DNA of 64,000 nt from Paeniglutamicibacter quisquiliarum (GTDB taxonomy: Bacteria > Actinomycetota > Actinomycetes > Actinomycetales > Micrococcaceae). The stretch covers positions 124,001 through 188,000 of the forward strand of contig NZ_JAHRED010000004.1 of NCBI RefSeq assembly GCF_019084045.1, given 5' to 3'. Positions within the stretch are counted from its first letter, which is position 1; the number at the start of each line of letters is the position of its first letter. Positions 1-64,000 of this stretch are shown in pieces. Below the pieces are notes generated by a model, which saw nothing but the letters and a program-made list of their open reading frames with translations, had not been told where the DNA came from and made no database searches. Both the position numbers and the translations under genes were made by a program.

Positions 1-1
1 C

Positions 2-454
2 TTCGTCGTGGCCACCGCCTGCGCCGTGCTCATCGTGACCCTGGTGCTCCCGGGGCTGACCCTGCCGGCGCTGATGCGCTCGCTGAAGCTGCCCAACGAC
101 CACGCCGCCGAGGAGCGCCGGCAGCGTTCGCTGGCGCGCCGCGCGGAAAAGGTCGCCCTGGAGACCATGAAGCGGTCCCCGGCCGCGGCCAAGCTGCCGC
201 AGAAGCGCCGCGACGCGCTGGCCCGGCGCATCTCCTCCCTGCACACCATCCTCGAGGCGGACTTCGAGGCCGACCCGGAGAAGATGCTGCGCCTGAAGCA
301 GATCCTCACGGTCATGGACGACGTGCAGCGCGAGGCACTGGATGCGGCCCGCGGGGAAATGCTCAGGGCCCGCAACGAGCCGGGCAACGACCCCGAGCTG
401 GTGGACCGGGTGCTGCGCCGCCTGGACCTGCGCACCGTCACCCTGGACCAGTAG
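2..454 (+). CDS. Probable Na+/H+ antiporter, C-terminal part (5' end outside window)
   Basis: The reading frame is open from the left edge, so only the last ~150 codons are present. The visible part begins with a hydrophobic membrane segment (about residues 5-24, ending in PALM) and continues as a charged, helical, cytoplasmic-looking tail rich in Arg, Glu and Leu. A final membrane helix followed by a tail of about 120 residues is common in actinobacterial CPA1-type Na+/H+ antiporters, which exchange cytoplasmic Na+ for H+. No transport motif lies inside the window, so the family call rests on tail architecture and is tentative. A beta-lactamase gene follows 103 bp downstream on the same strand. 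Confidence 0.55.
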   Translation, partial: FVVATACAVLIVTLVLPGLTLPALMRSLKLPNDHAAEERRQRSLARRAEKVALETMKRSPAAAKLPQKRRDALARRISSLHTILEADFEADPEKMLRLKQILTVMDDVQREALDAARGEMLRARNEPGNDPELVDRVLRRLDLRTVTLDQ

Positions 455-557
455 ACGGGACTCGGCGTCACCGGGCGTCGGGCCAGATCACGATGGCTTG
501 GGCATTCATGGCCCGGGAGGGGTTGCCAGGCCCGCCCCGGGCATGGAAGCCTGAAGC

Positions 558-1487
558 ATGGCCTCCCATTCTTCCGGCGCGTTCTCCCGGCGTGCCTTGC
601 TGTTGTCCACGGCGGTCGTCCCCTTGGCCGGGGGCGCGCCGGCGCGGGCATCGACACCGACCTCGCAGGCACCGCCGGGTTCGTTGGACCGTGATTCCGG
701 GTTCAGGGAGCTGGAAAACCGGTATGGTGCACGGCTGGGGATCTACGCCGTGAATTCGCGCACCGCCGCGTCGGTGGCGTTCCGGGCCGATGAGCGCTTT
801 GCATATTGCTCCACGTTCAAGGCGCTGGCCGCCGCCGCCGTGCTCGGCCAACGCAGCGTCCCGGAGTTGGAGGAGGTCGTCCACTACACGCGCGGGGACC
901 TTGTGGAGTACTCCCCCGTCACGGAGAACCACGTCAAAGAGGGAATGACGATGCGGGCGCTGTGTGACGCGGCCGCCCGCCGCTCGGACAACACCGCGGG
1001 AAACCTGCTCTTCGACGCCCTGGGCGGGCCGGAGGGGTTGAACCGGAAGCTGCGGGACCTTGGCGATACCGTCACCCGGATGGACCGTGTCGAGACGGCG
1101 CTCAACAGCGCCATTCCGGGAGATCCGCGTGACACCAGCACGGCGCGGGCCCTGGCCGGCAGCCTCGGGCGGTACGCCCTCGGGGACGCCCTCCCGGCAG
1201 ACAAGCAGAGGATCCTGAACAATTGGCTGGCCGGGAACGCAACGGGTGACAAGTTGATCCGCGCGGGCCTTCCCGCAGGGTGGACGGTTGGCGACAAGTC
1301 CGGCGCGGGGGCCTATGGCACCCGAAACGACATCGGCATCGTCTACCCGCCGGCGGGCCACCCCATTTGCATGGCAGTTCTCTCCACCCGAGCCACACCG
1401 GACGCCGCGCACGATGACACCCTCATTGCCGAGGCAGCACGCATTGCCATTGAACACCTCGTCCCCTCGGCATACCGGGGAACGTAG
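558..1487 (+). CDS. Class A beta-lactamase
   Basis: Exported serine hydrolase of 309 residues that opens beta-lactam rings. All four class A landmarks are visible: active-site STFK at residues 85-88 (Ser85, Lys88), SDN at 143-145, the omega-loop ETALN at 179-183 (Glu179 as general base) and KSG at 247-249. The N-terminus has SRRALLL followed by a hydrophobic stretch and an Ala-rich cleavage region near residue 31, which looks like a twin-arginine signal. The length suits the family (about 290-310). It is the second gene on the + strand after the antiporter fragment and no LysR regulator is adjacent, so expression may be constitutive. The substrate range cannot be read from the sequence. Confidence 0.93.
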   Translation: MASHSSGAFSRRALLLSTAVVPLAGGAPARASTPTSQAPPGSLDRDSGFRELENRYGARLGIYAVNSRTAASVAFRADERFAYCSTFKALAAAAVLGQRSVPELEEVVHYTRGDLVEYSPVTENHVKEGMTMRALCDAAARRSDNTAGNLLFDALGGPEGLNRKLRDLGDTVTRMDRVETALNSAIPGDPRDTSTARALAGSLGRYALGDALPADKQRILNNWLAGNATGDKLIRAGLPAGWTVGDKSGAGAYGTRNDIGIVYPPAGHPICMAVLSTRATPDAAHDDTLIAEAARIAIEHLVPSAYRGT

Positions 1488-1521
1488 GCGCGGGCGAACC
1501 GGACAAGCCGGGGCTCCGGGG

Positions 1522-1569
1522 CTAGCTGGTGAACTCCGTCAACACGATCTTGCCGCCCGAGTGTCCCCC
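1522..1569 (-). pseudogene. Possible 3' remnant of a zinc-type alcohol dehydrogenase/quinone oxidoreductase
   Basis: On the minus strand the codons just before a TAG at 1524-1522 read HSGGKIVLTEFTS. This matches the usual C-terminal strand of MDR-family (zinc-type or quinone) oxidoreductases, where His-x-x-Gly-Lys-Ile-Val-Leu closes the protein. No upstream part of such a gene is present, because ychJ-type coding begins 37 bp away. It could be what is left after a deletion, or chance. Only about 15 codons support the call. Confidence 0.3.
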
Positions 1570-1605
1570 AACAGGCCTGCTCAACAAATCATTCTCCGCC
1601 GGGTC

Positions 1606-2007
1606 CTACTCCGCGGCGTCGACGTAGTACCAGCGGCCGGCCTCGCGCACGAATTGACTGACCTCTCGCTGGGAACCCGACTGGTTCAGCAGGCGGTAGT
1701 GTGCCTCGAACTCGACGACGCCGCGGGTGTCGAAGGGCCCTCCGGCCTCGGTGCGGATGATGTCCAGGGCACCCCAGACGATCGCTTCGTCCAGTTCCAG
1801 CTCGTCCGGACGCGTTTCCGGGTGCCACGTTGCCAGCAGGAATTCGTCAAGGCCCAGGGCGAAGGCGCTGAAGCGCGAGCGCATCAGCGCCACGGCGGTT
1901 CCCGGCCACGCGGGGGCGTTCGGATCAGCGAACCCCCGGTGATATCGGCCACAGCAGGATTCGTAGGTTTCCCCGGAATTGCAGGGGCAACGCGTATCTT
2001 TTTCCAT
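1606..2007 (-). CDS. YchJ-family protein with SEC-C zinc motif
   Basis: Small protein of 133 residues of the UPF0225/YchJ family. It starts with the SEC-C type metal-binding pattern CPCNSG followed by CCGRYH (residues 8-22), where Cys8, Cys10, Cys18 and Cys19 with a neighbouring His are the likely zinc ligands. The rest matches the conserved NTF2-like YchJ core (LMRSRFSAFALG, then LLATWHPETRP). Members are widespread but have no settled function. The gene is divergent from purS with about 200 bp between them, so the two probably have separate promoters in that gap. Confidence 0.88.
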   Translation of the reverse strand: MEKDTRCPCNSGETYESCCGRYHRGFADPNAPAWPGTAVALMRSRFSAFALGLDEFLLATWHPETRPDELELDEAIVWGALDIIRTEAGGPFDTRGVVEFEAHYRLLNQSGSQREVSQFVREAGRWYYVDAAE

Positions 2008-2209
2008 TGAACAAGCTTAATGGCACTTGGATCGACGGATTAACGGGAGGCAGCCTGCCCTCCAGGGCCGGTGGCAACCCGACACAAAACCAGTGGAAGC
2101 ACCCCGTGCCGGTAGACTGGGCAGGCAAGCTCGCGGAGCGCCCCCACCCTTGGCGTGAGACGGCACGTCCGCGGGCGATTAACCACCCCTCGCGCACAGG
2201 AGAACCCGG

Positions 2210-2461
2210 ATGCCCCGGATCGTTGTTGATGTTATGCCCAAGCCCGAAATCCTTGACCCGCAGGGCAAGGCCATCGTCGGCGCACTTCCCCGCCTTGGCT
2301 TCACCGCTTTCAGCCAGGTTCGCCAGGGCAAGCGCTTTGAACTGACCGTTGACGGTGAGGTCACCGAGGAGATTCTGGCCCAGGCCCGCGAAGCGGCCGA
2401 AAAGCTGCTCTCGAACCCGGTCATCGAGGACGTTGTCAACGTCGAGGTTGTCGCAGACTAA
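2210..2461 (+). CDS. purS: Phosphoribosylformylglycinamidine synthase, PurS subunit
   Basis: Small structural subunit (83 residues) of the three-part FGAR amidotransferase that makes FGAM in step four of purine synthesis. It bridges the glutaminase PurQ and synthetase PurL and helps channel ammonia. The sequence shows the family core [15 protein letters not shown] and the ending VNVEVVAD. An AGGAGAA ribosome-binding site lies just upstream of the ATG. Its TAA overlaps the ATG of purQ by one base, which indicates translational coupling. A TAGACT hexamer at 2113-2118 is a possible -10 element. No riboswitch was recognised in the leader. Confidence 0.95.
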
Positions 2462-3216
2462 TGAGCGCAACCGAACTTCCCCTGATCGGCGACTATTCGA
2501 CGCCCGTCGCCGCGCTGTCCGGCGCCCGCATCGGCGTCGTCACCTTCCCGGGCACCCTCGATGACCGCGACGCCGCCCGCGCCGTGCGCCTGGCCGGCGC
2601 CGAGGCAGTGTCCCTGTGGCACGCCGATGCCGACCTGGCCGACGTCGACGCCGTGGTCATTCCCGGCGGCTTCTCCTACGGCGACTACCTGCGCGCCGGC
2701 GCGATCTCCCGCTTCGCACCGATGATGTCAAAGATCATCGACGCCGCGAACTCGGACGCCAAGCTGCCGGTCCTGGGCATTTGCAACGGCTTCCAGATCC
2801 TGACCGAATCGCACCTTTTGCCGGGCTCCATGATCAAGAACGATCACCTGAAGTTCCTGTGCCGCGACCAGGTCCTGCGCGTGGAAAACAACGCCACCGC
2901 CTGGACCAACCAGTACGCGAAGGGTGAGGAAATCACCATCGTGCTCAAGAACCAGGACGGCCAGTACGTGGCCGACGAAAAGACCCTTGACGCCCTCGAG
3001 GCCGAGGGCCGCGTGGCGTTCAGCTACGTGGGCTGGAACCCCAACGGTTCGCGCCGCAACATCGCAGGCATCACCAATGCCGCGGGCAACGTGGTGGGCC
3101 TCATGCCCCACCCGGAGCACGCAGTGGAGGCCGGATTCGGCCCCGACCACACCGGAACCGACGGACTGGGTTTCTTCACCTCCGTCCTGACCCACCTTGT
3201 TGGAGGCCAGAAGTGA
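2461..3216 (+). CDS. purQ: Phosphoribosylformylglycinamidine synthase, PurQ glutaminase subunit
   Basis: Class I glutamine amidotransferase subunit (251 residues) that hydrolyses glutamine and supplies ammonia to PurL. The nucleophile elbow GICNGFQ puts the catalytic Cys at residue 108, and the His-Glu pair is in MPHPEHAVE near the C-terminus. The [12 protein letters not shown] segment is typical of PurQ. The protein has an extension of about 20 residues before the conserved [11 protein letters not shown] start, so it is slightly longer than the usual 220-230 residues. It overlaps purS by 1 bp and purL by 4 bp (GTGA). Confidence 0.96.
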
Positions 3217-5540
3217 GCGCCGCAGAGCAGACCACCGAGCAGAAGAAGTTCAACATGGACACCGTGGCCAACGCCGCGGCCACCCCGGAGACCGAACTGC
3301 CCTGGGCCGAGCTCGGCCTGAAGCAGAACGAGTTCGAAGAGGTCGTCAAGGTCCTGGGCCGCCGCCCCACCGCCGCGGAACTGGCCATGTACTCGGTCAT
3401 GTGGTCCGAGCACTGCTCCTACAAGTCCTCCAAGAACCACCTGCGCCAGTTCGGCGACAAGGTCAGCGAGGAAATGAAGAAGGACATGCTCGTGGGCATC
3501 GGCGAAAACGCCGGTGTGACCAACCTGGGCGACGGCTGGGCCGTGACCTTCAAGATCGAGTCGCACAACTCCCCGACGATGATCGAGCCGTACCAGGGTG
3601 CAGCAACCGGCATCGGCGGCATCGTGCGCGACATCATCTCCATGGGCGCCCGCCCGGTCGCCGTGATGGACCCGTTGCGCTTCGGCGCGATCGACCACCC
3701 GGACACCGCACGCGTGATCCACGGTGCGGTCGCCGGCATCGGCGGCTACGGCAACTCGCTGGGTCTGCCGAACATCGGCGGCGAAATGGTCTTCGACTCC
3801 GTCTACCAGGGCAACCCGCTGGTCAACGCGCTGGCCGTTGGCGTCATGCGCCACGAGGATATCCGCCTGGCCAACGCATCGGGCAAGGGCAACAAGGTCG
3901 TGCTCTTCGGCGCCCGCACCGGCGGCGACGGCATCGGCGGCGCCTCGATCCTTTCCTCGGAGTCCTTCGACGACACCAAGCCCTCCAAGCGCCCCGCGGT
4001 GCAGGTCGGCGACCCGTTCGCCGAAAAGGTGCTCATCGAGTGCTGCCTCGAGCTCTTCAAGGGTTCCCTCGTCGAGGGCATCCAGGACCTCGGTGCCGCC
4101 GGCATCTCCTGCGCCACCTCGGAGCTTGCCTCCAACGGCGACGGCGGCATGGAGGTCGAACTGACCTCCGTCCTGCTGCGCGACCCGACCCTGACCCCGG
4201 GCGAGATCCTGATGTCCGAGTCGCAGGAACGCATGATGGCCGTGGTCTCCCCGGAGAACATCGAGGCCTTCGAGGCGACCATGGACAAGTGGGCCGTGGA
4301 GTACTCCTGGCTCGGCGAGGTCACCGACACCGGACGGCTGATCATCAAGTGGGACGGCGAAGTCATCGTCGACGTCGACCCGCGCACCGTGGCACACGAC
4401 GGCCCGCTCTACGACCGCCCGTACGCCCGCCCCGAGTGGCAGGATGCGCTGCAGGCCGACACCTTCAAGTCCTCGGAAGCCGGAGCGAACCTGCCTGCCA
4501 CGGGAGATGAGCTGAAGGCCGCCCTGGTCGAGCTGATGGCCTCGCCGAACATGTGCGACAAGTCCTGGATCACCAACCAGTACGACCGCTACGTCGGCGG
4601 CAACACCGCGCTGGCGGCCCCGGACGACGCCGGCGTGATCCGCGTTGACGAGGAAACCGGCCTGGGCGTGGCCCTGGCCACCGACGCCAACGGCCGCTAC
4701 ACCTTCCTGGACCCGTACCACGGCGCGCAGCTCGCCCTGGCCGAGTCCTACCGCAACGTCGCCACCTCCGGCGCCGTGCCGATGGCCGTCTCCGACTGCC
4801 TGAACTTCGGCTCCCCCGAGGACCCGGATGTCATGTGGCAGCTCGCAGAGGCCATTCGCGGCCTCTCGGACGCCTGCCTTGAGCTCGGCGTCCCGGTCAC
4901 CGGCGGCAACGTCTCGCTGTACAACCAGACCGGATCCACCCCGATCCACCCGACCCCGGTCGTGGCGATGCTGGGCAAGTTCGACGACGTCGAGCGCCGC
5001 ACCCCCTCGGGCTGGCGCGCGGATGCCGACGGCCAGGCCATCTACCTGCTGGGCACCACCTTCGACGAGCTTGACGGCTCGGAGTTCGCCAACATCCGCG
5101 GACACCTCGGCGGCCTGCCGCCGAAGGTCGACCTGGCAGCGGAGAAGACCCTGGGTGCGATCCTGATCAACGCCTCGCGCGATGGCATGATCGACTCGGC
5201 CCACGACCTCTCCGAGGGCGGCCTCGGCGCGGCCCTGGGCGAAATGGCGCTGCGCTACGGCGTCGGTGCCCGCGTGGCACTGGATGACCTGTGCGAGCGC
5301 GACGGCGTCGACGCCTTCACCGCGCTCTTCTCCGAGTCGCAGGCCCGCGCCATCGTCGCGGTTCCGCGTTCCGAAGAGGTCCGCTTCAACGACATGGCCA
5401 CCGCACGCCAGTTCCCGGTGGTTCGCCTCGGCGTGGTTGACGCCGCGAGCACCTCGCTGGAAATCCAGGGCCAGTTCAACCTGGACCTGGCCGAGCTGCG
5501 CGAGGCCCACGAGGCCACGCTGCCGAAGTACTTCGGCTAG
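3213..5540 (+). CDS. purL: Phosphoribosylformylglycinamidine synthase, PurL synthetase subunit
   Basis: Small-type PurL (775 residues) that carries out the ATP-dependent amidation of FGAR to FGAM using ammonia from PurQ. Conserved landmarks include [11 protein letters not shown] near residue 65, [20 protein letters not shown] around residue 115 and the repeated AIRS-type half later ([11 protein letters not shown]). The chosen GTG start overlaps the purQ stop as GTGA. An internal ATG at codon 15 is a weaker alternative. The gene closes the purSQL operon and is followed by two hairpins. The length fits PurL that works with separate PurS and PurQ, not the large fused enzyme. Confidence 0.96.
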
Positions 5541-5552
5541 GCACGTCCAAAG

Positions 5553-5592
5553 GCTGCGGGGCGTCGGGGATTTTTCCCCGGCGCCCCGCAGC
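5553..5592 (+). terminator. Hairpin terminator after purL
   Basis: An 18-bp GC-rich stem (5553-5570 with 5575-5592, one G-T wobble) closes on a TTTT loop 12 bp after the purL stop codon. There is no T-run after the stem, so termination may be weak or factor-assisted. Confidence 0.7.
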
Positions 5593-5645
5593 TGCTTAAG
5601 CCCCTTGGCAAGTCCCTGCTCTCGGACCAGTCGAGGTCCGCGAGT

Positions 5646-5677
5646 CCCCGCGCACCCAACGGTGCACGGGGTCTTTT
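5646..5677 (+). terminator. Second hairpin terminator with T-run
   Basis: CCCCGCGCACC (5646-5656) pairs with GGTGCACGGGG (5661-5671) with one mismatch over a CAAC loop, followed by TCTTTT. A smaller stem CGGACC/GGTCCG lies just upstream. Together with the 5553-5592 hairpin it gives tandem termination signals between purL and the next operon. Confidence 0.6.
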
Positions 5678-5745
5678 GCGTTACCCGCCACCGGCACTTG
5701 TGAGCTGCGACGCCTTTGCCGTAGAGTTCTACATCACAGGCCAAA

Positions 5746-5782
5746 GTTCGACTATAGAATCCAGTGTTCAAATATAGAACAC
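5746..5782. promoter_or_regulatory. Tandem operator-like repeat before the flavoprotein hydroxylase gene
   Basis: Two copies of the pattern TTCnAnTATAGAA lie exactly 20 bp apart. The downstream copy is a perfect dyad, GTGTTC (5764-5769) and GAACAC (5777-5782) around a 7-bp spacer. The upstream copy (5746-5760) is an imperfect version. Spacing of two helical turns places both on one DNA face, as expected for a dimeric or tetrameric regulator. The gene starts at 5827. Aromatic hydroxylases are often controlled by IclR- or MarR-type regulators, but none is encoded next door. Confidence 0.55.
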
Positions 5783-5826
5783 GGTGCGGCGGCCGCAGAC
5801 AGAACTCGACGAAGTGAGGAAAGCCC

Positions 5827-7731
5827 GTGCAGTTCCACCACCACGGTTACGTATCCGGTGACCCGCGTATCAAGCCAGCAGCCGGCGTCGGCATCAACCG
5901 TCCTGAGGAGCTGCCCGAGAACATCGACGTGCTCATCGTGGGCTCCGGTCCCGCCGGAATGCTCACCGCCGCCCAGCTCTCCCAGTTCCCGGACATCACC
6001 ACGCGGCTGGTGGAGCGCCGCGGCGGCCGCCTGGAGATCGGCCAGGCCGACGGCATCCAGGCCCGCAGCGTCGAGACCTTCCAGGCCTTCGGCTTCGCCG
6101 AGGCCATCACCGCCGAGGCCTACCGGATCACCGAGATGGCGTTCTGGCGCCCGGACACCGAGAACCCCGAAAACATCGTCCGCGGCGGCCGCGCCCTGGA
6201 CGACACCGTGGGCATCAGCGAGTTCCCGCACCTGATCGTCAACCAGGCCCGCGTGCTCGACTACTTCGCCGAGGTCGCCCACAACTCCCCCACCCGGCTG
6301 GTGCCCGACTACGGCTGGGACTTCCAGACGCTCGAGGTCGCCGAGACCGGCGACTACCCGGTCAAGGTCACCCTGGTGCGCAGCGCCGGGCCCGACACCG
6401 GCACCACGCGCATCGTGAACGCCAAGTACGTCGTCGGCGCCGACGGCGCCCGCTCCAAGGTCCGCGCGTCGATCGGCTGCACCCTGGCCGGGGACCAGGC
6501 CAACCATGCCTGGGGCGTCATGGACGTGGTGGCTTCCACCGACTTCCCGGACATCCGGCTCAAGTGCGCCATCCAGTCCCACGACGGCGGCTCGATCCTG
6601 CACATCCCGCGCGAGGGCGGGCACCTCTTCCGCATGTACGTCGATTTGGGCGTCGTGCCCGAGGACGACAACGGCGCGGTGCGCAAGACCACCATCGAGC
6701 AGGTCATCGCCAAGGCCAACAAGATCCTGCACCCCTACACGGTCGACGTGCGCAACGTGGCCTGGAGCAGCGTGTACGAGGTCGGCCACCGACTCACCGA
6801 CCGCTTCGACGACGTGCTGCCCGAGGAACGCGGCACCCGCAACCCGCGCGTCTTCATCACCGGCGACGCCTGCCACACGCACAGCGCCAAGGCCGGCCAG
6901 GGCATGAACGTCTCCATGCAGGACGGCTTCAACATCGGCTGGAAGCTCGCCCACGTGCTCGAGGGCCGCAGCCCCGAGTCCCTGCTGTCCACCTACTCGG
7001 CCGAGCGCCAGGTCGTGGCGAAGAACCTCATCGACTTCGACAAGGAATGGTCCACGATGATGGCCAAGAAGCCGGAGGACTTCGAGAACCCCTCGGACCT
7101 CGAGGACTTCTACGTGCGAACCGCCGAGTTCCCGGCCGGGTTCATGACCGAGTACGCGCCCTCCATGCTGACCGGCGAGGCCACTCACCAGAAGCTGGCC
7201 GCCGGCTTCCCGGTGGGCAAGCGCTTCAAGTCGGCCATGGCCTCGCGCGTCTGCGACACCAACCCGATGCAGCTGGGCCACCACGCGACCGCCGACGGCC
7301 GCTGGCGCATCTACGTCTTCGCCGATCCCGCCGCCCCCGGGGCCGATTCCCCGGTGGCGGAGCTGGCCCAGTGGCTGTCCACCGCGCCGCAGTCGCCGCT
7401 GGCCGCGACCCCCGAGGGCCTCGATTCCGACGCATGGTTCGACGTGAAGGTCATCTACCAGCAGAAGCACGAGGACATCGACATCAACGCCGTCCCCGCG
7501 GTCTTCAAGCCCGAGGTCGGCCCGTTCAGTCTCACCGACTACGAAAAGGTCTACGGCACGGTTCCCGGCGCCGACATCTTCGACGAGCGCGGCCTGTCCC
7601 GCGAGGGCGTGATGGTGGTCGTGCGCCCGGACCAGTACGTGGCCAACGTGCTCCCGCTGGGGGCCACCGAGGAGCTCGCAGCGTTCTTCGAACAGATCCA
7701 CTCCGGGGCGCCCAAGACCGCCACGGCCTGA
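5827..7731 (+). CDS. FAD-dependent aromatic hydroxylase (MobA/phenol 2-monooxygenase type)
   Basis: Class A flavoprotein monooxygenase of 634 residues that uses NAD(P)H and O2 to hydroxylate a phenolic ring. The FAD fingerprint GSGPAG is at residues 39-44, the DG motif GADGARSK near residue 207, and the GD motif GDACHTHSAKAGQG near residue 346. A C-terminal thioredoxin-like domain (RPDQYVANVLPLG) is typical of the phenol hydroxylase branch. Length and N-terminal sequence resemble 3-hydroxybenzoate 4-hydroxylase, but the substrate is inferred. The GTG start follows GAGGAAAG. A tandem operator-like repeat lies 45-80 bp upstream and a strong hairpin follows. No ring-cleavage gene is adjacent. 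Confidence 0.85.
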   Translation: MQFHHHGYVSGDPRIKPAAGVGINRPEELPENIDVLIVGSGPAGMLTAAQLSQFPDITTRLVERRGGRLEIGQADGIQARSVETFQAFGFAEAITAEAYRITEMAFWRPDTENPENIVRGGRALDDTVGISEFPHLIVNQARVLDYFAEVAHNSPTRLVPDYGWDFQTLEVAETGDYPVKVTLVRSAGPDTGTTRIVNAKYVVGADGARSKVRASIGCTLAGDQANHAWGVMDVVASTDFPDIRLKCAIQSHDGGSILHIPREGGHLFRMYVDLGVVPEDDNGAVRKTTIEQVIAKANKILHPYTVDVRNVAWSSVYEVGHRLTDRFDDVLPEERGTRNPRVFITGDACHTHSAKAGQGMNVSMQDGFNIGWKLAHVLEGRSPESLLSTYSAERQVVAKNLIDFDKEWSTMMAKKPEDFENPSDLEDFYVRTAEFPAGFMTEYAPSMLTGEATHQKLAAGFPVGKRFKSAMASRVCDTNPMQLGHHATADGRWRIYVFADPAAPGADSPVAELAQWLSTAPQSPLAATPEGLDSDAWFDVKVIYQQKHEDIDINAVPAVFKPEVGPFSLTDYEKVYGTVPGADIFDERGLSREGVMVVVRPDQYVANVLPLGATEELAAFFEQIHSGAPKTATA

Positions 7732-7771
7732 CCCAAACCCGTACCGGCCGATCGTCCCGGGACGGCCTCCC

Positions 7772-7810
7772 GGTGCAGTTCCCGCAACCCATGACCGCGG
7801 GAACTGCACC
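7772..7810 (+). terminator. Hairpin terminator after the hydroxylase gene
   Basis: A perfect 14-bp inverted repeat, GGTGCAGTTCCCGC at 7772-7785 and its complement at 7797-7810 with an 11-base loop, lies 41 bp after the stop codon. There is no long T-run. Confidence 0.7.
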
Positions 7811-7838
7811 TTGGCCGGGCGTGAATTTCTTCGGATAC

Positions 7839-7881
7839 CGCATAGACCTGTCGCAAGGGAATCTTCCGGCAGGTCTATGCG
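7839..7881. repeat. Inverted repeat in the leader of the SDR gene
   Basis: CGCATAGACCTG (7839-7850) is perfectly repeated in inverse orientation at 7870-7881. The stem can be extended inward by about three more pairs. It ends 54 bp before the SDR start, and TATAT-rich sequence follows. It lies outside both genes and may be an operator or an RNA hairpin in the SDR leader. Confidence 0.5.
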
Positions 7882-7935
7882 TTTGCATGTATATGGGCGG
7901 TTATCCCCGCCAGATCCACCGAAAGGAATACCCAA

Positions 7936-8718
7936 ATGCAAAGGTTCGAGGAAAAGACAGTCATCATCACCGGCGCAGGCTCGGGCCTGGGCCGGGCGGC
8001 CGCCATCCAGATCGCCAAGGAAAAGGGCAGGTTGGCCCTGGTCGACCTGAACGCCGCCGGACTGCAGGAAACCGAAAAGGAAATCCGCGCGGTTGCCCCG
8101 GACACGGAGATCCTCTCCCTGACGGCAAACGTCGCCAACGAACCCGAGGTCCAGGACTACGTCGCCGCAACACTGGCGCGCTTCGGCTCGATCGACGGCT
8201 TCTTCAACAACGCCGGCATCGAAGGCAAGCAGAACCCCACCGAGGACTTCGGCTCGGAGGAGTTCGGCAAGGTCGTGGGAATCAACCTCACCGGCGTCTT
8301 CTACGGGCTCAAGCACGTCCTGAAGGCCATGCGCGAACAGGGCTCCGGCGCAGTGGTGAACACCGCATCGGTCGGCGGCATCCGCGGCGTGGGCAACCAG
8401 TCCGGCTATGCCGCGGCCAAGCACGGCGTGGTGGGCCTGACCCGCAACTCCGCCATCGAATACGGCCAGCACGGCATCCAGATCAACGCCATCGCGCCGG
8501 GCGCCATCATGACCCCCATGGTCGAGGGGTCACTTAAGCAGATCGACCCCGAAAACTGGGAACAGGTCGGCCAGGCGTTCGTCGAGCCCAACCCGATGAA
8601 GCGCTTCGGCAAGCCCGAGGAGGTCGGCCAGCTGGTCGCCTTCCTGCTTTCCGGCGATGCCGGCTTCATCAACGCGGCCGTCATCCCGATCGACGGCGGC
8701 CAGTCCTACAAGTACTGA
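7936..8718 (+). CDS. Short-chain dehydrogenase/reductase
   Basis: Classical SDR of 260 residues, an NAD(P)-dependent alcohol/ketone oxidoreductase. Visible motifs are the cofactor loop TGAGSGLG (12-19), NNAG near residue 92, catalytic Ser145 and Y158-x3-K162 (SGYAAAK), and the C-terminal IDGGQSYKY. An acidic Asp (VDLN) after the second strand suggests preference for NAD(H). Similar proteins include levodione-reductase-like enzymes, but the substrate is unknown. GAAAGGA precedes the ATG. It is separated from the upstream hydroxylase by a terminator, so joint transcription is unlikely. Confidence 0.9.
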   Translation: MQRFEEKTVIITGAGSGLGRAAAIQIAKEKGRLALVDLNAAGLQETEKEIRAVAPDTEILSLTANVANEPEVQDYVAATLARFGSIDGFFNNAGIEGKQNPTEDFGSEEFGKVVGINLTGVFYGLKHVLKAMREQGSGAVVNTASVGGIRGVGNQSGYAAAKHGVVGLTRNSAIEYGQHGIQINAIAPGAIMTPMVEGSLKQIDPENWEQVGQAFVEPNPMKRFGKPEEVGQLVAFLLSGDAGFINAAVIPIDGGQSYKY

Positions 8719-8745
8719 GTCCGGCGGCCGGGTCCGCCGGATGAC

Positions 8746-8773
8746 GGCCCCGCGGTGGTTTCACCGCGGGGCC
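8746..8773. terminator. Bidirectional terminator between SDR and HD-GYP genes
   Basis: A perfect 12-bp stem, GGCCCCGCGGTG at 8746-8757 and its complement at 8762-8773, closes on a GTTT loop. It sits between convergent genes and includes the stop codon of the minus-strand gene. Confidence 0.8.
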
Positions 8774-10401
8774 TTGCCTTGTCCGCGGTCCCACAACCCG
8801 TGCTCGAGCGCGAAGAGCGTGGCCGACACGCGATTTGATGCCCCGATCTTCAGGTAGATGTGTTCAACATGGTTGCGCGCGGTCTTCGGGGCGATGACCA
8901 GCGCCGCGGCAATCTGCCGGTTGTCCATGCCGCGGCAGAGCAGGCGCAACACCTCGATTTCCCGACCGGTCAGACCCTCCGGGCCGGCGGAGCGCCGCCG
9001 GCGTGCCAATGGCGTGCCGGCGGCGGCGAGCACCGCATCAACGGCCGACGCATCGAGCCTGCCTGCCGCGGCCTCGGAGCGGAGCCGCTCACCTGCCGCC
9101 CGCGGGCCCAACGCCTCCCGGTGCGGCCGCGGCTCGAGGTAGGTCTGATGGGCCTCGGCGGCGGCGAGCAGGCGCTGGGCCGGATCCAGCTCCGCCCCGG
9201 TCCTCCCCTGCGGGTAGCCCGAGCCGTCGAGCCGTTCCCGGTGGGCGCCGGCAACCTCTGCCACCCGGCGCATGCCGGGCACCCGCGCCAGGATCCGTTC
9301 GGTGAGGAACGGGTACATGGCCAGGTGCTCCAGGTCCACCGCCGAGAGCGGACCCGGCTTGTCCCACACCGCGTTGGACACCCCCATCCGGCCCAGGTCG
9401 TGGACCCAGCCGGCTCGGCGCAGCACCACGGTCTCCGCCGGGCCCAGGCCAAGGCGGCCGGCGGCCCCGGCGGCGAGCGTGGCCACCGCCCGCGAGTGCC
9501 CCGTCGTCCACGGGGATTTCAGGTCGGCAAAATCTCCCATGGCCTCCAGCACTGAATCGAGCCCGGCGACATCCAGCGGCGCATCGGCCGGGGCGGAGGC
9601 CAGCACGGCGGGCCAGGGATCGGAGAGCATCAGGCCCCGGGACAGTTCCGGGGCCCGTGCGCAAAAGAGATCGGCGATCTCCGGGTCGAATTGGGTGCCG
9701 CGGCGGGCGGCAACCATGGCCACCGCCGCGTCGATGCCGCCGGTGCGCAGGAAGACCTCGGCCGCGTCGGCGAGCTGCGCGATGCGCATCTCCAGCGGGA
9801 TCTGCGCCCCGGATCTCCCCGCGGGAAGGCCCAGGCCGTCCCAGCGCTCAAAGGTGTGCGCGAGGATCGAGGGCAGGTTCCCGTCCAGCCCCACCCGCGC
9901 CGCCAGCTGGCCGGCCGAGGTGCAGTGCGAGGCAATGAGGTCCCTGACCGCGGTCTTCGCCCCGATCGCGAACCGCGCACGATCCAATGCCCGCTGCGCG
10001 CCGGCATGTCGGGAACCGGTGTGGCGCAGCATCAGCGAGAGCATGGGCAGGCCGTGTGCATCGATGAGGTAGTAGTCGGAACGGAAGGCGATGTCGTCCT
10101 CGAAGAGCGCGGCAAGTTCGAAGGAATCCGCGTGGCAGCCGATCCAGGCCAAAAGGTTCGCGTGGTAGATGCGCTCGCGCGTGCTCTTGTCGACGCCGAG
10201 CAGTTCCGCGATCCGCAAGCCCAGCAGCGTCGCGCGCATCATGTGTTCCATGGGCTGGCCGAGCCCCAGGTCGATGGCCAGTGAGAGTGCGGCGAGCAGT
10301 TCGCTGCGGCGCGGGGCTCCTGCCCCGGCCCGCGGGCCCGAACCCGCGGACCCCGGGCCCGCGGGAATCCGGTCGAAGCCGCGCGCGCCCTGATCCGCCA
10401 C
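8761..10401 (-). CDS. HD-GYP domain protein with C-terminal LuxR-type DNA-binding domain
   Basis: Protein of 546 residues that joins a predicted HD-GYP hydrolase to a LuxR helix-turn-helix. The HD pair is His334-Asp335 (VHDLGRMG) and the second signature is HRERLDGSGYP (from His387, with the GYP motif around Tyr396). HD-GYP domains usually degrade cyclic di-GMP. The last 70 residues form a LuxR HTH (GLTGREIEVLRLL, then NRQIAAALVIAPKTARNHV). The N-terminal half is another Ala-rich helical region with HD-like traits but no clear motif. The fusion suggests a transcription factor whose activity depends on a nucleotide or small ligand. It is convergent with the SDR gene and shares its terminator. 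Confidence 0.85.
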   Translation of the reverse strand: MADQGARGFDRIPAGPGSAGSGPRAGAGAPRRSELLAALSLAIDLGLGQPMEHMMRATLLGLRIAELLGVDKSTRERIYHANLLAWIGCHADSFELAALFEDDIAFRSDYYLIDAHGLPMLSLMLRHTGSRHAGAQRALDRARFAIGAKTAVRDLIASHCTSAGQLAARVGLDGNLPSILAHTFERWDGLGLPAGRSGAQIPLEMRIAQLADAAEVFLRTGGIDAAVAMVAARRGTQFDPEIADLFCARAPELSRGLMLSDPWPAVLASAPADAPLDVAGLDSVLEAMGDFADLKSPWTTGHSRAVATLAAGAAGRLGLGPAETVVLRRAGWVHDLGRMGVSNAVWDKPGPLSAVDLEHLAMYPFLTERILARVPGMRRVAEVAGAHRERLDGSGYPQGRTGAELDPAQRLLAAAEAHQTYLEPRPHREALGPRAAGERLRSEAAAGRLDASAVDAVLAAAGTPLARRRRSAGPEGLTGREIEVLRLLCRGMDNRQIAAALVIAPKTARNHVEHIYLKIGASNRVSATLFALEHGLWDRGQGKAPR

Positions 10402-10405
10402 GCCT

Positions 10406-11131
10406 TCATTCTACGGCCGCAACCCGCACCGGTGCCGTAGAGGGGAAGACGAGACTGGTGTCGGCCACGAACACGCCGCGCTGCGGCAGCCAGGCGTCGG
10501 CGAGATGCTCCTGGACCGGGAGCGGCCGCGGGACCCCGGCGTCTACCCCGTCAATGGTGGCGACCGACGCGCGGACCATCCACACCCGCATCGGGCGTGC
10601 ACGGAAGGACTGCCCGTTGGGCACTCTCCCGGCCAGTCCTAGCCTCCCGGCGCGCAACACCGGTCCCATGGCCCTGCCCATGGCACCGAGCAGTCCATCG
10701 CTGCGCCACAGCGCGTCGGGCATGGCACCGGCCACCGCCCCGAGCAGCTTCGTGGCCGGGGTGGAGGCCAGCTCCAGCTGCCAGTCCAGCACCCCGGGAA
10801 CCGAAACCTCCAGGCTTGCGGGCCCCGTCCAGCGGGCGGATACCGGTGCGAGCACCGCCTCGTCCACGGCCGCCCCAAAGAATCGAGCGCAACTGGTCTC
10901 CGGCGAGACGTCGGCGTAAATGCTCCACGTCCCGCCCGGCCGGCGCAGCCACACCGACCGGTAGCCGGGCCCGAACGAACTGTGCGGGAAGCGCCGGTAG
11001 GCCAGATAGTGCCCGCTGCTGAAGGGCAGGCCCATGAGCGCATAACCCGCCAGGCGTTCGGCATCACCCGGCGGCAGCGTCGCGTGGGTTTCGGCGAGGT
11101 GCGCGTAGTGCTGCGGTGTTTTGTCTTTCAC
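10406..11131 (-). CDS. Conserved hypothetical protein
   Basis: Protein of about 241 residues from a GTG start that has AAGGAG seven bases upstream. A longer frame from 11194 lacks a comparable ribosome-binding site. It has no signal peptide or membrane span. The central part (GHYLAYRRFPHSSFGPGYRS, then SIYADVSPETSCARFF) reads as a beta-rich soluble fold, and the second half alternates Gly/Val-rich strands. I do not recognise the family. It lies 4 bp upstream of the HD-GYP gene start codon on the same strand, so the two are probably cotranscribed. Confidence 0.6.
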   Translation of the reverse strand: MKDKTPQHYAHLAETHATLPPGDAERLAGYALMGLPFSSGHYLAYRRFPHSSFGPGYRSVWLRRPGGTWSIYADVSPETSCARFFGAAVDEAVLAPVSARWTGPASLEVSVPGVLDWQLELASTPATKLLGAVAGAMPDALWRSDGLLGAMGRAMGPVLRAGRLGLAGRVPNGQSFRARPMRVWMVRASVATIDGVDAGVPRPLPVQEHLADAWLPQRGVFVADTSLVFPSTAPVRVAAVE

Positions 11132-11215
11132 GGCGGTCTCCTTGGTCTGCTTTCCACAGCCTATGAACCCCGCGTCCGCGGCGCATGGGGCCACTGCCCC
11201 ATGTTTTGCGCGCGC

Positions 11216-11884
11216 TCAGCCTTCCTTGCGGCGAACCATCTCGTTGATCCAGGCCGGCGCGAAGGGCGAGGTGCAGTTCGGCGGCGTCGGGTAGTCCTTG
11301 AGCACCTCGAGGCGTTCGCCGATCTGAAGCGCCCGGGCACGGAGCGCGGGATGCTCGATCCCGATCGTGGCCAGGGCCTGGTTCATGGCCCACTGCAGCC
11401 GTTCCGGGGCGTCCTTCATCTGCGCCTCGATGACATCCAGCAGCCCCGGCAGGTCAAGGCCCCCGGGCTTCTTCGCGATCCGCTCGCTGGTCAGCGCCCA
11501 GCCGGCGCTTGCCACCACGGGATCGGCGTCGGCCATCCAGGCCGTGCGCAGCTCCTCGGCGTGGGGGCTCTTCTTCACCACGTAGTTCACGAGCCAGTCG
11601 TGGACCTTCGGGGCGCCTGCCTCGCGCAGCATGGTGTCCAGCGTCTCGCGGCCGAAGGCCCTGGGCCGGCAGATGAGCAGCGCCAGCAGCCGCGCCGCCG
11701 TCTCATCGGTTGCCCAGAGTTCCACGGCCAGCTCCTGCTGGGTTTTCAGCCGCTTGGCCACGGCCCGCAGCTTGGACAGGTTCACCCCGTGGTCGTCGCC
11801 GCGCTTCTCGTTCACCGCGCGCATCTTCGGGTCCTCGAGCGCCGCCAGCTCGGCCAGCAGCCCGTCCACCGTCGTTTCCGACAT
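11216..11884 (-). CDS. DNA alkylation repair protein (AlkD-like)
   Basis: HEAT-repeat-type protein of 222 residues of the DNA alkylation repair family. AlkC/AlkD members remove positively charged alkylated purines without base flipping. Features seen are an all-helical composition, basic and aromatic positions such as VELWATDETAARLLA and RLQWAMNQALATIG, and the C-terminal segment with PPNCTSPFAPAWI common in this subfamily. The start at 11884 is preceded by GGTTGGGATG-like sequence. The downstream hypothetical gene is on the same strand 84 bp away. Confidence 0.8.
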   Translation of the reverse strand: MSETTVDGLLAELAALEDPKMRAVNEKRGDDHGVNLSKLRAVAKRLKTQQELAVELWATDETAARLLALLICRPRAFGRETLDTMLREAGAPKVHDWLVNYVVKKSPHAEELRTAWMADADPVVASAGWALTSERIAKKPGGLDLPGLLDVIEAQMKDAPERLQWAMNQALATIGIEHPALRARALQIGERLEVLKDYPTPPNCTSPFAPAWINEMVRRKEG

Positions 11885-11961
11885 CCCAACCTCCAGCTGT
11901 TCGTGTGTGTGGCTTCCAGTCTACGAAAGTTGATCCGCCAGACGCGTCCGGGCCGGCTTGC

Positions 11962-13365
11962 TCAGTTGCCGCCGGCGAGCCTCCGGGCCGCCGCCACGTA
12001 GCGGTCCGTGACCATCGACTGGGCGGCCGCCGTCACCGGGGATCCCAGGCGGTAGATCCCCGGCGAGGGCCGCGAGACTGCCTTGAGCTCCAGGCACACC
12101 GCGCCGTCGGGCTCCAGCACCGCGGCGAAGGACTCCTCGCCCGTCTCCGGGTGCCCGGCCAGGGTGCCGTAGGCGAATCCGCGCCGGGTCTCGGACTCGA
12201 TCAGCCGCACGACGCGGCAGGGAGCCTCGATGCGCACCGGCCCGAAGCCGGCGCCGAGCCGGACGCGGCTGGCCGGCTGGACGGACGGGGTGTCGGCGCG
12301 CACGCGCAGCCCCGCGCCCTCGTGCAGCTTCCAGGACATGATCCCCGCGGCCAGCGCATCGAAGGCCGCCGCGCCCTGCCCCACGCGCTCGCGCACTTGA
12401 AGCGTCCGGTAGCCGGCGGGTGCCGGGACGGAGTCGGTGATGCCGGGATCCGGATAGCTCAGGTCATTGAGAACGCCGAGGCGGAAAAGCCTGCGGCGTG
12501 CCGCCAGTTCCGCAGGGCCATGCTTGGCCAGCGCCAGGCCCGCCATCCCGAGCGCCGCCTTTCCGCCGAGGCGGGCCGGCAGTTGCACCGGTCCCACGGA
12601 CGGCCGCCGGAGCCCCAGCATCCGCAGGTGGTTTTCGGGCAGGGTGGCAACCACCGCGGCGAAGAGCAACTTGTAGCCGGGCAGCACGGCGGGATCCAGC
12701 GGCGGGCTCTTCAGGAAGGAGACGACCTGCTCGACCCTGGGCCCGCCGGCCAGTTCGCCGCGGTCCTCGTATCCGGCAATCGCCTCGCGCAGTTCGGCTT
12801 CGCTGCGCGGCGGGTTGGCCACGCCCATGAGTTCACCTGCCTTGGCCCACTCGCGCACATAGGCGTCGGCGCCCTGCGGAACGGGGCCGGAAAAGATCTC
12901 GTGGCTGCGCAGGAAGGCGTCGGCGAAGGCCAGATGCACCCAGGCCGCGAGGCTGGGGTCGTTGGCCGCGTACTCGCGTTCCTCCCCGGTGCCGGCGGTG
13001 TACCTGCCGGTGACGGGTTCGTGACGGCGGGCCACCCAGGCGCAGGCGGCATCGGCCGCAACGGTGTCGCCATAGGTGAGGGTGAAGATCCACCGGATGG
13101 TGCCGGCAAGCCGGGCCAGCGGATCGCTTTGGTAGTTCGAGTGTTCGGCCACCCCTGCCAGCGCCCCCGGGTGGAGGGCCTGGGTGAGCAGCGCCCGGAT
13201 TCCGGCGGCGATCGGGCTCATCCCGCCGTGCACCACCCAGACCGCGGAGTCGTGCGGGAAGTATCCCGCATCGTCCCCGCGGTCCAGTTCGCGTTCCCAC
13301 ACCGGATCGTAGTGTTCCTGGGCGGAGAAGGTCTGCTGCAGCTTGCGCCTCAGTGGTTCGAACAA
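11962..13365 (-). CDS. Oxygenase MpaB family protein (DUF2236)
   Basis: Protein of 467 residues of the MpaB/DUF2236 family, haem-binding oxygenases that include the rubber oxygenase Lcp and the fungal mycophenolate enzyme MpaB. The family stretch is clear: VWVVHGG, LLTQALHPGALAGVAEHS, and RTIRW-like WIFTLTYGDTVAADAAC with later HLAFADAFL. Several conserved His and Arg residues that hold the haem are present. It starts 8 bp after the stop of a small antibiotic-biosynthesis-type monooxygenase and is probably cotranscribed with it. The substrate is unknown. Confidence 0.85.
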   Translation of the reverse strand: MFEPLRRKLQQTFSAQEHYDPVWERELDRGDDAGYFPHDSAVWVVHGGMSPIAAGIRALLTQALHPGALAGVAEHSNYQSDPLARLAGTIRWIFTLTYGDTVAADAACAWVARRHEPVTGRYTAGTGEEREYAANDPSLAAWVHLAFADAFLRSHEIFSGPVPQGADAYVREWAKAGELMGVANPPRSEAELREAIAGYEDRGELAGGPRVEQVVSFLKSPPLDPAVLPGYKLLFAAVVATLPENHLRMLGLRRPSVGPVQLPARLGGKAALGMAGLALAKHGPAELAARRRLFRLGVLNDLSYPDPGITDSVPAPAGYRTLQVRERVGQGAAAFDALAAGIMSWKLHEGAGLRVRADTPSVQPASRVRLGAGFGPVRIEAPCRVVRLIESETRRGFAYGTLAGHPETGEESFAAVLEPDGAVCLELKAVSRPSPGIYRLGSPVTAAAQSMVTDRYVAAARRLAGGN

Positions 13366-13373
13366 GGCGGGAG

Positions 13374-13697
13374 CTAGCCGATCTGCAATTCGCCCATTTC
13401 GCCCCAGGAGTCGCCCTCGACCTTGCGCGAGACGATCTTCGGGGTGGCGACCAGGGCAGGGCGCATGGCTTCGAGTCCGGCCTTGAAGTGCGCGGAGTTC
13501 ACGTGGGTGCCGGCCGCCTCATCGTCCAGGAACGCCTCGACGAGGACGAACTCGCTGGCATCCTCGACGCTGCGGGACCAGTCGAACCAGAGGTTCCCGG
13601 GCTCCTTGCGGGTGGCTTCGGTGAACGGGGTCACCAAATCCATGAATTGGTCGGTGTAGTCGGGCTTGGTCTGGAATTTTACGACGATGAAGTACAT
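13374..13697 (-). CDS. Antibiotic biosynthesis monooxygenase (ABM) domain protein
   Basis: Small ferredoxin-fold ABM-family protein of 107 residues. The start chosen is the ATG before YFIVVKFQTKP, which has GGAAG close upstream; a TTG six codons earlier is the alternative. The core is typical (FMDLVTPFTEATRKEPGNLWFDW, then FVLVEAFLDDEAAGTHVNS with the conserved Asn-Ser and His). Such proteins act as cofactor-free quinol monooxygenases or as partners of redox enzymes. It leads a likely two-gene operon with the MpaB-type oxygenase. Confidence 0.85.
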   Translation of the reverse strand: MYFIVVKFQTKPDYTDQFMDLVTPFTEATRKEPGNLWFDWSRSVEDASEFVLVEAFLDDEAAGTHVNSAHFKAGLEAMRPALVATPKIVSRKVEGDSWGEMGELQIG

Positions 13698-13723
13698 GCT
13701 TCCGAGCCTACCCAACCGCCGGA

Positions 13724-14119
13724 TTAGCCGCGACCGACCAGGCCCTTCCAGTTGAGAACCTCACGTTCCCCGCGCGGCAGCGAGGCGACGACCAGGTCGT
13801 AGGAATCCTCGATCATCGCCAGCATGGTTTCGGCATCCAGACCCGGCACCACGGTGTTCCAGTGCTTTTTATTCATGTGGTAACCAGGGGTGATCTGCGC
13901 GTTGGCTGCGCGCAACTGCTCGGCGAGCGCCGGATCGCACTTGAGGTTCAGGTTGATCGTCCCGCCCCGGTGCATCAGCAGCCCGAACATCTTGGCACGG
14001 TTGCGGTCCCTGCCCGCGACCTTGAACACCGCTGCGTCCTCGCCGAAGGGGAAGTCCTCGAAGGCACCGGGCATCGAGAGCAGCATCGAGCGCCATGATT
14101 CGTATTCCACGCTGCCCAT
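13724..14119 (-). CDS. MmcQ/YjbR family protein
   Basis: Protein of 131 residues of the MmcQ/YjbR family, which has a CyaY-like fold and is often annotated as DNA-binding with little direct evidence. The start is the ATG before GSVEYESWRS. The longer frame to 14248 runs through the downstream terminator of the giant gene and is not credible. Family features are FEDFPFGEDAAVFKV, the Lys/Met segment MFGLLMHRGG, and PGYHMNKKHWNTV. It lies 26 bp upstream of the small ABM-type gene on the same strand. Confidence 0.85.
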   Translation of the reverse strand: MGSVEYESWRSMLLSMPGAFEDFPFGEDAAVFKVAGRDRNRAKMFGLLMHRGGTINLNLKCDPALAEQLRAANAQITPGYHMNKKHWNTVVPGLDAETMLAMIEDSYDLVVASLPRGEREVLNWKGLVGRG

Positions 14120-14194
14120 CCTAAGCCCGGCGGGCAGAAAAAATGGCCGGTCCCGCCCGCTGGGGGGTATGGCAAGACCGGCCGGTCCATGGGG

Positions 14195-14243
14195 GTTCGC
14201 GGCCGGCCACTCTCCCCCAAGTAGCGAGCGGCCGACCGCGAAC
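14195..14243 (-). terminator. Terminator after the giant surface-protein gene
   Basis: A 14-bp stem (14195-14208 with 14230-14243, one G-U pair) lies 18 bp beyond the stop codon on the minus strand. No T-run follows. Confidence 0.6.
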
Positions 14244-14260
14244 GTCATTGTTTCCTGTGG

Positions 14261-17200
14261 TTAGTTCCCCTCGCCCTTGCGGCGGCGCGCCACTGCCACG
14301 AATGCCGCGCCGAGGAGCATGAGCAGGGCCCCGGATCCCAGGACCCACAGGGTGGAGTCGGGGGCGCCGGTGTCGGCCAGCGTCGCCACCGGCCTGCGCG
14401 GTGGCAGCACGGCTGCAGGCCGGACCGGGACGGGGGTCTGGATGACCTGCACCGGGTTCCGTGGCGAGGGGTTGGACTGCTTGACCAGTACCGGAGTCCG
14501 GTGCGTGGTCTTCGATTCCGGGACGTCCCCGCTGCCGGTGGCCACGTTCACCAGGACCGCGTCCCAGGCCCCGTCGTTCACGGTGACGGAGTAGGAAAGC
14601 GTCTTGGCCTCCCCGACGGCCAGGTCCCCGACGGTCCAGAGAAGCCGGCTGCCCTCGAGGGCGAACTCGCCGCCACTGGCCTTCAGGCTGCCTTCGTTCA
14701 GGGTTGCCGCCTGCTGCCAGCCGGCCATCTGGTCGGTGACCACAGCCCCGGTGTACACGAACTCGCCGGTGTTGCGCACCGTGAGGGTGTAGGTGATGGT
14801 GTCACCGGGCCAGACCACGGCGCCGCTGGCCGGATCGGCGGTCTTCACCAGCGAGTAGCTGCGCGGGTTCTTCACCGGTTCCACGCAGTCCCGGGAATGG
14901 CTGGTCTTGCCGTTGGCGCTCAGCGTGGCCTCGTTCAGGAAGCCGCCGTCGGCGTTCCCCTCCGCGGACGGGCAGCTGTCCGCGGCCGATCCGATCACGC
15001 CGTCCCGCAGGGTCGCGAGAACATGCACCCGGTAGGTGTGGGAGTCGCGGGCCTCCAGGGTGCGGTCCGCGGCGAGCACCGTGCCCGGTTCGCTGCCGGG
15101 GTCCGCCCAGCTGCCCCTCTCATCCGTGCCGTCCATGCTCCAATCGGCGCCGGTGGCGGTGAGCCCCTCGCCGAAGCGCAGCGTGTCGGTGAGGTCGTAG
15201 CGGGTTGCCACGTCCGAGGTGTTGTTCACGACGACCGTGTAGTTCACGTCCCAGCTGCCGTCCGCGTTCTCCACGGCGCTTTCGGCGGTCTTGACGACGT
15301 TGCTGCCCGGTGCCGGGATCTCCAGGCATGCCTGCCCGGTGGCGGATTCGTTGCCGGAACCCACTTCGCCGGCGTTCAACAGGCCGTGCCCGTCCTCGCC
15401 GCAGGTGCGGTCCGCGTCGGTGATGGCGGAGGCGAGGCGGAGATTGAGCACCACCGTGAAGGTGTGGACTTCGCCGGCCTCCAGCACCTGGCCGGCGACC
15501 ACCACGTCATCTGCGGGGTCCGCGCCGCTCCAGCCCGCATTGACCGCCACGTCCGCGGAGCCGGCCGTGCGCTCGTTGACGAGCACGCCGTCCGCGAAGG
15601 CCGGAGTGTCGGAGAGCGTATAGAAAACGTCCTGCCCGTGCGTGCCCGGATTGCTGACGGTGAGCTTGTAGCTCGCGTCCCAGGTGCCGTCCCAGTTCCC
15701 GTCTGCGTCCTCATGCTGGATGAGGTCAACGGCCTGCTTGTCGAACGTCGGGGCGACCGGTGCGGCACAGGCCGCGACCTCGCTGTCCCGGCCGTTGGCG
15801 GTGAGGGTCGCCGTGTTCAGGAACCCGGTGCCGTCCTCGCCCTCGGCGAGCTCGCAGTCCCCTGCCGCGGACCCGATGACCCCGGTGGCCACGTTTGCGG
15901 TGGCGCTGACCAGGTAGGTGTGGGTCTCCTTCGCGTCGATCGGCGCGTTGGTGGCCAGGACCTCGGTGTGGTTCGTTGTCTCCAGGTCCCATGCATCGCC
16001 GTCACCGGCCTCCGGGCCGGTCCACGAGGCGTCGGCGACCTCGATGCCGCCGCCGAAGGACAAGGTGTCGCTCAACGAGTAGCGGCCCTGGAATGCGTCG
16101 TCGTTGGTTACCTCCAGCTTGTAGGTGATCTCCCAGCTGCCGTCCGCATTCTGCCGGGTGCCGGTGACGGTCTTGGCGACCGTCGGGGCGCCGACCCTCA
16201 CACAGACCTCGACCGATGCACTTGCATCGTCGGTCGCAACGCTGGTTGCCGTGTTCTCATGTGTGGTGCAGGTGCCGTCCAGGGCATCCGGGTTCGGGTT
16301 CCGGTAGATCACCTGGTAGGTGAACTCGGTGGGCACCGAATCGGCGTTCCAGTCGGCGGTGCCCAGCTTCACGGGCTGCGGAACCGTTGCGGCCTTGTCG
16401 TCGAAGACCTCAAGGTCGGCATTCGCGGAACCCACCTGCTCGTAGAGCACCTCGGCCGAGGCCGTGGCGGAGGCGTCCCCGCCCTGGACGGTTGCCCAGG
16501 TGGCGGTGACGGTGTGCTCGCCCGCATGGTCCCCGTTTTCCGGGGTCCCGGTGCAGGTGTATGCAAGGGTCACGGTGTTGGCCGTGCCGTTGGCGCCGGC
16601 GGGCACCAGGACCTGGAACCCGTCGCTGTCCGGGTCGGCGTCTGTGGCATCGATGGCGCACGTGACGCCGGCAATGTCGACCCCGCCGGTGAGCGTGGCG
16701 GTGATGTCGCCGCCGGCAAACCGGTTGGGGTTGCCCAGCGTGATCGTGCCGGCCACCTGGTGGTTTGAATCCACGTAGCCGTTGGGCGTCGCGGTGACCG
16801 TGTAGTCGAACGTCGCCGTTGAGTCCAGGCCGATGTCGGCCCCGGCGCGGTCAACGTCCTTGTCCAGCTTCCACAGGTATTCGCGGTCGAAGGTGGCTTC
16901 GGCGGGGTCGGAAACCTCCAGTCCCGCCTTGGCGCACACTTCCACGTCCGCCGTGGCGGTGTTGTCGGCCTCGTCGGTCCCCGTGGTTTCCCCCAGGACC
17001 GCGCTGTTGGTGTATGTGGTGCAGGTGCCCGCCCGACCCGCCAGCTCCACCTGGTAGGTGAATTCCTGCGGCGGCTGGCCCGCGGTTGCCGTTCCCAGCT
17101 CGTGGACCGAGCCGGGTGCCGTCTTGTCGTCGAGCACCGTCACTTCCCCGTCGATGTCCTTGGCCCGGTCCCGGGTGAACAGGACGTCGGCGACGAACTC

Positions 17201-20200
17201 GGCGCTGCGGTCCTTGCCGTCCGCGCCACTCCAGGTGACGAGGGCGGTGTTGGTGTGGCCTTCGTAGTCGTCCTCGGTGAGCGGCTCGGCCAGCACGCAG
17301 TCGTAGCCGACCGTGGCCTTGCCGCTGGTCACGATGCCGTCAACGACGGTTGCCGCCGGGACCACGACGTCCGTGCCCCCGCCGGCCACGGTGCAGGTGG
17401 CGCCGGGAACGGTGGTGGCATCGGCGATGCCGACGCTCAGCTCGCCCTGCCGGTTCGGGTTGAACACGTCGATCGATCCGGACATCGTCCAGTCCTGGTC
17501 TTCGTGTCCCCCCTGCGTCGCGGTGACCCTGTAGTTGGCGGTCGCCTTGCCGTTTTCATCGACGGTGAACTTGGCCTGGTCCACCGTCTTGTCGAGGTTC
17601 CAGTCGTAGTCGCGGGTGAATGCGGCTTCGACGGTCTTGACCACGGTCAGGCCCTTTTCAACGCACACCTCGATATCGGCGGATGATTCGTTGCCCGCGG
17701 GGTGGTTCGCGTCGCCGTCGATCACGGCGGTGTTGGTGAAGGTGGTGCACTTGCCTGCGGCAGCCTCCCAGTCGACGTCGTAGCTGAAGGTCTTTGGCGA
17801 CTCGTCCAACGTCACCGTCCCCAAAACATGCCCGTTCCCCGTGTACCTGTCATCGGTCACCGTGATGTGGGTGTCGGTTTCCGTGGCCATCTTGAAATCG
17901 GCGGCAACCGGGCCGCTCGAGGCACTGCGGCCTTCACCCCAGGTGGCCGTTGCGGTGTTCGTGATGGCGCCGGTGTAGTCGGACTCGTCCACTCCCGCCG
18001 CAACGTCACAGCCGTAGCTGAGCTCCAACGTGTCGCCCGCGGCGATCTCTACGGCCTTGCCGTCCGCAATGGTGCACAGCACGCCGTCAAGGTCCAGGGT
18101 GTCCTCGACGTTGGCCGTGATGGAACCGAAGTCGTTGGGGTTGTGCACGGCGATGGTTCCACCGAGCTGCCAACCCGAATCCGTGTGCCCGATCTTGGTG
18201 GCGGCCACCTTGTAGCCCGCCGTGACCTTTCCGTCGCCGTCGACATTGAAGGAGGCATTGTCGGCGACTTTCTCGATCGTCCAGTCGTAGTCGCGGTCGA
18301 AGCTCGCGGTGACGTCCTGGGTGACCTCCAGGTCCTGCTCAACACAGAGAGTGACCTTCCGGCTGGCCGAATCCAGGGTCGCCTGGTTCCAACCGTCTTC
18401 GGTGACAATCGCCGTATTCGTGTACTCCGCGCATGCTCCGGGGGTTCCCGTGTACATCAGGTCGTAGGTGAACTCCGTCGGGTCCTTTTCCTCGTTCCAT
18501 GCTGCTTGGCCCAACAGCTCCGGGTATTCCGTCTCGAAGACCTTGTCATCAAAGACCAAGACGTTTTTGTCGTACTCGGTGTCCAGCACGTACTCGACCT
18601 CGACCGAGGCCGTGGCGGTCCGGTTGGTGCCGGCGGCGTCCTTCCACGTGGCATCAACGGAGTTGGTGCCCGTGTAGGTTGCCGGGACACCGGTGCATTC
18701 GTAGTCCAGGACCACGCTGCCCGGGTTGCCGCCGGTGCCCGCAGGCACCCGGACCTGGAGGCCTGCCTTGTTCGGGTCGATGTCCGTGGCCCGGATCTCA
18801 CAGCTCAACCCGGCGATGTCCACCGTGTCGGTGAGGGTTGCGGTGATCGCCCCGGCCTCGAATTGGTTGGGGTTCGTCAAAGTGATCTTGCCGTCCAAGG
18901 TTTCGCCAAAGTCCTCAAAGCCGTTTGGCACTGCCGTGACGGTGTAGTTGAAGACGGCCTGCCCCTCCGGTGCAACCGTCTGCTCCGTCCTGTCGACGTC
19001 CTTCGTGGCGTTCCACTTGTACAGGCGGTCGAAGGAAGCGTTGGCCGTCTTGGAAACCTGCAGCCCGGCCTGGTCGCAGACCGTGACGGTGGCTTCGGCA
19101 GACGGATTCGTCCCGTCGCCACCGAGTTCGACCCAGGCCTTGTTGGTGAATGGGGTGCATTCGCCAAGCGTTGCCGCATGGGTGATCTCGTCCTTGAACG
19201 TCTTGGACCAGGTGGCCCAGTCGCCGTTCGGGATGTCGGACCACGAAACCGTGCCCAGGTTCCTGGGCGTTGAATCCGGATCGATCAACTGGTCGAGGAC
19301 CTCGACCGTTTCGTCCGTGGCTCCCTTGAGCCCGAAGGCGATGTCGACAGGTTGGCTGCTGGCCTGGCCACCGTTCCAGGTGATGGTTGCGGTGTTCTTT
19401 TGGCCGGTGTAGTTGGCCTCGGTCACTGAACCGGCATCGCAGTTGTAGGCGACCTTCTTCTTGCCATTGACCCAAACTTCTCCGGACACGGTGGCCTGCG
19501 GAACGAGGACCTGGACGCCGTCGGCATCCGGGTTGGTATCGGCCGTTTGATCCACGGTGCAGGCAACGTCCGCGAGCGTGGTGGTGTCCCCCACGGTGAC
19601 CTCGACGTCGCCACCGAACGTGTTCGGGTTGGTCACGGTGATCTCGCCGTTCAGCGTCTTGGCATCATCCTTGTACCCCTTGCTGGTGGCGGTGATGTCG
19701 TAGTCGACCACGGCCGTGTGGTCGGCCCCGGTGTTGAGCGTGTCGGGACCGACCGCCGTCTTGGCAATGTCCCAGAGGTAGGTGCGGTCGTATCCCGCAT
19801 CGACGGTCTTGTTGACACTGAGACCGGCCGGGCGGCACGCCTTGATGGTGGCTTTGTCCGAGACGGCGAAGTCATGGGCGCCGGCCGCGGTTGCGGTGTT
19901 GGTGAACGGCACGCATTTGCCGGCAGAGGTTTCCGGAACGGTCCACTTGGCCGTGTAATCGCGGGTCTGTGCGCCCATCCCTTCGGTCCACGTGATGGTC
20001 CATGCCGGATCGAAGGCGTGGTGGTCATCCTTCACTGTCACCACGTTGTTCAGGGGCGTCTGCGTCCAGGTGCCCATGGTCACCTCGGCGGTCCCCGTGG
20101 ATTCCGCTTGGGCTGTGGAGGCCTTCACGGCGTCCCACGTGGCCTTGGCGGTGTTGATGCCCTCGTAGCTTGGGAGGGATTCGAAGGTACAACTGTAGGC

Positions 20201-22666
20201 GAACGCCTGAACCGAGTCCCTGGGGATGACTGCCTGGAACCCTTCGGTGTTCGGATCTGCGTCGCCTGCGGGATTCGTCCCCGCCGCACCGGTCACGGTG
20301 CATACGGCGCCGCCTCCGACATCCACGGTGTCGCTCAGGGTGGCGGTGATGTCCTGCCATTTGTTCGGGTTCCTCACCGTCATGTCTCCCGACATGGCCC
20401 AGGCACTGTCCGCCGGGTCCTTCGGCTTGACCGTTACCTTGTAGTCAACGAGGACGTCTCCGTTGGCATCGGTGGTGTACGGGCCGGCACCATTCACCGG
20501 AGTCTTGTCGATCTCCCACAGGTAGGAGCGGTTGAAGCTCGCGACAACGTTCTTGGTGACGACCAGGTCCGCGCCGAGGCAGACATCGACGGTGGCGGTA
20601 TCGCTTGCCGTTCCGCCGTCGCTCTCGGTGTATTTTGCCGTGTTGTCATAGGTCGTGCATTCGCCCGCAATGCCGGGCCAGGCAATGGCGTAGTCAAACG
20701 TCCTTGGCGCCTGCCCGGCCACGACGACGTTGCCGCCGGGCAGCGTGGCGAGGTTGAACTTGCTGTCGGTGACGGTCACCGATTCATCTGTCACCGTGGG
20801 CTGCACGCCCGCGAAGGTGAAGGCCTTGGTGGCGCCGGCGCTGCCATCGGTCCCGTAGTAGGAGGCTGCGTTCCACGTCGCGGTGACGGTGTTGGTTCCC
20901 GTGGAGGCCTCGGTGGTTCCGGCCGGCATCTCGCAGGTGTATTTATACGTCGTGGTTCCGGCAGGGACCGAGACGGGGCCCGTTACTGCAGTGCCCGCGG
21001 AGGTTTCGATGGCACAGACGGCCCCGGGGATGCTGGCGGCCAGCGTCACTCCACCGATGGCGCTGTCGTTTCCGTTCACCGCTGTCATGACACCGTCAAC
21101 GGCGAAGTTGCTGTCCTGCGGGGCGCTGGCATCGACCAGCACGCTGTAGTTGACGGCGACGTTACCGGTGGACGATGTGACGGTGGCGGGCTGGCCAGCG
21201 GCCAGGTTCTTCTCGATGCTCCAGTCGTAGTCGCGGTCGAACGTGGCCGCTGCGGTCGTGGTGACTTCGAGGTCCTTGTATGTCGTCTTGCCGTTGGTGA
21301 AGGTGCAAGTGACCTGGGCGTTGTCGGCCAGCATGAAAGACGCGTTGCGTGCCGAGGTGTCGATCGACGGTGTGACACCGGTACAGGCCAGGTTTGTGAG
21401 GTTCCATCCCGCCGGAAGTGCGTTCTCGGAAACTGTTACCCCGCCCGGTGCGACCGTGTAGGTCAGGCGGTCTGCAAGGTCCGCGCCGGCGTTGGATCCG
21501 GCGCTGTCATCCAACTGGAAATTCACGGAATCTTCGGTCGTGCCGGATCTCAGTGTGAAGTCGAAGTCGGTGCCGTCTGCCGGGGTGGCGTCCTTGATGA
21601 TGGTCACGGAACCGGCCTGGACGTCGCTCGCCGAGACCTGGTTCGCACGGTTCCCCGCGGTCGCGCAATTCAACGACACCAAGGTCACGTGATATGAGGA
21701 TCCGCTGATGGCGGAGGCTCCCGCGCCCGGCCCATGGTCCAGTTCGGAGGCTACATGGACACTGAAGTAGAGGGTTACGGAGGAGGCCGTCGCATCAAAC
21801 GTGAGCTTGACGGTGTCCTCGCGGTCACTGCCCGATCCCTCGATCACCTCGGTCTTGGTGATCGTTCCGCCTGTCATTGAGTACTGGTCGATGAAGTCAT
21901 AGGCCCATTTGCCGGCAGTGCGCACCCGGTAGTTGAAGACGAATTCGTTCTCGCCCGGCTGCATGTTGCCCATCTGCACACGTTGGTCAACATAGCCGCC
22001 CTCGTAGATGCCCGAGGAAAGGTTGCCGTTGGCGAAGGAGGCGTCGCCGGCCCGCTGCATAAACGAGTCGACCTTGCCCTTGCCGATGTTCGTGTCGCAA
22101 ACGCCTGCCACCGCCGCAACGACGGGCTCGTCCTTGGCCACGGCAGAATTCGGCTCACTTGCCGACGCTTCCGCTGGTTCCCCGGTGGTTTTCTCTTCGG
22201 ACTTCGTAGGGGCTTCGGCACTCGGGGTCGCCGGCTTCCTTGAATCATTCGACTTGCTCGTCGACGGAGCTTCTGACGTGGGGGCCGCCGACTCCTGTGC
22301 CGCTTCAAGCTCTTCGTCCTCGGACGGTTCGGTGCCCTGGAGAGGTGCTTCGGCGGCCACTTCTTCCGGAGTTGCGGTCTTCGCCTTCGCCGTGTTCGAT
22401 CCGGCGCTCGCTTCGCTGCCCTCAACAGCATCCAGCAGCGCCTGCTCCACACCGGTGTCTTTGTTGTCCGACGGTGATGCCGCGGCGGGATTGAATCCAC
22501 CGCCGCTAAACATCATCGTCGCGACGAGCGCTGTCGTCGCGCTGGCAGCCACGCTTGAACGGACAATTCCGTTCCTCCAAATGGCTTCCAAAAAGGAGTT
22601 TCGGCGCGCAAAGCGACGACCTCTTAATTGATTCCGTGCAGCATTAACCCCAATTTTGCCGAACAC
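14261..22666 (-). CDS. Giant repeat-rich cell-surface protein with LAxTG sorting signal
   Basis: About 2,800 residues. Order from the N-terminus: a long signal peptide (basic start, then SSVAASATTALVATMMF and cleavage near AAAS); an Ala/Glu/Ser/Pro-rich spacer (22.5-22.1 kb); a collagen-binding-like or adhesin domain (22.1-21.6 kb); a prealbumin-like domain (TFTNGK end near 21.3 kb); seven long repeats of ~225-250 residues; three shorter ones of ~147; and a DUF11-like unit (WPGDTITYTLTVRNTGE). It ends with LADTG, a membrane helix and RRRKGEGN. LAxTG is the class E sortase signal of high-GC Gram-positives. The start is uncertain: GTG at 22666 is used here, with TTG at 22702 as the longer option, and neither has a strong ribosome-binding site. 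Probable adhesin or stalk protein; the function is inferred. Confidence 0.85.
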   Translation of the reverse strand: MFGKIGVNAARNQLRGRRFARRNSFLEAIWRNGIVRSSVAASATTALVATMMFSGGGFNPAAASPSDNKDTGVEQALLDAVEGSEASAGSNTAKAKTATPEEVAAEAPLQGTEPSEDEELEAAQESAAPTSEAPSTSKSNDSRKPATPSAEAPTKSEEKTTGEPAEASASEPNSAVAKDEPVVAAVAGVCDTNIGKGKVDSFMQRAGDASFANGNLSSGIYEGGYVDQRVQMGNMQPGENEFVFNYRVRTAGKWAYDFIDQYSMTGGTITKTEVIEGSGSDREDTVKLTFDATASSVTLYFSVHVASELDHGPGAGASAISGSSYHVTLVSLNCATAGNRANQVSASDVQAGSVTIIKDATPADGTDFDFTLRSGTTEDSVNFQLDDSAGSNAGADLADRLTYTVAPGGVTVSENALPAGWNLTNLACTGVTPSIDTSARNASFMLADNAQVTCTFTNGKTTYKDLEVTTTAAATFDRDYDWSIEKNLAAGQPATVTSSTGNVAVNYSVLVDASAPQDSNFAVDGVMTAVNGNDSAIGGVTLAASIPGAVCAIETSAGTAVTGPVSVPAGTTTYKYTCEMPAGTTEASTGTNTVTATWNAASYYGTDGSAGATKAFTFAGVQPTVTDESVTVTDSKFNLATLPGGNVVVAGQAPRTFDYAIAWPGIAGECTTYDNTAKYTESDGGTASDTATVDVCLGADLVVTKNVVASFNRSYLWEIDKTPVNGAGPYTTDANGDVLVDYKVTVKPKDPADSAWAMSGDMTVRNPNKWQDITATLSDTVDVGGGAVCTVTGAAGTNPAGDADPNTEGFQAVIPRDSVQAFAYSCTFESLPSYEGINTAKATWDAVKASTAQAESTGTAEVTMGTWTQTPLNNVVTVKDDHHAFDPAWTITWTEGMGAQTRDYTAKWTVPETSAGKCVPFTNTATAAGAHDFAVSDKATIKACRPAGLSVNKTVDAGYDRTYLWDIAKTAVGPDTLNTGADHTAVVDYDITATSKGYKDDAKTLNGEITVTNPNTFGGDVEVTVGDTTTLADVACTVDQTADTNPDADGVQVLVPQATVSGEVWVNGKKKVAYNCDAGSVTEANYTGQKNTATITWNGGQASSQPVDIAFGLKGATDETVEVLDQLIDPDSTPRNLGTVSWSDIPNGDWATWSKTFKDEITHAATLGECTPFTNKAWVELGGDGTNPSAEATVTVCDQAGLQVSKTANASFDRLYKWNATKDVDRTEQTVAPEGQAVFNYTVTAVPNGFEDFGETLDGKITLTNPNQFEAGAITATLTDTVDIAGLSCEIRATDIDPNKAGLQVRVPAGTGGNPGSVVLDYECTGVPATYTGTNSVDATWKDAAGTNRTATASVEVEYVLDTEYDKNVLVFDDKVFETEYPELLGQAAWNEEKDPTEFTYDLMYTGTPGACAEYTNTAIVTEDGWNQATLDSASRKVTLCVEQDLEVTQDVTASFDRDYDWTIEKVADNASFNVDGDGKVTAGYKVAATKIGHTDSGWQLGGTIAVHNPNDFGSITANVEDTLDLDGVLCTIADGKAVEIAAGDTLELSYGCDVAAGVDESDYTGAITNTATATWGEGRSASSGPVAADFKMATETDTHITVTDDRYTGNGHVLGTVTLDESPKTFSYDVDWEAAAGKCTTFTNTAVIDGDANHPAGNESSADIEVCVEKGLTVVKTVEAAFTRDYDWNLDKTVDQAKFTVDENGKATANYRVTATQGGHEDQDWTMSGSIDVFNPNRQGELSVGIADATTVPGATCTVAGGGTDVVVPAATVVDGIVTSGKATVGYDCVLAEPLTEDDYEGHTNTALVTWSGADGKDRSAEFVADVLFTRDRAKDIDGEVTVLDDKTAPGSVHELGTATAGQPPQEFTYQVELAGRAGTCTTYTNSAVLGETTGTDEADNTATADVEVCAKAGLEVSDPAEATFDREYLWKLDKDVDRAGADIGLDSTATFDYTVTATPNGYVDSNHQVAGTITLGNPNRFAGGDITATLTGGVDIAGVTCAIDATDADPDSDGFQVLVPAGANGTANTVTLAYTCTGTPENGDHAGEHTVTATWATVQGGDASATASAEVLYEQVGSANADLEVFDDKAATVPQPVKLGTADWNADSVPTEFTYQVIYRNPNPDALDGTCTTHENTATSVATDDASASVEVCVRVGAPTVAKTVTGTRQNADGSWEITYKLEVTNDDAFQGRYSLSDTLSFGGGIEVADASWTGPEAGDGDAWDLETTNHTEVLATNAPIDAKETHTYLVSATANVATGVIGSAAGDCELAEGEDGTGFLNTATLTANGRDSEVAACAAPVAPTFDKQAVDLIQHEDADGNWDGTWDASYKLTVSNPGTHGQDVFYTLSDTPAFADGVLVNERTAGSADVAVNAGWSGADPADDVVVAGQVLEAGEVHTFTVVLNLRLASAITDADRTCGEDGHGLLNAGEVGSGNESATGQACLEIPAPGSNVVKTAESAVENADGSWDVNYTVVVNNTSDVATRYDLTDTLRFGEGLTATGADWSMDGTDERGSWADPGSEPGTVLAADRTLEARDSHTYRVHVLATLRDGVIGSAADSCPSAEGNADGGFLNEATLSANGKTSHSRDCVEPVKNPRSYSLVKTADPASGAVVWPGDTITYTLTVRNTGEFVYTGAVVTDQMAGWQQAATLNEGSLKASGGEFALEGSRLLWTVGDLAVGEAKTLSYSVTVNDGAWDAVLVNVATGSGDVPESKTTHRTPVLVKQSNPSPRNPVQVIQTPVPVRPAAVLPPRRPVATLADTGAPDSTLWVLGSGALLMLLGAAFVAVARRRKGEGN
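14780..16200 (-). repeat. Three shorter repeats (~147 residues) plus DUF11-like unit
   Basis: Starts near 16.16, 15.72, 15.28 and 14.83 kb, about 440 bp apart. The first three share NADGSW or DGNWDGTW followed by xYxLxVxN and a Cys-containing GFLNxAxLxANG segment. The fourth is the DUF11-like terminal unit. Confidence 0.75.
16200..21290 (-). repeat. Seven tandem protein repeats (~225-250 residues) in the giant gene
   Basis: Each unit begins just after a Cys with a pattern like GLxVxKxVxAxFDRDYxWxIxK. The cores lie near 21.25, 20.54, 19.80, 19.04, 18.31, 17.63 and 16.89 kb, a spacing of about 680-755 bp. Each also has two to four Cys and a closing CTTxTNTA-like strand. They are degenerate at DNA level, so the duplication is not recent. 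Confidence 0.8.
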
Positions 22667-22896
22667 TTTAGCTACCCCAATTACCCCAAGGGGGCACGGC
22701 AACCACGCAATAAGCGCTGTTTACGAATCGGTCCCACCCGATCCGTCAGTTCAGTTCAAACCCCAAGTTCGAACCACCCCCAGCAATTATTGGGGCCCCA
22801 GCACCCAATTTGTATTGCTTGTAATGCGGTCAGTTTAGCCACAGGTCGTGAACCGCGTCCATACCGGACGGTGAAATAGTTTTGGGCGTTCAGCGT

Positions 22897-23325
22897 CTAC
22901 CGGTAGGGGTACTCAATTTTCGGACAGGTGTCCATGACGACATCAAGCCCGGCGTCCTTGGCCCGTCTGGCTGCAGCCTCGTCGATGACACCGAGTTGCA
23001 GCCAGACGGCGTCAGCACCGACGGCAATGGCCTGGTCGACAATGTCACCGACTTTTTGCGAATTCACAAAACAGTCCACGACGTTGATGTGTCCGGGGAT
23101 TTCGGCCAGGAGCTTGTACCCGTCGTTGCCCAGGACGCTTTCGCCACTCAGGGACACCGGAACGATCTCCATGCCCAGTTGGTTCTGGAGGAACCGTGAG
23201 ACCCCTGGTGCCACGCGGCCGGGATTGTTGGTCAGTCCCACCACTGCCCACCGTCCAGGGGTTTGCAGGAGCCGGCGAATCACTGCCGGGTCGTTCACGT
23301 GCCGCTGGCCATGTTCGGAGCTCAT
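22897..23325 (-). CDS. CoA-binding domain protein (YccU type)
   Basis: Protein of about 142 residues with one Rossmann-like CoA_binding domain: WAVVGLTNNPGR at the nucleotide loop, VDCFVNS, VGADAVWLQLGVID and the end VVMDTCPKIEYP. Stand-alone members have no agreed function. A second paralogue lies at 53609-54109, translationally coupled to metY. This copy sits between the giant surface gene and the sulfur operon that ends at 23458, on the same strand but beyond that operon's terminator. The ATG before SSEHGQ is preferred to one two codons earlier. Confidence 0.85.
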   Translation of the reverse strand: MSSEHGQRHVNDPAVIRRLLQTPGRWAVVGLTNNPGRVAPGVSRFLQNQLGMEIVPVSLSGESVLGNDGYKLLAEIPGHINVVDCFVNSQKVGDIVDQAIAVGADAVWLQLGVIDEAAARRAKDAGLDVVMDTCPKIEYPYR

Positions 23326-23389
23326 ACCCACACGCTACCGCCACAATCCGGGGCTTGTCCCGAAAACCGCGTTGGCTGAGCAACGACCC

Positions 23390-23425
23390 GGGGAGTCGAG
23401 GCATCATTTGACCCTTCGACTCCCC
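23390..23425 (-). terminator. Terminator of the minus-strand sulfur operon
   Basis: GGGGAGTCGA at 23390-23399 and its perfect complement at 23416-23425 form a 10-bp stem, 33 bp past the stop of the last gene. Confidence 0.7.
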
Positions 23426-23457
23426 TACACGTCGGTGCCGACCTGTGGCCGGCCAAT

Positions 23458-24876
23458 CTAGAGTGCGCGCTCCAGCGCTTCCTCGGTGTTGGCCGCCGAG
23501 TACTCCGTGAAGGCCCCGCGGAAGCGCGCCGCCGGGTGGGTCTCTTCGAGACGGGCTCCTCGTCCGAACACCTTTTCGCGCAGGGACCCCGGGGCATATT
23601 CGGTCTGCGCAAGCCCGCGGGCGCGCAACTCGGGCAGGATTCCGTCGATGAAGTCCGTGTAGGAGCCCGGCAGGACCTGGTTCATGATGTTGAGTCCATC
23701 CATTCCGGCGTCCTGCCAGCGCTCGATCTCGTCAACGATCTGCTCGGGGGTTCCCACGATCTGCTGGGCCTTGGCACGGTAGCGGGCCAGGTCGCCGATG
23801 GTTGGCTTCCCTCCGGGCACCGATGCGATGGCCGCTTCGAGGACGCCACGTGCGCCTTCCGTCTGGACGTCGCCCAAGGGCGTGTCCAGGTCCAGTCCGC
23901 CCAGATCGATCCCGATCCCGCCACCGATGTGGGCGATGATCGCATCCAGGTCCAGATACTCGTCGTAGTCGGCCTCCTTGGCCTTGGCTTCGGCCTCGGT
24001 GCTTCCCACGACAAATGACAGGCCTGCAAAGACCTTGACGTCTCCCTTGGCGCGTCCTGCGGCGGCCTCCAGCTCGCGGATCTTGCCCACCTGCTTGGCC
24101 ACATACTCCGGGTGCGGAGCAAAAAGGAAAGTTGCCTCCGCATGTTCCGCGGCAAACTGGCGCCCGCGGGCGGACGATCCGGCCTGGAACAGGAACGGCG
24201 TGCGTTGCGGGCTCGGCAAGGCAAGGTGCGGGCCCTCGATGGAATACCGTTTTCCCTGGTGGTGGATCTTGTTGACCTTGGCAGGGTCGGCAAAGACGCC
24301 GGTTTCCTTGTTGGCCAGAACCGCGCCATCCTCCCAGGAACCTTCCCACAACTTGTACGTCGCCTCGACGTATTCCTCGGCCCAGTCATAGCGGTCGTCG
24401 TGGGCGGTCAGGCCGGCCGCACCAAAGTTTCGGTGCGAGTTCTCCAGGACGCTGGTCACGATGTTCCATGCGACGCGGCCGTTGGAAAGGTGGTCCAGCG
24501 TGGAGAGCTGGCGCGCAAACTGGAACGGAGCGGCCTGCACCACGGAACTGGTCATGGCCAGTCCGATGTCGCTGGTGGTTGCTGCAAGGGCCGAGAGCAG
24601 CACGAGCGGGTCGTGGGACGGAACCTGCATGCCCTTGCGGACCATCGAGGCCCAGCCGCCCTCGTGGTTGCCGTAAAGCCCCACGACGTCGGCAAAGAAC
24701 AGGTTGTCGAACTTGGCGTCCTCAAGCTGCTTGGCCAGGTCGACCCACAGTTGCAGCTCATTGAAGCGGTGCTGCTGCGCTTTAGGGTGGCGCCATTGGC
24801 CACCCAGGATGTGGCTGGAGGTGTTCATCAGGAATGCGCTCAGCAGCAGGCGCGGACGAACGTCAAAAGTACCCAT
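23458..24876 (-). CDS. NtaA/SnaA/DszA-family FMN-dependent monooxygenase
   Basis: Luciferase-like (LLM) monooxygenase of 472 residues that needs reduced flavin from a partner reductase. Family landmarks are GGQWRHP near residue 26, the long FADVVGLYG stretch, LSTLDHLSNGRVAWNIVTS near residue 130, HHQGKRYSIEGP and FQAGSSARGRQFAA. In this family DszA cleaves dibenzothiophene sulfone and NtaA attacks nitrilotriacetate. In this operon, with a DszC-like gene and an importer under an S-box, release of sulfur from an organic sulfone or sulfonate is likely. Its ATG directly follows the TAA of the DszC-like gene. It is last in a six-gene operon. Confidence 0.88.
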   Translation of the reverse strand: MGTFDVRPRLLLSAFLMNTSSHILGGQWRHPKAQQHRFNELQLWVDLAKQLEDAKFDNLFFADVVGLYGNHEGGWASMVRKGMQVPSHDPLVLLSALAATTSDIGLAMTSSVVQAAPFQFARQLSTLDHLSNGRVAWNIVTSVLENSHRNFGAAGLTAHDDRYDWAEEYVEATYKLWEGSWEDGAVLANKETGVFADPAKVNKIHHQGKRYSIEGPHLALPSPQRTPFLFQAGSSARGRQFAAEHAEATFLFAPHPEYVAKQVGKIRELEAAAGRAKGDVKVFAGLSFVVGSTEAEAKAKEADYDEYLDLDAIIAHIGGGIGIDLGGLDLDTPLGDVQTEGARGVLEAAIASVPGGKPTIGDLARYRAKAQQIVGTPEQIVDEIERWQDAGMDGLNIMNQVLPGSYTDFIDGILPELRARGLAQTEYAPGSLREKVFGRGARLEETHPAARFRGAFTEYSAANTEEALERAL

Positions 24877-26112
24877 TTACTTGCTCTCCGATTTCGTGTC
24901 CGTGGCTTCACCGATCGAGTGCAATCCGGTGGGAATGGTGCCATTGATGTAGTAGTCGCCCACCGAACGGGCCTTGAAGGCGACCGGGTTGTGGGTCGCG
25001 ACGGTGCGGGCGTTGCGCCAGTGCCGGTCAAGGGATTTTCCGCGTGAAACGGACGAGGCGCCGGTGACGTCGAAGAGTTCGCTGGTTGCATCCAGCACCA
25101 GCTTCGGGACCGTCACGTGGGCCTGCTGCACGGCAATTTCCGCGCGGATGAAGGCAGCGGTCGGGTCCAGGCCCAGGGACTGGTCCACCGCGGCATCCAG
25201 GTCGCGGGCGGCGGCAGTAACGATCGAATCCGCCGCGTAGACGGCCGCTGCGATGCGGCCGACCTTTTCCTGGATCAGCGGGTCGTTCCGGAAGAGTTCA
25301 CCTGATCCGGTGTTGAAGGTTCGGGTGCGGGTGCGCACCAATTCGGCGGCGTCTGCCAGTGCCGCACGCCCGATCCCGGCCAGGACGCTCAGGAGGGCCA
25401 TCTGGAAGAAGGCCGGCTCGAGGGTGGAGGAGACCTTGCGCTGGATGATGTCTTCGAACGGGACCACAACATCGTCGAAGATTGCGGTGCCGGTGCCGGT
25501 CAGCGGCTGGCCAAAGCCATCCCAGTCGTCAAGGATCCGTACCCGTGCGTCATCGGCGCGCACGATGGCGTACTGCCGGCCTTCGACGCCCTCGGTGCTG
25601 GCCATGACAACCACCCAGTCGGCGAAGATGGAGCCGGTTGTGTAGTATTTTTCCCCGTTCAGCAGCCACTGCCCGGATTCCTCGCGAAGCTTGGTGTTGG
25701 TGGTGCCCAACGCATTGCCGCCCCGTTCGGTGGCCGCGTTGCCGAAGATCTCGCCGGCGAGCACCCGCGGGAACCAACGGAGCTGGAATTCCTCCGGTTG
25801 CAGGGCGATGGTTTCGACAAAGGCGAAGTGGGAGCGGAGCAAGTGGCCGACGTTGGAATCCGCGGCGGAAAGTTCCACGATCAACCGGAAGAGATGTTCA
25901 TGGCTGACCGGGTCCCCGCCATGCGCGGCCGGGACGCGCAGCGTGGTGAAGCCGGCTTCCTTGAGCCATTTCACGGGTTCGAAGGGCAGCACATGGTTGT
26001 TTTCCCGGTCCACGGTGCCTTCGGCGATCCGGCCGAACACCGGTGCAAAGCGTGCACTCAATTCCGCGTAACGGGCTTCTTCGGTTCGTTCCTGCACGTG
26101 CGTTGCACTCAT
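24877..26112 (-). CDS. DszC/SfnC-like flavin monooxygenase (acyl-CoA dehydrogenase fold)
   Basis: Protein of 411 residues with the acyl-CoA dehydrogenase fold, in the branch that acts as FMNH2-dependent oxygenases (DszC, SfnC). Evidence: GNAATERGGNALGTTNTKL, the YYTTGSIFADWVVV segment and the C-terminal LDRHWRNARTVATHNP, the His-x-x-Arg-Asn-Ala-Arg-Thr signature of this branch. True dehydrogenases instead have a catalytic Glu in a different context. It probably oxidises a thioether, sulfone or sulfonate before the DszA-like partner acts. The start has GGAAG nearby, and the stop and the next start are adjacent (TAAATG). Confidence 0.85.
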   Translation of the reverse strand: MSATHVQERTEEARYAELSARFAPVFGRIAEGTVDRENNHVLPFEPVKWLKEAGFTTLRVPAAHGGDPVSHEHLFRLIVELSAADSNVGHLLRSHFAFVETIALQPEEFQLRWFPRVLAGEIFGNAATERGGNALGTTNTKLREESGQWLLNGEKYYTTGSIFADWVVVMASTEGVEGRQYAIVRADDARVRILDDWDGFGQPLTGTGTAIFDDVVVPFEDIIQRKVSSTLEPAFFQMALLSVLAGIGRAALADAAELVRTRTRTFNTGSGELFRNDPLIQEKVGRIAAAVYAADSIVTAAARDLDAAVDQSLGLDPTAAFIRAEIAVQQAHVTVPKLVLDATSELFDVTGASSVSRGKSLDRHWRNARTVATHNPVAFKARSVGDYYINGTIPTGLHSIGEATDTKSESK

Positions 26113-26158
26113 TTTTCTTCCTTTGCATCCATGAGTTTCAAAAGTTTGTTGGCGGGAT

Positions 26159-27796
26159 TTAGCGGTTTGCCATCTCGCGCAGCAACTGTCCGGGGTTCGA
26201 GTCCAAAAGCAATTTGGTGTACTCGCTGGAGGGGTTCCCGAAGACCTGTGAGGCCGGGCCCACTTCGACGAGCGTCCCCTGTCGCATGACTCCCACGTCG
26301 TGTGAAATGCGCTCGACGACGTGCAGGTCGTGGGAAATGAAGAGGTATGACAGCCCCTGGTTGACCTGGAGGTCTTCCAGCAGCGCCAGGATCTGCGCCT
26401 GGGTCAATACATCGAGTGCGGAAAGGGCCTCATCCAGCACCAACGTCTTGGCGCCGAGGGCCAAGGCCCTGGCGATTGCCACGCGTTGCCGTTGTCCTCC
26501 GGAAAGTTCCTTCGCGCCGAGGGAGGCCATGCGCGAGGGCAGGTTGACCGCGTCCAACAGCTCGGCCACCCTGATCTTGCGTTCGTTCCTTGACCCAACC
26601 TTGTAGTTCTCCAGCGGTTCGCTGATGATCCGGGACACCGAATAACGCGGATCCAGTGCCGAATCCGGGTTTTGGTACACCAATTGCAGGCTGCGCCAGA
26701 GGTCGCGCTTGCCGGCTCCGCGCACGTGGGTGACATCTTGTCCGTGGATCTTTACCGTCCCGGCGCTGGGCTCAAGCAGGCGCATGATCATGCGCGCGGT
26801 CGTGGATTTTCCGGAGCCGGACTCCCCGACCAATGAGAAAGTGGTTCCGGGGCGGACTGCGAAGGAAACGTTGTCCACCGCTGCTCGTTCAGCTTTTCCG
26901 TTGCCATAGATCTTTGTCAGGCCACGGACCTCAATGGCCGGCATCTCGATGGCGCCTTCAGGCCCGGTGGTTTGTGCGCCCTTGCCCGTGGCAGTGGCCT
27001 CGGTAAGCAGCATCTGGGTATAGGCATCTTCCGGGGCATGCAGGATTTCACGCACCGGGCGATCCTCGCGAATCCGGCCGTGCTGCATGACCACGATGCG
27101 GTCGGCGATGTCCGTGGCCACGGCCAAGTCATGGGTCACAAAAATGACTGCGGTTCCGAGTTCCCGGGCGAGCTTGGTAAATACCTCGAGCACCGTCTGT
27201 TGGACCGTGACATCCAATGCGGATGTTGGCTCATCGGCAATCAGCAGCTCGGGTTCCAGGGCAAAGGCTATGGCAATGAGCACCCGCTGCTTCAGCCCGC
27301 CCGAGAGCTCATGAGGGTACTGTCCCAGGCGCTGTTCCGGGCGATCGATCCCGACCAGTTCCAGCAGCCTGAGGACTTCCCGGCGCAACTCCGCCTTGGT
27401 GCGCTTGCGCCCTTGCGGGTGCAGGCGGAAAACCTCGGATACCTGGGACCCCACGGTCTTCACCGGATCGAGGGAGGCTCCGGGATCCTGCGGCACCATG
27501 CCGATGCGCCGTCCGCGGATGGCTTCCAGTTCCTTGGCCGAATGGTTCAGGAGGTTGTCGCCGGCAAGGTCGATCGTTCCGCCCAGGACCTTTGCCGATT
27601 CCGGCAGCAATCCGATGATGGCCTTTGCCAGCGTGGACTTGCCGGAGCCGGATTCGCCAACCAGTGCAACGATTTCGCCGGTCTTGAGCGCGATGTCGAG
27701 GTGGTCTGCGGCGATGACCGATTCATCGCCGGTGCCGTATTGAATGCTTAGCCCACGAATGTCCAGCAATGTGGGTGCCGAGTCGATGGTGCTCAT
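26159..27796 (-). CDS. ABC transporter ATP-binding protein, fused double ATPase (Dpp/Opp type)
   Basis: Protein of about 545 residues carrying two complete ATPase domains, equal to fused DppD and DppF. Each half has Walker A GESGSGKST, a signature (LSGGLKQR in the first, LSGGQRQR in the second) and Walker B (LLIADEPTSALD and TLVLDEALSALD). It powers uptake by the adjacent permease pair. The start is the ATG before STIDSAPTL, preceded by AGGGGA; a longer frame adds 16 residues without a ribosome-binding site. The permease stop is 13 bp upstream. Position in an S-box operon with two monooxygenases suggests organosulfur import rather than peptides. Confidence 0.92.
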   Translation of the reverse strand: MSTIDSAPTLLDIRGLSIQYGTGDESVIAADHLDIALKTGEIVALVGESGSGKSTLAKAIIGLLPESAKVLGGTIDLAGDNLLNHSAKELEAIRGRRIGMVPQDPGASLDPVKTVGSQVSEVFRLHPQGRKRTKAELRREVLRLLELVGIDRPEQRLGQYPHELSGGLKQRVLIAIAFALEPELLIADEPTSALDVTVQQTVLEVFTKLARELGTAVIFVTHDLAVATDIADRIVVMQHGRIREDRPVREILHAPEDAYTQMLLTEATATGKGAQTTGPEGAIEMPAIEVRGLTKIYGNGKAERAAVDNVSFAVRPGTTFSLVGESGSGKSTTARMIMRLLEPSAGTVKIHGQDVTHVRGAGKRDLWRSLQLVYQNPDSALDPRYSVSRIISEPLENYKVGSRNERKIRVAELLDAVNLPSRMASLGAKELSGGQRQRVAIARALALGAKTLVLDEALSALDVLTQAQILALLEDLQVNQGLSYLFISHDLHVVERISHDVGVMRQGTLVEVGPASQVFGNPSSEYTKLLLDSNPGQLLREMANR

Positions 27797-27809
27797 GCTG
27801 TTCCCCTGA

Positions 27810-28718
27810 CTAAAAACGGAAGATCTTGTGAAGCTGTCGGCCAAGACCGGCGAGCAGGATGACCACGACGACGATGACCACGCCCGGCAGGGTCGTGAGC
27901 CACCATGCCGAAGCGAGGTACTGCCGTCCCTCGGAAATGAGCAGACCCCATTCAGGGGTCGGAGGCGGAGAGCCGAATCCGAGGAAGCCGAGGCCCGAAA
28001 TCGCGAGGATCGCCACGCCGAGGTCCACCGCCAGAAGGGCCAGAACGGGGCCGCAGGAGTTGGGCAGGATGTGCTTGAAAACGACAGACCAATACGTGCC
28101 GCCGTTCATGAAGGCGGCTTCCACGTAGTCCAGGCTGCGAACGCGCAGGACCTCGGAACGCACCACGCGTGCAAACGACGCAATGGAGGCGATGCCCACG
28201 CCGATTCCCAGGGAAATCGGACCGGGGGCAAATGCCGTGACGATGATCAGCGAGACCAGGAAGCCCGGGACAGCGAGCAAGACATCGATCAGGCGCATGG
28301 TGACGGCGTCGGCCGCCCGGCCTGCGGTTGCCGCCAGCAGCCCCAGCCCGGTCCCCGCGACGAGCCCGATCGTCACCGCCAGTCCCGCGGTCAACAGCGT
28401 TTGGCTGGTGCCGTGAACCACCCGGGCAAACACGTCGCGGCCCAAGTGGTCGGTGCCAAACCAGTGGGCGAACCCGGGCGCCTGGAATTTCTCGGCCGGG
28501 ACGCCGCTAATGGGGTCCAGTCCGCTAAACAGCGAAGGGACCAACGCCCACCCCAGGACCATGATCAGTGGGGCGCAGGTCAGCCAGAATACGGGCGAAC
28601 TAAGCGCTCCCGATTTCTTCTTGGAAGATGGCACGATCTCCACCGGCGCAAGAGTGCCGGCCGGGGCGGACTGCTGCACGGCAACCTTCGTCAACGGTTC
28701 CTCTAGCTTGATGCTCAT
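27810..28718 (-). CDS. ABC transporter permease (DppC/OppC type)
   Basis: Inner-membrane permease of 302 residues. After an N-terminal tail it has a first helix (LTCAPLIMVLGWALV), the DppC-type loop FGTDHLGRDVFARVVHGT and five more helices. The EAA-like loop (YVEAAFMNGGTYWSVVFKHILPN) contacts the ATPase. It pairs with the DppB-type permease immediately upstream, and GGAGAA precedes its ATG. Family members import peptides, nickel or glutathione. The real substrate here is unknown and inferred from its neighbours. Confidence 0.9.
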   Translation of the reverse strand: MSIKLEEPLTKVAVQQSAPAGTLAPVEIVPSSKKKSGALSSPVFWLTCAPLIMVLGWALVPSLFSGLDPISGVPAEKFQAPGFAHWFGTDHLGRDVFARVVHGTSQTLLTAGLAVTIGLVAGTGLGLLAATAGRAADAVTMRLIDVLLAVPGFLVSLIIVTAFAPGPISLGIGVGIASIASFARVVRSEVLRVRSLDYVEAAFMNGGTYWSVVFKHILPNSCGPVLALLAVDLGVAILAISGLGFLGFGSPPPTPEWGLLISEGRQYLASAWWLTTLPGVVIVVVVILLAGLGRQLHKIFRF

Positions 28719-28738
28719 GGATTCTTCTCCGTTCGTTC

Positions 28739-29698
28739 CTAGGCCACGAGTGCGCGCGGTGCCCCGTGCGTTCCACTCTTGAGGATCCGTGGATCCAATA
28801 GCGGGTAAAGCAGGTCAACAACCAGGTTCACGACAACGAAGGCCGTGGCGGTGATCAGCACGAGTCCCTGGACCAGCGCCACGTCCTGCGCGGTGACCGA
28901 CTGAAGCACCACCTGGCCCAGGCCGGACCGGGCAAACACAGTCTCGGTGATGACCGAGCCGGCCAACAGCGTTCCCACGGTTATCCCGCTGATGGTCATG
29001 GCCGGTGCCGCAGCGTTTTTGAGGGTGTGGCGAAAGAAAATCCATGACGGCGAAGCGCCCTTGGCACGCAACACGTCCACGAATGGCTGGGCGTAAACGT
29101 TGTCCACACTCTTGAGCAGCACCTGGGCAATCGGGGCAGAGACGTGGACGGCCAGGACCAGGACGGGGACGGCAATCGAGGCGAACGAACCATCCGGGAA
29201 AAGCGACATGACGCCGAGTTGGATGGAGAGCAGCTGCAGGAGCACCAGGCCCAGCCAGAACACGGGAACTGCCGCGAAGAGCGGCGGCAGGTTGATGATG
29301 AGCCGCTTCAACCACGTCCGACGTGCCAACGTGGCCGAAGCGACCAGCAGAACCGCAAACACCACGGCAGTCACGAAGGCACTGGAAGCCAGCACCAAGG
29401 TCGACCCGGCCACCGCACCGATGCGTTCTGCAACGGGCTGGCCCGAGGCCAGCGAATATCCGAAATCACCCCGGAAGAGACCGGCCAATTGGCTGAAATA
29501 CTGAATCAACAGCGGCTGGTCGTATCCGTATTGCGCCTTCATGGCCGCGATGGTTTCCGGATTGGCCGCAGCATCCGCTGACAGGAAGATCGTCACTGGG
29601 TCATTCGGGAGCAGCTGCACGGCCAGGAAGACCAGGGTGTAGGCAAGCCAAATGACCAGCAAAGCTTGTCCGATGCGTCGCGCGATGTAAGCGGCCAT
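28739..29698 (-). CDS. ABC transporter permease (DppB/OppB type)
   Basis: Inner-membrane permease of 319 residues. The start chosen is the ATG before AAYIARRIGQALLV, the standard DppB N-terminus; the longer frame to 29860 reads through the upstream lipoprotein gene. It has six predicted helices, an extracellular loop with PNDPVTIFLSADA, and the EAA-like loop ALRAKG-type YAQPFVDVLRAKGASPSWIF. It begins 7 bp after the lipoprotein stop and ends 20 bp before the DppC-type gene. Confidence 0.9.
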   Translation of the reverse strand: MAAYIARRIGQALLVIWLAYTLVFLAVQLLPNDPVTIFLSADAAANPETIAAMKAQYGYDQPLLIQYFSQLAGLFRGDFGYSLASGQPVAERIGAVAGSTLVLASSAFVTAVVFAVLLVASATLARRTWLKRLIINLPPLFAAVPVFWLGLVLLQLLSIQLGVMSLFPDGSFASIAVPVLVLAVHVSAPIAQVLLKSVDNVYAQPFVDVLRAKGASPSWIFFRHTLKNAAAPAMTISGITVGTLLAGSVITETVFARSGLGQVVLQSVTAQDVALVQGLVLITATAFVVVNLVVDLLYPLLDPRILKSGTHGAPRALVA

Positions 29699-29705
29699 GG
29701 GGTTG

Positions 29706-31364
29706 CTACTTTCCGGTCTTCCAGGCGCCCTGGAAAATCGGGGCGGTGCCGGAGGTGAATTCCACGTGCGCATCCGAGTTGCCGCCGTAGACCTGGACTT
29801 CGTCCCAAAGGACCAGGGACAGGGCCTTTTCGCTGACCAGCTGGCGCTGTTCCTCGGCAACCAGTTCCTTGTGCTCCGCCTCGCTGGTGGCCGAACGTTC
29901 CTTGGCGAACAGCGCGTTGAGCTCGCTGTCGGCGTTCAGGGTCTGGGTGTTGTTTTCCGGGCCGAAGACCGGTCCCAGTCCGCCGTAGGCAAATTGGCGG
30001 GTTCCGAAGAACTCGATGTTGGGATCGATCATGGCCGTGGTCAGGAACGTGTTGTCGGCCGCACGGTTGATGAGCTTGACGCCGATTTCCCGCCATTGCT
30101 GCTCGATGAGTTCAAAGGCCGGTTTGATGACCACGGAGTTGTTGGAGCTGGTGATGGTGATTTCCAGCTTCTGCCCACCCTTTTCGCGTACTCCGTCGGC
30201 TCCGACAACCCAGCCTGCCTCGTCGAGCAACGCCTTGGATTTCTCCGGGTTGTAGCCCAGATCCGCGGACAGGTCGATGAACCCGGGGGCCGCGTGGTTC
30301 AGCACGGAGTCGGCGATGACGTAGCTGTCCGACAGCACCGTGTCCTTGATGGATTGGCGGTCGATGCCGACCTGGAGCGCCTGGCGCACCTTGGTGTCGG
30401 CGAGCTTGCCGCTGCCGATGCGCACTGCCGCCATGTTGGTGGTCAGGTCAATTCCCTTGGCCGGCAGCACCTGGTCGCCGCTGCCCGCGAGGGTTTGCTC
30501 GTCCACGGGCTGAAGTCCCCGGACCAGGTCGACCTGGCCGGTTTGGACCGCTCCGGCACGGTGCGCCACCTCGGGCAGGTACTTCACCACGAGCTTGTCC
30601 AGGTATGCGGCGCCCTGGTTTGCCGCTGATTCAGGCGCCCACTTGTAATCCGCGCGCTTGGCGAAGGTGACTTCTTCATCGGTCTTCTCGGATTCGAAGA
30701 CGAACGGTCCGGAGCCGACGATGTTGGCGATGGCCGACTGGCCGGCATTGTCCAACGTCAAGGTTTCAGGGGAAACCAGGCCCGAGGTGACCGACGATGT
30801 GGCACGCAGGAAGTTGGCGTCGGGGGTCTTGAGCGTGACCTTGACCTGGTTTTTTCCTACGACCTCGGCGGACTTGAAGGCGGCGAAGTCGACGTTGGGT
30901 GCGATCTGTGCGCTCTTGATGCCCTTGCCCAGGGCGTCCAGGTTTTCCTTGACGGCCTTGGCATCGAGCGCCGTTCCGTCCGAGAAACTCACGCCGTCAC
31001 GAATGGTGAAGGTGAACTCGGTCTGGTTCTTGTTGGCGGTGAAATCCGACGCTATCCAGCCAACGAGCTTTCCGGTTGCCGCGTCGAAATAGGTCAGTCG
31101 GTCCAACACGCTATTGAGCACATTGGCCTTCTCGTAGAAGCGTGCGGCCTGGGTCTGCCAGTTGTTGATCGGGGTTACTTCCGCATACACGAAGGTTCCG
31201 CCCTGGACGGGATCGTTGCTTACCGGGCCGGCTGCATTTCCCGCTGTTTGGGTTCCCGATCCGCAGGCGCTGAGTGCCAGCGTGGCCACGGAAAGCACGG
31301 TAAGGATCTTGACGCCGAGGCCGGCGCGAAGGCGTCGCTTCGCAGGTGGTTTGGTGTTGCCCAT
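29706..31364 (-). CDS. Solute-binding lipoprotein of peptide/nickel-type ABC importer
   Basis: Family 5 extracellular binding protein of 552 residues. The signal ends in a lipobox, LSACGSG, with the lipid-modified Cys near residue 34. Later features are typical: FTIRDGVSFSDGTALDAKAVKENLDAL, the VKVTLKTPDANFL strand and the DLGYNPEKSKALLDEAGW segment. It captures the ligand outside the membrane and delivers it to the two permeases that follow. It is first in the operon, about 110 bp downstream of an S-box leader. AGAAGGAATG lies before the start. The ligand is unknown; an organosulfur compound is likely from context. Confidence 0.9.
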   Translation of the reverse strand: MGNTKPPAKRRLRAGLGVKILTVLSVATLALSACGSGTQTAGNAAGPVSNDPVQGGTFVYAEVTPINNWQTQAARFYEKANVLNSVLDRLTYFDAATGKLVGWIASDFTANKNQTEFTFTIRDGVSFSDGTALDAKAVKENLDALGKGIKSAQIAPNVDFAAFKSAEVVGKNQVKVTLKTPDANFLRATSSVTSGLVSPETLTLDNAGQSAIANIVGSGPFVFESEKTDEEVTFAKRADYKWAPESAANQGAAYLDKLVVKYLPEVAHRAGAVQTGQVDLVRGLQPVDEQTLAGSGDQVLPAKGIDLTTNMAAVRIGSGKLADTKVRQALQVGIDRQSIKDTVLSDSYVIADSVLNHAAPGFIDLSADLGYNPEKSKALLDEAGWVVGADGVREKGGQKLEITITSSNNSVVIKPAFELIEQQWREIGVKLINRAADNTFLTTAMIDPNIEFFGTRQFAYGGLGPVFGPENNTQTLNADSELNALFAKERSATSEAEHKELVAEEQRQLVSEKALSLVLWDEVQVYGGNSDAHVEFTSGTAPIFQGAWKTGK

Positions 31365-31473
31365 GATTCATTCCTTCTCGGTTCACCCGAGGAACGCCGC
31401 GACATGGCTAATCAGTCGAATACCTGTCCAAGACATGACAGCATTCGGCGGACCGCGCAGAGTTTGGCTATCT

Positions 31474-31562
31474 CCATCGGTCCTGGCGGTAGCACCGGAT
31501 CCCCATGAGGGGAGTGGTTGCTGCGGCGTCAACGAGCCAGGTCTCTCAGCCGCTCTGGATGG
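31474..31562 (-). ncRNA. SAM-I (S-box) riboswitch, leader of the importer/monooxygenase operon
   Basis: On the minus strand the leader shows S-box core elements in order: closing strand CCATC (31562-31558), GAGAGACCTGGCTC, TTGACGCCG, GCAGCAACC, GGTGCTACCGCC and closing strand GATGG (31478-31474). This is the SAM-I consensus (GAGGGA, CUGGCCC, AUGA, GCAACC, GGUGC). It differs from the actinobacterial SAM-IV pattern. The start codon of the lipoprotein gene is about 110 nt downstream, so the expression platform is not simple masking of the ribosome-binding site. A small stem (CTCGG/CCGAG) lies just before that site. Confidence 0.88.
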
Positions 31563-31879
31563 TGTGCGTCCGTGGGGGCGCTTCCCGCCCTCGAACAATT
31601 CCAGTGTGTCGCAGAATCTTCGACAGAACCAACAGAATGCGGCTCACCATGAAACAAATCGACGTAGAGAGCTGCTCAGGTGTCGTTTTTGCTTCACGGA
31701 ACGTCATAAGACTGAATGTGAAGCGCAAAAAATCCTGGCCTTGCTTCACCGGGGCGTCATGTTGATAATGTGCACAAATTCATGCCCCGGAACTCATCGA
31801 CTGGGCAAATGGCGGCTGACTCTCTTTCCTGGTCTCAGGCTGCCGGCCGTCCCGAACGTTCACGGCCCCTTAAACGGCC
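31563..31879. other. Non-coding stretch upstream of the first S-box
   Basis: About 320 bp of lower-GC sequence between an S-box and a terminator. It should hold the promoter of the minus-strand importer operon, but no convincing -35/-10 pair was found close to the riboswitch. Three copies of a 7-bp element stand out: GCTTCAC at 31691 and 31743 and its inverse GTGAAGC at 31718. A 67-codon minus frame here overlaps the riboswitch and is not considered a gene. Confidence 0.5.
31686..31730. repeat. Inverted repeat TTTTTGCTTCAC / GTGAAGC(GC)AAAAAA
   Basis: TTTTTGCTTCAC ends at 31697 and is mirrored by GTGAAGCGCAAAAA from 31718, with a 2-bp insertion in the second arm. A third half-site, GCTTCAC, is at 31743-31749. 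The T/A ends make it look like either a bidirectional terminator-like hairpin or an operator for a sulfur regulator. Confidence 0.45.
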
Positions 31880-31915
31880 CGGGCGGCGGCGCACCTCATG
31901 GTGCGCCGCCGCCCG
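31880..31915 (-). terminator. Terminator after the second DszA-like gene
   Basis: A perfect 16-bp GC stem (31880-31895 with 31900-31915, loop TCAT) lies 25 bp beyond the stop codon on the minus strand. It separates the second monooxygenase pair from the next S-box operon. Confidence 0.8.
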
Positions 31916-31940
31916 AAACTCGTGCGGGAGTTACTCCCGG

Positions 31941-33344
31941 CTACTTGACCTCGGCGTTCGAGAACCGGTAGTTCGCCGCGCGGTGGGAGTCCTGGACGCG
32001 GTCGCCCTTGCCGAAGAGCTTGTTGCGCAGCGTGCCCTCGACGTATTCGGTCGGGTAGGCGCCGCGTGCCTGCAGCTCGGGAACGATGAACTCCACGATG
32101 TCCTCAAAGGTGCCCGGGGTGATGGCGTAGGCCAGGTTGAACCCGTCCACGTCGGTGTCCTCGACCCACTCGATGAGCTTGTCGGCGACCTCGGTCGGCG
32201 AGCCGACGGTGATCGGTCCGAAGCCGCCAACGCCCACCCACTCGGCCAGCTGGCGGATCGTCCACGGGTTGCCCGAATCGCCGCTGGCCTGCTGGAACAT
32301 CGACACGGTGGACTGGATGGCGTTGGACTTCACGTTGTCGCCGATAACGTCGTCCGGGCCGTAGGTCGACAGGTCCACGCCCATCCAGCCGGAGATCAGC
32401 GCAAGGGCGCCGTCGATGTCGGCGTAGGACTTGTAGTCCTCGAACTTGGCCTGCGCGGCGGCGGAATCCACGTCCGTGATGATGGTCTGCATGGTGTAGA
32501 TGCGCACGTCGTGGCGTCCACGGCCGGCCGCCTCGGCGGCGTCGCGGATCTTGGTGACCGTGGCCTTGAGCATGTCCTTGGTGGGGCAAGTGACGAAGAC
32601 TGCCTCGGCATTTGCCGCGGCGAACTGCATGCCGCGCGAGGAGGTTCCGGCCTGGAAGATCACCGGGGTGCGCTGCGGGCTGGGCTCGGTGATGGCGATG
32701 CCCGGGACCTTGAAGTACTTGCCCTCGTGGTTGATCTCGTGGACCTTGGCCGGGTCGGTGAAGACACCGCGCTCGGCGTCGCGAACCACGGCGTCTTCTT
32801 CCCAGGAACCCTCGAGCAGCTTGTACACGACCTCGAGGTATTCGTCGGCGTGGTTGTAGCGCTCGTCGTGCTCAAGCTGGTCTTCCTGGCCCATGTTCCG
32901 GGCGGCGGAGGGCAGGTAGCCGGTCACGACGTTCCAGCCGATGCGGCCCTTGGTCAGGTGGTCAAGGGTCGCCAGGCGGCGGGAGAAAGGGTACGGGTGT
33001 TCGTAGGAGGTGCTGGCGGTGACGCCGAAGCCGAGGTTCTCGGTCACGGCGGCCATCGCGGAGACAAGCATGAGCGGGTCGTTGACCGGGACCTGGGCGC
33101 CGGTGCGCAGCGGCACCTCGTTGGAGCCGCCGAAGACGTCGTAGGTGCCCAGCACGTCGGCGATGAAGATGCCGTCGAACTTGCCCTTTTCCAGGGTCTT
33201 GGCCAGGTTGGTCCAGTAGGACAGGTCCTTGTAGCTGGCGGACTGGTCCTTGGGGTGCTTCCACAGTCCCGGGGACTGGTGTCCGACGCAGTTCATGTCG
33301 AAGGCGTTGAAGCGGATCTGGCGTGGGGCGGGAGTCGTGCTCAT
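31941..33344 (-). CDS. NtaA/SnaA/DszA-family FMN-dependent monooxygenase (second copy)
   Basis: LLM-type monooxygenase of 467 residues, a paralogue of the protein at 23458-24876. Shared landmarks: GLWKHPKDQSASYKDL near residue 25, FIADVLGTYDVFGGSNE, LATLDHLTKGRIGWNVVTGY, EINHEGKYFKVPG and FQAGTSSRGMQFAA. It probably cleaves an organosulfur substrate with reduced flavin. The ATG has AAGGA seven bases upstream. It lies 76 bp after the DszC-like gene on the same strand, and both are behind the S-box at 34768-34858. A perfect hairpin ends the operon. The second copy may take a different substrate. Confidence 0.88.
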   Translation of the reverse strand: MSTTPAPRQIRFNAFDMNCVGHQSPGLWKHPKDQSASYKDLSYWTNLAKTLEKGKFDGIFIADVLGTYDVFGGSNEVPLRTGAQVPVNDPLMLVSAMAAVTENLGFGVTASTSYEHPYPFSRRLATLDHLTKGRIGWNVVTGYLPSAARNMGQEDQLEHDERYNHADEYLEVVYKLLEGSWEEDAVVRDAERGVFTDPAKVHEINHEGKYFKVPGIAITEPSPQRTPVIFQAGTSSRGMQFAAANAEAVFVTCPTKDMLKATVTKIRDAAEAAGRGRHDVRIYTMQTIITDVDSAAAQAKFEDYKSYADIDGALALISGWMGVDLSTYGPDDVIGDNVKSNAIQSTVSMFQQASGDSGNPWTIRQLAEWVGVGGFGPITVGSPTEVADKLIEWVEDTDVDGFNLAYAITPGTFEDIVEFIVPELQARGAYPTEYVEGTLRNKLFGKGDRVQDSHRAANYRFSNAEVK

Positions 33345-33420
33345 GTTTATCCTTCGCGAGGTGTTGGGAGTTGCGGATCCGGTGTTGTGCGGATCAAGTT
33401 GATGTGGGGCTCGTGTTGTT

Positions 33421-34758
33421 CTACGGGATGCCGGTTGCCTGGGTGGCACCCACGTCGCCGATGGCGTTGAGCTGCTGGGGCGCCGTGCCGTTGACCTCGT
33501 AGTCGCCGATGATGCGAGACTTGTAGATCGCGGGGTTGTGGGTGGCAACGGTGCGCGCGTTGCGCCAGTGCCGGTCCAGGTTGCATCCCTTGGCGGTTGC
33601 CGAGGCACCCAGTCCGTCAAAGAGCTTGGTCGCCGCGGAGAGCACCAGCGGCTGGACGACCGCCTGGGCCCTGTCCGCGGCGAGTTCACACACCGCGAAC
33701 CGCTCGGCCGGGCTGAGCGATGCATCGGCCAGCGCGACCTCGATCTCCGCCACGGCGGCCAGGACGATGGAGTCGACCGCGAATGCGGTGCCGGAGACCT
33801 CTCCGACCAATTGCAGTACCTGGGGTTCTTCGCGCACCGGAACACCGGTCCCGGTGCTGAAGCTTCGGGTGCGGGCCTGGACCGAGGAGCGCATGTCGTT
33901 GAGCACGGCGCGCGTGATTCCCGCCTGGACCCCGAGGAGCACCAATTGGAAGATGGCGGATTCCGGGTCGTTGACCTGCTGCTCGTCGGGAAGGATCGTG
34001 TCCACCGGGACATTCTCGAACGTGGTTGAGCCGGTGCCGGTGAGCTGCTGCCCGAATCCGTCCCAGTCGTCAAGGATCTTGACGCCGGAATGCTGCGTGG
34101 AAACCACGGCGATCTGCCTGCCGGCACGGGCGGGGTGCGCCACGGCGACTGCCACCCAGTCCGCGTAGATCGTGCCGGTGCAATAGTATTTTTCGCCGTT
34201 GAGGATCCAGCGCTCGCCCTGCTTGGCGATGGTCGTGTTCAGGGTGCCCAGCCGGTTTCCGCCGCGCTCGGTGTAGGCGTTGCCGACAATTTGTCCGGCC
34301 ACGATGCGCTCGACCCAGCGGTGGCGCAAGGCATCGTCTTCCAGCTGCAACACGGATTCGACGAAGCCGATGTGCGAGCGCCACAGATGTGCCACCTGGG
34401 AATCGGCTTCTGCCAGTTCGATGAGCAGGCGGAACAAGTCGGACACGCTGGCACCGTAGCCGCCCTCGGCGACGGGGATGCGCAGCGCCCCGAACCGCAC
34501 CCGGTTCAGCCAGCCAACCGGTTCGAAGGGCAGGGTCCGGTTGGCGTCGCGCTCACTGGCCCCGGAGGCGATCCTGGCGAAGACCGGGCGGAAGATCGCG
34601 GCCAACTCGTCATAGTGCCCATTACGGGGAACGCCCGGAGTGAGCTTGAGCAGGTGCCGGGCCGGGGTGTCGCCGGTAAATGCGTCGAGGTTGACGGCAC
34701 CAAAGATGTTGGGGTCCGCTTCGACAGCGTGTGCATGTGCAAAGGAATCGACAGCCAT
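33421..34758 (-). CDS. DszC/SfnC-like flavin monooxygenase (second copy)
   Basis: Acyl-CoA-dehydrogenase-fold protein of 445 residues with the oxygenase-branch signature LDRHWRNARTVATHNPAIYK near the end and the cofactor segment GNAYTERGGNRLGTLNTT in the middle. It has about 40 more N-terminal residues than the copy at 24877-26112. The start is the ATG before AVDSFAHAH: GGAGAG eight bases upstream overlaps the last strand of the S-box P1 helix. The frame to 34800 enters the riboswitch and is rejected. First gene of a two-gene operon with a DszA-like partner. Confidence 0.87.
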   Translation of the reverse strand: MAVDSFAHAHAVEADPNIFGAVNLDAFTGDTPARHLLKLTPGVPRNGHYDELAAIFRPVFARIASGASERDANRTLPFEPVGWLNRVRFGALRIPVAEGGYGASVSDLFRLLIELAEADSQVAHLWRSHIGFVESVLQLEDDALRHRWVERIVAGQIVGNAYTERGGNRLGTLNTTIAKQGERWILNGEKYYCTGTIYADWVAVAVAHPARAGRQIAVVSTQHSGVKILDDWDGFGQQLTGTGSTTFENVPVDTILPDEQQVNDPESAIFQLVLLGVQAGITRAVLNDMRSSVQARTRSFSTGTGVPVREEPQVLQLVGEVSGTAFAVDSIVLAAVAEIEVALADASLSPAERFAVCELAADRAQAVVQPLVLSAATKLFDGLGASATAKGCNLDRHWRNARTVATHNPAIYKSRIIGDYEVNGTAPQQLNAIGDVGATQATGIP

Positions 34759-34767
34759 GAATTCTCT

Positions 34768-34858
34768 CCATCGGTTCTGGCGTGAGCACCTACCGCCCAA
34801 TTAAGGGGAGGGGTTGCTGCGGCGTCATGGAGCCAGATCTCTCGGCCGCTCTGGATGG
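34768..34858 (-). ncRNA. SAM-I (S-box) riboswitch overlapping the ribosome-binding site
   Basis: Minus-strand elements in order: CCATC (34858-34854), GAGAGATCTGGCTC, CATGACGCCG, GCAGCAACC, GGTGCTCACGCC and GATGG (34772-34768). The GGAG of the Shine-Dalgarno runs directly out of the 3' strand of P1 (GATGGAGAG), with the ATG ten bases beyond. When SAM stabilises P1 the ribosome-binding site should be masked, so translational control is expected. Confidence 0.9.
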
Positions 34859-34870
34859 TTGTTGGTCATA

Positions 34871-34909
34871 TTTCTACACGCCTCGGCGAAGCGGTGACAA
34901 CCCGCTTCG
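34871..34909 (-). promoter_or_regulatory. Promoter for the second monooxygenase operon, with dyad over the -35
   Basis: Minus-strand TTGTCA (34900-34895) and TAGAAA (34876-34871) are spaced by 18 bp and would start transcription a few bases before the S-box. An 8-bp inverted repeat, CGAAGCGG at 34887-34894 and CCGCTTCG at 34902-34909, has its axis on the -35 hexamer. A protein bound there should block RNA polymerase. Confidence 0.5.
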
Positions 34910-35243
34910 TCACAATTGACGGTTGCGTCACAGGGCAAAAGGGGATTCGCTGCCCGCCGGGGCAGGGGCGAAGCACCGGCGCACCGGCATTCCACCAGCC
35001 ATTCGTTCGACGACGGTGGGTGCACGGTTGGAGGCCGCGGAACCAAATGACCCACACGACCCTTGGCAAGCATGTGCGCGAGATCCCGGGGTCCACACGG
35101 ACGATCCCCAGACCGGATCCGATTGCCCGAAACCTCCAAAGCACCACAAGTTGAATGATCGAAAGTCCCGTAGATTTCCGTAGATAATTCGACGCATGGT
35201 CATTAAATTCCACCTCGTCGAACATTCGGTTACATTACGGCGG
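34910..35243. other. Divergent intergenic region between the two S-box operons
   Basis: About 330 bp with no supported gene; the short overlapping frames lack ribosome-binding sites and family features. It should contain the promoter of the plus-strand ssu operon. TTCCAC and TACATT spaced by 17 bp (about 35206-35236) are a weak candidate. Confidence 0.4.
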
Positions 35244-35280
35244 GCTTGCTCCTATGACGCCGCATCGACTTTGATGGAGG
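35244..35280 (+). ncRNA. Truncated S-box remnant
   Basis: GGGCTTGCTCC-TATGACGCCGCA at 35243-35264 followed by GATGGAG at 35273-35279 repeats parts of the adjacent S-box in the same order, but lacks the GCAACC and GGTGC sections. It looks like an internally deleted copy 8 bp upstream of the intact riboswitch. Confidence 0.4.
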
Positions 35281-35287
35281 TCATAAC

Positions 35288-35370
35288 CCATCCCGAGCGG
35301 CCGAGAGATCTGGCTCTATGACGCCGCAGCAACCACCTCGTCGAGGCCGGTGCTACCGCCAGTCCGATGG
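35288..35370 (+). ncRNA. SAM-I (S-box) riboswitch of the ssu operon
   Basis: Elements in order: CCATC (35288-35292), GAGAGATCTGGCTC, TATGACGCCG, GCAGCAACC, GGTGCTACCGCC and GATGG (35366-35370). The Shine-Dalgarno GGAG (35369-35372) overlaps the P1 3' strand, and the ssuB-type ATG is at 35378. This is the same layout as the riboswitch at 34768-34858 and again points to translational control by SAM. Confidence 0.92.
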
Positions 35371-35377
35371 AGAGATC

Positions 35378-36190
35378 ATGACTTCCACGCTTGACCACCC
35401 GACGTTTGTCGCACCGACAAGTGTTTCCAGCAACGCGCTTCGCGTGACATTCCAGGGCGTTGGCCGCAGCTTCGGCGGTCGCGAGGTGCTGCACGATGTC
35501 GACCTCGAGGTCACCCCGGGAGAAGTCGTGGCAATCCTCGGCCCAAGCGGCTGCGGCAAGTCCACATTGCTCCGATCCGTGTCCGGGCTGGACCAGCCAT
35601 CCGCCGGGCAGGTCCTGATCGACGGCACCGCTGTCAACGGACTGGACACCCGCTGTGCGGTGGCGTTCCAGGAGCCACGCCTGCTGCCATGGAAATCCGT
35701 GACCAACAACGTTTCCTTGGGCCTTCCGGCGGGCACCGACCGCACCACCGGTGCGGCACGCATCGCAGAGCTGCTCGAACTCGTGGAACTCGATGCCTAC
35801 AGCGATTTGCGCCCGAGGGAAATCTCCGGCGGCATGGCCCAGCGCGTCTCGCTCGCCCGGGCCCTGGCCCGACGCCCCGGCGTCCTGCTCCTGGACGAAC
35901 CGTTCGGCGCCCTGGATGCATTGACCCGCTTGAAGATGCAGGATCTCCTGCTGGACATCCACAGCGCGTACCCGACCACGGTCTTGCTGGTCACCCACGA
36001 CGTTGACGAGGCACTGCAGTTAGCCGACCGCATCGTCGTATTGGGACGCCCGGACGGCGCAACAGCCGCAACCGTCACCCAGCTCCTCACGGTCCCGGGG
36101 TCACGTCCGCGAAACCGCAACGATGAAAGCCTCGGCCGAATGCGCAGCTCACTTCTTGCATCGCTCGGCGTTGACGCACACCGCCACTAA
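35378..36190 (+). CDS. ssuB: ABC transporter ATP-binding protein, sulfonate/taurine type
   Basis: ATPase of 270 residues for aliphatic sulfonate or related uptake. Walker A is GPSGCGKST near residue 53, Q-loop FQEPRLLPWKSV, signature SGGMAQR, Walker B LLLDEPFGALD and the His switch LVTHDVDEA. The PWKSV and DEPFGALD wording is typical of the NitT/TauT/SsuB group. The ATG at 35378 follows GGAGAG that is part of the S-box; the frame to 35318 would lie inside the riboswitch. First gene of the ssuB-ssuA-ssuC operon; 92 bp separate it from ssuA. Confidence 0.88.
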   Translation: MTSTLDHPTFVAPTSVSSNALRVTFQGVGRSFGGREVLHDVDLEVTPGEVVAILGPSGCGKSTLLRSVSGLDQPSAGQVLIDGTAVNGLDTRCAVAFQEPRLLPWKSVTNNVSLGLPAGTDRTTGAARIAELLELVELDAYSDLRPREISGGMAQRVSLARALARRPGVLLLDEPFGALDALTRLKMQDLLLDIHSAYPTTVLLVTHDVDEALQLADRIVVLGRPDGATAATVTQLLTVPGSRPRNRNDESLGRMRSSLLASLGVDAHRH

Positions 36191-36282
36191 ACCGGCACCC
36201 AAGCACCGTCACTTCACACCACTCGCATCTTCTGAACGAGCGTCCTTCTTGTCGTGCGTTCACCCATTCAAGGAATTCACCC

Positions 36283-37302
36283 ATGAACCGAAACCTTTTC
36301 TCACGCCGCACTCTCATTGCCACCTCCGCGCTGGTTGCCGCCACCGCGTTGCTGACCGGTTGCGCCGGCGAGGGCTCGGGCGCTGCGGAAGCCACGACCC
36401 TCAACATCGACTTCGCCACCTACAACCCGTTGTCCCTGGTGCTCAAGGAAAAGGGATGGCTGGAAGCCTCGCTGAAGGAACAGGGCGTCACCGTCAACTG
36501 GGTGCAGTCGGCCGGTTCGAACAAGGCCAACGAAGCGCTTCGCGCGGGGGCAATCGACGTGGGATCCACCGCGGGTTCCGCCGCCCTGCTGGCCCGGTCC
36601 AACGGTTCCCCGATCAAGACCATCGACATCTACTCGCAACCGGAATGGGCCGCCCTGGTTGTTGCCAAGGACTCACCCATCAAGGACGTGAGCGAACTCA
36701 AGGGCAAATCGGTCGCCGCCACCAAGGGTACCGACCCCTACTTCTTCTTGCTGCAGGCCCTGGAGCAGGCAGGTCTCGGCCCGGATGACGTGACCGTGGA
36801 GAACCTCCAGCACGCCGATGGCCGCGCCGCCCTGGAAAACGGTTCCGTGGATGCCTGGAGTGGATTGGACCCGATCATGGCCGGCGCGGAGGAGAACGGC
36901 GCCAGCTTGATCTACCGCAACCTGGATTTCAACACCTACGGTGCCTTGAACGCCAACGAATCCTTCCTGGCGGAGTCCCCGGAAATCGCCCAGGTCGTGG
37001 TGGACTCCTACGAAAAGGCCCGCGAATGGGCCGCCAAGAACCAGAAGGAAACCGCGACAATCCTGGCCGACGTGGCAGGGCTGGAAGCACCGGTTGCCGA
37101 CAAGGTGATCCTCGAGCGTTCCAATCTTGATGTCTCCGCGGTGCCCGGCCAAAAGTTGGTCGACGTCCTGACGGTCGTGGGACCGATCTTTGTCGAGACC
37201 GGCGATGTCACCAGCCAGGCCAAGGTCGACACGGCTCTTGATTCCCTCATCGATGATTCCTTCGCCAAAAAGGCCGACGCTTCGAAGGTCAAGGGTTCGT
37301 AA
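36283..37302 (+). CDS. ssuA: Sulfonate-type ABC transporter substrate-binding lipoprotein
   Basis: Lipoprotein of 339 residues of the SsuA/TauA family. The signal peptide ends in LLTGC (lipid-modified Cys near residue 27). The core shows FATYNPLSLVLKEKGWLE, NWVQSAGSNKANEALRAGAIDVG and GSAALLARSNG, the usual SsuA order. It binds an aliphatic sulfonate or another organosulfur ligand outside the membrane. AAGGA lies eight bases before the ATG. The stop codon overlaps the permease ATG by one base (TAATG). Confidence 0.88.
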   Translation: MNRNLFSRRTLIATSALVAATALLTGCAGEGSGAAEATTLNIDFATYNPLSLVLKEKGWLEASLKEQGVTVNWVQSAGSNKANEALRAGAIDVGSTAGSAALLARSNGSPIKTIDIYSQPEWAALVVAKDSPIKDVSELKGKSVAATKGTDPYFFLLQALEQAGLGPDDVTVENLQHADGRAALENGSVDAWSGLDPIMAGAEENGASLIYRNLDFNTYGALNANESFLAESPEIAQVVVDSYEKAREWAAKNQKETATILADVAGLEAPVADKVILERSNLDVSAVPGQKLVDVLTVVGPIFVETGDVTSQAKVDTALDSLIDDSFAKKADASKVKGS

Positions 37303-38123
37303 TGTCTGCCGATTTTTCCCTCAACACCAAGGAAACGACGCCAGCCAGTGCAAGCGGGCCCCGGATCCCGGGCTCGACACTGGGCCGCATCGGGCTCGGC
37401 GCACTGGTGCCGCTGCTTGTCCTCGTGCTGTGGCAGAGCGCCACCTCCCTCGGCTGGGTCACCTCCGCACAGCTCCCATCCCCCACGTCGGTGTACTCGG
37501 CCGCAGTGGACCTGATCGGGCGCGGGGAACTTGGCACGCACATCGGCATCTCCACCCAACGCGTCCTGGTGGGCTTCGCCATTGGCGCGGTGCTTGGGCT
37601 TGGATTTGGCGCCTTGGTTGGACTGTCGCGGCTCGCCGACGCATTGCTGGGCCCCACCATTGGAGCCATTCGTGCGGTGCCGTCGCTGGCCTGGGTTCCC
37701 CTGCTGATCTTGTGGATGAAGATCGGTGAAGATTCGAAAATCACGCTGATTGCCATCGGCGCCTTCTTCCCGGTGTTCACCACCGTGTACCTGGCGCTAC
37801 GCCATGTGGACAAGAACCTCATCGAGGCCGGACGTGCCTTTGGCCTCAAGGGGATCAAGTTGCTGACCACCATCCAGCTGCCTGCCGTGGTTCCTGCCAT
37901 ATTTTCCGGCCTCCGGCTCGCCCTGGCACAGGCTTGGCTTTTCCTGGTGGCTGCGGAACTGATCGCATCTTCCATGGGGCTTGGCTTCCTGCTCACCGAT
38001 TCACAGAACAACGGCCGGATCGACAGACTGATTCTGGCAATCATCCTGCTGGCAGTGATCGGCAAGGCCACCGATGCACTGGTGGGCCTGGCTGAACGCT
38101 GGGCAGTCAGGCGCTGGGCCTAA
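37302..38123 (+). CDS. ssuC: Sulfonate-type ABC transporter permease
   Basis: Integral membrane protein of 273 residues with six predicted helices. The N-terminal 30 residues are polar, then LGALVPLLVLVLWQ begins the first span. The loop RAFGLKGIKLLTTIQLPAVVPAIFSGLRLAL is the ATPase contact of the SsuC/TauC family, and LLIWMKIGEDSKI is another family marker. It is translationally coupled to ssuA. No SsuD/SsuE follows; the DszC-like and DszA-like enzymes encoded on the other strand may supply the oxidative step. Confidence 0.88.
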   Translation: MSADFSLNTKETTPASASGPRIPGSTLGRIGLGALVPLLVLVLWQSATSLGWVTSAQLPSPTSVYSAAVDLIGRGELGTHIGISTQRVLVGFAIGAVLGLGFGALVGLSRLADALLGPTIGAIRAVPSLAWVPLLILWMKIGEDSKITLIAIGAFFPVFTTVYLALRHVDKNLIEAGRAFGLKGIKLLTTIQLPAVVPAIFSGLRLALAQAWLFLVAAELIASSMGLGFLLTDSQNNGRIDRLILAIILLAVIGKATDALVGLAERWAVRRWA

Positions 38124-38137
38124 GGGCAACCAACCAC

Positions 38138-38221
38138 CCGTTTCGAGCGGCCCAGATTTCTGGCGTCACGACGCCGCAACAAGCACCTCCCCGAGACCGG
38201 TGCTACTGCCAGGAGCAATGG
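38138..38221 (+). ncRNA. Degenerate S-box-like element before the acyl-CoA synthetase gene
   Basis: The order of S-box elements is kept (AGATTTCTGG, ACGACGCCGC, GGTGCTACTGCC, final AATGG) and P1 is preserved by base changes on both sides: CCGTT at 38138-38142 pairs with AATGG at 38217-38221. However, conserved core bases are altered: GCAGCAACC has become GCAACAAGC and ATGA has become ACGA. The Shine-Dalgarno GGAG again overlaps P1, and the ATG is at 38230. It may be decayed, or changed in affinity or specificity. Confidence 0.6.
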
Positions 38222-38229
38222 AGAAAACA

Positions 38230-40206
38230 ATGACTGAAACCCTGCACCCCGTCACGACTGACATCGCCAACGAAGCCTCCCTGACCGAAGCCGAACGGCT
38301 CGCATTCTGGGACGCCGCCGCGCGGCGCCTGAGCTGGTCCGAGGACTGGCACACCATCCACACCAGCACCGGTGTCGACCAGGCGGCCAGGCGCGGCCCC
38401 GAACTGCGCTGGTTCGAGGGCGGCAAGCTCAATGCCGCCTACAACTGCGTTGACCGGCACGTGGAGGCCGGCCGCGGCGACAAGGTTGCCCTGCACTTCG
38501 AGGGCGAGCCCGGGGACAGGACCACCGTCACCTACCAGGACCTGCAGGACCGTGTATCCCGGGCCGCCAATGCGCTGGAGGCACTCGGCATTGGCAAGGG
38601 CGACCGCGTGGTCATCTACCTGCCGGTGCTCATCGAAACCATCGTCATCACCCTGGCCTGCGCGCGCATCGGCGCGGTTCATTCGCTGGTCTTCGGCGGC
38701 TTCTCCGCCGAGGCGCTGAAGTTCCGTGTCGAGGACACCGGCGCCAAGCTCCTGGTCACCACCGACGGCCAGTTCCGCCGCGGCACCTCGGTCCCGGTCA
38801 AGGCGCACGCCGACGAGGCCGTTTCCGGGGACAACGCGATCGAGCACGTGCTGGTCATCAACCGGACCGGGCACACCGACATCAACTGGGTCGAGGGCCG
38901 GGACGTGTGGTGGCACGAGACTGTCGACACCGCGAGCACCGAACACGCCCCGGAGGCCTTCGACGCCGAGACCCCGCTGTTCATCATGTACACCTCCGGC
39001 ACCACCGGGCAGCCCAAGGGCCTGGTCCACACCACCGGCGGCTACCTGACGCAGGCCTCCTGGAGCCACGAGTTCCTCTTCTCCCACCCGGATCCGGCCA
39101 AGCGCGAGGACGATGTCCACTGGTGCACGGCCGACCTGGCCTGGGTCACCGCGCACACCTATGAGATCTACGGGCCGCTGTCCAACGGCGTCACCCAGGT
39201 CATCTACGAGGGCGTGCCCAACGCCCCGCACCCGGGCCGCCACTTCGAGATCATCGCGCGCTACGGGGTCACGAGCTACTACACCGCGCCCACCCTGGTG
39301 CGCTCGCTGATGGGTTGGTTCCCCGAGGGGATCCCGGCCGACTACGACCTGTCCTCGATCCGGCTGGCCGGAACCGTGGGCGAGGCAGTGAACCCGGAGG
39401 CGTGGCGCTGGCTGCGTGGCCAGATCGGGCGCGACACCGAGTCCGGCATCCCGATGGTCGACACCTGGTGGCAGTCCGAGACGGGCGCGACGATCCTTTC
39501 CCCGCGCCAGGACGACACCGCGTTCAAGCCCGGCTGCGGCACCCGGGCGCTGCCGGGCGTGGCGGTGGACATCGTCGACGATGCCGCGCAAACGGTGGAG
39601 AAAAACCTGCAGGGCTACATCGTGCTGACCAAGACCGGGCCGTCCATGGCCAGGACCGTTTGGGGAAACCCCGAGCGCTACTACACCTCCTACTGGGAGA
39701 AGTACGCGCAGCAGGGCTGGTTCCTGGCCGGGGACGGCGCGCGCTTCGATGCCGACGGGGACATCTGGATCCTGGGCCGCACGGACGATGTCATCAACAT
39801 CTCCGGACACCGGCTCTCCACCATCGAGATCGAGTCCGCCCTGGTCACCCACCCGGCGGTTGTCGAGGCCGGGGTCTGCCCGACCGCCGACGCCAAGACC
39901 GGCCACGCTGCCACCGCGTTCGTGGTGCCCTTCGACAAGTCGGTGGTTGGAACGGACCTGGCCGGCGAGGCGCTGGCCAGGCAGCAGGCCCTCATCGCCG
40001 AGCTGCGCAACCACGTGGCAACCCAGATCGGGCCCATCGCCAAGCCGCGCGACATCGTCTTCGTTCCCGACGTGCCCAAGACCCGCTCGGGCAAGATCAT
40101 GCGCCGGCTGCTGACCCAACTTTTCGAGGGCAGCACCCTGGGCGACACCACCAGCCTGCAGAACGAGCCGTGCATCGCTGAAATCAAGGAAATCTGCGAG
40201 CGTTAG
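38230..40206 (+). CDS. acs: Acetyl-CoA synthetase-type acyl-CoA ligase (AMP-forming)
   Basis: ANL-superfamily ligase of 658 residues that makes an acyl-CoA from a carboxylic acid, ATP and CoA via an acyl-AMP. Signs: YTSGTTGQPKGLVH (ATP loop), VDTWWQSETGA with the pocket-shaping Trp, GDGARFDADGDIWILGR, ISGHRLSTIEIESAL and the C-terminal SGKIMRRLL with the catalytic Lys. Acetate is the most likely substrate, but the upstream S-box-like element and sulfur neighbours leave open a carboxylate freed from an organosulfur compound. The ATG at 38230 is preferred; an in-frame ATG at 38218 lies inside the P1 helix. A strong hairpin follows. Confidence 0.85.
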   Translation: MTETLHPVTTDIANEASLTEAERLAFWDAAARRLSWSEDWHTIHTSTGVDQAARRGPELRWFEGGKLNAAYNCVDRHVEAGRGDKVALHFEGEPGDRTTVTYQDLQDRVSRAANALEALGIGKGDRVVIYLPVLIETIVITLACARIGAVHSLVFGGFSAEALKFRVEDTGAKLLVTTDGQFRRGTSVPVKAHADEAVSGDNAIEHVLVINRTGHTDINWVEGRDVWWHETVDTASTEHAPEAFDAETPLFIMYTSGTTGQPKGLVHTTGGYLTQASWSHEFLFSHPDPAKREDDVHWCTADLAWVTAHTYEIYGPLSNGVTQVIYEGVPNAPHPGRHFEIIARYGVTSYYTAPTLVRSLMGWFPEGIPADYDLSSIRLAGTVGEAVNPEAWRWLRGQIGRDTESGIPMVDTWWQSETGATILSPRQDDTAFKPGCGTRALPGVAVDIVDDAAQTVEKNLQGYIVLTKTGPSMARTVWGNPERYYTSYWEKYAQQGWFLAGDGARFDADGDIWILGRTDDVINISGHRLSTIEIESALVTHPAVVEAGVCPTADAKTGHAATAFVVPFDKSVVGTDLAGEALARQQALIAELRNHVATQIGPIAKPRDIVFVPDVPKTRSGKIMRRLLTQLFEGSTLGDTTSLQNEPCIAEIKEICER

Positions 40207-40221
40207 GCAACTTTCGCGCGC

Positions 40222-40252
40222 CGGGAAACGCAGCGGACTGCTGCGTTTCCCG
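40222..40252 (+). terminator. Hairpin terminator after acs
   Basis: A perfect 13-bp stem (40222-40234 with 40240-40252) on a GGACT loop lies 15 bp past the stop codon. It closes the plus-strand sulfur block. Confidence 0.8.
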
Positions 40253-43005
<2,753 letters not shown>

Positions 43006-43023
43006 TCCCCCCGCGCCGGCCGG

Positions 43024-44253
43024 TCAGCCGGCCTCGACCATCTCCCGGACCAGGTGCGCGGCATCGGCGCCGACCCCGGGGATCACCGACGACGGCTCGG
43101 CATGCAGCCACGGCAGCCCGATCACGTAGAGCCCCGGCTGGACGGTGACGCCGCGCCGGTGGAGCGGGTAGCCCCAGTCATCGAGGATCGGCAGCCCCAG
43201 CCAGGAGAAGTCCAGCCGGTAGCCGGTGGCCCACACCACCGCGGAAATCCCTTCCGCGTCCAGATCCACGCTGGCTTCCCCCTCCGGAACCGGCCCGTGT
43301 CCGGTGTCCGGCGGTTCCTGCGGCAGGTCAAGCCCGACGGCAGCTGCATAGGCGTCGAACATCGGCCGGAAGCGGACGTCGAAGTCTGCCTCGGCGAAGG
43401 CCACCTGCCCGGCCACGTCCTGGGCGAACCGCACCGTGGAACCCTCAACCCCCCGGACCTTCCCGTGCAGCACCGCACCGCGTTCGGCCAGGCGGCGCGG
43501 GGAATCCTCGACCAGGTGCGGATGGCAGCCGAAGCGGGCGGCCGGGGTGGGCAGGTCCTCCACCGTGGGCACCTGCATGCCGAGCTTCGGGCCCTGGATC
43601 AGTATCTGCATGAGCCACCAGTACAGGTTCCGGCCACGATAGCTGCGCGGGGCGGCGGCGCAGGAGGACACCGCCACGTGCACGCGGCGGCCGGCTGCCA
43701 GCAATTCGGCGGCGATCTGCGTTCCGGACTGCCCGCTCCCGACCACCAGCACCGCGCCGGCGGGCAATTGGCCGGGTTCCCGATAGCCGTTGCTGTGCAG
43801 CTGCAGGACGGTGCCGGGGAACGCCGCCGCGACCTCCGGCAGGCGCGGCACCTGGTAGGGGCCGGTGGCCAGCACCACCCGGCGCGCCGCAAACGCGGTT
43901 TCAGTGGTTTCGACGCGGAAGCCGCCATTGGCCACCGCCAGCCCCGTCACCTCGATGCCCAGCCGCACCGGTGCCTGAATCCGTCCGGCATAGCCGCGGA
44001 ACAGCTCGATGACGGCATCACGGCCCAGGTAGGCGTCCGGGTCCGGCCCCTCGTACGGCATGCCGGGCAGTTGGAGAGCGAAGTTCGGCGTGACCAGCCG
44101 GAAGCTGTCCCAGCGGTCCTGCCACGCGCCGCCGAGGGTTTGGCGGCGGTCAACCAGCACGTGCCCGATGCCTGCCTGGTTGAGCCAATAGCTGGTGGCG
44201 AGCCCGGCCTGGCCTGCCCCGATCACCAGCGTGTCAACTGTTTCGGTGCCCAT
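43024..44253 (-). CDS. NAD(P)/FAD-dependent monooxygenase (CzcO/flavin-containing type)
   Basis: Two-dinucleotide-fold flavoprotein of 409 residues. FAD fingerprint GAGQAG is at residues 12-17, and the NADPH fingerprint GSGQSG is near residue 170. YYWxxQP-like substitutes and the ATGYRLDFSWL motif near the end place it with CzcO-like oxidoreductases and flavin-containing monooxygenases. These oxidise nucleophilic N or S atoms or perform Baeyer-Villiger reactions; the substrate is unknown. It is convergent with katG, with a short GCCGGC hairpin at its end, and lies 79 bp downstream of a methyltransferase-like membrane gene. Confidence 0.85.
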   Translation of the reverse strand: MGTETVDTLVIGAGQAGLATSYWLNQAGIGHVLVDRRQTLGGAWQDRWDSFRLVTPNFALQLPGMPYEGPDPDAYLGRDAVIELFRGYAGRIQAPVRLGIEVTGLAVANGGFRVETTETAFAARRVVLATGPYQVPRLPEVAAAFPGTVLQLHSNGYREPGQLPAGAVLVVGSGQSGTQIAAELLAAGRRVHVAVSSCAAAPRSYRGRNLYWWLMQILIQGPKLGMQVPTVEDLPTPAARFGCHPHLVEDSPRRLAERGAVLHGKVRGVEGSTVRFAQDVAGQVAFAEADFDVRFRPMFDAYAAAVGLDLPQEPPDTGHGPVPEGEASVDLDAEGISAVVWATGYRLDFSWLGLPILDDWGYPLHRRGVTVQPGLYVIGLPWLHAEPSSVIPGVGADAAHLVREMVEAG

Positions 44254-44331
44254 GACGTCCTCCTGGGTTTGTTCCCGATTGGTCTTGGTACCGAGGCTAG
44301 ACGCGCGAGGGGGTGGACGGCTTCGGCCGAA

Positions 44332-44856
44332 TCACCCATCCCGGCCAAATGGGTCGTTCTGTGTAGTGCCCAGGCGCAGGTAGCGCGGTGTGCGGGCCGC
44401 ATAGTCCGCGTACAGGCTCCCGAATTCTTCGATAAGCCGGCGTTCCTCGCCAAGGATCTCCCGGTGCACCAACAGCGCGGCGGCCGGGAGGGTCAGCGCT
44501 GTCCAGCCGCTGCCCGCCGCGGTGCCGATGCCGGCGTGGAGCAGCACCCACGCGAGGTACATCGGGTTGCGGCTGTGGCGGTAGGGCCCGGAGACCACCA
44601 GCGCCTGCGGGTGTGCCAACTGAACCGGGCGTGCCGCCCGCCAGGCGGTCACGGCAAGCAGCACGCCCGTACCTGCCAGCACCACCCCCGCGGCCCTTGC
44701 CCGGAGAGGTGTGGGATGCCGCCCTGCTGCCGCACCTCTCCGGCCCAGCAGCAGGGCGGCACCCAGACCCGCCACATGCTGCGGGGGCACCGGGACGTTG
44801 GACAGGCCGCGGTGCCCCCGGGTCGCACAACGGCCCGCCGCGCTAGGGGTTTCCAT
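44332..44856 (-). CDS. Isoprenylcysteine carboxyl methyltransferase-like membrane protein
   Basis: Membrane protein of about 174 residues of the ICMT/PEMT-like family. It has three to four hydrophobic spans and the conserved C-terminal block GPYRHSRNPMYLAW followed by EERRLIEEFGSLYADYAARTPRY, which binds S-adenosylmethionine in relatives. The bacterial substrates are unknown. The ATG at 44856 has GGAAGG just upstream and overlaps the 3' end of the LuxR-type gene by 14 bp, which points to coupled translation. The longer frame to 44913 lacks a ribosome-binding site. Confidence 0.8.
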   Translation of the reverse strand: METPSAAGRCATRGHRGLSNVPVPPQHVAGLGAALLLGRRGAAAGRHPTPLRARAAGVVLAGTGVLLAVTAWRAARPVQLAHPQALVVSGPYRHSRNPMYLAWVLLHAGIGTAAGSGWTALTLPAAALLVHREILGEERRLIEEFGSLYADYAARTPRYLRLGTTQNDPFGRDG

Positions 44857-46567
44857 GCCTTCCGCCGTCCGTGGCCCGTTTCCTCCCGGCGCCTGCGGCA
44901 ATGCCGCGGTCATAGGCGTACGCGGTGGCAGCTGCCCGGTTCGCCACCCCGATCTTCGTGTAGATGTTGCTCAGGTGCCGGGCGACCGTCTTCTCGCTGA
45001 GAAACAGCGTCTCGGCCACCTTGCGGTTGGTCATCCCGGTGGCAACCAGGCGGAGCACCTGGGTTTCACGAGCGGAAATCCGCCCGCCGTTCCCCCGCGC
45101 CGATGCCTCCGACACCCCGGGCCCGGCTGCAGGATCGACCTTCATCGCCTTGTCGAACCGGACTGTCGCGGCGACGGCACCCAACTCGCGCATGGCCGCA
45201 CCTGCGGCACCCAGCTCCATCCGGGCACCCTCGGCGTCCCCCAGCAACCGGCAGGCCTCGGCCATCGGCAGCCGCGTGAATGCCACCTCCAGGGGCATGT
45301 CCAGTGCCGACCACTGCTCCCGCGCGCGGCTGAGCAGCGCCAGTGCCTCCTCGGGACGCTTTCGTGCCAGCAGGATTCTTCCCTGCAGGCACAGCGCCTC
45401 GGCCTGCAACTGGACCGATCCGAAGGAGTGCGAGATTCCGGCCAGTTCCCGGGCCACCTCGGTGGCACGGTCGAGCCGGCCGACCGCCAGCAGCGCTTCC
45501 CCGGCCGCGGGAAGCAGCCGCGCCCGGTCGGTGGCGGCCGAGGACTCGGCCAGGGCGCGTTCCAGTGCCGCAGCGGCTTCCCGACCCCGGTCCTGGGCCA
45601 GGCGCAGCAGTCCCAATCCGGGTTGCGGCGAGACGCCGAAGCCGTGCGCCAACTCGTAGTGCTGTTCTGCCTCCGCAGCCGCGCCGCGAATCCGTTCGAG
45701 TTCGCCCAGCTCGTAGTGGGCAGTGCCCAATGCCGGGTGCCGGGGCCGGGCCAGCCGGTCCGCGGCCCGGGCTGCCTCCGCCGCTGCACTCTCCAGCTCC
45801 CCGCGATGGCGCAACAGCTGGGCACGGTGCACCATGCACTGCCCGCGGTACGGGACCAAGTCGGGCTGGCGGTCGCACCAGGCGCCCAGGGCATCGGTCC
45901 ACTCCCGGGCCCGCGGCACATCGAAGATCCTCCGGCACTCGGAGATCACGGCGCAATAGACGATGCCCACGGCGATCGGGCACACCGCATCGCGGGTGAC
46001 CACCAGCATGGCTTCGTCGATCAGCGGCAGGGCCTCGGCAATCCGTCCCAGCCGGATCAGGGCCTGGCTTCGCGCGAGGGTGCCGAATGCCAGCAGGTCC
46101 GCGTCGCCCAGCCGTTCCCCGGCCTCGAGCACCGTGGTCGCCCCGGCGAGCGCGGACCCGGGATCGGATTCCAGCCGGAAAAGGGTCTCCGGGACCAGCA
46201 TCAGCACCTGTGCGGCGCAGTCGGGCGGGCAGCGCGGCAACAGCCGCCTGGCGCTGGCGATCCACCCGTGTGCCTGGGCTGCGCCGCCGCCGAGGACCAA
46301 TTGCAGCACCAGCCAGAATGCGGCCTGGACCGCCTCGGAAAACCGTCCGGCGGCCACGTGGGAATGGTATGCGCGTTCGAGGCTTTCGCGGCTTTCCGCA
46401 TCGCGGCCCAGCAGATAGGCGACGATGGCCAGCTTCAACAGGTCTGATCCGTCCGGCTGCGCCTCGTCCAGCGCCGCCGCAAGGTACCCGTGCGCGGCCT
46501 TCCATTCCCGCCGCGTAAAACTCTCACGGCCCTTCTCCAAGGCCCCGTTTTCCCTCACGCTGAACAC
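44843..46567 (-). CDS. LuxR-family transcriptional regulator with TPR-like N-terminal region
   Basis: Regulator of 574 residues. About 480 residues of helical, Ala/Leu-rich sequence look like tetratricopeptide-type repeats, followed by a linker and a LuxR HTH (ISARETQVLRLVATGMTNRKVAETLFLSEKTVARHLSNIY in outline). It lacks the AAA/NB-ARC ATPase of large LAL regulators (no Walker A seen). It probably controls the adjacent membrane methyltransferase and flavoprotein genes, with which it shares strand and overlap. The signal it senses is unknown. Confidence 0.85.
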   Translation of the reverse strand: MFSVRENGALEKGRESFTRREWKAAHGYLAAALDEAQPDGSDLLKLAIVAYLLGRDAESRESLERAYHSHVAAGRFSEAVQAAFWLVLQLVLGGGAAQAHGWIASARRLLPRCPPDCAAQVLMLVPETLFRLESDPGSALAGATTVLEAGERLGDADLLAFGTLARSQALIRLGRIAEALPLIDEAMLVVTRDAVCPIAVGIVYCAVISECRRIFDVPRAREWTDALGAWCDRQPDLVPYRGQCMVHRAQLLRHRGELESAAAEAARAADRLARPRHPALGTAHYELGELERIRGAAAEAEQHYELAHGFGVSPQPGLGLLRLAQDRGREAAAALERALAESSAATDRARLLPAAGEALLAVGRLDRATEVARELAGISHSFGSVQLQAEALCLQGRILLARKRPEEALALLSRAREQWSALDMPLEVAFTRLPMAEACRLLGDAEGARMELGAAGAAMRELGAVAATVRFDKAMKVDPAAGPGVSEASARGNGGRISARETQVLRLVATGMTNRKVAETLFLSEKTVARHLSNIYTKIGVANRAAATAYAYDRGIAAGAGRKRATDGGRHGNP

Positions 46568-46647
46568 CTCTGCGGCCAGAATACCGCAGTTCAGCGGCGC
46601 GGCGTCCGCGGCTTCGGTGCCGGTTTGCGCCGCCCGATCCGACGCAG

Positions 46648-47295
46648 CTAGCGCGAAATCTCCACGTAGGCCATGGACCCGCGCCGGGACAGCGTGACCG
46701 GTCCAAGCCCGCTGGCGCGCACCTGGTCAAAGAGCTCGTTGGCGGTCCGGATGCACGCGATGTCGCCGTGGGCCTTCAGCAGCGCAAGGTAGGCGTTGGA
46801 CCGGGCCGACCCCTTGACCAACGAGGCCAGGAACAATTTCCCGTGTTCCTCGAGTTGCCGCCCCAGCGCACCGACGGTGGCGGCGACGTCCGGGACAAGG
46901 TGCAGCAGCCCCAGCCCCAGAATGGTTTCGTAACGGCGGTCCGCGCCGGGCGCGAGCATGTCCCGGCATTCCAGGGTGATCCGCTCGGGCAGCGTGCCGC
47001 CGGCGGCACGGGCGATTGACTCGCCCGCCAGCTCCAGCATCGGGGCGCTCATGTCCACCAACGTCGTCTCCCGTGCGCTGGCCACGTGAAGCGTCGCGGT
47101 GGCCTGTGCGGTGCCGGCCGCCACCTCCAGCAGCGGGCCTTGCCCGGAGCCGATCGCCTGTGCGGCGAAGATTGAATACTGCCGGGGGTCGGTGCCCCAG
47201 AAAACCTTGTTGTAGAGCCTTGAGCCGATCATGGCGTCGTAGGTCTTCGCGCATCGGGCGTAATACCCGGGGTTCCCAAGAAACGATTCGCTCAT
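46648..47295 (-). CDS. Class I SAM-dependent methyltransferase
   Basis: Methyltransferase of 215 residues. Motif I is LLEVAAGTAQATATL near residue 55, the acidic residue ending strand 2 is in TTLVDMSAPML, and motif IV is YETILGLGLLHLVPD. The cofactor is S-adenosylmethionine; the acceptor is unknown. The ATG before SESFLGNPGYY is preferred to one two codons upstream. It lies 80 bp upstream of the LuxR-type gene on the same strand. Confidence 0.85.
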   Translation of the reverse strand: MSESFLGNPGYYARCAKTYDAMIGSRLYNKVFWGTDPRQYSIFAAQAIGSGQGPLLEVAAGTAQATATLHVASARETTLVDMSAPMLELAGESIARAAGGTLPERITLECRDMLAPGADRRYETILGLGLLHLVPDVAATVGALGRQLEEHGKLFLASLVKGSARSNAYLALLKAHGDIACIRTANELFDQVRASGLGPVTLSRRGSMAYVEISR

Positions 47296-47438
47296 GCACA
47301 CATGGTGCGCCTCGGCGGGCAGGGGTTTCTAGGCCTAGTCCGCATGGATTTTCAGGCGGCCTCCACCAGAAGGACTTGCCCCGTCGGCACCGGCGTCCGG
47401 CAGCTCACCGGCGGCACGGCGTCGGGGGTCGCGTGGTC

Positions 47439-48371
47439 CTAGACTTCGTCCTCCAGCCGTTCGGTGAGGATTCGCTTTGCCCGCCGCTGCAGGATACCGA
47501 GGGATTCCTTGATCAGCGGCGAGGAGATGCTGCCCTTGCGCACGGCGGCGACGATTCTGCGCGAGGGCTGTCCCTGGCCGGAGATGCGCAGTCGCGTCAC
47601 ATTTTCCGTGCTTCCCAGGGGCGCCAATCGCGGCAGCAGCCCCACCCCCATCCCGGCGCCGACGAAGGCGATCTGGGTTTCCCACTCGACGGCCTCGTGG
47701 GCAATCCGGGGTGTCACCCCGACTGCCGTGAAGGCCGCGGTGAACAGGGAGTGATAGGTCGACCCGGGGGCTTCGGTGATCCACGGTTCAGTCGCCAGCT
47801 CTTCGAGCGTCACCGTTGCCCGCGATGCAAGCCGATGGTCGGAGGGGAGGATCACGTCCAGGGGATCGTTCAGCAACGTGGTCTGCTCGAAGCGCGGGTC
47901 TTCTTCGACATAGGTCTGGGACTGCATGGCAACGATGACCGCCAGGTCGATGCGCTCGGCGACCAGCAGGTCGAAGCACCGGTCCGGGTTCGCCTCCAAC
48001 ACCTGCACCTCCACCTGCGGGCGCGAGGTGCGCAGCGCCGCGGCCAGCGGCGCGAGCAGCTGGGCGGCCGCGGTGGAAAATCCGCCGAGCCCGAAGTGGG
48101 ACTGCACCTGGTCCCCGGCCTGAAGCGCCGCGGCCCGCAGCCGCTCCCATTCCGTCATCAACGCGTCGGAGCCCGTCACGAGGAACCTGCCGGTGGCCGT
48201 CAGTCGCACCCCCCGCCCGTCCTTCGTCAGCAGCTGCATGCCCAGCACGCGCTGCAGCTCACGCAGCTGTGCCGACACCGCGGAGGGCGAGTATCCGGTG
48301 AGTTCCGCGGTTGCCCCGACGGTGCCGGTCCGGGCAAACACTCTGAGCGTGGTGAGTCGCGGGTCGATCAT
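47439..48371 (-). CDS. LysR-family transcriptional regulator
   Basis: LysR regulator of 310 residues. The N-terminal winged HTH starts at DPRLTTLRVFARTGTVGATAELTGYSPSAVSAQLRELQ in outline, followed by a periplasmic-binding-protein-like effector domain. The start is the ATG before IDPRL. It is divergent from the Rieske oxygenase gene, the classic arrangement for a LysR activator of a catabolic operon; a dyad sits in the gap. Confidence 0.9.
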   Translation of the reverse strand: MIDPRLTTLRVFARTGTVGATAELTGYSPSAVSAQLRELQRVLGMQLLTKDGRGVRLTATGRFLVTGSDALMTEWERLRAAALQAGDQVQSHFGLGGFSTAAAQLLAPLAAALRTSRPQVEVQVLEANPDRCFDLLVAERIDLAVIVAMQSQTYVEEDPRFEQTTLLNDPLDVILPSDHRLASRATVTLEELATEPWITEAPGSTYHSLFTAAFTAVGVTPRIAHEAVEWETQIAFVGAGMGVGLLPRLAPLGSTENVTRLRISGQGQPSRRIVAAVRKGSISSPLIKESLGILQRRAKRILTERLEDEV

Positions 48372-48401
48372 GCACCCATTCTGCATCATTATCCCCAAAA
48401 T

Positions 48402-48428
48402 ATTGCGCTTTTATTGCAGAGCGACAAT
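48402..48428. promoter_or_regulatory. Candidate LysR operator between divergent genes
   Basis: ATTGCGCT (48402-48409) is mirrored by AGCG(A)CAAT (48420-48428), with one inserted base, in the AT-rich gap between lysR and the Rieske oxygenase. The position suits a LysR binding site that controls both directions. Confidence 0.45.
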
Positions 48429-48530
48429 CCCTACCCTCGTGATTAAGAAGATTTCAGCATTTCGGTGACATGGATCACCATCCGGATCCGCGACCCCGCA
48501 TGCCACCCCATTCCTCCGAGGAGTAAACAC

Positions 48531-49835
48531 ATGTCTGCTTCAGTGAACGTGCCCCTGTCTTCACGCGGCAAGCTCGCTTCGTCATTGCCTGCAGAGCAGC
48601 TGGCCGAGATCGCCGAGTTGTTCGACTTCCGGCGCGAAGGGTATTCCCTTGACGCGCCGTTTTACACCGATCCGGCGATCTTCAAGATCGACATGCAGGC
48701 CATTTTCGGCGAACACTGGCTCTTTGCCGCAAGCGTCGCGGAGCTCCCGGAACCGGGCGACTACGTGACGGTCGACTACGGACCCTACTCACTGATCGTG
48801 CTGCGCAACGACGAGGGCGGCGTGAATGTCCTGCACAACGTGTGCCGCCACCGCGGCGCGCGGGTCCTGACCGAGTCGGCCGGGACCACGGGGAACCTCG
48901 TGTGCGGCTACCACTCCTGGACCTATGCCCCCAGCGGCGACTTGATCCACGCCTCCGCGCCCGGGGAAACGAAGTTCGACAAGGGATGCTTTGGCCTCAA
49001 GCGCGCCCACAGCCGCGTCAACGCCGGCCTCATCTTCGTCTGCATTGCCGAGGAAGCACCGGCCGACTTCGACGAAACCGCGAAGATCTTCGAGCCCTAC
49101 CTGGCCCCCCACGACCTCTCGAAGGCGAAGGTCGCCTACCAGCAGAACATCATCGAGGAGGGCAACTGGAAGCTCGTCATGGAGAACAACCGGGAGTGCT
49201 ACCACTGTGACGGGCACCCGGAACTCGCCTGCTCCCTCTTCCCCACCTGGGGCCTGACCGAGGGCCTGATCCCCCCGCACCTCGAGGAAGTCTGGGACCG
49301 CAACACCGAGGCCCAGGCCGCGCTCGAAAAGCGCTGCCAGCGCTATGGCATTCCCTACGAGGTCGTCGAGGAGCTCGACACCCGCGTCGCGGGCATCCGC
49401 ATCTCGCGCGAGTCCCTCGACGGCGACGGCGAATCATTCTCCCCCGACGGACACCGGCTCTCCAAGAAACTGCTCGGGGACCTGCGCGACTTCCGCCTCG
49501 GCCGCTGCTCGATGCACCTGCAACCCAACAGCTGGTTCCATTTCCTCGGCGACCACGTCGTCACGTTCGCCGTGTTCCCGGTGAACGAGCACCAGACCCT
49601 GGTGCGCACCACCTGGCTGGTGGCCGATGACGCCGTGGAGGGCGACGACTACGACCTGGAGAAACTCACGCACACCTGGAAGCAGACCAACCTGCAGGAC
49701 AAGGCGTTCGTCGAGCTGTGCCAGAAGGGCGCAAACAGCCCCGCCTACGAGCCCGGCCCGTACATGAAGAGCGAATACCAGGTCGAGGCATTCATCAACT
49801 GGTACGTCCAGCGCGTGCAGGAGCACCTGTCGTGA
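48531..49835 (+). CDS. Rieske non-haem iron oxygenase, betaine-demethylase type
   Basis: Oxygenase component of 434 residues. The Rieske [2Fe-2S] ligands are Cys105, His107 (NVCRHRG), Cys125 and His128 (CGYHSW). The mononuclear iron site is in MENNRECYHCDGHPEL, with His225 and His229. The segment ENNRECYHCDGHPELACSLF and the overall length resemble GbcA (glycine betaine) and stachydrine demethylases, which remove N-methyl groups as formaldehyde. The substrate here is inferred. The ATG has GAGGAG upstream. It is coupled to its reductase gene by a GTGA overlap. Confidence 0.87.
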   Translation: MSASVNVPLSSRGKLASSLPAEQLAEIAELFDFRREGYSLDAPFYTDPAIFKIDMQAIFGEHWLFAASVAELPEPGDYVTVDYGPYSLIVLRNDEGGVNVLHNVCRHRGARVLTESAGTTGNLVCGYHSWTYAPSGDLIHASAPGETKFDKGCFGLKRAHSRVNAGLIFVCIAEEAPADFDETAKIFEPYLAPHDLSKAKVAYQQNIIEEGNWKLVMENNRECYHCDGHPELACSLFPTWGLTEGLIPPHLEEVWDRNTEAQAALEKRCQRYGIPYEVVEELDTRVAGIRISRESLDGDGESFSPDGHRLSKKLLGDLRDFRLGRCSMHLQPNSWFHFLGDHVVTFAVFPVNEHQTLVRTTWLVADDAVEGDDYDLEKLTHTWKQTNLQDKAFVELCQKGANSPAYEPGPYMKSEYQVEAFINWYVQRVQEHLS

Positions 49836-51331
49836 CCATGACCACGACCGAGCCCACCACCGCAACCATGACCGAGCCTACGACCGTGAGCGAGCCCACG
49901 ACCACGACCATTACCGCGCCCCACCAGGAGCCACAGCGCATTCGCGGCCTGGAAATGCCGTGGAACCGGGTGCTGGGCAGCACCGAGGGACCTGCCAGTG
50001 CAGCCCGCGCACTGGGCCCCTGGCATCCGCAGGAGTTCCTGGCCGAATGCGTCGAGATTGTTCCCGAGGCCGGGGGCATGCTGACCTTCGTGTTCCGCCG
50101 CGCCGACGGCGCGCCCCTGGCGTTCCGTCCGGGCCAATACGTGAACATCGCCTTCCCCGTGAACGGCGAGGGCGGGGACCCGGTGGACCGCAGCTACTCC
50201 TTGTCCAGTTCGCCCACGAAACCGTGGACCTTCGACATCACGGTGAAGCGCGATCCCAAGGGCCGGGTCTCGCCCTGGGTGCACGAAAACATCGGACCCG
50301 GCACGGTGCTCGAGATGCTCGGGCCCGTCGGCGCCTTTCACCTGCCCGACGCCGACCGGCGGGCACGCTACCTCCTGCTGGCCGCGGGAGCCGGAATCAC
50401 CCCCATCATGTCCATGCTGCGGACCATCCACTCACTGCCCGGACAGGCCGACGTGGTGGTGCTGTACCACGGGGCCGAACCCGGGGGCTTCGCCTTCCAC
50501 CAGGAATTGGGATACATCGCCACCGTGGACTCCCGCGTCACCGTCCACTTCTCCCTGGGCGACCGCCTGGTACCCGAGGACTGGGAAGGCCTCACCGGAC
50601 GGCTGTCCACCGCGATGCTCGACGAGGTGGCGCCCGACGCCAACGGACGCCAGGTCTACGCCTGCGGGCCCGAGGGCTACCTGAACAGCGTGTCCGAACT
50701 GCTCGCCGCGGTCGGCGTCGACGACACCTCCATCCACATGGAATTCTTCTCCGGAGACCGCCAGACCATCCTGGAATACGAGGCCGAAGTCGCCCTGGCC
50801 GGAGAGATCGCCGAAGAGATCGCCGAGGAAATCGCCGATTCCGCGGAGGACTACTACGAAAGCCAGCCCAGCGCGTTCGGTCTCTACGAACCGGCCTACG
50901 ACGACGAGGGAACCCTGGAGGCCACGGGACTGCCGCTCGAGGCGGCCGACCCCGACTTTGCCGCACCAGAACCCGTCGATTCCGAGGTTCCGGCCACCGA
51001 GGCAGAGCCCGAGGAAACAGCGGAACCCTCCGCCCCCGACGCCTCTTCGTTCGACACCGTCGGCACCGGAAGCCTCACCCTGTCCTTTGTTCGCACGGGC
51101 ATCAATGTCCTGATCAATCCCGAGGAGAAGATCCTCGGCGCGGCCAAACGGGCGGGTGTCAGGATCGGCGCGAACTGCCAGGAAGGCATGTGCGGCTCCT
51201 GCAAGATCGTCAAGCTTTCCGGGGACGTCGAGATGAACCACCAGGGCGGGATCCGGGCACGGGAAATCGAGGCCGGAAAGTTCCTGCCGTGCTGCTCGAC
51301 CGCGCGGACGGACCTGGTGATCGACGCCTAG
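49832..51331 (+). CDS. Ferredoxin reductase component with acidic linker to a [2Fe-2S] domain
   Basis: Electron-transfer partner of the Rieske oxygenase, about 499 residues. After a Thr-rich N-terminal tail comes an FAD domain (RSYSLSSSP), an NAD domain (LLAAGAGITPIMSML, YACGPEGYL) and a C-terminal ferredoxin with Cys ligands in ANCQEGMCGSCKIV and LPCCS. The relatives GbcB and similar proteins are about 370 residues. The surplus is the N-terminal tail and a linker of about 95 residues between the two domains, rich in Glu, Asp, Pro and Ala. The GTG at 49832 is preferred because AGGAG lies eight bases upstream; ATG at 49838 is the alternative. Confidence 0.85.
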   Translation: MTMTTTEPTTATMTEPTTVSEPTTTTITAPHQEPQRIRGLEMPWNRVLGSTEGPASAARALGPWHPQEFLAECVEIVPEAGGMLTFVFRRADGAPLAFRPGQYVNIAFPVNGEGGDPVDRSYSLSSSPTKPWTFDITVKRDPKGRVSPWVHENIGPGTVLEMLGPVGAFHLPDADRRARYLLLAAGAGITPIMSMLRTIHSLPGQADVVVLYHGAEPGGFAFHQELGYIATVDSRVTVHFSLGDRLVPEDWEGLTGRLSTAMLDEVAPDANGRQVYACGPEGYLNSVSELLAAVGVDDTSIHMEFFSGDRQTILEYEAEVALAGEIAEEIAEEIADSAEDYYESQPSAFGLYEPAYDDEGTLEATGLPLEAADPDFAAPEPVDSEVPATEAEPEETAEPSAPDASSFDTVGTGSLTLSFVRTGINVLINPEEKILGAAKRAGVRIGANCQEGMCGSCKIVKLSGDVEMNHQGGIRAREIEAGKFLPCCSTARTDLVIDA

Positions 51332-51352
51332 CCGGGGGTGGGTCGGGCAGGC

Positions 51353-51916
51353 TCAGCGCGCGATCGCCGGCGCCAGTTCCCGCACGAGTTCCGCCAGCCG
51401 CGCCGGATCGATGTGGACCACTTCCCCGTTTTCCACCTTGGTGCCCAGCGGTTCGCCGGCGAGCGCGTCGCGCACGATCCGCATCGTGGCGCCGTGGCTG
51501 ACAACCAGGATGCGGCGCCCGGGATTCGCCTCGAGAAGCCGCTGCAGTGCCGGCACCGCACGGCGCAGCACGTCCTGCCTGTCCTCGGTCCGCTCCGCCA
51601 GCAACCTGGCCTCCGCGTCGGGAATCTCGGCCATGATCCGGCCCTCGAGCGGGCCAAAGCCGCGCTCGATCACCTCGGGCACCGGGTCGCCGGTTTCGGC
51701 CTGAAGCTCCTCGGCGATCAACTGCGCGGTCCGGGCGGCACGGGAAAGCGGCGAGCCGAGCACTAGGTCCCAGCCCTGGCCCCGAAGTTTCCGTCCAACC
51801 CCGCGCGCCTGTTCGCGGCCCGTCCCGTTGAGTTCGATGTCGGTGCGCCCCTGCAGGCGCCCGGCGAGGTTCCAGTCGGTTTGCCCGTGTCGTACCAGTG
51901 CCAGCGCGGTGTCCAT
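51353..51916 (-). CDS. Histidine phosphatase family protein
   Basis: Phosphoglycerate-mutase-like phosphatase of 187 residues. The phosphohistidine motif is LVRHGQTDWN (His9 or 10), followed by GSPLSRAARTAQLIAE, the acidic EGRI region, and VVSHGATMRIV with the second catalytic His. The family acts on phosphorylated metabolites; the substrate cannot be read from the sequence. It is convergent with the reductase gene. Confidence 0.9.
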   Translation of the reverse strand: MDTALALVRHGQTDWNLAGRLQGRTDIELNGTGREQARGVGRKLRGQGWDLVLGSPLSRAARTAQLIAEELQAETGDPVPEVIERGFGPLEGRIMAEIPDAEARLLAERTEDRQDVLRRAVPALQRLLEANPGRRILVVSHGATMRIVRDALAGEPLGTKVENGEVVHIDPARLAELVRELAPAIAR

Positions 51917-52029
51917 GGCTCGAGCATAGGCGCTGCGCGGCGGCGGCCGGGAATCGCGCGGGCTGTGCCTCGCGCAACGTAAGGACTCAAACTTGGGTCA
52001 CAATCGGACATATTGAGAGACTGTTACAA

Positions 52030-52118
52030 CCATCCCGAGCGGCCGAGAGATCTGGTTTGATGACGCCGCAGCAACCTGCCACAGCCGGTGGTTACGGTGC
52101 TACCGCCAGAAACGATGG
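52030..52118 (+). ncRNA. SAM-I (S-box) riboswitch of metY
   Basis: Elements in order: CCATC (52030-52034), GAGAGATCTGG, GATGACGCCG, GCAGCAACC, GGTGCTACCGCC and GATGG (52114-52118). Unlike the ssu-type leaders, the metY start is 118 nt further on. Between them is a GC hairpin at 52181-52202 (GGCCCC/GGGGCC around CGCATGCG) that may belong to the expression platform. Confidence 0.92.
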
Positions 52119-52235
52119 AGCTGCTTTCCGCCCGAACCCGGACGGGTAAGCGACATTGATCCCGGGATTCCTGCCGCGATGGCCCCACGCATGCGCGGGG
52201 CCGAAGAACCAGTCGACAAGGAGTCGCAAGCCACC

Positions 52236-53609
52236 ATGGCCGAACACCAATTTGGATTCCGCACGCGTGCGCTGCACGCCGGCGGCACCCCCGACGCCGA
52301 GCACGGCTCGCGCGCCGTTCCGATCTACCAGACCACCTCGTTTGTCTTCAAAGATTCCGACGACGCAGCCAACCTCTTTGCGCTGCAGAAGTACGGCAAC
52401 ATCTACTCGCGCATCGGCAACCCCACGGTGGCCGCATTCGAGGAGCGCATTGCGTCCCTCGAGGGCGGCATCGGCGCGGTGGCCACCGGCTCGGGCATGG
52501 CCGCCGAGTTCATCACCTTCGCCGCGCTGGCCGGGGCCGGGGACCACATCGTGGCCTCCTCCAAGCTCTACGGCGGCACCATCACGCAGCTGGACGTGAC
52601 CCTGCGCCGCTTCGGGGTCTCGACGACCTTCATCGACTCCACGGATCCGGCCGAGTTCGCCGCCGCCATCCAGGAGAACACCAAGGCCGTGTACACCGAG
52701 GTCGTGGCGAACCCCTCGGGCGACATCGCCGACCTCAAGGGCCTGGCCGAGGTCGCCCACGCCGCTGGCCTCCCGCTGGTGGTCGACTCGACGCTGACTC
52801 CCCCGTACCTCCTGCGCCCCATCGAACACGGCGCCGACATCGTGATCCACTCCGCCACCAAGTTCCTCGGCGGACACGGCACCACCCTGGGCGGGGTCGT
52901 CGTGGAGGCCGGCACGTTCAACTGGGGCAACGGCAAGTTCCCCGCGATGACCGAGCCGGTGGCCTCCTACGGCAACGTCTCCTGGTGGGACAACTTCGGC
53001 GAGTACGGCTTCCTGACCAAGCTGCGTTCCGAGCAGCTGCGCGACATCGGCCCGGCGCTCCCGGCCCAGTCGGCCTTCCAGCTGCTGCAGGGAGTCGAGA
53101 CCCTGCCCCAGCGCATGGACTCGCACCTTTCCAATGCCAAGGCCGTGGCCGAATGGCTCGAGGCCGATGAACGCATCAGCTACGTGAACTATGCCGGGCT
53201 GCCCTCGCACCCGCACCATGAGCGCGCCAAGGAGCTGCTGCCCCTGGGCGTCGGCTCGGTGTTCAGCTTCGGCGTCAAGGGCGGCCGCGCCGCCGGCACC
53301 GCCTTCATCGAGGCGCTGCAGCTGGCCAGCCACCTGGCCAACATCGGCGACGTGCGCACCCTGGTGCTGCACCCCGCTTCCACCACCCACCAGCAGCTCT
53401 CCGCCGAGCAGCTGGTTGCCGCCGGCGTGCCGGAGGACCTGATCCGCTTCTCGGTGGGCCTGGAGGACCTCGAGGACATCCTCTGGGACCTGGACCAGGC
53501 GCTGACCGCCTCGCAGCAGGTGGCCGAGGCCCCCGCCGGGGAAAGCTACGACGGGGCCGCCTGCTCCATCGACGCCGCCCGCGCGGCCGCCGTGACGGGA
53601 GCCAAGTAA
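52236..53609 (+). CDS. metY: O-acetylhomoserine aminocarboxypropyltransferase (sulfhydrylase)
   Basis: PLP enzyme of 457 residues of the Cys/Met metabolism family. It makes homocysteine from O-acetylhomoserine and sulfide. Visible: FGFRTRALHAGGTPD at the N-terminus, SRIGNPTVAAFEERIASLEGG, the PLP Lys in SATKFLGGHGTT, and the long form typical of MetY rather than MetB. The start is the ATG before AEHQFGFR; AGGAG is 13 bases upstream, a rather long gap. It is under S-box control and its stop overlaps the next ATG by one base. metX is not in this window. Confidence 0.95.
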   Translation: MAEHQFGFRTRALHAGGTPDAEHGSRAVPIYQTTSFVFKDSDDAANLFALQKYGNIYSRIGNPTVAAFEERIASLEGGIGAVATGSGMAAEFITFAALAGAGDHIVASSKLYGGTITQLDVTLRRFGVSTTFIDSTDPAEFAAAIQENTKAVYTEVVANPSGDIADLKGLAEVAHAAGLPLVVDSTLTPPYLLRPIEHGADIVIHSATKFLGGHGTTLGGVVVEAGTFNWGNGKFPAMTEPVASYGNVSWWDNFGEYGFLTKLRSEQLRDIGPALPAQSAFQLLQGVETLPQRMDSHLSNAKAVAEWLEADERISYVNYAGLPSHPHHERAKELLPLGVGSVFSFGVKGGRAAGTAFIEALQLASHLANIGDVRTLVLHPASTTHQQLSAEQLVAAGVPEDLIRFSVGLEDLEDILWDLDQALTASQQVAEAPAGESYDGAACSIDAARAAAVTGAK

Positions 53610-54109
53610 TGAGCAACGCAGTCCAGATCCGCACCTGGGAAGGCCCGAACGCGGCCGAACGCCTCGAGATCCTGCGCAACACCAAGTCGATCGCGATCGT
53701 GGGCGCCTCCAACAAGCCCTCGCGCGCGAGCTACTTCGTGGCGACCTACCTGCTGTCCTCCTCCAAGTACAAGGTCTACTTCGTGAACCCGGTGCTCGAT
53801 GAGATCCTGGGGCAGCCGGTCTACAAGTCGCTGGCGGACCTGCCGGAGACCCCGGACCTGGTGGAGGTCTTCCGCAAGCACGACGACCTGCCCGGCGTCC
53901 TGGACGAGTCGATCGCCGTCGGGGCCAAGACCCTGTGGCTGCAGCTGGGTTCGTGGCACGAGGAGGTCGCGGCCAAGGCCGAGGCCAACGGCCTGAACGT
54001 GGTGATGGACCGCTGCGTGAAGATCGAGCACGCCCGCTTCCACGGCGGGCTGCGCCTGGCCGGCTTCAACACCGGCGTCATCTCCTCCAAGCGCCAGCTG
54101 CTCGCCTAG
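53609..54109 (+). CDS. CoA-binding domain protein cotranscribed with metY
   Basis: Protein of 166 residues with a CoA_binding (Rossmann-like) domain: IAIVGASNKPSRASY, YFVNPVLDEILGQPVYKSL, VGAKTLWLQLGSWHEE and VVMDRCVKIEHARF. The same markers occur in the shorter paralogue at 22897-23325. It starts at the last base of metY (TAATG), so it is made in step with the sulfhydrylase and should be repressed by SAM. The conserved Cys in MDRCVKIEH might bind a thiol. No function is established; a role in homocysteine or CoA-linked sulfur handling is inferred. Confidence 0.85.
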   Translation: MSNAVQIRTWEGPNAAERLEILRNTKSIAIVGASNKPSRASYFVATYLLSSSKYKVYFVNPVLDEILGQPVYKSLADLPETPDLVEVFRKHDDLPGVLDESIAVGAKTLWLQLGSWHEEVAAKAEANGLNVVMDRCVKIEHARFHGGLRLAGFNTGVISSKRQLLA

Positions 54110-54130
54110 CCCGGCACACTGCGCAACGCA

Positions 54131-54174
54131 AAGGGTCCGTTCCCGAAACCAAGTGGTTTCGGGAACGGACCCTT
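54131..54174. terminator. Strong terminator after the metY operon
   Basis: A perfect 20-bp stem (54131-54150 with 54155-54174, loop AAGT) with A-rich and T-rich flanks lies between convergent genes and should work in both directions. Confidence 0.9.
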
Positions 54175-54254
54175 CGTCGTCGGCGGGAACCCGCGGGATC
54201 TCCCGCCCGGTCTCCGGTGCCGGCCCGACGCTCAGCGGCGGGCCATGGCTGTCT

Positions 54255-54641
54255 TTACCACTCGGTGTCGTCGTCGTCGTCGGCCTCGGAGATCCCAAGG
54301 TCCGGCTGCTGGTTCGAATCGAACTCGGCCCAGGCCTCGGCAAACCCGAGGATGTCCTCGAGCGCCTCCTCCTCGTCGTCGTCCAGCAACTCCAGGGCCT
54401 CGGGGGTGTCGAGGATGATTCCGATCGCCGAGGCAGGGTGTTCCTCGAAGTAGTCGATCGGCGAGTAGTCGGAGTTGAAGGTCATGTCCTTGCTCTGCCC
54501 ATACAGTTCAATGAAGGCCCGCACCGCCTTCGGCACACGGGCCAGGTCCAGGCCGGACAATGAGTCGTTGTAGGCCTGCGCCGTTGCCTCGGCCCATTCC
54601 TCGATGATGGCTTCATTCATTTGTGTATCGGTATTGCCCAC
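54255..54641 (-). CDS. Acidic hypothetical protein
   Basis: About 128 residues from a GTG with AGGACAGGG just upstream; ATG at 54620 is the alternative. The protein is soluble and very acidic, with a run of Asp/Glu at LELLDDDEEEALEDILG and a C-terminal DDDDDTEW. The helical N-terminal half (IIEEWAEATAQAYNDS) has no motif that I recognise. It is convergent with the metY operon and ends near its terminator. Confidence 0.65.
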   Translation of the reverse strand: MGNTDTQMNEAIIEEWAEATAQAYNDSLSGLDLARVPKAVRAFIELYGQSKDMTFNSDYSPIDYFEEHPASAIGIILDTPEALELLDDDEEEALEDILGFAEAWAEFDSNQQPDLGISEADDDDDTEW

Positions 54642-54787
54642 TGCCCTGTCCTGCCTAATTGGAGTTACATCGAGCACCAATAGTAGTGGGCGGAGCCCGA
54701 AGCGTACATGCCGGAAAATGTGAAATTCGTTGGTCTAATACAGGCGCCTCGCTTGCGCCGATCCGCCGGCCCCGGGGGAAGGCAAAA

Positions 54788-54830
54788 GGGAACCCGTGCG
54801 GGCACCTGGACGGCGGCGGCACGGGTTCCC
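54788..54830 (-). terminator. Hairpin terminator after the nitrilase-family gene
   Basis: GGGAACCCGTGC (54788-54799) and its perfect complement (54819-54830) form a 12-bp stem, 15 bp past the stop codon on the minus strand. Confidence 0.7.
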
Positions 54831-54844
54831 CGGGCAGTGCCTTG

Positions 54845-55624
54845 TTACAGCCGGCGGTTGGCCAGCACGGGCAGGAACTCGCGCACCTCGTCGATGCGCC
54901 GGCGGGTGACGTCGGTCGTCACCAGGCCCTCGGCGTCGTCGCCCAGGTACTCGATGGGCACGCCCATGGGGTCCAGGATCGCTGAGTGCCCGATGGTGTG
55001 GCTCGAGCTGGTTCCGGCGGCCGCGACCCAGACCGTGTTCTCGATCGCGCGGGCTCGCAGCAGCGTTTCCCAGTGCTCGATCTTGTGCTCGCCCTTGAAC
55101 CAGGCGGCGGCCACCAGCAACAGCTCGGCACCCTCGTTGACCAGCCTCCGGGCAATTTCCGGGAAGCGCAGGTCGTAGCAGGTGAACACCCCGACCTTCA
55201 TGCCGGCGATCTCGAACACGGGGACCTCGGCGACGTCCCCGGCCTTGATCGACTTGGATTCCTGGTAGGAGAAGGCGTCGTAGAGGTGGATCTTGCGGTA
55301 GGTGCCCAGGATCTTCCCGTCGTCCCCCAGCACCGCCAGCGTGTTGTAGGGCCGTTCGTCGCCGCTCTGCTCATAGCCGCCGGCCACGATGGCAACCTTG
55401 TGCTCCGCTGCCATGAAGGAGAGCTGCTGGACGAACTTCGTCCAGTTCCCTTCGATGGCGGCGTTCAGCGGACCAGTCACCTGGGAAACGGCGAGCATGG
55501 CCTCTTCGGGAAACAGCACCAGGTCGGCGTCTTCGGCCTTCGCCTTGGCAACCAGTCGTTCCATGGTTTCCAAGTTGTCGGCGACCGACCCGGTGGGGGC
55601 AAATTGACCAACGCTGACCTTCAT
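54845..55624 (-). CDS. Carbon-nitrogen hydrolase (nitrilase superfamily, Nit2-like amidase)
   Basis: Hydrolase of 259 residues with the Glu-Lys-Cys triad: Glu40 in FPEEAML, Lys111 in YRKIHLYD and Cys149 in FTCYDLRFPE. The segment RYRKIHLYDAF and the length fit the omega-amidase/Nit group, which hydrolyses alpha-ketoglutaramate, alpha-ketosuccinamate or deaminated glutathione. The last role would be a link to sulfur metabolism, but it is not shown by the sequence. The start is the first ATG, preceded by AAGGGA. Confidence 0.88.
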   Translation of the reverse strand: MKVSVGQFAPTGSVADNLETMERLVAKAKAEDADLVLFPEEAMLAVSQVTGPLNAAIEGNWTKFVQQLSFMAAEHKVAIVAGGYEQSGDERPYNTLAVLGDDGKILGTYRKIHLYDAFSYQESKSIKAGDVAEVPVFEIAGMKVGVFTCYDLRFPEIARRLVNEGAELLLVAAAWFKGEHKIEHWETLLRARAIENTVWVAAAGTSSSHTIGHSAILDPMGVPIEYLGDDAEGLVTTDVTRRRIDEVREFLPVLANRRL

Positions 55625-55793
55625 GGCGATTCCCTTCGTCGCGGAGTGCTTTCACCCAGCCTAGCGACAATCACCCATCCGGTGGATCGGCTGCACCTAT
55701 TTTGGCCCCGGCCCGAACAATGTGACGGGAAGGCACACGCAAGGGCGGCTGCGCGTCCTTCCGCCGCGGGTACGGCAGGATGCCGGGGATACG

Positions 55794-55848
55794 GCGAGGG
55801 CGCGGCACCGGCCGGTTCAAATGAACCCGGCCCGCACCGCGCCCTCGC
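55794..55848 (-). terminator. Long interrupted hairpin after purA
   Basis: GCGAGGGCGCGG and GGCCGGTTC on the left pair with GAACCCGGCC and CCGCGCCCTCGC on the right, with a 4-base bulge on each side and an AAAT loop. It lies 13 bp past the purA stop. Confidence 0.75.
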
Positions 55849-55860
55849 GCGTGCCCGGAC

Positions 55861-57150
55861 TTAGTCGTTGATCAAGTCGTGGCGGACGATCGTCTGCTCG
55901 CGGTCCGGTCCCACGCCGATGGCGGAGAAGCGGGTGCCGCTCATGGCCTCAAGCGCCAACACGTAGTCGCGGGCGTTCTTCGGCAGGTCATCGAGCGTGC
56001 GGGCTCCGGTGATGTCCTCAGTCCAGCCCTCGAAGTACTCGAAGATCGGCTTGGCGTGGTGGAAATCGGTCTGCGTCATCGGCATTTCGTCGTGGCGCAC
56101 TCCGTCCACGTCGTAGGCCACGCACACCGGGATCTTCTCGATGTTCGTCAGCACGTCGAGCTTGGTGACGAAGTAGTCGGTGAAGCCGTTCACGCGCGAG
56201 GCGTGGCGGGCCAGGACCGCGTCGTACCAGCCGCAGCGGCGCGGGCGGCCGGTGTTCACGCCGAACTCGCCGCCGGTCTTCTGCAGGTATTCACCCATCT
56301 CATCGAACAGTTCGGTGGGGAACGGACCTGCGCCCACGCGGGTGGTGTAGGCCTTGATGATGCCGATCGAGCGGCTGATGCGGGTCGGGCCAATGCCCGA
56401 GCCGACCGACGCACCGCCGGCGGTCGGGTTAGAGGACGTCACGAACGGGTAGGTGCCGTGGTCCACGTCCAGGAATGTGGCCTGGCCGCCCTCCATGAGC
56501 ACGACCTTCCCGGCGTCCAGCGCGTTGTTCAGCTCGAGGGTCGCATCGATCACCAGCGGACGCAGGCGCTCGGCGTAGGAGAGGAAATACTCGACGATTT
56601 CCTCGATCTCGACGCTGCGGCGGTTGTAGACCTTGACCAGCAGCTCGTTCTTCTGGCGCAGGGCGCCCTCGACCTTTTGGCGCAGGATGGATTCGTCGAA
56701 GACGTCCTGCACGCGAATGCCCAGGCGACCGATCTTGTCCATGTAGGCAGGGCCAATGCCGCGCCCGGTGGTGCCGATGGCACGCTTGCCCAGGAAGCGT
56801 TCGGTGACCTTGTCCATGGTCTGGTGGTACGGGGCCACCAGGTGCGCGTTGGCCGACACGCGCAGTTTGGAGGTGTCGGCACCTCGTGCCTGCAGGCCCT
56901 CGATTTCTTCGAAGAGCGCCTCGAGGTTGACCACGCAGCCGTTGCCGATGATCGGGATGGCATTTGGCGAAAGAATGCCGGCGGGAAGGAGCTTGAGCTC
57001 ATACTTTTCACCGCCAACGACGACTGTATGACCTGCGTTGTTGCCGCCGTTTGGCTTTACAACGTAGTCAACCTGGCCACCCAATAGGTCAGTGGCCTTG
57101 CCTTTGCCTTCGTCGCCCCACTGGGCGCCGACGATCACGATTGCTGGCAT
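55861..57150 (-). CDS. purA: Adenylosuccinate synthetase
   Basis: GTP-dependent ligase of 429 residues that joins IMP and aspartate to form adenylosuccinate, the first step to AMP. Landmarks: [12 protein letters not shown] at the N-terminus, [10 protein letters not shown] with catalytic His around residue 41, [13 protein letters not shown], and [10 protein letters not shown] and TKLDVLT near the C-terminus. The length is exactly typical. The ATG has GGGGGAGGAT upstream. It is monocistronic, with a terminator after it. Confidence 0.97.
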
Positions 57151-57318
57151 GGGATCCTCCCCCTTGCTCGATTCAGCGCGGCCGGCAAAAATGCCGGGTC
57201 CCGGCGGTGCCGGGCGCAGAAATGCCCCTCGCTCTTCGAATGGCCCAAGCAGGATCAGGAAGAACAGTAAGGGGCTCTTACGTCACGAGTTTACCCGATG
57301 CAGCATCAATGGGTTGAT

Positions 57319-57678
57319 TTATGCTTCCCGCGGCTGGTCTTCTGCGTCGATCGCGGCCGACAAGGCGGCCCGGGCCAGCGTTTCCCAATGCTCGATGGAG
57401 CTTTCCGGAACCGACACCCAATCGCGGAAGGGCCGCCCCTGGCCCGAGGGGTCGAAAAGTTTGGCCCCGGGATGCTTCAGGGCCTCGAGCATGACCTCGC
57501 TCTCGCGGCCCACTTTGAATGCCATGGTGTCCTCGAGCAGGCAGGCGATGGCCTTGGCCTCGTACTTCAAGGCATCCTTGCCAAACATCTTTCCGGCAGC
57601 AACTCCCTCGCCAAGCAGGGCACGGGTGAGCCGCTGAAACTCTTTCATGGCCTCGGGTGTAGGAAATTGCATACTCAT
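57319..57678 (-). CDS. TfoX/Sxy N-terminal-domain-like protein
   Basis: Protein of about 119 residues. The start is one of two nearby ATGs (57678 or 57672) behind GGGGA; the frame to 57798 has no signal. The pattern MFGKDALKYEAKAIACLLEDTMAFKVG followed by FRDWVSVP resembles the TfoX N-terminal domain (MFGG, then LYLKV, then PF/VP), a small alpha/beta domain found in competence regulators and in many stand-alone actinobacterial proteins. The function here is unknown. It is divergent from the TetR gene. Confidence 0.65.
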   Translation of the reverse strand: MSMQFPTPEAMKEFQRLTRALLGEGVAAGKMFGKDALKYEAKAIACLLEDTMAFKVGRESEVMLEALKHPGAKLFDPSGQGRPFRDWVSVPESSIEHWETLARAALSAAIDAEDQPREA

Positions 57679-57779
57679 GTCCCCATCAAACCCCGCCACT
57701 GCCCCTTGCGTCGAGTGATCGGCGAAAAGACTTTTCGCGAGAACCTGTCGCAGCATCCGGCGCAGAATTGATGACGCGG

Positions 57780-57801
57780 AGTATTTGCGCATATTCATAC
57801 T
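57780..57801. promoter_or_regulatory. Weak dyad upstream of the TetR gene
   Basis: AGTAT (57780-57784) and ATACT (57797-57801) flank AT-rich sequence 30 bp before the TetR start. It may be an autoregulatory operator for both divergent genes. The arms are short. Confidence 0.3.
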
Positions 57802-57830
57802 TGCGAGAAGCGCCGCCTAGACTGGGATCC

Positions 57831-58400
57831 ATGGCCCTGACGCGTGAACAACTCATTGATGCCGCCGTGGGCGTGCTCTCGGAGTTTGGCCTGGCCGATC
57901 TCTCCATGCGCCGTCTGGCCCGGGAACTCGACGTGCAGGTCGGGGCGTTGTACTGGCACGTGAAGTCCAAGCAGGAACTCCTCGTGGATGTTGCCGCCCG
58001 GCTCCTCGACGCCGTGCCCCGGCCCGATTCCCCCACCCCGGCGTTGGCGCCCATGGCAATTGCCGCGCTGCTGCGCCAGCTGCGCACCGCCTTGATCGCG
58101 GTTCCGGACTCGGCCGAGGTCATGCAGCTCGCCCAGTCCATGCGCCCAGAGTCCCTGGACCCGCTGGGCTGGCTTTTGGATTTCCTGCGGATCGCGGGCG
58201 TCCCCGAGAGCGATGCGGCCTATGCCCGGCACGTTCTGGTCAACCACCTGCTCGGGTCGATCGGCGCCCATCAGGAGGCGCAGGCACTGGCCGCCGGCGC
58301 CGAACCCACCGAGGCGTCAACGGCCTGGGGTGACGAGGCCTTCGACTACGGCGTGCGGGTGATCCTGCAAGGGATGACCCTGGAGCACAGTAGCGCCTAG
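57831..58400 (+). CDS. TetR-family transcriptional regulator
   Basis: Regulator of 189 residues. The N-terminal HTH is clear: REQLIDAAVGVLSEFGLADLSMRRLARELDVQ, then VGALYWHVKSKQELL. The C-terminal part is of the TetR_C (tetracycline-repressor-like) type with a hydrophobic ligand pocket. The start is the ATG before ALTREQ. It is divergent from the TfoX-like gene and overlaps the end of the thymidine kinase gene by 4 bp, tail to tail. The ligand is unknown. Confidence 0.9.
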   Translation: MALTREQLIDAAVGVLSEFGLADLSMRRLARELDVQVGALYWHVKSKQELLVDVAARLLDAVPRPDSPTPALAPMAIAALLRQLRTALIAVPDSAEVMQLAQSMRPESLDPLGWLLDFLRIAGVPESDAAYARHVLVNHLLGSIGAHQEAQALAAGAEPTEASTAWGDEAFDYGVRVILQGMTLEHSSA

Positions 58401-59023
58401 TTGCCCAGGCGACCGTTGGAGGCGTCCAGATAGCAGGCGCCACAGAGGGATTCGTACCAGACCTCGTCACCGTCGATGGCCACCTGGTCTCCGTCGAAGA
58501 TGATCTCGTTTCCGATGCGACGGGTGTTGAACACCGCTTTCTTGCCGCAGCGGCAAATCGTCTTGAGTTCCTCAAGGCTGTGCGCGATCTCCAGCAGGCG
58601 CCGCGACCCGGGAAAAGCATGGGTGCGGAAGTCAGAGCGGATCCCGTAGGCCAGCACCGGGACGTTGTCCAGGATCGCGATGCGGAACAGGTCATCGACC
58701 TGTTCCGGCGTCAGGAACTGGGCCTCGTCGACCAGCAGGCACGCCACCGGCGGCGCATCCACGTGCTGCAACAGGGCATCCGGGTCGTCCCCGGCGACTT
58801 TAGTGGCAAAAAGCTCCCGGGCATTCGCTGACGGCGGGATGAGGAAATCCACGTCGCGGCTCATTCCCAGCCGGGAAACTATTGCCGCGTCGCCCTTGGT
58901 GTCGATCCCCGGCTTCGCCAAAAGGACCCGCTGCCCGCGCTCTTCATAGTTGAATGCGGTCTGGAGAAGACCCGTGGACTTGCCGGAATTCATTGCCCCA
59001 TAACGGAAGTACAGCTTCGCCAC
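58397..59023 (-). CDS. tdk: Thymidine kinase
   Basis: Salvage kinase of 208 residues that phosphorylates thymidine. Walker A is YGAMNSGKST near residue 10, Walker B-like LLVDEAQFLTPEQ with the catalytic Glu, and zinc ligands in CRCGKKAVF and CGACYLD. The start is a GTG preceded by AAGGA; the longer frame to 59176 adds an Arg-rich tail not found in the family. The length fits type II bacterial Tdk. Confidence 0.95.
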   Translation of the reverse strand: MAKLYFRYGAMNSGKSTGLLQTAFNYEERGQRVLLAKPGIDTKGDAAIVSRLGMSRDVDFLIPPSANARELFATKVAGDDPDALLQHVDAPPVACLLVDEAQFLTPEQVDDLFRIAILDNVPVLAYGIRSDFRTHAFPGSRRLLEIAHSLEELKTICRCGKKAVFNTRRIGNEIIFDGDQVAIDGDEVWYESLCGACYLDASNGRLGN

Positions 59024-59120
59024 ATCGTTCCTTTCGAGTTGGACGCCGTGGACGATTCTATGCGCAACCGAACCCCTGCCCCTTCCGGCGCCTGCCCTTT
59101 CGACGAAGGCGCCCGGCCTC

Positions 59121-59151
59121 GCCGAACGGTCCTTTGGACGAACCGTCCGGC
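59121..59151 (-). terminator. Weak hairpin after the amino acid permease gene
   Basis: GCCGAACGGT (59121-59130) and ACCGTCCGGC (59142-59151) pair with one mismatch, between the permease stop and the tdk start. Confidence 0.4.
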
Positions 59152-59193
59152 GCTGCCGGGCATTTTCAACGTGCACGCAAATCTACTTGTGAG

Positions 59194-60609
59194 TTATGCC
59201 AAGTCCTCCACGAGAGCCAAGTCCTGACGCTCCTCCCCGACAGGGACCATGCGTTTGCGCAGCAGAAAATAGAGCGCCCCGACGACAAGGGCGAAAGGGA
59301 CGCCAAAAACAAGCGTCATCGTAAATTCGTCGGTAAACAGCGTGGTGACCAGCAGGGCCGCCATGAGCAACGCCCCCAATAACGAGCCCAGGGGATAGAA
59401 GGGAAGCCTGTAGGCAAGCTTTTGGCCGCTGCGCTTATGGTGGCGACGGAAATACAGATGGGTGACAAAGATCAGCATCCAGGTGGCCATGGCGCCAAAC
59501 ATTGACAAGGCCATCATCACGGTGAATCCGGTTTCCGGATTGGCCGCATAGATCAACGTCGCCACGGCGATGCCTCCTGCCGAAAGCAGAAGTGCGTTCA
59601 CCGGGGCGCCGTTCTTGCGCACCTTTCCAAGAACCCGCGGGGCTTGGCCACCGCGCGAGAGCGAAAACATCATGCGCGTGGAAATGTAGAGCTGCGAATT
59701 CATGGCCGACAACGCCGCAACAATAACCACGAAATTCAGGATGGAATCGGCATATGGGATGCCGATGACCTGCATGACAGTGACAAAGGGGCTCCCGCCC
59801 TCCAGTATCTTGCTTACCGGCGCGATGGCAAGAATCAGAGACAGGGTCAGGATGTAAAAAAGGAAGAGGCGCAGCAAGGTGACCTTGAAGGCCTTCTTGA
59901 CCGCCGTTTCCGGTTCCTTGGCTTCACCGGCCGCGATGGCAATCATTTCGATGCTCAGGTACGAGAAGATCGCGACAATCACGGCGAACCACACTCCCTT
60001 GAAACCGCCAAGGAAGAAGCCGCCGTCGGCGTGGTAGTTTTGCATCCCGAAGTCCGGATTTGTGCCGCCGAACACCAGTGCGGCGGCAACAACGATGAAC
60101 CCGACAATGGCGAAGACCTTGGTTGCGGAGAACCAGTATTCGAGGGTGCCGAATGCCTTGACGTTGAACATGTTGACAGCGATGAGCAACGTAGAGAATC
60201 CGAGGACCCAAACGATCGGCGGGACGGCCGGGAACCACATCTGCATGTAATCCCCCACCGCGGTGACTTCCGTTCCCACCGCCAGCACGATGCACGACCA
60301 ATACAGGTATTTGATCATGAACCCCGCCAGGGGGCTGATGTAGTGCTCTGCAAAAGCACCAAAGGATCCGGTGGTTGCGTGTGCAACCGTCATCTCCGAC
60401 AGTGCGCCCATCAAAAGCAGGGCGATAAGGCCCCCGATGACGTAGCTGATGATGACGCTTGGGCCGGCAAAGGAGATGGCAAATTTGCTGCCCAGAAAGA
60501 GGCCTGTCCCGATGGCCCCGCCCAAGGCAATCATGCCCAGTTGGCGGGAGGTCAGCTGCCGGGACAGCCCGGCTTCCCGTTTCTTGATGCTATCCAACGA
60601 CGAACTCAT
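59194..60609 (-). CDS. Amino acid permease (APC family)
   Basis: Membrane transporter of 471 residues with about 12 helices. The N-terminal LTSRQLGMIALGGAIGTGLFLGSKF is the APC amino-acid-binding signature, and GEAKEPETAVKKAF follows helix 6. It belongs to the AnsP/GABA/aromatic permease branch. It lies 123 bp after the kynureninase gene on the same strand, so tryptophan, kynurenine or anthranilate are likely substrates, but this is inferred from position only. Confidence 0.9.
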   Translation of the reverse strand: MSSSLDSIKKREAGLSRQLTSRQLGMIALGGAIGTGLFLGSKFAISFAGPSVIISYVIGGLIALLLMGALSEMTVAHATTGSFGAFAEHYISPLAGFMIKYLYWSCIVLAVGTEVTAVGDYMQMWFPAVPPIVWVLGFSTLLIAVNMFNVKAFGTLEYWFSATKVFAIVGFIVVAAALVFGGTNPDFGMQNYHADGGFFLGGFKGVWFAVIVAIFSYLSIEMIAIAAGEAKEPETAVKKAFKVTLLRLFLFYILTLSLILAIAPVSKILEGGSPFVTVMQVIGIPYADSILNFVVIVAALSAMNSQLYISTRMMFSLSRGGQAPRVLGKVRKNGAPVNALLLSAGGIAVATLIYAANPETGFTVMMALSMFGAMATWMLIFVTHLYFRRHHKRSGQKLAYRLPFYPLGSLLGALLMAALLVTTLFTDEFTMTLVFGVPFALVVGALYFLLRKRMVPVGEERQDLALVEDLA

Positions 60610-60672
60610 GAATTACCTCGAATCATTGTGTACGAGTGAAGCGGAGCAGTAGTTTTTGGGTACGACAAACCT

Positions 60673-60704
60673 GTGGGCGGTCCGAGTGCCTGTGGGCCGC
60701 CCAC
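60673..60704 (-). terminator. Hairpin between kynU and the permease gene
   Basis: An 11-bp stem (60673-60683 with 60694-60704, one G-U pair). It could partly terminate kynU transcripts and lower permease expression, or stabilise the mRNA end. Confidence 0.45.
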
Positions 60705-60732
60705 CATGAAGACTTGTAAAGGAGTTGTCCCT

Positions 60733-62019
60733 TTAGGTGACAGCCTGACGCGTGCGGTAGGCCGGGACGTCCCAGGCGCGGGTTTCCAGGATGTCGCGCA
60801 GGATTTCCACTGCGTCCCAGATATCGGTGAAGGAAAGGTAGAGCGGCGTGAGTCCGAAGCGCAGCACCTCTGGCTCGCGGTAGTCGCCAATGACGCCCCG
60901 GTCAATCAATGCCTGGATGATGGCATAGCCCTCGGGGTGGCGGAAGCTGACATGGCTCCCGCGTTCGGCATGGTTTTCCGGCGTCACGAGCTCCAGCCCG
61001 AATTCCCCGCAGCGCTCGCGCACCAGGGCGATGAACACGTCGGACAGTGCGAGTGACTTGGCCCGAACCAGGCCCATGTCGGCCTCCAGCGACACGTCCA
61101 GGCCGCATTCGATCATGGCCATGGATGTGATGGGCTGGGTGCCGCACAGGAAACGGCGAACATCGTTGGCGGCCGTGTAGCTGTCGGCCATGGCGAATGG
61201 CGCGGCATGCGACCACCACCCGGTGAGGGGCTGCCAGAAACGGCCCTGATGGCGGGCATTGACCCAAATGAAGGCCGGAGAACCAGGTCCACCGTTGAGG
61301 TACTTGTAGGTGCAGCCAACTGCATAGTCGGCGTTCGCACCGTTGAGGTCCACCGGGACGGCGCCGGCGGCGTGGGCGAGGTCCCAGATGACCAGGGCAC
61401 CGGATTGATGCGCGGCAGCGGTGACCGCGCCCATGTCCCACATGGCGCCGGTTCGGTAGTTGACGTGTGACAAGGCTAGTACGGCGACGGAGTCATCCAG
61501 CGCCTGCTCCAGGGATAGGTTCTCGTCGATGAGGCGCACTTCGTAGTGATCGTTGGCTGTGGCGTTGACCGAGTTCAGGAAGTCACTGATGCCCTCGGCA
61601 ATGTAGATGTCGGTGGGGAAGTTGTCCCGCTCGGTCAAGATGACGCGGCGGGACGGGGCATCCTGCTGCTGGATGCGCACGGCCGAGGCGAGCGCTTTGA
61701 ACAGGTTCAGGCTGGTCGTGTCGGTGACGACGGTCTCGCCGTCGTTTCCGCCGATGAGCTTGGAAAGCTTGTCGCCCAGTCGGCTGGGGAGCTCAAACCA
61801 ACCGGAGGTGTTCCACGAGCGGATCAGGCCCTGGCCCCATTCGTTGTTGATGACTTCGGCAGCCCGTTCGGCGGCACCGCGCGGCAGCGGGCCAAGCGAG
61901 TTTCCGTCAAGGTAGATCAAGCCCTCCGGGATGGAAAAACGTCCACGGAAAGACGCCAGTGCATCCACCGCATCCTCCGCTTGGAGACTTGCGCGATCCG
62001 TGTGGGTGGGTGTTGTCAT
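60733..62019 (-). CDS. kynU: Kynureninase
   Basis: PLP hydrolase of 428 residues that splits kynurenine or 3-hydroxykynurenine to (hydroxy)anthranilate and alanine. Landmarks: [14 protein letters not shown] at the N-terminus, [29 protein letters not shown], and the PLP Lys in [16 protein letters not shown]. The ATG at 62019 gives the usual N-terminus; the longer frame to 62079 is unsupported. It is divergent from an Lrp/AsnC gene, which probably regulates it. Other kynurenine-pathway genes are not in the window. Confidence 0.95.
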
Positions 62020-62128
62020 GATCGGATTTATGGCCTTTCGGGAATCAATGGCGTTCCCCTGCCGCGGAATTCGTGCCACGGCGAGGAAAACCCATCATAG
62101 AATTATTCACGATGCACTGGATAGGACC

Positions 62129-62144
62129 TTGAACAAGTGCTCAA
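62129..62144. promoter_or_regulatory. Near-palindrome before the Lrp/AsnC gene
   Basis: TTGAACAAGTGCTCAA has matching arms TTGAnCA/TGnTCAA around a two-base centre. It is 18 bp before the regulator's start codon in the 142-bp gap shared with kynU. Lrp/AsnC proteins bind such 15-16-bp dyads. Confidence 0.5.
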
Positions 62145-62161
62145 AATAATGGGAGTTTTTC

Positions 62162-62662
62162 GTGCTAAATTCTGAATCCATCAGGAATCATGACAGCCAG
62201 CGAAATGCTGTTCGGCTCGATGAAGTGGATCTGCGGATACTTCGCGAACTCAGCACCGACGCGCGCATCCCCAATAACCTTCTGGCCTCACGTGCGGGGG
62301 TCGCCCCGTCCACCTGCCTGAGTCGCGTCCGCGCACTCCAGGAGTCCGGGGTGATTCGCGGGTTCCATGCGGACCTGGACCCGGCAAAACTGGGCTTGCG
62401 CATCGCCGCCATGGTGTCCGTGGTGGTCCGCTCCGACTCCCGCGATTCCATGCTGGAATCCGCACGCACCCTGCGCGGGCTCCCGGAGGTCCAGGACGTG
62501 TTTGTACTTGGAGGAACCCCGGACATCTTGGTTCACGTCGTCACCGATTCCATCGAGTCACTGAGGGATTTCGTGGCCAAGAATCTCGGAGCGAATGCCG
62601 CCTTTTCGTCCACGCAAACCAATATCGTCTTTGAGCACCTGTCCCCCGCCAAAAAAGCCTGA
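62162..62662 (+). CDS. Lrp/AsnC-family transcriptional regulator (KynR-like)
   Basis: Regulator of 166 residues with an AsnC-type HTH (LDEVDLRILRELSTDARIPNNLLASRAGVAPS in outline) and an RAM ligand domain (GLRIAAMVSVVV, VLGGTPDILVHVV). The GTG start has GGGAG six bases upstream. It is divergent from kynU, as the KynR regulators of tryptophan catabolism are in other bacteria, and probably responds to kynurenine. The ligand is inferred from position. Confidence 0.9.
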   Translation: MLNSESIRNHDSQRNAVRLDEVDLRILRELSTDARIPNNLLASRAGVAPSTCLSRVRALQESGVIRGFHADLDPAKLGLRIAAMVSVVVRSDSRDSMLESARTLRGLPEVQDVFVLGGTPDILVHVVTDSIESLRDFVAKNLGANAAFSSTQTNIVFEHLSPAKKA

Positions 62663-62688
62663 CGAACACAGGGAAAGCCTTTGGGCAC

Positions 62689-63117
62689 CTACGGGGCTGC
62701 TTCCGCATAGGCGCGCAACGATTTCAAGGTATCGGCCTCGGAACCGGCAATAGCGGCCAGAAGGTCCCCGACCTCTTTTCGAAGTTTCTTGGCCGCTTCG
62801 ACGTTGATCGTCAGCCGGACCCGAGTCTGTGCTGATTCTCCGGCGAGCGCATACCGGTAGTGCACGCTGATGTCTCCCCCGCCGGAAGTCAGGGTAATGG
62901 CCTTCTGCTCGACCAATTCCGAAATCACCAACTGACGTTCATGGAATCCGGAACGGTAGTCCAGGACTGTCCCGAGGCTCGTGAGTTGCTCGGCCTCCAT
63001 CGAATCAACGCCGGGCATCCATTTGGGCGCGGCCACCCAATCGGTAAGCAGTTCCCACACTCGCGGCACCGAGAGGTGAATCAGCTCCTGGGAATCCAAA
63101 GCCTGAAACTGTGTCAT
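62689..63117 (-). CDS. SRPBCC-family (START-like) protein
   Basis: Small protein of 142 residues with the SRPBCC/polyketide-cyclase pattern: HLSVPRVWELLTDWVAAPKWMPGVDSME, a central beta sheet with GTVLDYRSGF, and the long C-terminal helix LKSLRAYAE. These domains form a deep pocket for a hydrophobic ligand. No function can be given. It is convergent with the Lrp-type gene. Confidence 0.8.
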   Translation of the reverse strand: MTQFQALDSQELIHLSVPRVWELLTDWVAAPKWMPGVDSMEAEQLTSLGTVLDYRSGFHERQLVISELVEQKAITLTSGGGDISVHYRYALAGESAQTRVRLTINVEAAKKLRKEVGDLLAAIAGSEADTLKSLRAYAEAAP

Positions 63118-63155
63118 AGCCGAATCGTGTCACGCCGCAGCCCAAAATGAAACGC

Positions 63156-64000
63156 CTACAGACCCTTTTGCCTCTTGCGCATCACGAGGGTCAAGGTGCC
63201 GCCCAGCAGTAGTGCCAACCCGAGACCACCCATGACTACGGTGCCGTTGCTGCCGGTATTTGCCAGTTCAGGCCGTTGGGATTCGACAAGGGGTTTGACG
63301 ACTGCCTGGGCAACTTGCTTATTCTGGACCACGGGCTTGGTGACGGTCGCAGCGGGCTTGATTTCAATATCTCGCTCTTCTGGCTGTTGCGTCGGCGTGG
63401 TCGGCTCCGGCGACTCCGATTCGGGGAAATCCCATTCGCCGAAGCCCGCCAGAATCCCGTCAAAGGCTTCCTGTGCCCACTCGGGGTTGTCGGGGAAGAG
63501 CTCATTGAGGTACTCCCACAAATCGTCCAGGTATGCTTCGTCACCAGTGGCCATAAAGCCCGTCAGGATATCAACGATTTCAAGGAATGGGGGCCACACC
63601 ATCAACGCCTCGACGTACTCTTCGATGAAAACCGCGCCCTCGTCGGAATCCAGGAAGTCGTTCCACTCGTTTTCGTCCCAGGTCTCGGAGCCTTCCGGCA
63701 TCGTAATGTTCGGCAGGTCTGGCTCCTCGGGAAGTTCTTCGTCCATCAGTGGCGGGGCTGTCTTACCAACGGCTTCGCTTGCACTTGTTTCCTCCGCGGC
63801 CCGTTGGTCCGTGGTTTCCTCTGGAGTGGTTCCCGGGTCAACGACTCGGATGTCCGTGTCGACCGTTGCGTCGGAGTCGGATGGCGCGGCATCTGCCTGC
63901 CCTGGATCGTCCGCCGCGACGGAGCCATCCTTCACAGGCAGCTCCATGCTCTCCACAAGCGACGAGTCGTTTGGCTCGGTTCCCCCGATCGGGTCAGGGC
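63156..64000 (-). CDS. LAxTG-anchored surface protein (N-terminal part outside window)
   Basis: The frame is open to the right edge, so the N-terminus is missing. The visible ~280 residues are an acidic Asp/Glu/Thr/Pro-rich region, a Trp- and acid-rich segment of about 90 residues (WDENEWNDFLDSDEG, MVWPPFLEIVDIL, LFPDNPEWAQEAFDG), a Pro/Thr/Val stalk and a sorting signal LANTG, a membrane helix and RKRQKGL. As in the giant protein, LAxTG points to class E sortase. The acidic segment is not a family I recognise. Confidence 0.8.
   Translation of the reverse strand, partial: PDPIGGTEPNDSSLVESMELPVKDGSVAADDPGQADAAPSDSDATVDTDIRVVDPGTTPEETTDQRAAEETSASEAVGKTAPPLMDEELPEEPDLPNITMPEGSETWDENEWNDFLDSDEGAVFIEEYVEALMVWPPFLEIVDILTGFMATGDEAYLDDLWEYLNELFPDNPEWAQEAFDGILAGFGEWDFPESESPEPTTPTQQPEERDIEIKPAATVTKPVVQNKQVAQAVVKPLVESQRPELANTGSNGTVVMGGLGLALLLGGTLTLVMRKRQKGL

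Follow-up and report, generated by a model that had tools for sequence, protein, structure and literature searches.

The window analysed here is a stretch of 64,000 nucleotides from Paeniglutamicibacter quisquiliarum, taken here as a soil bacterium, and the feature followed up is a single large gene on the reverse strand (Table 1). The open reading frame (14261-22702, -) comprises 2,813 codons when counted from a TTG at 22702, and residues are numbered from this TTG throughout. The likely start is a GTG at 22666, 36 bases inside that end, because the frame of two relatives (L038/L039) opens only just upstream of a conserved "VFxKxGD" stretch; the product would then have 2,801 aa. This start is likely rather than certain because in four relatives with longer frames (L034, L036, L037, and L040) the likeness extends about 10 residues upstream of the place matching the GTG. 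With either count, the surface protein of about 2,800 residues placed at 14261-22702 in an initial annotation of this DNA was recovered, and the GC content by codon position (60/51/84%) fits a real gene. Third-position GC changes from 70% at the 5' end of the gene to about 90% at its 3' end. Among the neighbouring genes, a single frame at 11962-13365 (-) joins an MPAB/Lcp-type oxygenase domain to a DUF1990 downstream of it. A run at 23458-31364 (-) encodes an FMN-dependent monooxygenase, an SfnB-like oxidoreductase, and a peptide/nickel-type ABC transporter together with its solute-binding protein, perhaps allowing a sulfur compound or a peptide to be taken up and used.

Table 1. Features of the large surface-protein gene in the window (residues counted from TTG 22702)
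Feature	Residues	Position	Strand	Basis
Whole gene, likely GTG start		14261..22666	-	frame and starts of relatives
Long basic N-terminal stretch and hydrophobic core, taken as an extended signal peptide	13-76	22475..22666	-	by eye
Ala/Glu/Pro/Ser-rich linker	77-194	22121..22474	-	by eye
Head, no family match, Cys202/Cys346	195-365	21608..22120	-	
SpaA_4; candidate isopeptide triad K370-E426-N470	366-471	21290..21607	-	Pfam 43 bits, cut-off 27.3
Long unit U1; K9 and D81 replaced	474-708	20579..21283	-	
Long unit U2; triad K717-D791-N850	709-956	19835..20578	-	
Long unit U3; triad K965-D1039-N1103	957-1209	19076..19834	-	
Long unit U4; triad K1218-D1292-N1347	1210-1453	18344..19075	-	
Long unit U5; Lys replaced by Gln	1454-1680	17663..18343	-	
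Long unit U6; triad K1689-D1761-N1818	1681-1923	16934..17662	-	
Long unit U7; triad residues all replaced (D, G, H)	1924-2167	16202..16933	-	
Short unit S1; triad K2177-D2212-N2296, Cys2283/Cys2312	2168-2312	15767..16201	-	
Short unit S2	2313-2459	15326..15766	-	
Short unit S3	2460-2606	14885..15325	-	
DUF7927/DUF11 (CLIPPER-type) domain; candidate triad K2620-D2657-N2719	2616-2733	14504..14857	-	
Pro-rich stretch, taken as wall-spanning	2741-2773	14384..14482	-	by eye
LADTG, hydrophobic segment, and basic tail	2775-2813	14264..14380	-	

Seven aligned proteins of the genus agree especially well in the N-terminal stretch (IWRNGxVRS...ALVATMMF), one of the best-conserved parts of the protein. 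Similar extended signal peptides occur in other giant surface proteins. The head, the SpaA_4 domain, and the probable two-domain make-up of each long unit were absent from the initial annotation. The candidate triad of SpaA_4 comes from comparison with Table 1 of a survey of isopeptide domains (PMC12617251).

The long units (U) form a gapless array of seven (474-2167; 227-253 aa each, pairwise identity 28-47%), in which the core motif starts at 488, 723, 971, 1224, 1468, 1695, and 1938. A profile made from U1-U7 gave 231-324 bits on each of them. The three short units (S) of 145-147 aa make up an array at 2168-2606, S2 and S3 being 35-40% identical to S1. The initial annotation had described seven units of about 225-250 residues with an FDRDYxWxIxK core, three of about 147, and then a DUF11-like unit, and all three elements were borne out, the last by a Pfam match to DUF7927/DUF11. 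Within the array DNA one 68-base pair at 81% was detected, and no recent repeat of the kind seen in L114 (below). The U profile found no second gene in the genome.

The long repeats had also been said to fit no family that could be named, and the profile searches agreed. Against Pfam, neither U nor S of the window protein gave anything at E<=1, the DUF11 match being limited to 2619-2730; against NCBIfam, U gave nothing at E<=1, and no U or S match passed a cut-off. A sub-threshold match of S1 to the NCBIfam pilin-domain model RrgB_K2N_iso_D2 was observed (15 bits, cut-off 30). Among PDB sequences, the U profile returned five weak rows, the best at E 0.0084 (an epitope scaffold, taken as chance) and the Mobiluncus adhesin 5u5o not among them; a further search with the units returned two rows (best E 0.21), and one with the head and SpaA_4 alone also two (best E 0.66). 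A reading of either kind of unit as a family already described was rejected, since nothing passed a cut-off in Pfam or NCBIfam and no PDB row was convincing. When short distant relatives were scanned against Pfam, DUF7507 appeared below threshold over part of the unit (18.2 bits in L043 and 24.6 in L044, cut-off 27). The stalk module U is absent from the libraries searched and probably represents a new isopeptide family.

Structure prediction indicated what kind of domains the units contain. The AF2 model of U6-U7-S1 (85 rows) is mostly beta, with a mean pLDDT of 91.1 and a pTM of 0.52, and because of this pair of values we take the individual domains as well predicted and their relative placement as not. 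The model of the head, SpaA_4, and U1 (87 rows) has a mean pLDDT of 82.7, the head being its weaker part and only of moderate quality. VIA-align rows for U1 span model residues near 287-445 and 287-519, extents that fit two domains per unit, and in the models each U looks like two beta-sandwich domains. The U1 matches themselves (RbmA and transglutaminase barrels, Z 8.0-9.3) show a common beta-sandwich and nothing more. Modelled S1 aligned to FnBPA (Z 10.7, rmsd 2.6, 113 aligned), to SSA1632 of S. sanguinis (Z 10.2, rmsd 3.1, 122 aligned), and to BcpA (Z 9.8, rmsd 3.3, 118 aligned). The top structural match of the modelled head with SpaA_4 was the Mobiluncus adhesin 5u5o (Z 12.0, rmsd 11.2, 191 aligned). 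Foldseek gave generic bead-string matches for the first multi-domain model (integrin legs, axoneme proteins, an RTX adhesin), and pilins, the Mobiluncus adhesin, and again axoneme proteins for the second; because its TM-scores were low, the VIA rows are used as evidence of common fold only.

The first domain of U (domain A, about 155 aa) would be a CnaA-like sandwich with a Lys9-Asn129 isopeptide bond, Asp81 as the acid, and a C90-C112 disulfide lock. The second (domain B, about 75 aa) would be an Ig/FnIII-like sandwich locked by C199-C227. Comparison by hhalign gave probabilities of 32% for domain A against S, 2 against DUF7927, and 13 against domain B; domain B scored 12 against S and 1 against DUF7927, and S scored 4 against DUF7927. 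The values are weak, and we claim no homology from them.

Conservation of the proposed cross-linking residues was followed in 193 units from 34 proteins, with a tree of the 190 distinct rows built without the K9, D81, and N129 columns. Left out before counting were weak hits, a partial unit (L046), arrays of G455 that are broken, and L035, L036, L037, L039, and L040 (judged to be copies of L052, L047, L048, L049, and L050); this analysis supersedes a first co-variation run on 87 units made without a tree. The four cysteines of the unit are near-invariant, each being present in 188-192 of the 193 units. C90 and C112 occur together in 188, are both absent in three, and in two C112 alone is absent; C199 and C227 occur in every ungapped unit, the exceptions being gaps and not substitutions. 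The K9/D81/N129 triad is intact in 168 units, replaced at all three places in 17, and partial in eight, which include U1 and U5 of the window protein. By parsimony on the tree, shared change branches number eight for K9-N129 and seven each for D81-N129 and K9-D81, with five for the next-best pairs, and the three triad pairs rank highest of 253 pairs among 23 similarly conserved columns. This joint behaviour points to a Lys-Asp-Asn isopeptide triad of the CnaA type. In the U6 model all three positions lie within strands. In the S units the residues of their own triad are constant (K 23/23, D 23/23, and N 22/22 of those covered).

Conservation also bears on which lysine of domain A would form the bond. 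K25, G62, N68, and N204 are invariant in all 193 units and D164 is found in 192, and K25, not K9, stands opposite the S-unit lysine in the weak alignment between domain A and S mentioned above. K25 might therefore be the isopeptide lysine, with N68, N70, or N204 as its partner. However, K25 is retained where D81 and N129 are jointly lost, whereas K9 is lost along with them, and we hold this assignment to be doubtful, though deserving of some weight. The K9-D81-N129 triad leaves K25, N68, D164, and N204 (16202-21283) unexplained; they possibly make up another cross-link, bind a metal, or clasp the domains together.

With K9-D81-N129 taken as the triad, U2, U3, U4, and U6 of the window protein are intact, U5 lacks the lysine, U1 the lysine and the aspartate, and U7 all three. 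Nine isopeptide bonds are predicted accordingly from sequence, in U2, U3, U4, U6, SpaA_4, S1-S3, and DUF7927. The 38 cysteines downstream of the GTG start can all be paired within domains, giving 19 candidate disulfides. Among the 193 units, the full triad is missing in 19 of 60 end units versus five of 129 internal ones (four single-unit proteins set aside), counts that are uncorrected for relatedness; 10 of the 19 end-unit losses come from five related Nocardioides arrays. The disulfide- or isopeptide-stabilised rods envisaged in the initial annotation are supported by the near-invariant cysteine pairs and the tree-based co-variation of the triad, from which we infer that the bonds form.

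The LADTG (2775-2779) is followed by a hydrophobic stretch and RRRK, as expected from the class E sorting signal previously assigned to it. The signal scored 17.0 bits with TIGR01167 (cut-off 15.9) and 21.1 with NF041528, below the cut-off of 30. The initial annotation had tied its reading to a class E sortase gene in the genome, and one was found: in the assembly, which spans 4.44 Mb on 35 contigs and is rated 100% complete, there is a single match to PF04203 (sortase), which gave 246.6 bits with the class E model NF033747 (cut-off 160) and also passed the general model TIGR01076. With the class C, D, and GN models it failed to reach the cut-off (class C NF033745, 43.9 bits vs. 160). Alignment to 5utt shows, by eye, H, C, and R at the catalytic positions. 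The sortase gene lies on another contig, beside a gene for anthranilate/aminodeoxychorismate synthase component II. Class E sortases serve LAXTG signals (PMC5148588), and the window protein is a candidate substrate of this enzyme.

Sortases also build pili, and the protein might be a subunit, backbone or tip, of a sortase-polymerised pilus, since several of its domains are pilin-like (BcpA, EbpB, PilB, and SpaA-type) and S1 gave the weak pilin-domain match noted above. However, the only sortase found in the genome, rated 100% complete, is of class E and is encoded on a different contig, the scanned neighbours of the gene look metabolic, and a chain of 2,801 aa would already be as long as pili become by polymerising. 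A pilus subunit is in our judgement very improbable, and a polymerised pilus was ruled out as no class C sortase was found in the genome.

A search of the genome with the LAETG family gave nine weak places, none over cut-off. The top two were the window gene and a frame of 928 aa, and 10 of 14 control genomes also matched at the same loose threshold. The only other inspected place resembling a class E substrate was L062 on contig C12, a second surface protein with an LANTG end, Ig-like repeats, and, by eye, a protease-like GDSGG. Among 15 unit-bearing proteins of the window's genus and of g258 (L122, a second g258 gene, counted apart), 12 end in LAxTG; the exceptions are L050 (LPLTG), L051 (LVETG), and L120, in which no signal was found by pattern. 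LPxTG ends were found in L053, L055-L060, L113-L115, and L122. The literature searched contained no paper linking sortase to Paeniglutamicibacter, class E sortase to Arthrobacter, or adhesin and sortase to Glutamicibacter. Papers found on class E sortases, Actinobacteria, and LAXTG concerned, by title and start of abstract, other genera. Chaplin anchoring in Streptomyces is treated in PMC5148588, and the hydrophobic wall proteins of Actinoplanes in PMC13251363 (2026).

The long units are patchily distributed. They are present in eight of 15 genomes of the genus, the window's own included, with 2 to 10 units each, and absent in seven (one of them 88% complete); the protein is therefore not required genus-wide. 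A family sample of 295 genomes yielded 22 with a match at E<=0.001, of which 19 have strong units and three weak fragments only; a phylum sample of 396 yielded 18, of which six have near-complete units and the other twelve weaker or partial ones. Carriers named in one contig scan of 14 loci are Paeniglutamicibacter psychrophenolicus, P. antarcticus, P. terrestris, two Arthrobacter, a Glutamicibacter, two Microbacterium, five Nocardioides records, and an Acidimicrobiia MAG.

The heads carried by these arrays differ. The head of the window protein has no Pfam match at E<=1, and heads of this type (type A) recur in 12 of 33 other proteins examined, across genera: L051 gave 163 bits against the window head alone and six g258 proteins 220-236 bits against a profile. 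A VWA domain occupies the head position in two other genomes of the genus (L038, 41.8 bits; L049, 26.9 bits; cut-off 23.8) and in the Acidimicrobiia MAG was just under the cut-off (23.5 bits). Heads without a Pfam name occur in Microbacterium, Nocardioides, and another genus of Micrococcaceae, and L041 has a thioester-domain match below cut-off (20.1 bits vs. 22). A SpaA-type domain precedes the U array in many relatives, is sub-threshold in L122, and was not found in L053 and L055; S units follow the array in nine of the 34 proteins. Judged from these comparisons, the U array is the constant part on which putative heads are exchanged, which lends support to the very long stalk proposed at the outset.

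The number of long units per protein ranges from 1 to 10 among the 34 proteins. In L114 (Micrococcaceae), positions 4501-8757 hold an exact direct repeat of 2,169 bases with a period of 2,088 bases, equal to three units. This marks a recent change in length, and shows that duplication of blocks alters unit number, provided that the assembly is correct at this place. L113 (G428) has neighbouring genes with nine and four long units and a near-identical head, likely a local gene duplication.

Such wide variation in unit number, together with a head of no known binding family, would also suit a structural fibre of the wall or coat (S-layer-like or a spacer) that has no dedicated ligand and whose head diverges neutrally. 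Against this, the type-A head is kept between genera (L051 and the six g258 proteins), and VWA stands at the head position in relatives; we consider a purely structural fibre unlikely.

We consider it probable that the window protein is an unusually long, monomeric fibrillar adhesin, anchored by a class E sortase, with a stalk locked by predicted disulfide and isopeptide bonds. Computation shows the layout of the protein, its anchor signal, a gene for the sortase, co-variation of the triad, exchange of heads, and change in unit number. Both a C-terminal wall-anchor signal and repeated stalk domains (seven U, three S, DUF7927/DUF11, and SpaA_4), by which fibrillar adhesins are recognised, are present. 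The adhesin would be secreted via the long signal peptide, the one class E sortase would join its C-terminus to peptidoglycan at LADTG, and the N-terminal head would be held past the wall on a rod made of about 20 beta-sandwich domains, where the head may bind a surface or a partner cell. Besides domain A, the S units, DUF7927, and SpaA_4 would each have their own Lys-Asp-Asn or Lys-Glu-Asn triad. A stalk of this kind would withstand pulling and proteolysis, resistance to force being its presumed purpose, while its length would shift by duplication of unit blocks and its head would be swapped.

A further proposal, on which we are evenly divided, concerns the module itself. U may be an undescribed stalk module of Actinomycetota and a 27th isopeptide family, in which a stretched CnaA-like domain is coupled to a disulfide-locked one, serving as an interchangeable boom for different heads; the isopeptide would be switched off preferentially in the units at the array ends, giving softer ends and a rigid middle. 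The 26 families listed in the 2025 survey (PMC12617251) include CnaB-like ones, and by a Pfam scan U belongs to none of them. AlphaFold models of at most 1,280 residues were its source, and because of this limit chains as long as the window protein would be invisible to it. Relatives of only 507-568 aa that bear the unit fall within the limit, yet no family matching U is listed, which counts against the main reading given above.

CnaA-like isopeptide domains use Lys-Asp-Asn (PMC12617251). Among them, DUF11/CLIPPER, DUF7507, and DUF7927 share with U, as predicted, this triad, the beta-sandwich, and a tandem arrangement in surface stalks, and a DUF7927/DUF11 domain itself forms the base of the window protein. 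In contrast, U of the window protein matches none of the three (Pfam, E<=1), and its CnaA-like domain would be followed by a second, disulfide-locked one. The Lys-to-Asp spacing of U is 70-83 residues (168 units with the full triad); computed from Table 1 of that survey, the spacing is 33-62 for 14 CnaA-like families out of 15, and the remaining one, GBS104-like, carries a large insertion. Were the Lys9-Asn129 bond confirmed, U would be a new isopeptide family beside the 26 surveyed. The natural on/off pattern of triads along an array supplies ready test pieces for learning how a molecular rod is tuned by its cross-links.

Actinobacterial fibrillar adhesins whose heads are VWA or TED and whose stalks are SpaA, as described in PMC8286594 and PMC9210967, have the same order of N-terminal head, stalk, and LPxTG/LAxTG signal, and VWA is the second most common adhesive domain in the survey of fibrillar adhesins. 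Their repeats are SpaA or DUF11, whereas the stalk of the window protein consists mostly of the unnamed U module. The giant TIE-type adhesin of Mobiluncus mulieris (5u5o/5u6f, PMC10619420) is likewise an actinobacterial single chain with an N-terminal head and a long Ig-like array locked by isopeptide and disulfide bonds, which in the window protein are predicted. The Mobiluncus protein is described as having a thioester head and ester-bond domains; in contrast, the window protein gave no TED match at E<=1, a TQ (ester-bond) domain was not among its Pfam matches, and HxDxxDxxQ was not seen by eye in the head. The window protein is a large fibrillar candidate substrate of a class E sortase with a testable architecture, which on present tests is no member of DUF11, the pilins, or the TIE proteins but would work like the known cross-linked adhesins.
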